Assembly: GCA_905250025.1 (NCBI GenBank)
Contig: CAJNOJ010000025.1
Location: forward strand, 463,632-527,631
Direction of reading: 5' to 3'
From: Adineta ricciae
Lineage: Eukaryota > Rotifera > Eurotatoria > Adinetida > Adinetidae
DNA: 64,000 nucleotides
Shown here: piece by piece, positions 1-64,000 of the stretch
Numbering within the stretch: the stretch's first letter is position 1
Layout: each line of letters starts with the position of its first letter
The notes under the pieces: generated by a model
What the model was told of the DNA's origin: nothing
The model's input: the letters and a program-made list of their open reading frames with translations, nothing else
Databases searched by the model: none
Made by a program: the position numbers and the translations under genes

Positions 1-194
1 GCTTTCTTCCTCGTCTCAACCATCGACAGCCAATTCCATGTAAGAGACTATGATTGACTGCTATCTCGATGTTACTGAACGACTCTTTTTTTCTTCGTTT
101 CTCATTTAGTTCTCCGAACAGCTATGCTGAGATGGCTGCTAACTATGCTCGTCAACAAACTCAGTCATCAGCCTCTCAATCATCAAAACAATGA
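1..194 (+). CDS. 3' end of an unidentified gene
   Basis: The last two exons of a plus-strand gene enter from the left edge. Exon 1-39 is followed by an intron at 40-109 (GTAAGA donor, CATTTAG acceptor) and a final exon 110-194 ending in TGA. In the joined frame the protein tail is rich in Ser, Gln and Ala, contains SYAEMAANYARQQTQ and ends QSSKQ. This tail has no recognisable domain, so the product cannot be named. The frame is supported by the phase match across the intron (AT|T codon). A 65-residue open frame starting at 124 overlaps the final exon in another frame and is probably a shadow. Confidence 0.5.
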
Positions 195-851
195 TTTCAC
201 TTATTCTTTCCATCTCGTCTTATTTGGTCCTCTTTTTGATGTGATACACTTGTCTCGATTGATTCTTGTTCGTTCTCTCTCTCTATTTGTGTTTGGCATG
301 TTTTTTAGTTCTACTATCTGATTCGTTTTCCTCTGTCTCTTCTTCGTATATGGAACTGTTCTCTCAGATGGGTGTAGACAAAGCAAAAAACTTATTTTCT
401 AGGCGTGCTCGACATGTACGTATATATTTCTTGTTGCGTACTTCGGATTTATTCATATATGTACACTCTGTTTTCTTTTTTTCTCTTGATTCTGCGTTTC
501 TTTTTTCTTCTGGTGTTTTTTTCTTCTTCTTTCTTGTGTGCTGCTCGATCAGCCGAGATTCTTTTGTGAACGCACGAAAAGATTCAACAAAAAATAAAAC
601 AGTTATTGAAACAAATATCTTCTCATTAATAAAAGCAATCCACGCGAATTGAGTCGTATTGCATCGGTGATCGGTGATAGGAAGAGAATAGCGCATGCTC
701 ATGTAGTGCCATCTGGAAGAAAAAATAATGACGCCGCTGCTTACCATTACAAGAATTGGATTCTTTCATTTGTCCATTCATATTTGATATAAAATAATAG
801 ATTGAATGTAATCGATCAATTGTTATCCAATCTTTTGTATTTCGTTGATTT
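195..851. other. intergenic region, pyrimidine-rich
   Basis: Long C/T-rich tracts (roughly 260-540) make several chance open frames on both strands, none with a recognisable domain. AATAAA at 593-598 could serve the gene ending at 194. The last 100 bases should hold the promoter and 5' leader of the gene starting at 852. No clear TATA box is seen. Confidence 0.4.
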
Positions 852-2289
852 ATGATGGTTTTTCACGGCGAATCGACGATGATTGTCGAGCAAGTGGATT
901 CGAAATTGGAAAACCAATCGTCATCGCCATGTTTTCATCCGTCGTGTTCGCATTGTGATGTGAATTATTTGAAAACACTCAATTCCGAGATCAATCAAAT
1001 AACAAACGACACTGACCTTTTCAAATACTCTTCGTCGATTCCATTCGAAAATCAACGTTTAAACTTCTATCGAATCATCGACGAATGGAGATCCGATCGC
1101 GTCGAACATGTCTCCTTTATATATCAAAAGAAAAAGAATCAAGTCGACTTAATTTGTTCACAAACATCTCACGAGTACGAACTATTTCGAATAGAGCAGA
1201 AAAATTTCTTGAATGAACATCTTTTCCTCCATCCAAAAGCGCTCTATCCTACATTTATTCCCAATGAAATCGACGAATTGAATCAAAAACTATCCCTCAC
1301 TCGACATTTACTCGATTATTTCGTTCAACCCAAATTAAACCATCTGAAAACATTTCTCAACAAACAGGATCATCACGATGACGAATACGTTAACTACGAG
1401 GATGTCTTCAAACGTAAACCCATCTATGAATATCCCTTGTCCACAGATAATCTAGCAATGGCATCATCTACTTCGCATATTCTATTACGAGACGGAGCAC
1501 ATTTGTCTTTGTATAACGAAAAAGAAAAACTTCATCAATTAGAAATTAAAGTTCAACATCCTGGAGATTTCATTCGAGATATTTGCTGGTGTGAATCATT
1601 AGGATATTATCTTGTTCTAACTCAATATCTTCTGTTTATCTACGATCCTGATCAATTTACTTTAACACTAGTTGACAAAATCAAACCTATTGATCGAAAG
1701 AAGTTTTCCTCGCTAACTTGTTCAGATAACATTATGTTTCTAGTCAATAAGAATGGAGAATGTATTGAACGATGGTCCATCGCAAAGAGTTTCAACTGGA
1801 AATTAATCAAGCGTAAGACCAAACACCATTGATTCCTTCACCTCAAACTGTTTTTCATGTTTAGGTTGGCCAGCGGAAGAGTTCTGCGGAGATAATTTTC
1901 GTCTAACAGCACGAATACGAGCCAATCATGTAATGTTAGGTGAGGCTCATCTCTTGAACCATAAATCCATAATTTTCGAATGTCTTTTAGCAATTAATAT
2001 ATGCGATTTAAATTTTGGTTATCGTATTTGTCTGTATGATTATCACATGCGATTTATCCGTCAAATCAGTTCGGATTACAATTTACATTTATTATCTTAC
2101 ATGAACGGAAATCAATGGATAGCAACAGATTACAAAGAACGTTTTTATACTTTCAATGATAATGACGAATGTATTCAGACAGTTGTTGAATACAATGGTC
2201 AAGGAGATTTGATTCGGAATATTTGCCGATTGGGTCTGAACTATATCGGTGTGAAACTGAAAAGTCGATTGAAAATTTATCAAATCTAA
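852..2289 (+). CDS. B-box-like / beta-propeller-like hypothetical protein
   Basis: Two exons, 852-1812 and 1865-2289, are joined across a 52-nt intron (GTAAGACC to GTTTAG) with matching phase, giving a protein of about 460 residues. Residues 27-35 (CFHPSCSHC) are a short Cys/His cluster like the end of a B-box. A charged, probably helical stretch follows (about 40-170). The second half has repeated aromatic beta-strand-like segments (ICWCESLGYYLVLTQ, GNQWIATDYKERFYTF, YIGVKLKSRLKIYQI) resembling blades of a WD/NHL-type propeller. Many bdelloid proteins have a B-box, coiled coil and propeller layout, so membership of that family is an inference. Two adjacent ATG codons start the frame and either may be used. 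No enzyme motif is seen and the function is unknown. AATAAA at 2436-2441 lies downstream. Confidence 0.7.
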
Positions 2290-3107
2290 TCTTCATATTG
2301 ATTCTGTGTTTTTTTTGCAAATCTGCATCGCGATGTTGCTATTTTCATTTGTCTCCTCACAATATTTCCCTTTGTTTGTTTTCCGTTGTTACCCGATTTC
2401 TTTTTTTCTCTCTCTTTCTCTTTTTGGATAGAACAAATAAACGCGTGTGCTCGCTATGCAAGCGAAATAAACACTTGATGTACATACGCAAGAATATTAA
2501 TAACAACTGTTGCCAACAGTCAGTCTCTATGCTGGTAGAGACAAACAACACCAACCGGCTTTTTTCTCTCTCTCGACTTCGACATCATCTGATTGAGACT
2601 TGTCGACAAGTGAATAGAAAAGAGAAGAAACTTTTCGATTGATTCTGCCATTCACCTGTAGTTCAGATGCTCTTGACAAAAAAAAGGAAAAAGAACGAAG
2701 AGAACAGTGTGCGTAGTGCAGCGAAGGAATCGGTGTTGATGGAAACATAAACAGAGTTTCTCTCTGTCTCTCTCTTTTTCCTTTTAAACAACTAAATTCA
2801 ACGTTGCAACTAGGCAATCAAGAGATCGACAAAGAGAAAAAGCAGTTTCGCACTTCAATTATTGAAAATTCAGACAGGTAGAAACAACGAGATGTTTCGC
2901 GTTTTTCTGTTTGACTGTTTCAAGCGATGATATAATCACCATTCGGATTCATTTAGTGCAAATTTTCTTTTAGAAGTTCTATAAATTTGCAGTTTCATTT
3001 GCATCACTGAACATTGTTTCTTGGTAATCCAAACGTTGAATTCGTTTTCAAAGTAATCCAACTTGACGAAGATTTGATTAAGCTAACTGTGACTTTCTTT
3101 TGTGTAG
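2290..3107. other. intergenic, 3' UTR of upstream gene and dynein promoter side
   Basis: This holds two AATAAA signals (2436-2441 and 2466-2471) for the upstream gene, then AT-rich sequence with CT tracts (2755-2780). The overlapping open frames here are low-complexity and match no domain. The last 200 bases precede the dynein start codon at 3108. No TATA element stands out. Confidence 0.4.
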
Positions 3108-16430
<13,323 letters not shown>

Positions 16431-16431
16431 N
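16431..16431. other. Single-N contig join 1
   Basis: One unknown base separates the dynein AAA5 start (GPFNQ) from a mid-AAA3 sequence already seen 3.1 kb earlier. It is a scaffold join, not a base-call error. Confidence 0.9.
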
Positions 16432-19400
16432 TAAACGTGTTGGTACCACATACGGTCCACCAGGTGGAAAGAAGATGACAATCTTTATTGATGATATCAA
16501 TATGCCAATTATCAATGAATGGGGTGATCAAGTAAGAATGAAGTTATTCTATCCGAGGATTGCGACAATAACATTTTTGTCAAGGTAACAAATGAAATTA
16601 CTCGACAATTGATGGAACAAAGTGGTTTCTATAATCTTGAAAAACCAGGTGAATTTACGAATATCGTCGATATTCAATTCATTGCAGCTATGATTCAACC
16701 TGGTGGTGGTCGAAACGATATTCCACAACGTCTCAAACGACAATTCTGTATCTTCAACTGTACACTACCGTCCAACGCTTCCATCGACAAGGTCTTCAGT
16801 ACTATCGGTCTTGGCTATTTCTGCAAAGTACGTCATTCTACAATTTGAATTCAACAAAAAAAATCTCTCATGATCGATTTGCTTTTTAGGAACGTGGATT
16901 TCATCAAGATATTATTAATATCATCGAAAAACTTGTGCCAGCCACAAGAAAATTATGGCAAAAGACTAAAGTGAAAATGTTACCAACACCAGCTCGTTTC
17001 CACTACGTCTTCAATTTACGTGATTTGTCACGTATTTGGCAAGTAAGGATCTTCGCATTTCTCAAGAAAATTCACCTCCTATGCCATCATTGTCATCTGC
17101 TAGGGTATGCTCAATGTTATTTCATCAGTAACTGGAACCAAACTTGACGTTGTCATGTCCTTATGGAAACATGAATGTTATCGTGTTATTGCTGATCGTT
17201 TCGTAGCGCAAGAAGATAAGGATTGGTTCGAAAAAACCATTAAAATCGTCGCAGAGGAGGAATGTGGAGCGCAGCCTGCTGCTGCTATGCAAGCCGAACC
17301 GTACTTTGTTGATTTTCTTCGCGAAGCACCTGAACCAACTGGTGAAGAAGGCGATGACGCAGATCTCGATGCTCCAAAGATCTATGAACCGATTCCATCA
17401 TACGAATTTCTCGGCGAAAAACTTCAAATGTTTCAACAGCAATACAACGAACAAATCAAAGGTGGCAAAATGGATTTGGTCTTCTTCAAAGATGCTATGA
17501 CGCATTTAATCAAAATCTCACGTATCATCCGAACACCACGTGGTTGTGCTTTGTTAGTCGGTGTTGGTGGTAGCGGTAAACAATCGTTGACACGCTTAGC
17601 GTCATTCATTGCTGGTTATCAAACCTTTCAAATTACATTAACAAGGTAAATTTGAATAAGGAATGAAAATTCTTTCATGATAGTTTCTACTTTTCGTTCA
17701 GATCGTACAATGTTACCAACTTGATGGAAGACTTGAAAATTTTATATCGAACAGCTGGACAGAAAGGCAAAGGTGTAACATTCCTGTTTACAGATAACGA
17801 AATCAAAGATGAAGCTTTTCTCGAATACATGAACAATGTTTTGGCTTCTGGTGAAGTCTCGAATCTATTCGCTCGTGATGAAATCGATGAAATTCTTGGT
17901 GAATTAACTCCAGTTATGAAACGTGAATTTCCGCGACGACCGCCTACCAACGAAAATCTCTATGATTACTTTTTAACACGTGTACGTAACAACCTTCACG
18001 TTGTTCTCTGCTTCTCGCCTGTCGGAGAGAAATTTCGTAGTCGTTCATTGAAATTTCCTGCTCTGATCTCTGGTTGTACCATGGATTGGTTTCAACGTTG
18101 GCCAAAAGACGCCTTAGTCGCTGTATCGAAACACTTCATCACCAACTTTGATATCGTCTGCACACAACAACAGAAACAAGAACTGATTTTGATGATGGGT
18201 GAAATTCAAGATCAAGTTGCCGAAGCGTGTGTCGACTATTTCAATCGTTTCCGTCGTCAAACACACGTCACACCCAAATCGTACTTATCGTTTTTATCTG
18301 GCTACAAAACAATCTATGGTGATAAACGTAAGGAAATCGGCAAATTAGCTGAACGTATGAACACGGGCTTGAAAAAACTCATCTCAGCTGCCGAAGAAGT
18401 ACGTGAACTGGCTAAAGAACTGGAAGGCAAAGAAAAAGAATTGGTCATTGCCAACGAAAAAGCCGATCTTGTCATGCAAGACGTCAATGTGAAGAAATCA
18501 GCTGCAACAAAAGTCGCAGAACAAGTTCAACGTGTCGCTGATTCATGTAAAGAACTTGTCGACCAAATTTCTACCGATAAAGCTGCTGCCGAAGCGAAAT
18601 TAGAAGTTGCACGACCTGCTCTGGAAGAAGCCGAAGCCGCTTTGAAGACAATTAAACCAGCTGATATTGCAACCGTGAAAAAATTGGGTCGTCCACCACA
18701 TTTGATTATGCGTATTATGGACTGTGCATTAGTTCTCTTTCAAAGACCGATGGATTTGATCTCTATGGATCCCGAAAAACCATGTCCGAAACCATCATGG
18801 AGTGAATCGTTGAAATTAATGGGTGGTAGCGATTTCTTGAACACACTATTGAATTTTCCAAAAGTAAAAACGGTGAAAAAATATCACTCGAACTTTTTAT
18901 GCTTTCGTTTATTTCTGTTAGGATACGATCAATGCGGAAACTGTCGAATTACTCCAACCTTATTTGAATATGGAAGATTTTAATCTAGAAACAGCCAAAC
19001 GTGTCTCAGGCAATGTTGCTGGTCTCTGTTCATGGGCTATTGCTATGGCATATTTCTATAGTATCAACAAAGATGTATTGCCATTGAAAGCAAACTTAGC
19101 TGTTCAAGAAAGTCGTCTTGCTCAAGCCACAGCTGGTTATAACAATGCACAAGCTGAATTAGCAGCTAAAATGGCTGAAGTAGCGGTATGTATTTTGTTT
19201 TTAGTAATAAACGTTTCATTCAACAAATTCTTTTTCCTTGATTTAGCTCGTCCAAGCTGAATTCGATAAAGCAAATGCGATCAAACAAGTACGTATCTTT
19301 AGATTCACTGTAACAACAGATAATTGGAATTGATTTCATCTAGGCTTTACTTGCCGATGCTGAAGCATGTCGACGAAAGATGCAGAATGCTTCGGCTTTG

Positions 19401-19474
19401 ATTGATGGTCTTTCAGGTGAACGTGTTCGTTGGACGGAAGCATCGAAGAGCTTCGAGGCACAAACGGGCCGACT
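16432..19474 (+). CDS. DNAH5/DNAH8: DNAH5/8 fragment, second copy of AAA3-stalk (contig B)
   Basis: This fragment starts mid-exon in AAA3 ([14 protein letters not shown]) and runs through AAA4 (GVGGSGKQS), the stalk and the microtubule-binding tip to EAQTGR at an N. It aligns end to end with 13328-16370, at the same length and with the same introns. The scattered differences are mostly silent (for example NGFYNL against SGFYNL, ATMQAE against AAMQAE). Reading A then B would repeat AAA3-AAA4-stalk inside one dynein, which no dynein has. This is best read as the other haplotype of the same gene joined in tandem by scaffolding, not as a second gene or an internal duplication. Confidence 0.92.
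16432..19474 (+). repeat. Duplicated block 1, second member (contig B)
   Basis: Copy of 13328-16370, bounded by N on both sides (16431 and 19475). Both edges fall mid-exon, at no natural boundary, which supports an assembly origin. Confidence 0.9.
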
Positions 19475-19475
19475 N
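19475..19475. other. Single-N contig join 2
   Basis: This joins the stalk end (EAQTGR) directly to AAA6 ([10 protein letters not shown]). About 330 residues of AAA5/AAA6 expected in every dynein heavy chain are absent here. Confidence 0.9.
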
Positions 19476-22041
19476 TGTACACACTTCTCTTGGCGTTGAA
19501 AATCGACATGCAAAAAGGAAATGTCAAACCATCGGAATTTCAAGTTTTGATCAAAGGTGGTGCTGCCTTAGATATGAACGCTGTCGAACCTCGACCAGAT
19601 AAAATGAAGAAATGGTTAACTGATATGACTTGGCTGAATTTAGTCGAACTTTCCAAACTCGCACACTTCTCACAAGTCTTACGACAAGTTGTCAGTAATG
19701 ATAAGACATGGTACAATTGGTTCTTATCTGATGCACCCGAAGAAGTCACGTTTCCTGAAGCATACTCGACTACATTGGATACATTCAAGAAATTATTATT
19801 AGTTAGATCATTTGCACCAGATCGTACATTACCCATGGCCAAGAAATATATTGGAGAATCTCTAGGTGTTCAATACGCTGAAGGTTATATTCTCAATTTA
19901 GAAGCTATGTGGCAAGAATCGGATAAACGTACCCCACTTGTTTGCTTCTTATCGATGGGTTCTGATCCAACGGATAATATCTTGAGCTTAGCCAAGAAAC
20001 AAAACACAGTTTGCGGTACTATCTCCATGGGTCAAGGTCAAGAAGTTCATGCCCGACGTTTATTGCAACAAAGTCAACAAGAAGGCCGATGGATTTTACT
20101 TCAAAATTGCCATTTGGGCTTAGGTTTTCTTGAAGAAATGTTAGACACAGTGACGCAAACCGAACAAGTCGCTGATGCATTCCGCTGCTGGTTAACAACT
20201 GAACCGCATCCACAATTCTCTATCAATGTTTTACAATCATCAATTAAATATACTTTCGAACCACCCCAAGGTGTCAAAGCTGGTCTCAAACGTACATTTG
20301 CTGGTCTAACACAAGTAAATTATCTTACTTTTTCCATTGATACACATTCTTCATGCTGCCAAATGTTCTTTTAGGAAGTTGTCGATGTTAGTAACTTCTT
20401 TGAATGGAAAGTTATGTTATACACAGTTGCATTTCTGCATACAACCGTACAAGAACGTCGTAAATTTGGTCCACTCGGATGTACGTTGAGCGAACCATCT
20501 GTTCTGTAATATATTCTTGATGTAATAACATTTTTCTAGGGAACATTCCGTATGAATTCAATCAATCAGATTTTTCGGCTACCATTCAATTCATTCAAAA
20601 TCATATGGATGAAATGGGTTCGAAATGGAATGTCTCATGGCCAACTGTTCGATACATGATCGGTGAAGGTAAAGTCTTTCTATTCGAAATGAGTCTTTCT
20701 CTGTTTTCAAATCAATCTTTCTTTTCAAATTTTTAGTTCACTATGGTGGTCGTGTCACGGATGACTTCGACAAACGATTACTTAACACTTATACACGTGT
20801 TTGGTTTCTCGATAATATGTTCACGGAGAAATTTGAATTCGCACCGAATTATAAGATTCCGCGTTGTAAAACTATTCAAGAATTCCGTACGCATGTCGAA
20901 TCTATGAGCTTGTTCGACAGTCCAAATGTTTTTGGTCTTCATCCAAACGCTGATATCACCTACCAGAAGAATACAGCTGATTCGATTCTCGCGACAATCG
21001 TTAACATTCAACCAAAAGATGCCGGTGCTGGCGGTGGTGAAACACGTGAATCAGTTGTCTATCGTCAGTGCGACGATATGTTAAGTAAACTACCCGAAGA
21101 TTATATTCCACACGAAGTTCGAGGTGCTTTACAAAAACAAGGAGCTTTACAACCATTGAACATCTTCTTAAAACAAGAAGTTGATCGTATGCAACGTGTC
21201 ATCAGCGTTGTACGTAATACACTGAAAGATTTGAAATTAGCTATCGATGGTACAATCATTATGAACGAGAACTTGAAAGATGCTTTGGATAATATTTACG
21301 ATGCACGTGTACCAGCGACATGGAGAAAAGTTTCGTGGGATTCAGCAACATTAGGTTTCTGGTTTAGTGATTTGTTAGATCGTAACCAACAATTCTTCAC
21401 GTGGTTGTTCAGTGGACGACCAAATGTGTTCTGGCTTACTGGATTCTTCAATCCTCAAGTAAATTCGTTGCTTCGTAGGATTTTCTATTGATCATGATCT
21501 CGTTTAGGGTTTTCTAACTGCTATGCGACAAGAAATTACTCGTAATCACAAAGGTTGGTCATTAGATAATGTCGTTCTTGCCAACGATGTGATGAAAGTG
21601 GCCACGAAAGAAGAAGTAACATCAGCACCATCGGAAGGTGTTTACATCTATGGATTGAAAGTTGATGGTGCCGCATGGCGTATGTCTCGTGAAAAAGGTG
21701 GTCATCTTGCTGATCCTCCTCCAAAACAACTCTACTCGGACTTGCCAGTCGTACACGTAAGTTACTCATTTTTTCCTTCATTCGCTCCAATACAGATAAT
21801 CTGATCGCCTAGGTTTACGCAACAAATGAACCTAAGCCGTTGGGCAATTCTTATTACGTTTGTCCAGTCTACAAGAAACCACGACGTACTGATTTAACAT
21901 ATATATTCTCGTTATCATTGAAGATTAATAACAACAATCCGGATTTCTGGTAAGAATTCTGATTTGTAACTTTTCTGTTGGAAAATATTTGTTATATTTA
22001 GGTGTTTACGTGGTGTGGCTCTCCTTTGCGATACAAAATAA
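19476..22041 (+). CDS. DNAH5/DNAH8: DNAH5/8 C-terminal part, AAA6 and C-terminal domain (contig C)
   Basis: This encodes the end of the outer-arm dynein heavy chain. It opens mid-exon at [15 protein letters not shown] (helical start of the AAA6 region) and continues with [27 protein letters not shown]-type [51 protein letters not shown], the C-terminal domain [20 protein letters not shown], and the terminal [11 protein letters not shown] stop at 22039-22041. The ending LRGVALLCD is typical of DNAH5/8. Short introns (for example 20315-20374 and 21459-21508) separate the exons. About 330 residues between GPFNQ (contig A) and this start are missing from the window. AATAAA at 22181-22186 is the likely polyadenylation signal. 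Confidence 0.94.
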
Positions 22042-22180
22042 TCAACATAAACGATTCGATATATTTTACTATACTGTTTTGTTATCAAGCAATAGGGAGC
22101 TTTATTAATTAATGAAATAGTTTTGCTCCACGTTTGTGTGTGTGTATTATATTTATATTTTTTGTGTTACAGAAATCAAC

Positions 22181-22222
22181 AATAAAAAGCACGAGCTTTC
22201 TGATTATAGGACGTTGTTTATT
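22181..22222. terminator. Facing polyadenylation signals of convergent genes
   Basis: AATAAA on plus (22181-22186) can end the dynein transcript. TTTATT at 22217-22222, which is AATAAA on minus, can end the IF-annexin transcript coming the other way. The two signals lie 30 bases apart, so the mature 3' ends should touch or overlap. In the second copy (about 34809-34855) the plus signal is kept but the minus one reads TTTACT. Confidence 0.5.
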
Positions 22223-22315
22223 AAAGGGAAAGGAATGATGGGATCAAAATAGCTTTGATTACAAGTCTGATAATCATCTCAATCACATTTTTTTTACTAG
22301 GAAAGATAAGAAGTT

Positions 22316-25300
22316 TCATTGTTCATTTGCTTCAGACTCATGCATTGTCGTTAATGAAAAAAATTGACGTTGCTTAGTTCTCAATGGTCTTGCATTGACT
22401 GTTAATGCATTTCTATCAGAAAATATTTTGGTAAAATTGCCGTTTGTGTGAATGCTTTGCAATTTGGGCATGGAATAGTCCGTAACACTTTGCATCATTG
22501 TACGTCCAGTGCCTGTATCCCTATTGGATCGATCGACTGGTTCTCGCCATTGAACTCCTGATCGATCAAATCGTGTTGATTGATATGAAGCCTGGAATTG
22601 TGTGTCTGCAGTATTTCCTCCACCACGTTGACGAAGAAATTCTAAAATCGCACGTTTGTAATTGCCGAAGACTTCCAACTAAAAGAAAACAATGACTACA
22701 GAAAGTAGTTTTTGGAAAAAAACGAACTTGAATATGATCGTGAAGATAATATGTTGTAAGTTTTTCATATTCAACTCTGATCTGTGCAATATCAATCTCA
22801 CCGCGAGTGACGATGATTCGATTCAAATCGTCTTCGTTTGCTTTAACATTCTGGAAAATTCAAATGAGGAGAAAGCAAATGTATCGATGACAATTTTACT
22901 TTAAGACATTTCTTCAATTCATCAGCGAAAAACCGTGCTTGATTGCGAATCAACCGAACTAAAAACATCAAAATTATGATCTAAAGCACAGATCTCTTCA
23001 TCATAGTCATACTAATAGCGATCAGTGTGTGATAAAGATGTCCTGCAATATTCTTTTGTATAGTTTGTTCAATATCCACATGACTGTATTGCTGATAAGC
23101 GGTAAATATTTGTGCCAATTGTGCATTACTAAGCAAATAAATGAGATCTGTTCGATGTTCGATAGGAAAACAAACCTTCTTGTACACAAAAGTCGAACAA
23201 GAGTCGATCCATCAACTCGCCATCTCGACTCCGTTTCGAATAATTCTTTTGCATCTTGAATAATTTCATTGTCAACGATAGCCACCTCTTCCGGTCGATT
23301 CGATCGAAGAAGAGCAACTAACAAATGTTTCGAATGATCATCACGATCACTGCGAAGATCTTCTTCAATTGTGCTTCGAAACACTAAAGACGAAGCAATA
23401 TTTTTAGTACATCAGTTTCAAGAGCGTCTTACATTTGAAGTAAGCTTGTCGAACATTTTGAATATGTTGGCTCGTGCGAGTAAAAACAAGTTCAACCAGA
23501 ACGTTTCGATCGATTGTTGTTCGGTTTAGTATTCGTCGTAATTCAAAACAATCGTGTTCAATCGGAGATAATAATAACAATCTTAGAAATTTACTCAGAC
23601 TGTCATCAGATATCTTCTCTAAGTCATCACCAAGATTCTAAAAATAGATCAATGATCAAAACACAGAGGAAGTCTCCATTGCTTTCGTGTACTTTTTTGA
23701 ACAATTGTTTATATTGATCGCGGATTTGTAATCGTTGCGCCAGTGTTCGGCAACAGATAACTCGAATGACACTCAATTCACCGATCGGCGTATCGTTCAA
23801 CAATCGATGCAATGTTCGACAATCTAAACAAACAAAACACATCTAATGTTTTGATTATATCGCATCTGCTGTCTCAAACCTTGTACAATTGTTGATACCA
23901 AATTGTCCTACAAGGAGAAAGAGAGTTTCCATCCAATACCTAATCATTCAGCTTACATTTTCATTCTTCTTCAATATTGAACGTTGTGCGGACTGAATCG
24001 TATTGATAGTTGATGAGTCGCGGTAGTTAGACGATAAATCTTGTAATGACGAGCGGAATGTTTCTTTGGGTAAGGAAGATTGGTGCGAAAGAGAGGTGAA
24101 ATCACTTTCATGAATGGTCACACGTTTGGCTGTATGATTTTGATGATGGTTCAATCGTTCTCGATATTCTTCTATTCTTTGTTTGTGTATCTTTCGAATA
24201 CGTAATGCGTCATCCAACTGTTTTTCCCGATCTCGAATTAATTGGTTCAGTGTTGTTAAATATCGTTCTTTTTCTAATCTTGACTGATCACTGTATGCAG
24301 CAGTGTTTTTCGTCTTGATCTCTTCCATTGTGAAAACGATTTTTCTTTGCTTTTCTCGCTCGATCGTGATCTGTTGTTGAATTTCTTTCAGCGATACTTG
24401 GTACTGTTGTAATTGAACTTCATGATCTCTCGTCACTGTTGGCATAGGTCGAGTTTTATTCAATTGAAGACGATACAATTCCAATTCAAAGTTTCGGTGT
24501 AATTCTTCTCGGTACACTTCGATTTTCTTTTCGTATTCCTGCCGAATACGTTGTAATTCTTGACTTAATTGATCTGAGAAATACGTCGACGATTGAAAAC
24601 CAGCTACTTGGGAAATATCAATCGATCGTCGTTCTTCGTCAATTGCAGTCGTCCGAATATCTTCATTGGTGATCTTTTCATTTCGTAAGATTTCAAGTTC
24701 GGCTTCTAAAGTCTGTTTAGCAAAATTTTCTTCGTCGAGTAGATAACGTAAGCGAGTTTTTCGGGCATGAAGTGCTTGATTCTTTAAAAGATAAAATTTA
24801 CTTTCGTCATCTAAATTTCGTGTCCGACGATGAAGAAATTGAGCTTCAGCGTTGTTCTGAGCAATTCGCTGTTCATAATTGAATAATTCCTGACTGGTTT
24901 GATCTCGTTTGGCTAAGATATATTTATATTGTTCATCATGGCTTGGTATCTTCTTATCCAATGCGTTCGCTTTCGTTTCTAATGCTGATTTGGACTGGCT
25001 ACCTTCGTACAAGAGTTTCTTGGCATTTTCCAATTCACTTTTATACATTTTTTCGATAATCGAACGATTCTGATGAATATTCTTTTCCAGCCATTCAATT
25101 TGCAAAAGCTGAGCACGATTATGTGTTTCTAAACTACAACATCTCAGTATAGTCACACACAATACTTCAGTCAGTTTCGACAACTCCCGATGCTCATCAA
25201 TGATACGTTCACCATTGATGCTATGCAATGATGGAATAGTTGTGAAGTTCGGAGGTTGAACAAGTGTTGCGAGACCAAGGTCGTTGGTTGTTACAACTGC

Positions 25301-25489
25301 ATGGTTCGTGCCAACATTTGACCAAGCTATACCGCGAAAAGGACCTTGAAAAGCATTCGGCGCAATTACACGTGGTCGAATGTATTTTATGCCGGACGCA
25401 TCATCGTCGGACCTTGTCGATTTTGTTCGCTGATACATATCGGGTTGATATTTACTATCATCAAACTTTGCAACAGTTTTCGTAGTCAT
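22316..25489 (-). CDS. Intermediate-filament rod fused to four annexin repeats (copy in contig C)
   Basis: A long first exon (25489 down to about 23957) encodes a 95-residue head and then a coiled-coil rod of intermediate-filament type. MYKSELENAKKLL matches coil 1B (MYQAELDEARKLL in lamin/IF), LDEENFAKQTLEAELEILRN matches the coil 1B end, LSQELQRIRQEYEKKIEVYR matches coil 2 (ELxxAIRDIRxEYDxKI), and RIRKIHKQRIEEYRERL fits the rod end where IF proteins have LEGEE. Smaller exons then encode four annexin-like repeats: RTLHRLLNDTPIGELSVIRV, then FELRRILNRTTIDRNVLVEL, then IIQDAKELFETESRWRVDGS, and last IIVTRGEIDIAQIRVEYEKL. The repeats end with GNYKRAILEFLRQRG, and a Ser/Thr-rich tail follows to stop at 22316. 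Usual annexin GxGTD calcium loops are not evident. The lamin tail (LTD) is absent. The protein is about 900 residues, likely a cytoplasmic filament protein with an altered membrane- or partner-binding module. Confidence 0.85.
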
Positions 25490-26056
25490 TTTTCATCAAA
25501 TAAACACATAAAGATCTGGACACACGTGACAGTTTAGCTTTTATCAACGACTTGATAACAATACAACGATTTTTTTTACTTTAATTTTGGTTGAATACCA
25601 CAGATAAGGTTATTTTGGTTTTACATTTTGGACTGTCTTTATTTGTCTTTTCTTTCTAGTCTACTATCAACCTACTTCATCAAAAAGAACGACATCTTGT
25701 TTAGCTCGAATTCACGAGCAAGAGAAACTCTATGCTTTTCTCTTGTCATTGATCATTTGAGATGAAGTCCTTGATAGTCAAGAACAACATATCATCGTGA
25801 GAATGTTTATCTGCGGTGTTGTTGTTAACCTTCGATGATCTTTCAATAACATTTCAGCAAAGCAGCGCGATCATATCGATTGTTGTCATTAGAAATTCTC
25901 ATAAAAAAAACGTAACAAAACAAAATTCTTTTCAAGTTAATAAAGAAACAATTTTCCTACAAAAAAATGAACGAACAAACTGTTCTGATACTACTAGAAA
26001 ACACACGCACGCACGCACACACATTCTTGCTGAGATAACGTATATTTCGTAGAAGA
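25490..26056. other. spacer between IF-annexin start and STARD7-like end
   Basis: AT-rich spacer with a CA-rich microsatellite near 26003-26025 (ACACACGCACGCACGCACAC). It must hold the IF-annexin promoter on its left and the STARD7-like 3' UTR on its right. The 78-residue plus-strand frame at 25816-26052 has low-complexity composition and is not kept intact in the second copy, so it is not called. Confidence 0.4.
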
Positions 26057-27391
26057 TCAATCAGATACATCGTCAAAATAACGACATTGAGGCAGTGAAT
26101 CAATGCTGAGATATTCTTTAGCTAGATAGATAAGAAATCAACAGAAATAATGTCGTGTTTCAATGAAAATGTCTTACATTTCGGAAGTTTCTTTGCTGCT
26201 ACATGTAATTTTTCTACAAAACTTGGAATTCCTATACGAAATCAACGAAAGCAATGAATTTTAGACATTGATTAGATTTACCACTCTGCGCTATGTATGA
26301 GTAAGTCGATGTTGGCATGGAAGCTTTGGCATCTTCATGATAGGTTAACAAAAACATCATTCCTTTCTAGAAAACAGACAGAGAACGAATTCGAAGAGCA
26401 AATTTCCGTTTGTCTAACTTCATCGAGTTTTGTTTTCGATTGGATGATCATCGATGATTCATATTTATTCACTCGAACACATTTCTTATCACTATGAACA
26501 TCAGGATGATCGATTGAATGACATTTGATAATAATTTTCGGTGGGAAGTTCGCAGATGTATCCAAACAGTATCGTCGGACGTAAAGGTAATCACGATGGT
26601 TAAATGGAAATGGAAATTTTTGTGTCCAATGAACGATATCACTCTGCGAATTCTCATTTGTCTCAACTACCGACAGACGCAAAGCGTGATCATCCCATTT
26701 CATTCGGTAATCAAGATCGAGCTGCAGACAAAAAGCAAATCCACATAGAAGATTCAGTTAGCAAATGAAAACTTACTTACTTGTACTTGGAAGAATACTA
26801 ATGCAGATATATCGTTGAATGTGCCGAAAACTAAGTAGATAAACAAGGAATAATCGAGAATGACCGTGAATTGAGTCTTACTTTTGTATGAATACACTTG
26901 AAGATCGTCGTCATATTTACGAAATAGCATCAGATGATCTTTGCGGAGGAGTTTTTCCCAACCGAGCGATATCAATATATCCTCGATTTGACCGTTCGTC
27001 ATGTTTAGTAGATAATCGTCGGAAGTGGCTTCTTGTCTAAACAAATCTCTTTTGTCAAGGAAAAGATTGACGATTTGACGTTCACTTACAATTCTCTATC
27101 ACTGACTCCATCATTCTCCCATGAGAACGCCGTCGCTGCAGCGGTCAATGCTCCGATGACAGATGATGCGAATACAGTTGATTGTGAATGAGATTTGGAT
27201 TGTGAATGTTTCCATCGGTAATCATTATCATTCGTTTTCTTCGAGTTAATCTGCTCGATTTTACGATTATTAATAAATAATAGTGAACTAAGCGAAAGTT
27301 TATATCGGTGTCGTTTACATTCGTTGCAAACGAGCTTTATCGGCCATTTCTTCATCGATGTCGAACATCGAAGAAACCATTCAATCCACAT
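26057..27391 (-). CDS. STARD7: STARD7-like START-domain phosphatidylcholine transfer protein (copy in contig C)
   Basis: STARD7 carries phosphatidylcholine to mitochondria. The first exon, starting ATG at 27391, encodes a basic N-terminus (MWIEWFLRCSTSMKKWPIKL), plausible as mitochondrial targeting, and ASSVIGALTAAATAF, a possible membrane helix. The START domain follows over several exons: LGWEKLLRKDHLMLFRKYDD, VFGTFNDISALVFFQVQ, LDLDYRMKWDDHALRLSVVE, VHWTQKFPFPFNHRDYLYVR, VRVNKYESSMIIQSK, YSYIAQSG, IPSFVEKLHVAAKKLPK and the last exon YLSIDSLPQCRYFDDVSD, stop 26057-26059. The order and wording fit vertebrate STARD7 closely (VFGTYTDVTPRQFFNVQ, FPYPMYSRDYVYVRRY). An intron inside the DE|KGMMFLLTYHED segment removes a stretch that otherwise reads as open frame. 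Confidence 0.88.
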
Positions 27392-27532
27392 TTGTCTTTT
27401 TCTAGAAAAAAATCAACTTTTACTATGAAATATCCTTGTAAAAATAGTTCAATCGATTACAAACAAAACAAATTAAATAATATTATTTCATTACTCTTCA
27501 CACATATAGCAAAACAAACAGAAAAAAAAATA

Positions 27533-29953
27533 TCAAAATCGAACTTTCTCTTTCAAGATTAATTCGTAGATATCTGGTGTTAATTTCTCGTATGCTTGTT
27601 TTTGTTGATTTAAATAATAGATGTCTTCGGTAATTCGGCTCAGATCATAACCTTCTTCTTGGAAGACAGTTTTCTTCACTTTGAAAGTTCCAGTCAATTC
27701 GATATGTTTTGTGAAACGTAGAAAACATGGCCGCGCATACGAAGGTAAACCTTGCTTTTTCAGCTCATTCGCTATGGTTGATATATTGATTGGCGATGAA
27801 GGATCATCAAGAATCACAGCCATACCAGCTTTGCCTTCGCATTCTATACGAAATGGAATAAAACGAGATTTTCAGATTGCTCGTATCGAGTCAAACGAAC
27901 AAACCTGGAATAGACACTCCGAAAACCACGACGTCGTTGCGTTTGAGAATAGTCATAAGAATATTTTCCACTTCAACAGTTGAAACATTCTCACCTTTCC
28001 AACGAAATGTATCACCGGTTCGATCACAAAAGTAAAGATATCCATATTTATCTGCATAAATCACATCACCTAATCGGAAAACGAAGGTATTCGATTCGAA
28101 ATCGAAATCATTTTCATTCTTACCAGTGTTAAATACTTGATCACCGATTTTGCAAACATTATCGATAATCTTTCGATTTGTACCTGAGGCATTATTCACA
28201 TAACCATCGAAAGCATTGAACACACTCTTTTTTATCAGTCCTACTAGTAAACCACGTTCTCCTGCATTGCACGGGATGCATAGTTTCGTTTTTTCATCAC
28301 GCAATGGTTCCATTGTTTCAGGCTCGAATCGAATAAGAAACGAACCAAGAATACGGGGAACGATGATGGAAGAAAATCCACAAGCACCAGGATATGAATC
28401 AATATTAACTATCAAAACAACGAACTAATACACGAACATTTTATTTTTAAAGGGAGAAACTTACAAAAATAAGCATTGCTTTCCGTTGCACCATAGAATT
28501 CATAAATATTTTTTATGTTAAAGCGTTTAGAAAACGACATCCATAAATTTTGTCGAAGACCATTTCCCGAACAGAACTTAATCGAATGTTTCTGATCGAA
28601 TTCACTCGGCGGTTGAGCAAGTAAAAATCGACACAATTCACCAACATAGGTAAAACCCTAACAAGTTAAACTACAAATACTTATCAAACAGAAGAGCTTA
28701 CAAACTTACTGTACATCGATATTTAACACAATCTTTCCAGAAATTCGATGCAGAAAACTTCTTTCGTATTACGGTTGTACAACCACCGACAAGACTAAAT
28801 AATTTTCGAAGAAAATCTTCCCTTACCCCATTCGATATTGATTTGTACATACCTGTAGGTGATACAAACCCAACCACCTGTACAAAACAAACGAATTCTT
28901 TCCTATTCGTTGACGAAGAACAAAACTTACCAAGTGAATGATAGAGTGGAAGTGTGTTGTACATGATATCTGTAGGTTTGATACCTGTCCCACAAAGAAA
29001 ACCAAATGTACCGAGAAGAAATCTGTGAACAAATAAAATGAAAACGACGTTGTTCGAAAGTTTACGTTCAACTAACCGTGAATGTTTAATCACTGCTGCT
29101 TTGGGTAAACCAGTGGTACCCGACGTGAAAATATAGAAAACAGGATCTAATCAAAGCACAATTCAATATTCAATTCAATCAAACAAAGGTTATTGTTGGT
29201 TAGTATACGTTTTAAGTCGTATGGAAGAGGTTTAGGTGGCTGGGTTGAACATACTTGCAATTGGTCATACAATTGAATTGATTCAAAGGAAGTGGATGTT
29301 TCATTTGTTGTTATTGATTCTTTTGGATCGAATAGATAAACTTTATTGATACCTAATTCGTTCAATTCATTTTCAATTTCTATATCAAATTAAGCTGAAA
29401 GTCATTCATTCAATTCGACAAATCATTTTACCTGAAAGAATGTGCGTTGATGTTATAACACTTTTGGCGTTCACTGTACTAATGGAATGAATAAGTGGCT
29501 TTCCACGAAGATTTGTATTGATGAGCGCAGTTATACAACCAATTTTGCTCATTCCCACCCAAACGCACGGATACTCCAGTGAATTCTCTAAAATAAGTGC
29601 AATGATATCACCATGCTTGAAACCTTCCGCTGAGAAGAAGTTTGCCAATTGATTTGTTAAATCTTCAATCTTAATGAAGAGAAACTTAGAAAACAGATTG
29701 TCTTTATTCTTCAACTAACTTGCTGAAACGAAAGAGATTTGTCATCAAGAATCAAACACGCTTTTGATTGATACTGTTTGACATTGCCGCGGAATATTTC
29801 TATGAAGTCTCTTTTTCGGAAAACATTATACTTGAGCAGAAGATGATATTTGATCAAAATGTACAAGCCGACAAGATCACGAGGTAGAGTCTTAATCACA
29901 ATAAATACAAATTCGAATATTCGTTGAGTGAAAGACCAGATCTGATCAAACAT
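27533..29953 (-). CDS. SLC27A: SLC27 family fatty-acid transport protein / very-long-chain acyl-CoA synthetase (copy in contig C)
   Basis: This is a membrane acyl-CoA synthetase that traps fatty acids as CoA esters. The first exon (ATG 29953) encodes an N-terminal hydrophobic segment ([13 protein letters not shown]) and [19 protein letters not shown]. Later exons give [20 protein letters not shown], the AMP-binding signature [13 protein letters not shown] (rc of about 29105-29145), [69 protein letters not shown] and the FATP motif [20 protein letters not shown], ending near [20 protein letters not shown] and KEKVRF. The [17 protein letters not shown]-like motif points to the FATP1/FATP4 branch. 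A 54-nt intron (GTAAGAATG to CGATTAG) sits between VFNTG and [10 protein letters not shown] and has no stop in frame. Confidence 0.88.
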
Positions 29954-30434
29954 CTAGAATAACAAGTCACAAAGTAAAGAAACATCGAAGAATTGTACGT
30001 AGAAGCAAGGCCATATCTCAACTCGTACCCCGACGAGAGTAGTCAATGAGTAGATGTTTTTATATAAATTTCATGAGAACAAACTAATGTATCTCAAAGT
30101 CCGTACTTGATTTACTGAGAAAGAAAAGAAAAATTCTTTATTCTTCGAAAAAAAAAACAAGAAAAAGAGCCAAAAAGAACGTACGAAACGTATGTTGATG
30201 ATATATTCAGGGTCAAAGTACATCCACACACAATTCGAACCTTTTTTCAAAGTCGTAAAATACAGGCACAATGTGTGTTAATATGTTTACAGAGAAGAGA
30301 AAAATGAGAGCGAGAGGAAAAGAAAACGAATGAGAGAAAGAAAAAAACAGAATGATAATAATAGTTCGAAGCAGAAGTGATAAGTTACACACAAAACATA
30401 TAAAACACTGTTGTAACGTTTGATTTGCCTTCAT
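29954..30434. other. SLC27 promoter side and RNF111-like 3' UTR
   Basis: Purine-rich on plus (GAGAGAAAGAAAAAAACAG near 30330-30350). TTTATT near 30136, which is AATAAA on minus, is a candidate end for the RING gene transcript. The 66- and 73-residue minus frames here are hydrophobic and low-complexity, and are not called. Confidence 0.35.
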
Positions 30435-32099
30435 CTAACAAACGTAATCGCCGAAATCTCCCCGAAAATCAATATCAATACGACAGATTGGACATCGTTT
30501 ACTTTGAGTTAACCATCTATCAACACATTCAATGTGAAATAGATGCATACACGGTAAACGGCGAACATCATCATTATGATCGAATTCACATAAACATATA
30601 GTACATTTTTCATCTGTTGATATCGTTCGTTTTTCATATTTATATGATAGTGTACGTGCATTAATATGTTCTTGATTTGCACCTATATTACCACCATTAT
30701 TCAGGCCGTTTAATTGTTCTTCCATACGGAGTAATTCTTCGACGACATGTTCGGCACGTTCGCTGTTTAGGAACGGATGATGATGATGGTGATGATGATG
30801 ATGACTACGCAGAAGGAGTGGATTCCGAAATGGACGAAATAGTAAAGGTGTCGACGGCCATTGATTATTCTGTGAGGTCGTATTTATTGCCACGTGCATA
30901 CTCGGATTAGTTGTACCTAATGTCAAATTATATGTATTCGTCGATGATGATGGTGATGCAGCCGTTGCTGGTTGTATTGTTAAATGAGCATGAATATTAT
31001 TATTTGTTGTTGTTGCTGTTGTTGGATGAGTAAGAATAGCATGTAATTGTTGATTAGCAGTAAGGATGGTAGTTGTAGGTGAAGAAACGGATGGCGACGT
31101 TTGATGTTGAAATGAACTGAGTCGTTGTCGACGTAGTTCGGATGTTAGTTGTTGACGATACTGATGACGTAAGTGAGCAGGATTGTGATTGTGGTTATGA
31201 TTATGATGATGATGATGAAAATGAAGATGTTGAACAGGTGGAGGTTGTGGAAGAGATGCGAGCGCAACTAAATCAATCAGGTAACGTAACAATATCTCTT
31301 GTATAAAAATAAACTTACCGGCACTTGCAGCAGCAGCAGCGAGAGCGACGGTTTGTTGAGTCGTTGCTGTTAGCGTTGGAATAACATTGGGAGTTTGATT
31401 GGGAGGATAGACAATAAACGGTGATATAGATGTAGCTGAAGATGAATTGGATCCGTTGGATGGAGTGATGACTGTAGACGTGTTTGGTGTACGATGAGAA
31501 CATGAACACGATGAATTCGAAGGATTTGGCGTCGGTAGAGCATGTCTTCGAGAGGATAGAAGTTGTCGAGGAAAAGTTGAAGATACTGTTGGAGTTGTCG
31601 ACAATGCTTGTGATTGTTGTTGTTGTTGCTGTTGATACTGTTGTTGATTCGCATAAAGTGCGGGATGATACGAAATCGATCTGAATTGTTGTTGTTGTTG
31701 TTGCTGCTGCTGTTGGTGGATAGATCGAAAGTGATTCATATGAGTAGTCATATTTGATGGTAATAATGAATCTTGTTTCGTTTGATCAACAATCATACTA
31801 TTACTATTTGACAACAGCGATGATGAAGATGGTCTTTGCCCGAACAAAGCATTCGGTGATTCATCATCATCCTCATCGTCATCGTCGTCTTCGTCATCAT
31901 CTTCATCGCTATCATCGCTTGACTCTACACTCGTCGTGACCGTTGTTGTTTGTCGTCGCTGACTATCCATTCCATTTGCTTCATCATATAATGAAGCAGT
32001 TACAGCAGCAGCTATGCATGCCGCGGCAGTCGCGCGTGATGACGCCAAATCATTTGTTGTTGTCGATGCTGACGAAAGGATTCGTCGCGTAGAATTACT
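30435..32099 (-). CDS. RNF111: Arkadia (RNF111/RNF165)-like RING-H2 E3 ubiquitin ligase, 5' end cut by gap (copy in contig C)
   Basis: The C-terminal RING-H2 is [20 protein letters not shown] followed by [20 protein letters not shown] and CRIDI, with all C3H2C3 ligands present. [13 protein letters not shown] and WL..KCPICR are hallmarks of Arkadia/RNF165. Just upstream, [14 protein letters not shown] and an NxGANQ segment followed by LSYKYEKR match Arkadia's NRG region (YEELLHLEERLGNVNRGA.. YKKR). The rest is low-complexity: poly-His (8-9 residues), poly-Gln, Ser/Thr/Asn-rich stretches, and an acidic block of about 18 Asp/Glu. In animals Arkadia ubiquitinates SKI/SnoN and Smad7 and boosts TGF-beta/BMP signalling; that role here is inferred. 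The 5' end is lost at the N at 32100; the full gene is in the second copy. Confidence 0.85.
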
Positions 32100-32100
32100 N
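32100..32100. other. Single-N contig join 3
   Basis: This joins the minus-strand RNF111-like exon to a second dynein AAA6 start. Any open frame crossing it is an artefact. Confidence 0.92.
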
Positions 32101-34668
32101 ACTTGTACACACTTCTCTTGGCGTTGAAAATCGACATGCAGAAAGGAAATGTCAAACCATCCGAATTTCAAGTTTTGATCAAAGGTGGTGCTGCCTTAGA
32201 TATGAACGCTGTCGAACCTCGACCAGATAAAATGAAGAAATGGTTAACTGATATGACTTGGCTGAATTTAGTCGAACTTTCCAAGCTCGCACACTTCTCA
32301 CAAGTCTTACGACAAGTTGTCAGTAATGATAAGACATGGTACAATTGGTTCTTATCTGATGCACCCGAAGAAGTCACATTTCCTGAAGCATACTCGACTA
32401 CATTGGATACATTCAAGAAATTATTATTAGTTCGATCATTTGCACCAGATCGTACATTACCTATGGCCAAGAAATATATTGGAGAATCTCTAGGCGTTCA
32501 ATACGCTGAAGGTTATATTCTCAATTTAGAAGCTATGTGGCAAGAATCGGATAAACGTACACCACTTGTTTGCTTCTTATCCATGGGCTCTGATCCAACG
32601 GATAATATCTTGAGCTTAGCCAAGAAACAAAACACAATTTGCGGTACGATCTCCATGGGTCAAGGTCAAGAAGTTCATGCTCGACGTTTATTGCAACAAA
32701 GTCAACAAGAAGGCCGATGGATTTTACTTCAAAATTGCCATTTGGGCTTAGGTTTTCTTGAAGAAATGTTAGACACAGTGGCACAAACCGAACAAGTCGC
32801 TGATACATTCCGCTGCTGGTTAACAACTGAACCGCATCCGCAATTCTCTATCAATGTTTTACAATCATCAATCAAATATACTTTCGAACCACCCCAAGGT
32901 GTCAAAGCTGGTCTCAAACGTACATTTGCTGGTCTGACACAAGTAAATTATCTCACTTTTTCCATTCATACAAGTTCTTTATGCTTCCAAATGTTCTTTT
33001 AGGAAGTTGTCGATGTTAGTAACTTCTTTGAATGGAAAGTTATGTTATACACAGTTGCATTTCTGCATACAACCGTACAAGAACGTCGTAAATTCGGTCC
33101 ACTCGGATGTACGTTAAGCGAATCATCTACTTTGTAACATTTTCTTGACCGAATAACATTTTTCTAGGGAACATTCCGTATGAATTCAATCAATCAGATT
33201 TTTCGGCTACCATTCAATTCATTCAAAATCATATGGATGAAATGGGTTCGAAATGGAATGTCTCATGGCCAACTGTCCGATACATGATCGGTGAAGGTCA
33301 GTCTTTCTATTCGAAATGAGTCTTTCTCTGTTTTCAAAGCAATCTTTTTTTTTCAAATTTCTAGTTCACTATGGTGGCCGTGTCACGGATGACTTCGACA
33401 AACGATTACTTAACACTTATACACGTGTTTGGTTTCTCGATAATATGTTCACGGAGAAATTTGAATTCGCACCAAATTATAAGATTCCACGTTGTAAGAC
33501 CATTCAAGAATTCCGTACGCATGTCGAATCGATGAGCTTGTTCGACAGTCCAAATGTTTTTGGTCTTCATCCAAATGCTGATATCACCTACCAGAAGAAT
33601 ACAGCTGATTCGATTCTCGCTACAATCGTTAACATTCAACCAAAAGATGCCGGTGCTGGTGGTGGCGAAACACGTGAATCAGTTGTCTATCGTCAGTGTG
33701 ACGATATGTTAAGTAAACTGCCCGAAGATTATATTCCACACGAAGTTCGAGGTGCTTTACAAAAACAAGGAGCTTTACAACCATTGAACATCTTCTTAAA
33801 ACAAGAAGTTGATCGTATGCAACGTGTCATCGGCGTTGTACGTAATACATTGAAAGATTTGAAATTAGCTATCGATGGAACAATCATTATGAACGAAAAC
33901 TTGAAAGATGCTTTGGACAATATCTATGATGCACGTGTACCAGCAACATGGAGAAAAGTTTCGTGGGATTCCGCAACATTAGGTTTCTGGTTCAGTGATT
34001 TGTTAGATCGTAATCAACAATTCTTCACGTGGCTGTTCAGCGGACGACCAAATGTGTTCTGGCTTACTGGATTCTTCAATCCTCAAGTAAATTCGTTGCT
34101 TCATAGGATTCTCTATTGATCATGATCTCGTTTAGGGTTTTCTAACTGCTATGCGACAAGAAATTACTCGTAATCACAAAGGCTGGTCATTGGATAATGT
34201 CGTTCTTGCCAACGATGTGATGAAAGTGGCCACGAAAGAAGAAGTAACATCAGCACCATCTGAAGGTGTTTACATCTATGGATTGAAAGTCGATGGTGCC
34301 GCATGGCGTATGTCTCGCGAAAGAGGTGGTCATCTTGCTGATCCTCCTCCAAAACAACTCTACTCGGACTTACCAGTCGTACACGTAAGTTACTCATTTT
34401 TTCCTTCGTCCGCTCCAATACAGATAATCTGATCGCCTAGGTTTACGCAACAAATGAACCTAAGCCGTTGGGCAATTCTTATTACGTCTGTCCAGTTTAC
34501 AAGAAACCACGACGTACTGATTTAACATATATATTCTCATTATCATTGAAGATTAACAACAACAATCCGGATTTCTGGTAAGAATTCTGATTTGCAACTT
34601 TCCTATTGGAAAATATGTGTTATATTTAGGTGTTTACGTGGTGTGGCTCTCCTTTGCGATACAAAATA
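32101..34668 (+). CDS. DNAH5/DNAH8: DNAH5/8 C-terminal part (contig D, second copy of 19476-22041)
   Basis: Same exons and ending ([11 protein letters not shown], stop 34666-34668) as the copy at 19476-22041. It starts a few bases further left (ACTTGTACAC). Protein differences are few, for example QNTVCG/QNTICG, DTVTQT/DTVAQT, DAFRCW/DTFRCW, RVISVV/RVIGVV and REKGGH/RERGGH. This is the other haplotype of the same gene end. It has no start codon of its own, so it cannot be an independent complete gene. Confidence 0.93.
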
Positions 34669-34944
34669 ATCAACACGAACGATTCGATATATTTTATTAT
34701 ACTGTCTTGTTATCAAGCAATAGGGAGCTTTATTAATTAATGAAATAGTTTTGCTCCACGTTTGTGTGTGTGTATTATATTTATATTTTTTGTGTTACAG
34801 AAATCAACAATAAAAAGCACGAGCTTTCTGATTATAGGACGTTTTGTTTACTACGGGAAAGGAATGATGGGATCAAAATAGCTTTAATTACGAGTCTAAT
34901 AATCATCTCAATCACAATCTTTTTAATAAGAAAGATAAAAACTT

Positions 34945-37900
34945 TCATTGTTCATTTGCTTCAGACTCAGGCATTGTCGTTAATGAAACAAATTGACGCT
35001 GATTAGTTCCCAATGGTCTTGCATTGACCGTTAATGCATTTCTATCAGAAAATATATTGGTAAAATTGCCTTTTGTGTGAATGTTTTGCGGTTCGGACAT
35101 GGAATACTCCGTAACACTTCGCGTCATTGTACGTCCAGTGCCTGTATCTCTATTGGATCGATCGACTGGTTCTCGCCATTGAACTCCTGATCGAAAGAAT
35201 CGTGCTGGTTGACGTGAAGTCTGGGAGTGTGTGTCTGAAGTATTCCCTGCACCACGTTGACGAAGAAATTCTAAAATCGCACGTTTATAATTGCCGAAGA
35301 CTTCCAGCTACAAGAAAACAATGACTATAGAAAATAGATTTTGAGAGAAAAACGAACTTGAATATGATCGTGGAGATTATATGTTGTAAGTTTTTCATAT
35401 TCAACTCTGATTTGTGCCATATCAATCTCACATCGAGTGACGATGATTCGATTCAGATCGTCTTCGTTTGCTTTAACATTCTGGAAAATTCGAATGAGGA
35501 GAAAGCAAACGTATCGATGACAATTTTACTTTAAGACATTTCTTCAATTCATTCGCGAAAAATCGTGCTTGATTGCGAATCAATCGAACTAAAAACATCA
35601 AAATTATGAACTAAAACACAGACCTCTTCACCATAAGCATACTAATAGCGATCAGTGTGTGATAAAGATGTCCTTCGATATTCTTTTGGATAGTTTGTTC
35701 AATATCCACATGACTGTATTGCTGATAAGCGGTAAATAATTGTGCCAATTGTGCATTACTAAACAAACAAATGAGATCTGTTCGATTCTCGATAGGAAAA
35801 CAAACCTTCTTGTACATAAAAGTCGAACAAGAGTCGATCCATCAACTCGCCATTTGGACTCCGTTTCGAATAATTCTTTTGCATCTTGAATAATTTCATC
35901 ATCAACGATAGCAACCTCTTCTGGTCGATTCGATCGAAGAAGAGCAACTAACAAATGTTTCGAATGATCATCACGATCAGTGCGAAGATCTTCTTCAATT
36001 GTGCTTCGAAACACTAAACACGAATCAATCTTTTTAGTTTATCAGTTTCAAGAACGTCTTACATTTGAAGTAAGCTTGTCGAACATTTTGAATATGTTGG
36101 CTCGTGCGAGTGAAAAGGAGTTCAACCAAAACGTTTCGATCGATTGTTGTTCGGTTTAGTACTCGTCGTAATTCAAAACAATCGTGTTCAATCGGAGATA
36201 ATAATAACAATCTTAGAAATTTACTCAGACTGTCATCAGATATCCTCTCTAAGTCATCACCAAGGTTCTAAAAGTAGATCAATGATCAAAACACAAAGTA
36301 AATTTCTATTGCTTTCGTGTACTTTTTTGAACAATTGTTTATACTGATCGCGGATTTGTAATCGTTGAGCCAGTGCTTGGCTACAGATAACTCGACTAAC
36401 ACTCAATTCACCGATCGGCGTATCGTTCAACAATCGATGCAATGTTCGACAATCTAAACAAACAAACACATCTAATACTTTGATTATATCGCATCTGCTG
36501 TCTCAAACCTTGTTCAACCGTTGATACCGAATAGTCCTACAAGGAGAAAGAGAGTTTCCTTCCAATATCTAATCATTCAGCTTACGTTTTCATTTTTCTT
36601 CAATATTGAACGTTGTGCGTACTGAACCGTATTAGTAGTTGATGAAACACGGTAATTAGACGATAACTCTTGTAATGACGAGCGGAATGTTCCTTTTGGT
36701 AAGGAAGATTTGTGCGAAAGAGAGGTGAAATCACTTTCATGAATGGTCAGACGTTTGGCTGTATGGTTTTGATGATGGTTCAATCGTTCTCGATATTCTT
36801 CTATTTTTTGTTTGTGTATCTTTCGAATACGCAATGCGTCATCCAACTGATTTTCTCGATCTCGAATTAATTGGTTCAGTGTTGTTAAATATCGTTGTTT
36901 TTCCAATCTTGACTGATGATCACTGTGTGCAGCAGTGTTTTTTGTCTTGATTTCTTCAATTCTGAAAACGATATTTCGTTGCTTTTCTCGCTCGATCGTG
37001 ACCTGTTGTTGAATTTCTTTCAACAATTCTTGATACTGTTGCAATTGAACTTCATGGTCTCTCGTCACTGTTGGCGCAGGTCGAATTTTATCCAATTGAA
37101 GACGATACAATTCTAATTCAAAATTCCGGTGCAATTCTTCTCGGTACACTTCGATTTTCTTTTCGTATTCCTGTCGAATACGTTGCAATTCTTGACTTAA
37201 CTGATCTGAGAAATACTTTGACGGTTGAAAACCAGCTACTTGGGAAATATCAATGGACTGCCGTGCTTCGTCGATCGCAGTCGTCCGAATATCTTCATTG
37301 GTGATCTTCTCACTTCGTAAGATTTCAAGTTCGGTTTCTAAAGTCTGTTTAGCAAAATTTTCTTCGTCGAATAGGTAACGTAAGCGAACTTGTCGGGCAT
37401 GAAGTGCTTGATTCTTCAAAAGATAAAATTTACTTTCGTCATCTAAATTTCGTGTCCGACGATGAAGAAATTGGCCTTCAGCGTTGTTCTGAGCAATTCG
37501 CTGTTCATAATTGAATAATTCCTGAGTGGTTTGATCTCGTTTGGCTAAGATATATTTATATTGTTCATCATAGCTTGGTATCTTCTTATCTAATGCGTTC
37601 GCTTTCGTCTCTAATTCTGGTTTGGACTGGGTACCTTCGTACAAGAGTTTCTTGGCATTTTCCAGTTCATTTTTATACATTTTTTCGATAGTCGAACGAT
37701 TCTGATGAATATTATTTTCCAGCCATTCAATTTGCAAAACCTGAGCACGATTATGTGTTTCTAAATTACAACATCTCAGTATAGTCACACACAATACTTC
37801 AGTCAGCTTCGACAACTCCCGATATTCATCAATGATACGTTCACCATTGATGCTATGCAATGATGGAATAGTAGAGAAGTTCGGAGGTTGAACAAGTGTT

Positions 37901-38121
37901 GCGAGACCATGGTCGGCGGTTGTTACAACTGCATGACTGGTACCAACATTTGACCAAGCTATACCGCGAAGAGGACCTTGAAAAGCATTCGGCGCAATTA
38001 CACGTGGTCGAATGTATTTTATGCCAGACGCATCTTCGTTGGACCTTGTCGGCTTTGTTCGCTGATATACATCGGATTGATATTTACTATCATCAAACTT
38101 TGCAACAGTTTTCGTATTCAT
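34945..38121 (-). CDS. Intermediate-filament rod fused to four annexin repeats (copy in contig D)
   Basis: Second copy of the gene at 22316-25489 with the same exon plan: a long IF-rod exon starting at 38121, then annexin-repeat exons down to stop at 34945. It has intact frames and the same degenerate calcium loops. Substitutions are visibly denser than in the neighbouring dynein copy: the heads read MTTKTVAKFDDSKYQPDMYQ and MNTKTVAKFDDSKYQSDVYQ, the second rod segment carries LDKIRPAP against LNKTRPMP, and the annexin part reads DQKRLLSLMMK-type changes in shadow frames only. One residue is added in the rod (HSDHQSRLEKQRY against YSDQSRLEKERY). Preservation of both frames argues that the fusion is a real, used gene. 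Confidence 0.84.
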
Positions 38122-38682
38122 TTTTCATCAAATAAACACATAAAGATCTGGATACATGCGACAGTTTAGCTTTTATCAACGACTTGATAACAAAACGACG
38201 ATTCTTTTTACTTTAATTTTGGTTGAATACCACAGATAAGCTTATTTTGGTTTTACATGTTGGGCTGTCTTTATTTGCCTTTTCTTTTTAGTCTACTATC
38301 AACTTACTTCATGAAAAAAACGACATCTTGCTTAACTTGCATTCACGAGCAAGAAGAGCTCTATGTTTTTCTCTTGCCATTGATCGTTTGAGATGAAGTC
38401 CTTGATAGTCAAGAACAACATATCATCGTGAGAATGTTTATCTGCGATGTTGTTGTTAACCTTCGATGATCTTTCAATAACATTTCAGCAAAGCAGCGCG
38501 ACCGTATCGACTCTTCTCATTAGAAATTCTCATAAAAAAGCATAACAAAACAAAATTCTTTTCGAGTTAATAAAGAAATAATTTTCCTACAAAAAAATGA
38601 ACGAACAAACTGTTTTGATACTACTAGAAAACACACACACACACACGCATTCTTGCTGAGATAACGCATATTTCGTAGAAGA
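38122..38682. other. spacer between IF-annexin start and STARD7-like end (second copy)
   Basis: Counterpart of 25490-26056. The CA microsatellite near 38630-38646 is a purer (AC)n here than in the first copy, where it is interrupted by G. The small open frame of the first copy is not conserved. No gene is seen. Confidence 0.4.
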
Positions 38683-40018
38683 TCAATCAGATACATCGTC
38701 AAAATAACGACATTGAGGCAGTGAATCAATGCTGAGATATTCTTTAGCTAGACAGATAAGAAATCAACAGGAATAATGTCGTATTTCAATGAAAATGTCT
38801 TACATTTCGGAAGTTTCTTTGCTGCTACATGTAGTTTCTCTACAAAACTTGGAATTCCTAAACGAAACCAACGGAAGCAATGGATTTTAGACATCGATTA
38901 GATTTTACCACTCTGCGCTATGTATGAATAAGTCGACGTTGGCATAGAAGCTTTGGCATCCTCATGATAAGTTAACAAAAACTTCATTCCTTTCTAGAAA
39001 ACATACAGAGAACGAATTCAAAGAGTAAATTTTCGTTTGTCTAACTTCATCGAGTTTGGTTTTCGATTGGATGATCATCGATGATTCGTATTTATTCACT
39101 CGAACACATTTCTTATCACTATGAACATCAGGATGATCGATTGAATGACATTTGATAATAATTTTCGGCGGGAAGTTCGCAGATGTATCCAAACAGTAAC
39201 GTCGGACGTAAAGGTAATCACGATGGTTAAATGGAAATGGAAATTTCTGTGTCCAATGAACGATATCGCTTTGCGAATTCTCATGTGTGTCAACTACCGA
39301 CAGGCGCAAAGCGTGATCATCCCATTTCATTCGATAGTCAAGATCGAGCTGAAGACAAAACGTAAATCTACATAGAAGATTCAGTCAGCAAAGGAAAACT
39401 TACTTACTTGTACTTGGAAGAATACTAATGCAGATATATCATTGAATGTGCCGAAAACTAAGTAGATAAACAAGTGATAATCGAGGATGATCGCGGATTT
39501 CGTCTTACTTTTGTATGAATACACTTGAAGATTATCATCATATTTACGAAATAGCATCAGATGATCTTTGCGGAGGAGTTTTTCCCAACCGAGCGATATC
39601 AGTATATCCTCGATTTGACCGTTCGTCATGTTTAGCAAATAATCATCGGAAGTGGCTTCTTGTCTAAATAAATCTCTTTCGTCAAGGAAAAGATTGGCGT
39701 TTTAACGTTCACTTACAATTCTCTATCGCTGACTCCGTCATTTTCCCATGAGAAAGCCGTCGCTGCAGCGGTCAAAGCTCCAATGACAGATGATGCGAAC
39801 AGAGTTGATTGTGAATGAGATTTGGATTGTGAATATTTCCATCGGTAATCATTATCATTCGTTTTCTTCGAGTTAATCCGCTCAATTTTACGATTATCAA
39901 TAAATAGTAGTGAACTAAGCGAAAGTTTATATCGATGTCGTTTACATTCGTTGCAAACGAACTTTATCGGCCATTTCTTCATCGATGTCGAACATCGAAG
40001 AAACCATTCAATCCACAT
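38683..40018 (-). CDS. STARD7: STARD7-like START-domain protein (copy in contig D)
   Basis: Second copy of the gene at 26057-27391 with the same start (MWIEWFLRCSTSMKKWPIKF), START-domain segments (VFGTFNDISALVFFQVQ, FPFPFNHRDYLYVRRYCLD) and ending (RYFDDVSD, stop 38683-38685). Differences are few and conservative, for example QSTVFASS/QSTLFASS and VETNENS/VDTHENS. The frame is intact. Confidence 0.86.
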
Positions 40019-40162
40019 TTGTCTTTTTCTAGAAAAAGAATCAACTTTTACTATGAAATATCCTTGTAAAAATAGCTCAATCGATTACAAACAAAACAAA
40101 TTCAATAATATTATTTCATTACTCTTCACACACATTGCAAAACCGACAGAAAAAAAAAATGA

Positions 40163-42579
40163 TCAAAATCGAACTTTCTCTTTCAAGATTAATTCGTAGA
40201 TATCTGATGTTAATTTCTCGTACGTTTGTTTTTGCTGATTTAAGTAATAGATGTCTTCGGTAATTCGATTCAGATCATAGCCTTCTTCTTGGAAGACAGC
40301 TTTCTTCACTTTGAATGTTCCAGTCAATTCGATATGTTTTGTCAAACGTATAAAACATGGCCGCGCATACGAAGGTAAACCTTGCTTTTTCAGCTCATTC
40401 GCTACGGTTGACATATTGATTGGCGATGAAGGATCATCAAGAATCACAGCCATGCCAGCTTTGCCTTCGCATTCTATACGAAATGGCATAAAACGAGATT
40501 TTCGGATTGCTCGTATCGAGTCAAACGAACAAACCTGGAATGGACACTCCGAAAACCACGACGTCGTTTCGTTTGAGAATAGTCATAAGAATATTTTCCA
40601 CTTCCACAGTTGAAACATTCTCACCTTTCCATCGAAATGTATCACCGGTTCGATCACAAAAGTAAAAATATCCATATTTATCTGCATAAATCACATCACC
40701 TAATCGGAAAACGAAGGTTGTCGATTCGAAATCGAAATCATTTCACTCTTACCAGTGTTAAATACTTGATCACCGATTTTGCAAACATTATCAATAATCT
40801 TTCGATTTGTACCTGAGGGATTATTCACATAACCATCGAAAGCATTGAACACACTCTTTTTTATCAGTCCTACTAGTAAACCACGTTCTCCTGCATTACA
40901 CGGAATGCATAGTTTCGTTTTTTCATCACGCAATGGTTCCATTGTTTCCGGATCGAATCGAATAAGAAACGAACCAAGAATACGAGGAACGATGATGGAA
41001 GAAAATCCACAAGCACCAGGATATGAATCAAGATTAACTATCAAAACAACAAACTAATACACGAATATTTCATTTTCAAAGAGAGAAACTTACAAAAATA
41101 AGCATTACTCTCCGTTGCACCATAGAATTCATGAATATTTTTTATGTTGAAGCGTTTAGAAAACGGCATCCATAAATTTTGTCGAAGACCATTTCCCGAA
41201 CAGAATTTAATCGAATGTTTCTGATCAAATTCACTCGGCGGTTGAGCAAGTAAAAATCGACATAATTCACCAACATAGGTAAAGCCCTGACAAGTTAAAT
41301 TACAAATACCTATCAAACAGAAGAGCTTACAACTTACTGTACATCGATATTTGACACAATCTTTCCAGAAATTCGATGCAGAAAACTTCTTTCGTATTAC
41401 GGTTGTACAACCACCGACAAGACTAAATAATTGTCGAAAAAAGTCGTCCCTTACTCATTCGATGTTGATTTGTACATACCTGTAGGTGATACAAACCCAA
41501 CCACCTGTACAAAACAAACGAATTCTTTCCTATTCGTTGACCAAGAACAGAACTTACCAAGTGAATGGTAGAGTGGAAGTGTATTGTACATGATATCTGT
41601 GGGTTTGATACCTGTCGCAGTAAGAAAACCAAATGTACCGAGAAGAAATCTATGAACAAATCAAACGAAAACGAAGTTCTTCAAAAGTTTACGTTCAACT
41701 AACCGTGAATGTTTAATCACTGCTGCTTTGGGTAAACCAGTGGTACCCGACGTGAAAATATAGAAAACAGGATCTAATCAAAGCACAGTTCAATATTCAA
41801 TTCAATCAAACAAAGGTTATTGTTGGTTAGTATACGTTTTAAATCGTATGGAAGAGGCTTAGGTGGTTGGGTTGAACATACTTGCAATTGGTCATACAAT
41901 TGAGTTGTTTCAAAAGAAGTAGAGGTTTCATTTGTTGTTATTGATTCTTTTGGATCGAATAGATAAACTTTATTGATACGTAATTCGTTCAATTCATTTT
42001 CGATTTCTATATCAAATCAAGTTGAACATCGTTCATTCAGTTCGACCAATCATTTTACCTGAAAGTATGTGTGTTGATGTTATGACACTTTTGGCGTTCA
42101 CTGTACTTATGGAATGGATAAGTGGCTTTCCGCGAAGATTCGTATTGATGAGCGCAGTTATACAACCAATTTTACACATTCCCACCCAAACGCACGGATA
42201 CTCCAGTGAATTGTCTAAAATAAGTGCAATGATATCACCATGCTTGAAACCTTCTGCTGAGAAGAAGTTTGCCAATTGGTTTGTTAAATCTTCAATCTTA
42301 ATGGAGAGAAACTTAGAAACTAGTTGTCTTTGTTTTTCAACTAACTTGCTGAAACGAAAGAGATTTGTCATCAAGTATCAAACACGCTTTTGACTGATAC
42401 TGTTTGACATTGCTGCGGAATATTTCTATGAAGTCTCGTTTTCGAAAAACATTATACTTGAGTAAAAGATGATATTTGATCAAAGTGTACAAGCCCACAA
42501 GATCACGAGGTAGAGTCTTAATCACAATAAATACATATTCGAATATTCGTTGAATGAAAGACCAGATTTGATCAAACAT
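40163..42579 (-). CDS. SLC27A: SLC27 family fatty-acid transport protein / acyl-CoA synthetase (copy in contig D)
   Basis: Second copy of the gene at 27533-29953: same N-terminus ([20 protein letters not shown]), [34 protein letters not shown]-type motif and KEKVRF end. A one-base length difference near 40740 looks like a frameshift if the open frame is read straight through. It lies inside the small intron after VFNTG (GTAAGA donor), so the spliced protein is unaffected. A local change is [12 protein letters not shown] against GTFGFLCGTGIK. Confidence 0.86.
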
Positions 42580-43057
42580 CTAGAATAACAAGTCACAAGG
42601 TAAAGAAACATCGGAGAATTGTACGTAGTGACAAGATCATTTCTCAACTCGTACCCAGCGAGAGTAGTCAATGAGTAGATGTTTTTATATAAGTTGCATG
42701 GGAGCAAACGAACGTATCTCAAAGTCCGTACTTGATTTACTGAGAAAGAAAAGAAAAATTCTTTATTCTTCGAAAAAAAAACAAGAAAAAGAGCCAAAAA
42801 GAACGTACGAAACGTATGTTGATGATATATTCAGGGTCAAAGTACATCCACACACAATTCGAACCTTTTTTCAAAGTCGTAAAATACAGGCACAATGTGT
42901 GTTAATATGTTTACAGAGAAGAGAAAAATGAGAGCGAGAGGAAAAGAAAACGAACGAGAGAAAGAAAAAACAGAATGATAATCATAGTTCGAAGCAAAAG
43001 AGATAAGTTACACACAAAACATATAAAACACTGTTGTAACGTTTGATTTGCTTTCAT
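42580..43057. other. SLC27 promoter side and RNF111-like 3' UTR (second copy)
   Basis: Counterpart of 29954-30434, purine-rich on plus. A candidate minus-strand AATAAA (TTTATT) lies near 42760. No gene is seen. Confidence 0.35.
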
Positions 43058-45771
43058 CTAACAAACGTAATCGCCAAAATCTCCCCGAAAATCAATATCG
43101 ATACGACAGATTGGACATCGTTTACTTTGAGTTAACCATCTATCAACACATTCAATGTGAAATAGATGCATACACGGTAAACGACGAACATCATCATTAT
43201 GGTCGAATTCACATAGACATATAGTACATTTTTCGTCTGTTGATATCGTTCGTTTTTCATACTTATATGATAGTGTACGCGCATTAATATGTTCTTGATT
43301 TGCACCTATATTACCACCATTATTTAGGCCGTTTAATTGTTCTTCCATACGGAGTAATTCTTCGACGACATGTTCGGCACGTTCGCTGTTTAAGAACGGA
43401 TGATGATGGTGGTGGTGATGATGATGACTACGCAGAAGAAGTGGATTCCGAAATGGACGAAATAGTAAGGGTGTCGACGGCCATTGATTATTCTGTGAGG
43501 TCGTATTTATTGCCACGTGCATACTCGGATTAGTTGTGCCTAATGTCAAATTATATGTATTCGTCGATGATGATGGTGATGCAGCCGTTGCTGGTTGTAT
43601 TGTTAAATGAGCATGAATATTATTATTTGTTGTTGTTGCTGTTGTTGGATGAGTAAGAATAGCATGTAATTGTTGATTAGCAGTAAGGATGGTAGTTGTA
43701 GGTGAAGAAACGGATGGCGACGTTTGATGTTGAAATGAACTGAGTCGTTGTCGACGTAGTTCGGATGTTAGTTGTTGACGATACTGATGACGTAAGTGAG
43801 CAGGATTGTGATTGTGGTTATGATTATGATGATGATGATGAAAATGAAGATGTTGAACAGGTGGAGGTTGTGGAAGAGATGCGAGCGCAACTAAATCAAT
43901 CGAGTAAAGTAAAAATATATCTTGTTCCAAAAGTAAACTTACCGGCACTTGCAGCAGCAGCAGCGAGAGCGACGGTTTGTTGAGTCGTTGCTGTTAGCGT
44001 GGGAATAACATTGGGAGTTTGATTGGGAGGATAGACGATAAACGGTGATATAGATGTAGCTGAAGATGAATTGGATCCGTTGGATGGAGCGATGACTGTA
44101 GAAGTGTTTGGTGTACGATGAGAACATGAACACGATGAATTCGAAGGATTTGGTGTCGGTAGAGCATGTCTTCGAGAGGATAGAAGTTGTCGAGGAAAAG
44201 TTGAAGATACGGTTGGAGTTGTCGACAATGCTTGTGATTGTTGTTGTTGTTGTTGTTGTTGTTGATACTGTTGTTGATTCGCATAAAGTGCAGGATGATA
44301 CGAAATCGATCTGGACTGTTGTTGTTGTTGCTGTTGCTGGATAGATCGAAAGTGATTCATATGAGTAGTCACATTCGATGGTAATAATGAATCTTGTTTC
44401 GTTTGATCAACAATCATACTATTACTATTTGACAATAGCGCCGATGAAGATGGTCTTTGCCCGAATAAAGTATTTGGTGAGTCATCATCATCCTCATCGT
44501 CATCGTCGTCTTCGTCATCATCTTCATCGCTATCATCACTTGACTCTACACTCGTCGTAACTGTTGTTGTTTGTCGTCGCTGACTATCCATTCCATTTGC
44601 TTCATCATATAATGAAGCAGTTACAGCAGCAGCTATGCATGCCGCGGCAGTCGCGCGTGATGACGCCAAATCATTTGTTGTTGTCGATGCTGACGAAAGG
44701 ATTCGTCGCGTAGAATTACTAAATGCATCGTTATCATCATCATCTGAAGAACATTCTTGAACTTGTAATTGACGAGAAGATACNGTTGTTGTTTGTCGTC
44801 GCTGACTATCCATTCCATTTGCTTCATCATATAATGAAGCAGTTACAGCAGCAGCTATGCATGCCGCGGCAGTCGCGCGTGATGACGCCAAATCATTTGT
44901 TGTTGTCGATGCTGACGAAAGGATTCGTCGCGTAGAATTACTAAATGCATCATTATCATCATCATCTGAAGAACATTCTTGAACTTGTAATTGACGAGAA
45001 GATACTATAGATTGAAAGAAGAAAAAAAATTGATTGTGTTTCGTTTTTCTTTTGTTAAAAAACCTTAGTTTACCTGTTGATGATTGTATAGGACGAAATC
45101 GTTTCGGTAGACTACGACCATCGTTTATCGTTGAATTGGATGAAGAGAAATCATATTCGTTTGATATCGAACGCTTCTTACGATTATTTGTAGATGTTGA
45201 GGATGCTATTGAATTTGATGTTGACGAATTATTACAAAGATTTTCGTAGTAATTACGAATAAGTGTATTACTATTTGAGACGATCGAAGCTGCTGTAGTA
45301 ACAGTCGTCGATTGTTGATCATTGGTCGGCAGTGACGAAGGAATTGTTGGAGTAAATTTATCGAGTAACGTCTTATAACGTGGTAAAGTTGTTGTTGTGG
45401 CTGCATTGGTCGCTGTTGACGATGATGGAGTTGACGAAGAAGGTGAATCTGTTGCAAAAGAAAAATGATTATTTATTTCAAAGAAGAAGAAACAGCAACA
45501 ACAAATCCTTACCACTGTATGTGTGCGTAGTAACAGCATAAGGCGTTGGTGGTCGACCGTTTCGAGATAGATCATTGTTATTTTGCGTAGTACCATTAGT
45601 AAGAAAATCATTTAATGTTGTAGGATTAACGTTTTGTTGATGGTGAATGAGAAGAGCGGCGGCTGCAGCAGCTGGTTCGACAGCAAGAAATTCAGCGAAT
45701 GCAGCATTCATTGCGGATGCGACTTCTTCGGGACTAACGATCGACGATTGATGTTGTTGTACGGCACTCAT
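43058..45771 (-). CDS. RNF111: Arkadia (RNF111/RNF165)-like RING-H2 E3 ubiquitin ligase, full gene with an assembly duplication inside
   Basis: Full counterpart of the cut copy at 30435-32099. Exon 1 (45771-45513) begins [20 protein letters not shown], with a poly-Ala run. Exon 2 (about 45449-45075) holds Ser/Thr-rich sequence and a basic [12 protein letters not shown] that could be a nuclear localisation signal. Exon 3 (about 45006-43942) holds the acidic block, poly-Gln and poly-Ala. The last exon, to stop at 43058, holds poly-His, the NRG-like segment and the RING-H2 ([20 protein letters not shown]). Exon 3 contains an N at 44784 flanked by two copies of the same 221 bases (44563-44783, 44785-45005). 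The apparent 70-residue repeat ([20 protein letters not shown]..) is a contig overlap and should be counted once. Confidence 0.86.
44563..44783 (+). repeat. Contig overlap, first member (contig D end)
   Basis: 221 bases within the third RNF111-like exon, repeated right after the N at 44784. The only difference I noticed is GCATCGTTATC against GCATCATTATC. Confidence 0.9.
44784..44784. other. Single-N contig join 4
   Basis: Lies within the RNF111-like exon 3, between two copies of the same 221 bases. Confidence 0.92.
44785..45005 (+). repeat. Contig overlap, second member (contig E start)
   Basis: Near-identical repeat of 44563-44783. It makes an in-frame duplication across the N and should be collapsed when reading the gene. 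Confidence 0.9.
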
Positions 45772-46122
45772 ACGTAGGTATAAGCGTATATCGATGTATG
45801 TGTATATGTGCCGACACTTTTATTTTTTATTGTTTTTTCTTGAAGAAAAAAAGATCGATTTAGAAATCGTTTGAAATCAATAAAAAAAACAACAAGGATA
45901 TTTCAATCTTTGTGGTTTTTTTTCTGCCTTCAAATATATATATATATTCTCTTGTCTTGTTTACTGCATTCAGAAATATACGACGAACGATTCACTCAAT
46001 CCTTAGCCTTGTTGCTCGATTTTCTCGTCCAGTACAAAATATAACGACAACGTTCGCTTGCTTGGTTGCTTGCCCTCGTTACTATTGCTGCTTCTCTTTT
46101 TCTTTTTTTTCTTTTTTTCTTT

Positions 46123-46345
46123 TCTTTCGCTCGTCGCCCGTTGCTCGGAGAATAAGAGAGTGCATAGCAAGCACACTAGCGCGCGCGCGTGTGCACATAC
46201 TCGCCCTCGCGCTCGCGATAACAAATGTTTTTCTTCGATGTACTATGCATCGATGTGTGTGTGTGTGTGTTGTTCATCTCTGAAATCTATTTCTCGACCG
46301 TCGTTGTGTAGCTTCGTTCTTTCTCTCCTTTTTCTTTTCCTCTCT
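46123..46345 (+). repeat. Contig overlap, first member (contig E end)
   Basis: 223 bases upstream of the RNF111-like start. They are repeated at 46347-46567 with length differences in the GC/GT dinucleotide runs only. Confidence 0.88.
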
Positions 46346-46346
46346 N
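46346..46346. other. Single-N contig join 5
   Basis: Lies in the RNF111-like upstream region, between two copies of the same roughly 222 bases. Confidence 0.92.
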
Positions 46347-46567
46347 TCTTTCGCTCGTCGCCCGTTGCTCGGAGAATAAGAGAGTGCATAGCAAGCACAC
46401 TAGCGCGCGTGTGTGCACATACTCGCCCTCGCGCTCGCGATAACAAATGTTTTTCTTCGATGTACTATGCATCGATGTGTGTGTGTGTGTGTTGTTCATC
46501 TCTGAAATCTATTTCTCGACCGTCGTTGTGTAGCTTCGTTCTTTCTCTCCTTTTTCTTTTCCTCTCT
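46347..46567 (+). repeat. Contig overlap, second member (contig F start)
   Basis: Second copy of 46123-46345, starting immediately after the N at 46346. CTAGCGCGCGTGTGTGCAC here replaces a longer GC run in the first member. Confidence 0.88.
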
Positions 46568-47064
46568 GTCTCCGCCTTCCCCCATTTCTGTGCCTTTCTC
46601 GTATGCACATACGCTCGAGAACAATTTTGACAAAAAAAAATTGGAGAAGAAACACGAGTGAGAAAAAGAAAGAGGCCATATGGTGCCGGGACCCTTTTTT
46701 TTTTTCTCTAAAATAGGTACGAACACTTCGTTCGGTTGAAGAGAGAACAAGTGCAAGCAATAGAAAGAAAAGAGAAGCAACTGTAATGAACATACTATCA
46801 TAATTTTACTATTTTGTTCGATCTATACGAAGGACATACTTGTAAAAAGTGCTGCATGATAAGAAAACCAAGAAGTAGCGTGAAGTTTTCTCGAGAAACT
46901 CTGTACTGATCAACAGTGTCATGATGACGGTAGTCTAAGTGCAAAAAGAAAACGATCAATAGACGAATAGATAGATATTTGGTACAGAATATGTAAAGAA
47001 GAGGCAAGGCAAGAAAAAGAGCAGGGATAAACGACTGATGAGGAGAACAACCTTTTTATAACGT

Positions 47065-47085
47065 ACACACACACACACACACACA
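47065..47085 (+). repeat. (AC)n microsatellite
   Basis: About ten AC units. It is complementary to the (GT)n run at 47189-47210, about 100 bases to the right. Confidence 0.9.
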
Positions 47086-47188
47086 TTCGGCTCGAGCACG
47101 CATAGCCATGAATGTCGAATGCGCCGCAAGTAGAGACGACGACCGTCGAGCAAATCATGAATGATGAAGGGAACGAGGATGTATGTAT

Positions 47189-47210
47189 GTGTGTGTGTGT
47201 GTGTGTGTGT
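47189..47210 (+). repeat. (GT)n microsatellite
   Basis: Eleven GT units, which can pair with the (AC)n run at 47065-47085 if transcribed or single-stranded. Confidence 0.9.
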
Positions 47211-47548
47211 TTGTCACAAGGAGAGAAGAAGAGAAGAAAACGAGAAAAAAAGACGTGCAAGGAAGATTTTGGAGACGTGTACACCGTGAGAGAATCATAC
47301 ATCAATATATTTCTCATTACGGTTTCTTTTTTCAAACAATTTTTTGTCTATTCAAACACGCATTATCAATAAATGAAAACACTGAGAAAAAGATCGTATC
47401 AAAACGTTTTTCTTCTATTTCTCTTTTACTTTTAGGTTTCTATAAACGAGATTAGAAAGAAAAAACAACACAAACAAAAGAACAAAAAGAAAAATGAACA
47501 ATTAAATTAATAGAAAATTTTTCTCTCGCCTTTGAAGTTGTCAATACA

Positions 47549-50500
47549 TTAATTTCTTCGTCGTTGCTGATGTTGTTGTTGTTGTTGAGGGTTTTCGAGA
47601 CTTTCGTGGTACTGTTGAATGATTTTACTCGATATATCGGATCGGACTGGACAGTATCGAGTATATTCCATCGAAAATTCTCCTTTACCTTGTGTATGTG
47701 AACGAATATCCGTCGAAAATCCAAACATGTCATTCAATGGAATCTATCAACGATAATGAACATTCCCGTTTGCTTTTCAAAGACAAAATTCGTTTTACTT
47801 CAGCTAGCATTGTAAACCAATCTTCACGTGGTTCAATTCCGGATATGATACCAAAACGTTTGACAACTAAGGAGGTGACAGCGCTTTGAAATTCCAGCGG
47901 AGCGTTGATTTCCACTAGCATAACCGGTTCAATCAACTGCCATTGACCGTGATCTTGCGCTAGATTGAAAAGAATAAATCAGTCGTTCGAATCGGTCAGC
48001 TTACTTTGTCTTATGGCTCCTTCGGCAGCTAACATAAATGCAAGTTCATTCGAATCAACAATATGATTATCCCCTAAATATACATAATCAAATATAATTG
48101 AAAACTAGATTCCTTTCTCGTACCATCTAATAGACGAAATTTGACACCACTAATTTTGTTTCCACTTAGAGAACCTTTTTCATAAGCACGAGCCAATCCC
48201 TACAAGAAGTAGAGCATAACAGTGGCAACGTTGTTTATTACATGAGAACTTCAAATGCAAAACCTTTTTAATTGCAGGGATAAACTGCGACGGTACATTT
48301 GTTCCGGATGTTTCGTCAGAAAATTCTAGAAAGAAAGGAAAAAAGAACGTTTGAAGTTACATACTGAAAAACACTTTTGAATACGTACCAACTGTGGCGA
48401 ATTTATCGGGTGATAATGGCTGAAAGGAAATACAATAAAGATGAACGACTGTAGGCTAGTTACGAGGAATTTACTTCGAGAATGCCAATAACGCGACCAT
48501 ATTGACCTGCACCGCCGGATTGTTTCTTGTGAAGATAGTCAAATCTATGGGGAAGAATAAAATAGATGAGCATGATGTAGTTTTATTCTTCTTACTTGAT
48601 AGGAGCAGCGAGACATTCTCGGAAAGAAACTTTTGGTTTACCCATTTGAATTTTGACGCCATATTCACGTTGAATACGCTACAGAAAGCGAAAAGTTCAT
48701 TAATTATCTTCAATATAAATATGTACTTGTGCGTAAATATCTAATTGTAATTCTCCCATGCCCATAGCGATTGATTCTTTGTTATCTTCATCATAAACAA
48801 TACGGAATGTCGGATCCTCTCGTGTGAATCTTTAGAGAAAAAGAATAATTAGTGAAAAACTTCGATGTCTTCGATGAATTCTATGTACCGAGCTAAAGCC
48901 GAGGCAAATTTTTCGACATCGTTTGTTGATAAACACTTGATGGACATAGAAATAACTGGATCAGGCACAAAAATTGATTCCTATTTGAAATGTAAGGATA
49001 TTTTGTCATTTTCATTAGTTTCATGTACGCACCATACTGATCCGATAAGCTTTATCATTGACAAAAGTGTCACCAGTACCACAATCAAGACCATAAAATG
49101 CGCAAATGTCACCTGCATAAGCTTCTTCGACTTCCTACAACGAATGAAATATTAGTGAGACATGAAGAATGAACAATTCATACTTCAGCTTTGTTCGAAT
49201 GCATACGAACGAGTTTTGATACTCGCGTTCGTTTCATTGTACGCATATTGTAAAGTGTATCACCACGTTTAACACCACCTTGATACACACGTACGTATGT
49301 TAATTGTGTTGCACTAGTATTTCGACCACCGGCCTATGTTCAAATTTGAGAGTATTGTTGTCTGTATGATTGCAAAGGTTTACTTCGATTTTAAAAGCAA
49401 AACCAACAAATGGTGCAGCAAACGAGCGCGTGGGATCGAGTTTGATCGTCTTCTTTTCTTTTCTATGCAATCAACGATTCAAATTTTAGAAGCAACAAAT
49501 CTATTCATTCAGTACCCTAGTTCGTCTAAGGCTATGTTTTCGACTTCAGCTGGATTTGGTAAATAACGATAAACATTGTCAAGTAGTGGTTGCACGCCTT
49601 TGTTTTTCAAAGCTGAGCCAACGAAAATCGGTTGAAATTTACGATTTATGACACAACGACGAATGGCATCCTTTTGAAGAAGAAATCGTGTTTGATTTGG
49701 AAGGATATCTATTGACATACATGGATTTGTTGTTCAGTCGGTTGTTCTTCGTTGAGAAACATTTCACCAAGTTCATCATCGACACCGGAGACCGTTTCTA
49801 TGATGACGAATAGGATAATAATCAACTCACGTCCATCTTATTCAAGGCGATTGGAAGAGTCACTTACCGATTAGATCACGTCGTCTATCTTCAGCTTCTT
49901 TTTTATACTCTTCAGGAATCTCTTCTATCGAGATTTCTTCGCTAGAATCATATGAACATCCATACGATAAGTATGATCCTGTGGAGATAATAATCGTACC
50001 CATGTGGACCATTAAAGTACATTGCTTTTCGTTCGATGAGATCGATAATACCTTTGAAGTTTCCTTCTAAGCCTATCGGGATTTGTACAAAAGCAGCATT
50101 GTGACCAAGTTTAGCTCTAAAATGAAAGCAAACCGATTCAAATCAACAGAGACAATGAAATAGCAAGTGTTTACTTCAACTGTCCCATAGCTCGAGTAGG
50201 ATTAGCATTCATACGATCGAGTTTATTGATAAAAGTAAGAAATGGTACTCGATATCGATTCAATTGCCTATTAACTGTCATAGTTTGTGACTGAACACCA
50301 CCCACACCGCAAACAACAAGCACAGCACCGTCAAGTACACGCAACGAACGTTCTACTTCAACAGTGAAATCAACATGGCCTAGAACGAATGAGTAGATCA
50401 TAATACGAACTAAAATCATAGATCATTGCTTTACCTGGCGTGTCGATAATATTTATATTATGACCTTTCCACTCAACGTAGGTCGCGGCCGATTGAATGG

Positions 50501-50978
50501 TAATACCACGTTCACGTTCGAGTTCCATTGAATCCATAGTTGCACCAACAGAATCTTTACCTTTAACCTAGAAGCAATGATAGTCGTTTTGATTGACGAC
50601 AATCATCGTTCTTCTTACTTCATGCATTGCTTGGATACGTCCAGAATAGAAAAGAATACGTTCCGATAAAGTTGTCTAAATCCAAACATGATTATTCAAG
50701 AATTACATCGATGAGAAAAGTAGCAAATATACTTTTCCTGAGTCGATATGTGCAGAAATTCCGATATTTCGAATTTTTTCCAGAGGATAATGTTTCTAGA
50801 GTACAAAGTAAAGTGATTCTATCGTATTAGTGAATCTATAGTTACAGATTCTCGTTTGACAGCATAAGTTCGAAACGGTATCCATCGATACTAACGTGAA
50901 AAACTTAAATAAGGTTTTTGAAAGAAAATCAAATAGATCTACCTGTTTGAGAAGATGAGAAAGTATTCGAGGTGTCAT
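47549..50978 (-). CDS. GFM1: Mitochondrial translation elongation factor G1
   Basis: This GTPase moves tRNA and mRNA on the mitochondrial ribosome during elongation. ATG is set at 50978 ([12 protein letters not shown]), giving a basic leader that continues [15 protein letters not shown], fit for mitochondrial import. GTPase motifs are in order: G1 [13 protein letters not shown]2 RGITIQSA, G3 IIDTPGHVDFT, G4 FINKLDRM, G5 [25 protein letters not shown] and [20 protein letters not shown] match EF-G1 specifically. The C-terminal exons give [38 protein letters not shown] and [20 protein letters not shown], where vertebrate GFM1 reads [20 protein letters not shown]. The gene has about a dozen exons with short introns. 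It ends in a Gln-rich tail ([14 protein letters not shown]), unlike the Lys-rich end of vertebrate GFM1. An upstream frame at 50979-51107 is in line with the ATG but lacks any match and is not included. Confidence 0.92.
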
Positions 50979-51894
50979 TGTTGTCACACCTGGTTGAAAT
51001 GTTTCTTTTCTCTGAAAGAAAACCGGAAAATCAATCAGTTGTAGATCATATTCGAAAGCAAAGTCCAATTTGTACAACATGGTAAACCTAAACCTCATGC
51101 CATTCACAGATAAGTAGTTGATAACCTCCTCCGATAGTTTCTAACGATGATAGATGACGCTCTTCGTTGGTGCGGAAAAGGTACTTGAAAAGTGCACTCG
51201 CATCCAAACCATTGATGACCTTTTTGTCCGAGTAACTAGGAAAGAGATTTACGAACCATCTGATATCTCGTTTAACAGTACGAATACTTGATCGAACATG
51301 CACATAAGTTATGTATGAACGTAATGATGAAAATAAAATACAATTCGTAAAGGAAAAGCACCTTTATGTATCTGTTCGTTCGACAAAATACTCTTTTCTA
51401 TATTTGATCTTGAGAGGTATTTTCATGACTTTTTAAAAAAGAAAAGTTATACTCGTATGAGTGCTCATCCGTACCACACTGTCAACTTTTCGAAGAGGGT
51501 ACGATCGTACTATCTGACCAACACTTTATTCGAAAGAATGAAAAAGTCTCGAATGTTCTCACAATCCATTCCGTCAGTGCTGATGATGCCTCATGCATGC
51601 ATGATTTTGAATGTCCTGAAAGCAAACGTAGTTAATTCTTTCAAGAAATGTAATGATGACAAGGCATTTTGTGCTTTTATCTACGTCGATAGACGAGAAG
51701 CAGTATATAAATACGGAGAACAGAATCGATCGGCACACGTGTTACTTTTGCGTTTCTGTTTCATAATGAAATTTTGAAAGCGCTCACATGGAACGATTGC
51801 CAGTAATTTTTTTGCTTTTACTGGTGAGAAAACGCGCCCTTTTTTAACATTTAGTTTTTAGCAAAACCACATTTTTCGAAATTATACCTTTCAG
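50979..51894. other. Divergent promoter region GFM1 / aldo-keto reductase
   Basis: Lies between two genes transcribed away from each other. Three open frames of 71-106 residues are present (minus 51088-51303, minus 50796-51107, plus 51457-51777). None has a recognised motif and they overlap the likely regulatory sequence. A good TATA element lies at 51704-51713. Confidence 0.45.
51704..51713 (+). promoter_or_regulatory. TATA box for aldo-keto reductase gene
   Basis: TATATAAATA, about 84 bases before an upstream ATG (51788) and 191 before the annotated ATG (51895). It is the clearest core-promoter element in the window and suits an inducible gene, but the start site is inferred. Confidence 0.55.
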
Positions 51895-52896
51895 ATGTCC
51901 CAAACAATTACCATCGACTCTTCAAAAATAACAATTCCTATTATTGGTTATGGCACAGGAACCAAATGGTATTCCGGCGATAATTCCAAACCAATCGATA
52001 AAAATTTAGTTAAATCAGTTCATGATGCATTATCAGTCGGTTATCGTCATTTAGACGCCGCTGAAGCGTACGGAACTGAAACATCCGTCGGCGAAGCATT
52101 ACGTACGCAATCCATTGCACGAAATGAAATTTTTATTACTTCGAAAGTGTTCAAAAATATCGGAAACATCGAACAAGCGTGCACGGATGTTTTAACACGC
52201 TTGGGTATTGATTATCTTGATCTTTGGCTTATTCATGCACCATTCTTCGATCGAAATAAGATTTCACTTGAAAAAGCCTGGCAAGAAATGGAGAAATTAG
52301 TTGAAAGTGGCAAAGTCAAAGCTATTGGTGTTAGCAACTTCCAAAAACGACATTTGGAAGAATTATTCGCTTTAAATCCCAAAATCAAACCAGCAGTTAA
52401 TCAAAGTTAGTATCGGAAAGTCTTTCTTTTTTGTTAGAAACTCTTCCCGTACTCTTCTAGTTGAACTTCATCCATATGTTTATAAAGGAACGCGAGAATT
52501 GCTTGAATATTGCAAGTCAAAAGGCGTTGTAATCGAAGCGTATTCTCCGCTCGGTCCGCTTACTTTCAAATCGGATGGACCAGTCAATGAGATTCTTGAA
52601 AAATTAGCGCAGAAATACAATCGGACGCCTGCCCAAGTTTTACTCAAGTGGAACATCATCAAAGGTTTGACTCTTCCCTGAATTCTTTTGATATAAATCG
52701 TTGTATTTGCCGTTAAGGTGATGTTGTAATCACGACTTCGAGCAAACGCGATCGTTTAGAAGATTTTCTCAAAACCGCTGACGAGAATTTTCAATTGAGT
52801 GACGACGATGTCAAGGCCATCGATGATGCCGGTGCAAAATTACATTTTCGAAAATACTGGACCAAAGAAATCGATGGTCAAAAAGAAGATTTATAA
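51895..52896 (+). CDS. Aldo-keto reductase
   Basis: NAD(P)H-dependent reductase of carbonyl substrates, folded as a TIM barrel. Three exons, 51895-52405, 52461-52664 and 52718-52896, give 297 residues, close to the usual 300-320. The catalytic tetrad is visible: Asp54 and Tyr59 (HLDAAEAYGTE), Lys84 (FITSKVF) and His114 (WLIHAPF). The family signatures KAIGVSNFQ, VNQIELHPY and the late cofactor-binding VVITTSSKRDRLEDF are present. The AYG-E and WYSG features recall fungal-type alpha-keto amide reductases more than mammalian AKR1, so the exact substrate is unknown. An alternative start at 51788 joined by a 71-nt intron (51824-51894) would add the hydrophobic leader MERLPVIFLLLL in frame. AATAAA follows at 52924-52929. 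Confidence 0.9.
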
Positions 52897-52923
52897 ACAT
52901 TTTGTACGCTTTTTCAGTTCGAA

Positions 52924-52929
52924 AATAAA
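52924..52929 (+). terminator. Polyadenylation signal, aldo-keto reductase
   Basis: AATAAA 27 bases after the stop codon. Confidence 0.6.
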
Positions 52930-53149
52930 CGGTTCTATCACTATTAAAGTCTTGTAACTAACGAGCGCTCTCTATCTTTTGATGTTCTTTCGTTATTGGA
53001 TATTTTTAGTCCATTCTTTGAAAAACGCAGCATAGAGAAGAACAGAATCAACGCGAACTAGTCATTGACTTACGTTGGTGTTACTTTATTCGAAAATAAC
53101 GATCAATCATCGATTTATTTTGATCAAATGACATTTCGCCATTGATCCA

Positions 53150-55578
53150 ATGAAAAATTCAGCTAATTACGTCGTCGATTTAGGCGATAAGTTTCATTCG
53201 ACAACCAGGTCCTCCTCACTTTATCGTGTATGGATATCTTTTTCGAGAAATATCTGATTTTAACGCATAATTAATCCATTGATTTAGTATTGGCGACAAT
53301 TACATAGACAACAACGGATATTTATCATTGTTCTTATTGCATTATTGATATTTGTTTATTTTGGCTATCGATCTCATTCGACAGAACCAATCAGAAATCT
53401 TCCAGATGATTTTCATCTGCATCGCGAAGAAATCAATAAAGACAAGGAAGCTTGGCAACGAAAACGAATAGAAGTAAGCTATGTGATGAACATTCGCACA
53501 GAAAGACTTTTTCTCATAGGAAAATCAAGCGAATAAAGTCAAAGTTGAAAAACAAATCTTCTTCAGTATGTGAAGGCTAACGGGAAACGATTTTTCGACA
53601 CTTTTTCGTCAATAGATCCAACAAATGAACGACAGATAGCAGTGAGAGATGCTATGCGACATGCATGGAAAGCTTATCGGACATATGCATGGGGTTACGA
53701 TGAATTACAGCCTCTTTCCAAAACACCATCAGCATGGTTTGGATTAGGTTTAACAATTGTTGATGCTATTGACACATTGTATATTATGAATATGACTGAA
53801 GGTGAAAAGAGATCTACTGATAGATTGACTTGGTTTGTGAGAATATGATTTTCTCGTTTTAGAATATCGAGACGCTCGTGAGTGGATTGAGAAATCGTTC
53901 AATCTTGATTCGGACTCGATTGATAAATTTAACTCGCATTTTGAAATCACAATACGCGTTCTCGGTGGTTTACTTAGCATTTACCATATATCGGGTGATA
54001 ATATATTTCTAAAACAAGCGGTAGGAAATCGATGGAAAACGAAGTACTCTTTTTTTTAACCGAAATGAAATTCTTCTAGGTTGACTTAGGAGAACGTCTT
54101 CTCGTTAATTTCAACACTCCCACCGGTTTACCATTAGCTGAGACAAATCTCAAACGAAAAACTGCCAGTGGCTATCGGTATATCACTGAATCGTATTAGA
54201 AACATTTGTAATAGTTTGCATCTTTTGGTTTAGGTGGACTTCGGATTCCGCTCTCTCAGAAGTTGGAACAGTACAAATCGAGATGCGCGATTTATCCCGA
54301 GTTAGTGGTGATAAAAAATATGAAGTTAGTTAAGTGTTTTCGAGAGATGGAAAACAAACTCATTCGTTTGTTTATATAGGATGCAGCTGATAAAGCGTCT
54401 ACTGTTCTTCATAATCAATCAAAGAAAGACGGGCTTGTTCCTATATTTATTAATCCATTGACTGGTCGTTTTTCAGGTGGAGTAGTTTCTTTCGGCGCAC
54501 GTGGTGATTCTTATTACGAATATTTGCTCAAACAATGGTTACAAACTGGACAACAAAAGGCTATGTAAGTAGAACTTTAATAACTGATAGAGTTCATCTT
54601 GGTAGAGACGTGTCGAGTGCACAGGGCTTGTATCCAAGATAAACAAAATGTGTCCTGGATGTACAATAATAGTGTAATCTAATAAAGAGTTTCTCAACCG
54701 CACATATGACAAGTTTGGATAAACTTCTCTTATCTAAGTAATATCCATGCATCGTTTCTGTTATAGATTTTGGGATGATTGGATTGAAAGTATCGGTAAG
54801 TGAAGATGGAAAACTTTGATGAAGGATTCATTCTGTGCAAATTCATGTAGAGGGTGTGCGAAAGCATCTTTGGCGGTTGGCATATCCTGAAAAACTTTAT
54901 TTTGTTGGTGAATTGATGGGTATGAGTTCGTTCTCTCCAAAAATGGTACGACTTTGAGTTTGTTAAGCACTTTTAAATTGATTTCCACTTTCGTATAGGA
55001 TCATTTGGTCTGCTTTCTCGGTGGTAATATGGCACTTGGATGGTACTTTAAAAAAGATTTAACTTTTCTACTCGATATGGCGAAAGATTTAACAAAAACG
55101 TGCTATGAAATGTATGCAAAACAAGAAACCGGACTTAGTCCTGAAATCGCGTATTTCAATACAGATTCTCAATTGAATGGACAAACATTGAGTGTTCGCG
55201 TATGTTCATGAATACGAATAACTACAAAAGTCTCCTTTCTGTAACTTGTAGGATAACGATGCACATAATCTGTTACGTCCGGAATTGATTGAATCGTTAT
55301 ATTATTTATATTTTCTCACGGGTGATACAATTTATCAAGACTGGGGTTGGAAGATTTTTCAGTCATTCGAGAAATATACTCGACAAACTGATGGATACTC
55401 ATCGATCAATGATGTTCGACATAAGGACAATGTTCGGCCGCGTAATAAAATGGAAAGCTTTTTTCTTGCCGAAACATTGAAATATTTATATCTACTTTTT
55501 GATAATAAGAATCTTTTTCCTTTTGACCAATGGATATTCAACACCGAAGCTCATCCACTGCCAGTTTACCAGCATTAA
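53150..55578 (+). CDS. MAN1B1: ER mannosyl-oligosaccharide 1,2-alpha-mannosidase (GH47)
   Basis: This enzyme trims the middle-branch mannose of Man9GlcNAc2 on glycoproteins in the ER/Golgi and marks misfolded ones for disposal. Exon 1 (53150-53227, [15 protein letters not shown]) joins in phase to exon 2 at 53288, which encodes a type II signal anchor ([16 protein letters not shown]). The GH47 catalytic domain follows: [148 protein letters not shown] and the terminal [10 protein letters not shown] (calcium-coordinating TEAHP). The two Cys of the family's conserved disulphide are present. Ten or so exons are separated by short introns, except one of about 200 bases (54566-54765). Confidence 0.92.
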
Positions 55579-55580
55579 AC

Positions 55581-55586
55581 AATAAA
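55581..55586 (+). terminator. Polyadenylation signal, MAN1B1
   Basis: AATAAA begins only two bases after the stop codon, implying a very short 3' UTR. Confidence 0.55.
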
Positions 55587-55812
55587 AACTTGATTCTTAC
55601 TGTTCGTTTTCTTTTTTTTTGTCTGATATATGCTCCTATGTTCCTTCAATTTTGTATCCGGTGTTGTTGTGAACGATATGAGAATGCCAACTGATTTCTT
55701 TTGCACAGCATAGACGCACGCGAAATATAGAAAACAATTTCTTATGTTTAATCATTTTTAGAACAGTAAACATCTATCTATTCATATATCTTTTCCTATT
55801 TTCAAACCAAAT

Positions 55813-57006
55813 ATGGCCACAGAATCTCAAGTACGTAGGATTTACATCAATAATATATACCGATTAATGAAAATCTTCGTTAGAATGACGCTCAATCAAA
55901 ATCTCAACCTGTATTAGAACCTTATTTTCCTAAAGCGACCGAAATGCTTTTTTATACCGGCAATATCACTCCATTCTTCAAACTATTAACTAAAACAAGC
56001 TCTTCTGTTACCGAACAAGTAATATCTACATGTTCTTTCATCAATCAAATGTCAATTATTCGTTTTAGATTATGGAATATATGTCGATGATGTTAGAAAA
56101 GATGAAAACCAAAGCAAAAGCAGATCAATTCAAAGTAAGCGAAGGTTTTCCTTTCAGATCATCAAGTTGAGTTTGTTTTCAGGAAAATAATTATGTCAAA
56201 TTAATTTGTCCTCCTGAAGATAATCAATCAAACGCAGCTAATGGCACAACAACAACTCCACCGAACGAAACGGAAGAGTTAGATCGCAGCGATTTGAAAT
56301 TCTCAGTGAAGATCTTTCTCCGTACACTGGAACCCGAAATCTTATCTCACACGATCAACACAAGTCTGTCGAAATGATTTTCATTCATATCAACACCGCC
56401 GTGTTTTAGTTTTTAGCGAATTGAAAGAAAATTATTTGGAAAGTGTCATGATAGCATTGCCTAATTATGGTTCGCTATTAACATTGAAGGAATTCATGCC
56501 ATTATGGAATGTTGTGGAAGATTTTGTTAATAAACAAAAGATTTTATCCGCCGGTGTTTGTGATTTGATGCTTCCACTCTTATCGGATATATACGATACC
56601 GCACAAGTAACTTCCTTTTCTTCAAATTCTCACTTGAACCTCTCCATTGTCCTTTTCTGTAGGTCAAGCCATTTGCTGATCAAATCAACTTAGGCCTTTG
56701 TTGTTCAATTCCGGAAGAATTGAGTAAATATGTCAAAGAACACAATATTCAACTTTTAACCCATAGCGATCCGATTGGTAAAGATGAATTGATCGATGTT
56801 TAAAGAATAATCACATCTCTGCTCTTCTAGATGTTCTAAATGATTCGGATTTTCAGCAGATTATTCGTGAATATTGTCACGAATATGATGCATTGAATTG
56901 GAAACCTTGTTCAATCGTTCGTTATAGTTCGGTTATTGCTAATCGAGGAATTATCAAAAGTAAAGGTTTTCTTGTGTACGCAAAACGTGAATTAAACATG
57001 CCTTAA
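55813..57006 (+). CDS. GCLM: Glutamate-cysteine ligase modifier (regulatory) subunit
   Basis: GCLM binds the catalytic subunit GCLC and lowers its feedback inhibition in glutathione synthesis. ATG 55813 (MATESQ) is followed by a short first exon and about six more. The aldo-keto-reductase-like fold is expected for the family. Diagnostic segments are LKFSVKIFLRTLEPEILSHT (human VSVKVFLP...), DQINLGLCCSIPEELSKYVK, IQLLTHSDP, DFQQIIREYCHE and, decisive, the ending VRYSSVIANRGIIKSKGFLV, which matches vertebrate RYSVIVKSRGIIKSKGYI. The stop is at 57004-57006. AATAAA at 57073-57078 ends it. It shares strand with MAN1B1 (234 bases away) but no link in function is implied. Confidence 0.9.
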
Positions 57007-57072
57007 TATCACTAACGTAAGTTTTGCTTTTGCAAGTTTTTTCTAATCATCCTATTTTTCTCCTTTAATTTT

Positions 57073-57078
57073 AATAAA
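57073..57078 (+). terminator. Polyadenylation signal, GCLM
   Basis: AATAAA 67 bases after the stop codon, within TTAATAAATAATCG. Confidence 0.55.
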
Positions 57079-58000
57079 TAATCGTTTTTTTAAAGAATTC
57101 AACCATGCAGTGTGTGTCTTTGTTTACATCGAGGGTTCTTTTTTCTTTTCTCAATATCACCTATTCAATTCTCATTTTCAAACAGTATCACATTTGCTGA
57201 CTATGATCGACTTGGACGATACGTAAATGTTTGACCTGTATGAATTAGTTTATTTCTTGAATTTCATAGCGGGAAACCGATGAGACACAAGCAATGAAAA
57301 ACATATACTACATAATTCTGTCTATATGGGGATTACATCAGTAATAATGAAATATGAGTCAATCAAATATAGAAACGCCGAAGCCATACATCATGTTGGA
57401 ATTTTTGCTTCATTCGATCGAATTTTTCCTCTTATCAAAGTCATCATTGGCACCTAAAAAGTAAAGTATCTCTATAAGGTGAATGACAATGTCTGTTCTA
57501 TGACACATCTAAAGTTCGTATCTGTAATTGAAAAAATAAAGAAATTCTCTCTTTGTTGATGACATGAAAAAATTATACCGTTCGAGATATTTCAATTCTT
57601 TTTCAAATAATCAATAAGTGACATAGTTTAGGAATAGAATTATATTTTTTATAAGCGTAATTGATGAATTGTTGACGATTTTCTCCATATTGAGTATGTG
57701 ATTTATTGGATGAAATAAAACTCTGTTTTTTTTTGCGAGTGCAAATCGTTTGTTTCCGAGCTTGACATCTGTTTGAAACAAATATTGATTTGATAAAACC
57801 TTTCTTTGCAGTCCAGCTAGTCAAATCCTTGTGAGTATTCATTCGGTGAAAAGAATGCATAATCCTAACGTCTATTTAGTCGATGACAGACTCATCATAC
57901 CAATAAATAGCAAATTTTATCCAGACACTTTAGAGAATCGAATAAATGTCAAGCGAGAAAACAGTGAGATTTAAGGTCGAATACGTGTGACGAGCATATT

Positions 58001-58123
58001 TTATGGAAGAGAATGAAGGCTTTGCACCATATGATTCAATAAATCATCGTGATTAGTTTGTAGAATTTCACTCAAGGTTATTTGTTTGCGAATGTCTTCG
58101 GGAATCTCGCGAAATTGATCAGT
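58001..58123 (-). pseudogene. Orphan coding-like fragment, possibly a last exon
   Basis: In one minus-strand frame, 40 residues with balanced, soluble-protein composition run TDQFREIPEDIRKQITLSEI and on through LQTNHDDLLNHMVQSLHSLP to TAA at 58001-58003. CAAG just before the first codon could be an acceptor, but the stretch upstream is not pyrimidine-rich and no upstream exon was found. It may be a remnant of a lost gene, the end of a gene with small exons I missed, or chance. I do not recognise the sequence. Confidence 0.25.
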
Positions 58124-61100
58124 CTTGACATGATTTTAACAAACAGATGGTAGAAATATAAGCTGTCATGTCTGGAATTAACCGGGTAAAACACAACAGA
58201 CAGAACATCAATGAATAAAAGGGAAAATATTCTATTCTTATAAATCATCAAGCGACAAAAGAAGGTAAGTTATGAAATTATTCGTGAGAAAAGTCCGTTC
58301 TTCTATTCGATATCAATGCGAAATGTTCAACGAACGTTAATCGATCCGAGTAATTCAATTTTATTAAGTATCAATCTGTTACGCAATGGAATTTCTCTCT
58401 CATAGATGCGACATATCTGGTAATAATTCCCTGTGGATCTTGTTATTCTAAATCGAAGACAAATCCAAATAAAATAAGATAGCACGCTCGATAGATTCAT
58501 ATTTTATTGACGAGATGTTCAGTTTGATAGAATCATCAAATAATCCAGCATCGTTCTTGTTTCTCTCTCATGAATAGTGAATTTATATGACATCCGAGCG
58601 AATCTTAGCTGGTATAAACTGATGGATTCTCGAAGTGTTTTATGGATGTGGGTATCATAAAAAAAAGAGACGAACTTCTTTTGTTTATTTCATGTTGGAT
58701 ATGACTCGATAAAATATAATTAAAGTAAGATGTCAGCAGAGGGAAAAACAAGTCGGAGACGCTCAATGAAAGTTTGCTTTTTCTCTTTGAAACCCAAGAG
58801 AAGTCGTTGCCTTTTATGCACGTAATCTGATTAAAATAACGAAGTAATCTTACGCGGGAGAAAGAAGAAATCATCTAAATGAGATAAGTTATGTTCGAAT
58901 ATTTACTTACAAAACATGTTTTTCCATTTCGACTGAGAATTAAATCGATCGAAACAAACAAACAAGCAAGCAATTTAGTGTACCTTACTGATTTCTAATC
59001 TTGTTGATGAAAGAAGCAGTAATAATGTAATGAAAGACATTTTTTCTCTCTCTCGACATATATCAGTACAACACATCCGAACTGATCAACAAAACTTTTC
59101 AAATGCGAAAAATTTTTTTTCGTCATGGAAGTCTGATGTGAGTCTCAGTCGGTTGATTAATGAGAATAGAATGAGCTTTGTTTGGTTATCTTCTTGTTAC
59201 CAACAGTAGATTTTCTCATTAACACGTATTATGTCTATTGACGAGTGGGATTTGCTTTTTGATGAAAGTACATTCTATTTATGAGACAATCTTTTCCTTT
59301 GACAGTAGAACGACAACGAAGTGCGAATAGCATCATCAAAATCAAAATAGCTCGCTAGGATGTTACTGATTCGTATTGTTGAGTTTCTTCTTTATTTTCG
59401 ACGCAGTTTTTATCTGTACTGAGATGTTTTTCGACAATAGAAACGATAAAAGAATAAGAAAGGAAGAACAGAAGACATTCTCGTAAGTCACAATGAATCT
59501 CTCCTCTCTCTCTCCCTCTCAATTTTCATTGTAGAATTACTAGACCCTTGCTAGTTCTTTTGTATCTCAACCAGTGTTATTATGTGTAAACCTAAGAATA
59601 GATAAGAAAAAAAGGCAACGATTATTATGTGCCTTCTCTCTCTTTTTTTACTCGAATGTATAACATAATACATAGAGCTCTAATCAAGCACTCATCAAAT
59701 GTCACTGTTCGTCATCTATCATCATTGCCAATCTAGCACAGATATAGATATTGTATGTAAAGACACAATAGATCATACCACATGAATTACAGTCTTTTAT
59801 AGGAGTAATTTTCTGCCTTGTCTCTTTTGTGTTTTACTAGATCGGTGTTGACACTTTATTAGGTGGATTTATTCGGGTTACTTTTATTTTTGTTCTTCTT
59901 TAACATATCTTCTTGGAATGTGCTGTACATTGGCTCTATTTAGCTTGTCTATCAACTAGACTAATTCTTGTATATGTATGTATATATTCTCATCATCGAA
60001 CATCCTTCCATCGTCATCATTCTATCATTCCTCCAATGGCAAACACAATTGCGTAGAGTAGGCTTCAGTTGTTTGATTATTGGAAGAGTTCTGAGCAAGT
60101 AAACAATCGTTTGTGTAAATTTATTTTTATTTTTTTTGGGAACAGATGTTTTTTCTCCTACATTTTATCATCTCGCTGTGCTTCTTGGCATTGACACGTT
60201 CGAAAAGGTGTGTGCGTGCACATCGTTCCGATGACAATCATAGACTTCGTCAATATAAAAAGAAAAATATGAGTTGTTTCTCTCATTTGTCGTTTGAAAG
60301 AAATAATCTCATGAAAAGAAAAGAAGAAGAAGGAAATCATCGCGCAAATACTTGATTCTCACTTGGTTCATCAACAACATCATTTCTGGATTGACTCGTA
60401 AGCAATAAATATCATAAGTGTGTCAGAGACCGTCTATTTCACTAAGCGCAGAGATGGTTTCTTCTTCATAGCATTCTAATTAGTCGTCGTCGTTGTCGTC
60501 GTTTCTCTAATGCTCCCCATATGGTATTAGGAGCAGTAGCGCAGATGGTGTAAGCGAGACGAAGAGAAATCTCAAAGAGCAGGAGAAGTAGAACTAGCTG
60601 TTTTATATGTTACATCGGCCCACTTTGTTCCCTGAAAAGTCTCAATCATTTCGATTGATAATGACTTGATGTTGAGAGTGTTTTTATGAGAAGAGAAATC
60701 GATCTTTTCTTTTTTTTTCGTTCTTCGTGTTTTTTTTTCTTATCTTATGACAAGAGAAAAAAGTTAAAAGAAAAATCTTGTTCTTTGCGGTTAACTTTAT
60801 CATAATAACTGCCGTGGTCTTCAATTCCATCGACTGCGATGATCGAGATTTGAAATGATAACTCTGGCTGATGGCAGCCTGAAGGCATTGATTCTCTCTC
60901 TATTAGAACCGATTGGTAATACTTGATTGTTATTTGCTCTCGTTTTCTCTTTGTGCTATGAAAAAAAACCGGAGGAAAAAGCAACAACATCATGAAAAAA
61001 AAAGAAATCGGTGCCTAACGGAAGAGAAACGAGTGATGGCAAGAAGAACTTGAACAACAATGATTTCAAACTAAACCAACAATTCATTCGCTATTATCAG

Positions 61101-61609
61101 TAAGACAAGGCTTTGTTTTTTAGTGAAAATGTACTCCTTTCAATTGAATTTTTGGGCAAAAATCTCGACGAGGATTGGATCAATACTCGAGCATTTGACT
61201 GAAAAATCGTAAGTACACTTTCCTCATTCAAATCCGCCGAACCAAAATCATTCCAAATGCAAACATCATCCGAAAACAAGCTCTCATACATATTTTTCGC
61301 AGACATTAACTAAACGTGCGGTGATTAGATATTACACTCCGGTGTTTCTTCGCACGGCAAAATACCCGATCCTTCAGACAAATTCATACATGTAATATGT
61401 TTTCTCCAGAGAATAAGTATACAGACATAAATGTCTCTATGAAAAAAAGAGAAAGAGAGAGAGAGGGAGAAAACATAGCCATATAATCATAATGATAAAA
61501 AATGTTCGATTCGATATTTTTTATTTCAAGTGACAATATAAAATCGATATGCTCCTTTGTTTTATTACTTTGCAGATATTTTTCTTTCATTGAATAGCAT
61601 CAGTAACTA

Positions 61610-64000
61610 ATGACACAAATTGAAATACCGAGGGAACTACCAAGTATTCTTAAGAATTTTACCTTGAGTGTACTACGTACGAAGCCACGAGATATTATTG
61701 ATCATGCTGTCGATTATTTCACACAATTACAGCGGCAACAGAAACAGCTTATAACAGGCGACAATTCAACTTCTTCTCCTCCTCCTCCTGCATCATCATC
61801 GAATCCATCTGAACAAGTTCGATTACAACATCCAACATCAAATCACAATGTTATATCATCAGGTTTGGAGCTAGTTAGCTAAACAAAAAGAAAATTCTTT
61901 TTCATTCTGTTAATGGCTTTCGAAGGCATTTCCTGATGTGCAGAAAGCTCCCCTAATTCATACAAGAATAACATCATTATTCTCATAACCCATTCGTTGA
62001 GGTTTCACTACTTTTTTTCGACGTGAGAAAAACATGAGATTAACTAATATTCTGTTCGTCACAACATAGTAAATAGAGAGACATAATGGAAGACATCTAC
62101 ACGTAGAGATTCATTCGTTTGATTTGCTTTAGAAACAGCAATCGAGAATGTCAGTTCACATTTTCTCAGTATTAAAACTCAGCTCTCTTTTCTATCCGAT
62201 CGACGCCGATTGCTTCCAGATGAGTACTAAGGGATTTCGACGTCCATTGTGTTTTCGATTTAAACTATGGACACAAATTTCAAGTTCGGTAGATAAGCAA
62301 TCGTTTCGTACACGATAGGCATATCTAATAAATATGTTTTTATTTCGTGTTTGACTGTGATTAACGATAAGAGGTATATTAGAAGAAAACAATATATCTT
62401 TTTCTGTAACCTCCTCGACCATCCATTGCATTACAATCGATCCTTGGAGACCGATCGATGAATGATTTTACTGGTAGTTAGCCGAAATAAAAGTAGATGA
62501 ATTTCAGCATATTCTAGTCATCTTTCAGCTTCAACTTGACAGCTATTCTCAGTAGATTGGAGGAAAATCCTGCGTGAACTGAAGATGCAAGTCAAGCAGC
62601 TGACTATATTTGAGAATAGAAAGAATTTCATTGATCTTTTTTGTCAATTGACTTCGTTAATCCATTCGTCTCTCGCGTACTAACTAAATTATGATCGACA
62701 GCAAGATAAAGCAGCATTAGCAACATGCATTACAAAGAGAAAGGAATGAAATGTGGATTTTATGTAACGATTATTCTTTAGAAGACGTTCCAAACACAGA
62801 AACAGATCAAGCAACTTCGGAACAGAAGACATCAATGACAACTGCAGATATTGGCAATTCAACGAACTTATCGATGGATCGAACATCGTCAGGTTCGACT
62901 GAAGATAAATCTGATCATGGAAATAGATCAAGTGAAGAAGAACAAGAAGAAGAAGATGATGATGAAGATGAAGATGAAAAGAACAATACAGTGGATGATT
63001 TGGCTGATGAAGAAGAAATGCGTGTATGTACAAAATGAATTCTTTAGAGAAGATGATCTTAACATGATTTCGTTTCTTTTTTAGCGTCATTATGTGAAAA
63101 AGAACGAAAACCGGCGAGTATCTGTTGCAGCTGAACGCTACAATCCTGAAGATGATGCTGATTCCGATAGTGAACAATCTCATACCTATCCGAAAACTTC
63201 AGAACAACGTCAACGTTTGAAAGATGCTGTTTGCCATAATTTACTCTTTCGTACATTAGAAGCGAAACAAATTGATCAGGTCCTCAACGCCATGTGGGAA
63301 AAACCCGTTAAGCAAGGCGAAACTATTATTCAACAAGGTAAAATTCTTCTTTCTCTCTCCTGTCCCTGTAACACAATATTTTCCTAGGTGATGGTGGTGA
63401 TAATTTCTATGTTATCGATACTGGTGTCTATGAAATCTATGTATCAAAACAAGAAGATTTCAGCAATCCGTTCAAAGTAGGAGAATATAATCAAACAGGT
63501 TCGTTCGGTGAACTTGCTCTGATGTACAATCAACCACGTTCAGCAACAATTATTGCCAGTACAGATGGTATTCTATGGGTTATGGGTCGACAAACGTTCC
63601 GTAAACTTGTCTTAAAGCATGCATTTCGTAAACGACAATTGTATGAGAATTTTCTTCGTGATCTCACTATCTTACAATCGTTAACGGACTACGAACGATC
63701 GAACGTTGCTGACGCGTTGATTCCTGTCGAATACACTGAAAACGAAGTCATTATTAAACAAGGTGATGAAGGCGATCGAATGTTCTTTATTGAAGATGGA
63801 GAATGTGATATATACATGAACGAGAAATTCCATAAACGATTGAGTAAAGGTGATTATTTTGGCGAATTAGCACTTTTGAATCATGAACCGCGATCAGCTA
63901 CCGTGATTGCTGCGAGTTCCAAAGTTAAATTAGCTTCGCTGGAAGTCGAATCCTTCGAACGTTTATTAGGACCATGTATGGATTTGATACATCGAAATAC
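61610..64000 (+). CDS. PRKAR2: cAMP-dependent protein kinase type II regulatory subunit (3' end beyond window)
   Basis: PKA RII binds and inhibits the catalytic subunit until cAMP is bound, and docks on AKAPs. Exon 1 (61610-61862) encodes the RIIa dimerisation/docking domain MTQIEIPRELPSILKNFTLS and DIIDHAVDYFTQLQRQQ. A 919-base intron (61863-62781) follows, far longer than others here. Exon 2 (62782-63023) is a Ser/Thr-rich and very acidic linker (EEEQEEEDDDEDEDE). Exon 3 (63085-63337) has the inhibitor sequence RRVSVAAE; the Ser at 63121-63123 makes it a type II (substrate-like) site. Exon 4 from 63388 has cAMP domain A (GSFGELALMYNQPRSATIIA) and domain B (GDYFGELALLNHEPRSATVI), both with the FGELAL and PRSAT phosphate-binding cassette. 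The gene is open at 64000. Confidence 0.93.

Follow-up and report, generated by a model that had tools for sequence, protein, structure and literature searches.

All positions given here refer to the window, which is the whole 64,000-nt stretch of contig C25 that was analysed. On the minus strand of the window, at 22316-25489, lies a gene (copy A) that begins with an ATG at 25489, ends with a TGA at 22316, and consists of nine exons that encode 921 amino acids (Table 1). All introns of copy A are of the GT..AG type, and the spliced frame is free of internal stops. The initial annotation had described this region as one minus-strand gene that leads from an intermediate-filament (IF)-type rod into four annexin repeats, and the nine exons with their single open spliced frame bear this out. 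Copy A thus very probably represents one gene for a chimeric cytoskeletal protein, in which a head and an IF-type rod are followed, after a short linker, by a complete annexin core and a tail that evolves fast. One detail had to be corrected, as the segment MYKSELENAKKLL, which had been assigned to the head, sits in the rod.

The claim that a lamin tail domain is missing also held: the corresponding profile PF00932 has 24 matches in the genome, none of which is on C25 or on C21, the two contigs that bear the fusion. The proteins end in ANEQ (copies A and B) or HDEE (gene C, see below), and thus neither in CaaX nor in the C-terminus of bdelloid lamins.

Table 1. Positions of copies A and B, their exons, and the direct repeat units that carry them.
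Feature	Positions in window	Strand	Remarks
Copy A, exon 1	23957..25489	-	1533 nt, 511 aa; head ~1-98, IF-type rod 99-446, linker start
Copy A, IF-type rod	24152..25195	-	residues 99-446; PF00038 positions 2-307 of 313
Copy A, exon 2	23880..23907	-	28-nt linker exon; phase 0 in, phase 1 out
Copy A, exon 3	23693..23823	-	131 nt; start of annexin repeat 1
Copy A, exon 4	23433..23637	-	205 nt; annexin repeats 1-2
Copy A, exon 5	23176..23383	-	208 nt; annexin repeats 2-3
Copy A, exon 6	23013..23128	-	116 nt; annexin repeat 3
Copy A, exon 7	22900..22958	-	59 nt; annexin repeats 3-4
Copy A, exon 8	22728..22850	-	123 nt; annexin repeat 4
Copy A, exon 9	22316..22678	-	363 nt; rest of repeat 4, then C-terminal tail up to the TGA stop
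Copy B, exon 1	36586..38121	-	1536 nt, 512 aa
Copy B, exons 2-9	34945..36536	-	36536-36509, 36453-36323, 36267-36063, 36013-35806, 35758-35643, 35588-35530, 35480-35358, 35307-34945
12.6-kb direct repeat, first copy	19476..32099		carries gene A; single N's at 19475 and 32100
12.6-kb direct repeat, second copy	32104..44720		carries gene B; 94.8% identical to the first copy; single N's at 32100 and 44784

Copy B is probably an allele of copy A

The second copy in the window (copy B, 38121-34945, minus strand) likewise has nine exons with the same boundaries as in copy A, and it encodes 922 amino acids, one codon more, without a stop. Both copies are carried by a large direct repeat. The only N's in the window are five single ones, at 16431, 19475, 32100, 44784, and 46346, and each of them coincides with the end of a direct repeat or is only a few bases away from one. 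The repeats concerned are 13328-16370 with 16432-19474 (97% identical), the 12.6-kb repeat listed in Table 1, and two short ones.

The overall dS between A and B is 0.139. For Adineta ricciae, a part of the genome study in PLoS Biol 2018 (PMC5916493) gives mean KS values of 1.27 for ohnologues and 0.135-0.14 for homologues. Because of the single N's at the repeat edges, and because the dS matches that of the published A. ricciae homologues, we regard A and B as alleles, with copy B probably being the homologous allele of A that was laid in tandem by the scaffolder. A true tandem duplication of the gene is conceivable but less probable, as the N's and the dS argue for alleles. As haplotype contigs have apparently been laid end to end, "tandem duplicates" in this assembly need to be regarded with care. 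The intactness of the second copy had been used to argue that the fusion is no assembly product. Copy B is indeed intact, but as it is very likely the other allele, it does not count as an independent copy, and the argument is weaker than it had appeared; it is restored by gene C.

A third copy lies in a collinear block

Gene C is found on contig C21 (L036 5354-2252, minus strand). It has eight exons and encodes 907 amino acids with the same rod-annexin fusion and no internal stop. The core exons of A, B, and C have identical sizes (131/205/208/116/59/123 nt) and identical phases, and the first intron of A and B is missing from C. Between A and C, 187 of 454 positions are identical in head and rod (41%), 148 of 299 in the core (49%), and 17 of 88 in the tail.

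Pieces of the window at about 27.5-30.6, 53.5-57.0, and 61.6-64.0 kb match C21 at 166-182 kb and keep their order there; the two contigs are thus collinear at least on one side. Many of these neighbouring pieces are 60-85% identical, and others 41-58%. The comparison of the window left of the gene with C21 130-160 kb gave no collinear match, and only three weak places, which were hit by two repetitive reading frames. The dS between A and C is 1.57 in the annexin part and 2.2 overall, which is near saturation. Ancestral tetraploidy has been described for all four bdelloids studied, as stated in a part of PMC5916493. From the collinear block and the A-C dS, seen against the published KS of 1.27 for ohnologues, we infer that gene C is an ohnologue of A/B and that the fusion would be older than the bdelloid genome doubling.

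The annexin core is complete

The annexin half of the fusion is certain. The PF00191 profile search that had been proposed together with the initial annotation was clearly positive, with an E of 3.9e-46 for spliced A and 1.3e-50 for spliced C, in both cases in four stretches; these Pfam scans of spliced proteins covered A and C, and the repeats of copy B were established by alignment. In the PDB, the best match of the A core was annexin VI (E 1.5e-78 when both of its cores are counted, 7e-42 for the best single stretch), and the alignment covers the whole core. A genome-wide scan with the annexin profile includes pieces of A, B, and C, and none of the 14 control genomes was matched.

The type II calcium loops of annexins follow the pattern GxGT. 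By this pattern, none of the four loops is present in A or B and one of the four in C, whereas all four are found in core 1 of a two-core annexin on contig C18. Of the earlier view that the core serves in docking to membranes or partners, the complete annexin core stands, but docking in the usual, calcium-dependent sense is weakened by the absence of GxGT loops from A and B by pattern.

The rod is a divergent intermediate-filament rod

With exon 1 alone, PF00038 matched copy A with an E of 1.6e-4 (21.8 bits; residues 99-446 on positions 2-307 of the 313 of the profile) and copy B with 1e-5 (25.8 bits; residues 99-447 on positions 2-307). For gene C the E was 3.5e-8 (33.9 bits), in two stretches, the best of which places residues 121-238 on positions 21-138. 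All three scores are below the cut-off of 40 bits, and with the whole spliced A the match was weaker (E 0.032, 14.3 bits). The proposed profile search thus gave a divided answer for copy A, with a match over nearly the full profile in exon 1 alone, but at 21.8 bits against a cut-off of 40. A genome-wide PF00038 scan gave 74 matches, none of them on C25 or C21, and matches below the cut-off also occurred in 5 of 14 prokaryote controls. Because the scan misses C25 and C21 and matches these controls, the Pfam result alone is insufficient for the assignment of an IF rod.

A profile built from the three rod exons was compared with 177,635 PDB sequences. Up to an E of 1, it found lamin A/C twice (8.5e-4 and 1.6e-3), in one case with 267 residues on 267, and a designed coiled coil at 0.62. 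A second profile, made from the reading frames of five ordinary IFs in this genome, of which two are partial, scored 42.3 bits with A, 57.4 with B, and 85.1 with C. Heptad-shuffled controls (300 for each copy) had means of -23.6, -21.6, and -20.1 bits and maxima of -5.2, -3.9, and -2.9 bits for A, B, and C, respectively, and not one of the 300 reached the real score in any copy. With the rod alone, the scores were 35.7, 41.4, and 68.8 bits, as compared to shuffle maxima of 6.9, 1.4, and -2.8. Exon 1 of A furthermore matched an ordinary IF gene on contig C30 with an E of 3.1e-24 in a near-gapless alignment. Taken together, the C30 match with its alignment, the PDB profile, and the shuffle test indicate by sequence homology that the N-terminal half contains an IF rod of divergent sequence.

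In a tree of nine rows, the cytoplasmic IF gene on C30 was nearest to the fusions, with a support of 80/86 that is below the accepted mark. The rod of the chimera is likely related to this rotifer's own cytoplasmic IF proteins that have no tail domain. That the rod stems directly from a lamin was rejected, as the C30 gene is nearest in the tree, though with the support of only 80/86.

In copy A, the Pfam match spans 348 residues on 306 positions. The 42 extra residues would correspond to the excess that is known for lamin-type over vertebrate cytoplasmic rods. The alignment with ordinary IFs showed that, of the rod-end motifs, LE..N and YR..L are kept, whereas LNDR (changed to LTEV) and LLEG are lost. 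The regularity of the heptads reached z values of 2.6 in A, 2.1 in B, and 6.6 in C, as compared to 5.5-8.7 in six ordinary IF or lamin rods, and a Fourier analysis of the hydrophobic spacing in A gave no clear peak at 3.5. Rod-end motifs trigger the assembly of IFs, as described in a part of PMC10125929. As these motifs are partly eroded, and in copies A and B also the heptad regularity, it is uncertain whether the rod self-assembles into filaments in the ordinary way. Exon 1 of copies A and B was also modelled with AlphaFold, but the model was too poor to count (mean pLDDT 50, pTM 0.25); its low-confidence helices, at 93-162, 167-225, 228-286, 303-344, 351-394, and 401-456, would resemble in their order a coil 1 - linker 12 - coil 2 arrangement.

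A proline break, RP.P.VTR, is located in coil 2 (window 24428-24451) and kept in A, B, and C (L036). In two ordinary IFs on C30, prolines are likewise present at the coil 2 break, which is maybe a feature of bdelloid IFs.

Origin of the annexin part

In core 1 of the annexin on C18, a 46-nt linker exon is followed by exons of 131/205/211/116/59/123 nt, and the phases 0,1,0,1,2,1,0,0 are those of the fusion. By position and phase, exon 2 of copy A is the counterpart of this linker exon, and the linker EGTLVRSNGFDVEQDC of C is similar to QGTLVPFAEFNVERDC of the C18 annexin. The identity between C18 core 1 and the fusion cores is 36-42%. In core 2 of C18 and in an annexin on contig C3, the introns are placed differently from the fusion. 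A tree of eight rows separated C18 core 1 together with the fusions from the other four rows with a support of 99/99. The C3 annexin was rejected as the source of the annexin part on account of its different introns and its tree position.

Exon joining is the likely origin because the fusion core shares intron positions and phases with C18 core 1. An IF rod exon would have been joined, at a phase-0 intron, to the linker and core exons of an annexin gene that resembled the C18 gene with its two cores. This joining would have preceded the ancestral bdelloid genome doubling, and the first intron would later have been lost in C. We consider this origin, by way of an intron and before the doubling, to be probable. 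The exon structure plainly shows one route to such chimeras, the joining of whole exons at a phase-0 intron.

Some further annexin loci were encountered. The two consecutive cores on C18 (L042 700-3930) apparently form one eight-repeat gene with a layout like that of vertebrate annexin VI. L038 1215-2396 (minus strand) and L039 976-2154 (plus strand) are open, uninterrupted frames of about 390 amino acids with very divergent annexin-like repeats, and they are likely related copies.

Selection and divergence

Between A and B, dN and dS are 0.046 and 0.152 in the rod and 0.023 and 0.127 in the core; in the tail, dN (0.112) exceeds dS (0.083). In the A-C comparison, dN is lower than dS for both rod and core, with dS near saturation. 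Judged from the sequence comparisons, linker and tail evolve fast. Gene C looks nearer to the ancestral state than A and B, because its heptads are normal (z 6.6) and one calcium loop is present.

Alternative explanations

As the window contains likely scaffold joins, marked by the five single N's at repeat edges, it was in principle possible that the assembler had joined rod and annexin pieces. However, genes A and B and locus L036 are all free of N's, and the same join is present in three separately placed copies, one of which is identical to the extent of only 41-49% with exon sizes conserved, which leaves a practically negligible chance for an artefact. It is also very improbable that we are dealing with two neighbouring genes, in which case the rod exon would run to a stop a few bases into intron 1, and the mRNA of the annexin would start on its own or by spliced-leader trans-splicing. 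An in-frame TGA does follow right after the first six bases of intron 1 in A and B, and spliced leaders are used in rotifers, but no operons have been reported for these animals, both according to a part of PMC7986045. In the unspliced sequence, an in-frame ATG is present upstream of the core at 23842 of A, inside intron 2, and at L036 3771 of C, inside the corresponding intron. As these introns precede repeat 1, an intron-retained, annexin-only product is conceivable in A and C, whereas copy B has no such upstream in-frame ATG. The spliced annexin core contains no Met in A, one in B, and three in C, those of B and C being in repeats 3-4, and the complete lack in A argues against a separate translation of the annexin part. 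In addition, the distance from the rod exon to the exon of repeat 1 is just 133 bases in A and 50 bases in C, and the frame is kept through splicing in all three copies. A single chimeric gene is the preferred reading.

If the rod were a generic coiled coil or helical region, the protein would be an annexin with an unusual N-terminal helix and not with an IF rod. The PF00038 scores under the cut-off in all copies, the absence of C25 and C21 from the genome-wide matches, the weak heptads of A and B, and faint matches of C to other coiled-coil families (best E 0.041) agree with such a view. We nevertheless regard it as improbable, since the rod aligns almost without gaps with an ordinary IF of the same genome, both PDB matches with an E below 0.6 are lamin A/C, the real scores were never reached by heptad-shuffled controls, and the only other Pfam match of A and B at an E of up to 1 is to one helix-turn-helix family (0.11 and 0.044). 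A weightier alternative accepts the fusion as real but assumes that its rod no longer builds filaments, so that the protein would be a soluble or junctional adaptor, with A and B drifting from an ancestral function that is better kept in C. The eroded heptads and absent calcium loops of A and B, as compared to the normal heptads and the one loop of C, are in line with this, as is the A-C identity of 41% in head and rod and 49% in the core, when many collinear neighbours have 60-85% (others 41-58%). Yet dN is lower than dS between A and B in both rod and core, every exon is open, and even the low-confidence model still has helices in an order like that of coil 1 - linker - coil 2; we therefore consider the loss of filament formation rather unlikely, although by far not as improbable as a generic coil. 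With moderate confidence, we favour as the best overall explanation a chimeric IF-annexin protein that arose by exon joining and whose filament-bound annexin core would act as a linker.

Possible function

IF proteins normally reach membranes by separate linkers (plakins) or, in lamins, by a lipid tail, and the intracytoplasmic lamina of rotifers is made of IF proteins. In the chimera, the rod could pair with other IF proteins, which would result in filaments, or filament ends, that bear annexin cores. The core would then be a fixed and largely calcium-independent linker to the membrane or to a partner protein, and A and B may be such calcium-independent linkers or adaptors. We tentatively propose this co-assembly and linkage as the most likely mechanism. 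One conceivable site is the syncytial epidermis, whose intracytoplasmic lamina could in this way be held to the plasma membrane; this lamina has been described in a monogonont in a part of PMC13403294. More far-reaching, and in its entirety unlikely, would be the view that the fusions form an ancient bdelloid class of IF proteins with a built-in annexin core, older than the genome doubling, that fixes filaments to a membrane or partner without calcium, perhaps the epidermal lamina to the plasma membrane while the animals dry out and rehydrate. Provided that it is expressed, the chimera would offer a natural experiment on how filaments can be coupled to membranes. Its setting would be a syncytial epidermis, and animals of which some can survive drying.

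Comparison with known systems

An annexin-directed full-text search of the open-access literature, with subscription papers and protein databases outside its scope, had no IF-annexin fusion among the matches listed. Protein databases may contain automatic annotations with this architecture. A term search for "annexin" was negative in PMC4448529 and PMC10125929, both of which deal with Adineta lamins. According to a part of PMC4448529, the lamin of A. vaga has no Ig domain, which is contradicted in a part of PMC10125929.

Unusual lineage-specific layouts with an IF-like rod are known from the PDZ-bearing crustacean "lamins" (PMC4448529) and from the lamin-derived cytoplasmic IF of tardigrades (PMC4829535). 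As far as the available parts of these papers go, the former differ from the fusion in having no annexin, and so does the latter, for which the term search was negative. Nuclear lamins, i.e., lamin A/C and the CaaX-less bdelloid lamins described in a part of PMC10125929, resemble the fusion in that lamin A/C accounts for both PDB sequences found by the rod profile at an E below 0.6. The fusion differs from nuclear lamins by the absence of a lamin tail domain and CaaX, and by a C-terminal half that is annexin. Beside two of the eight lamin-tail loci scanned (L048 and L049, contig C5), a separate short frame ends in VVAEKVVSVK; Table 2 of PMC10125929 gives this as the C-terminus of the Adineta ricciae lamin.

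Much closer to the rod half are the cytoplasmic IFs of this genome (C30, L010/L037), which, like the fusion, are without a lamin tail domain in the reading frames seen. They share with the fusion an equal rod length, the near-gapless alignment, and the prolines at the coil 2 break. The C30 gene nearest to the fusion has a Gly/Ser-rich tail, whereas the fusion has the annexin core and degraded rod-end motifs. For the annexin half, vertebrate annexins with lost calcium loops, which include A9 and A10, are comparable in that a complete core is combined with degenerate calcium sites, but these are stand-alone proteins without a filament rod. The two-core annexin on C18 (L042), with its annexin VI-like layout, shares with the fusion the intron phases, the core exon sizes except for one codon, and the position of the linker exon; it differs by a Pro-rich N-terminal part in place of an IF rod and by the four of four calcium loops that its core 1 has by pattern.
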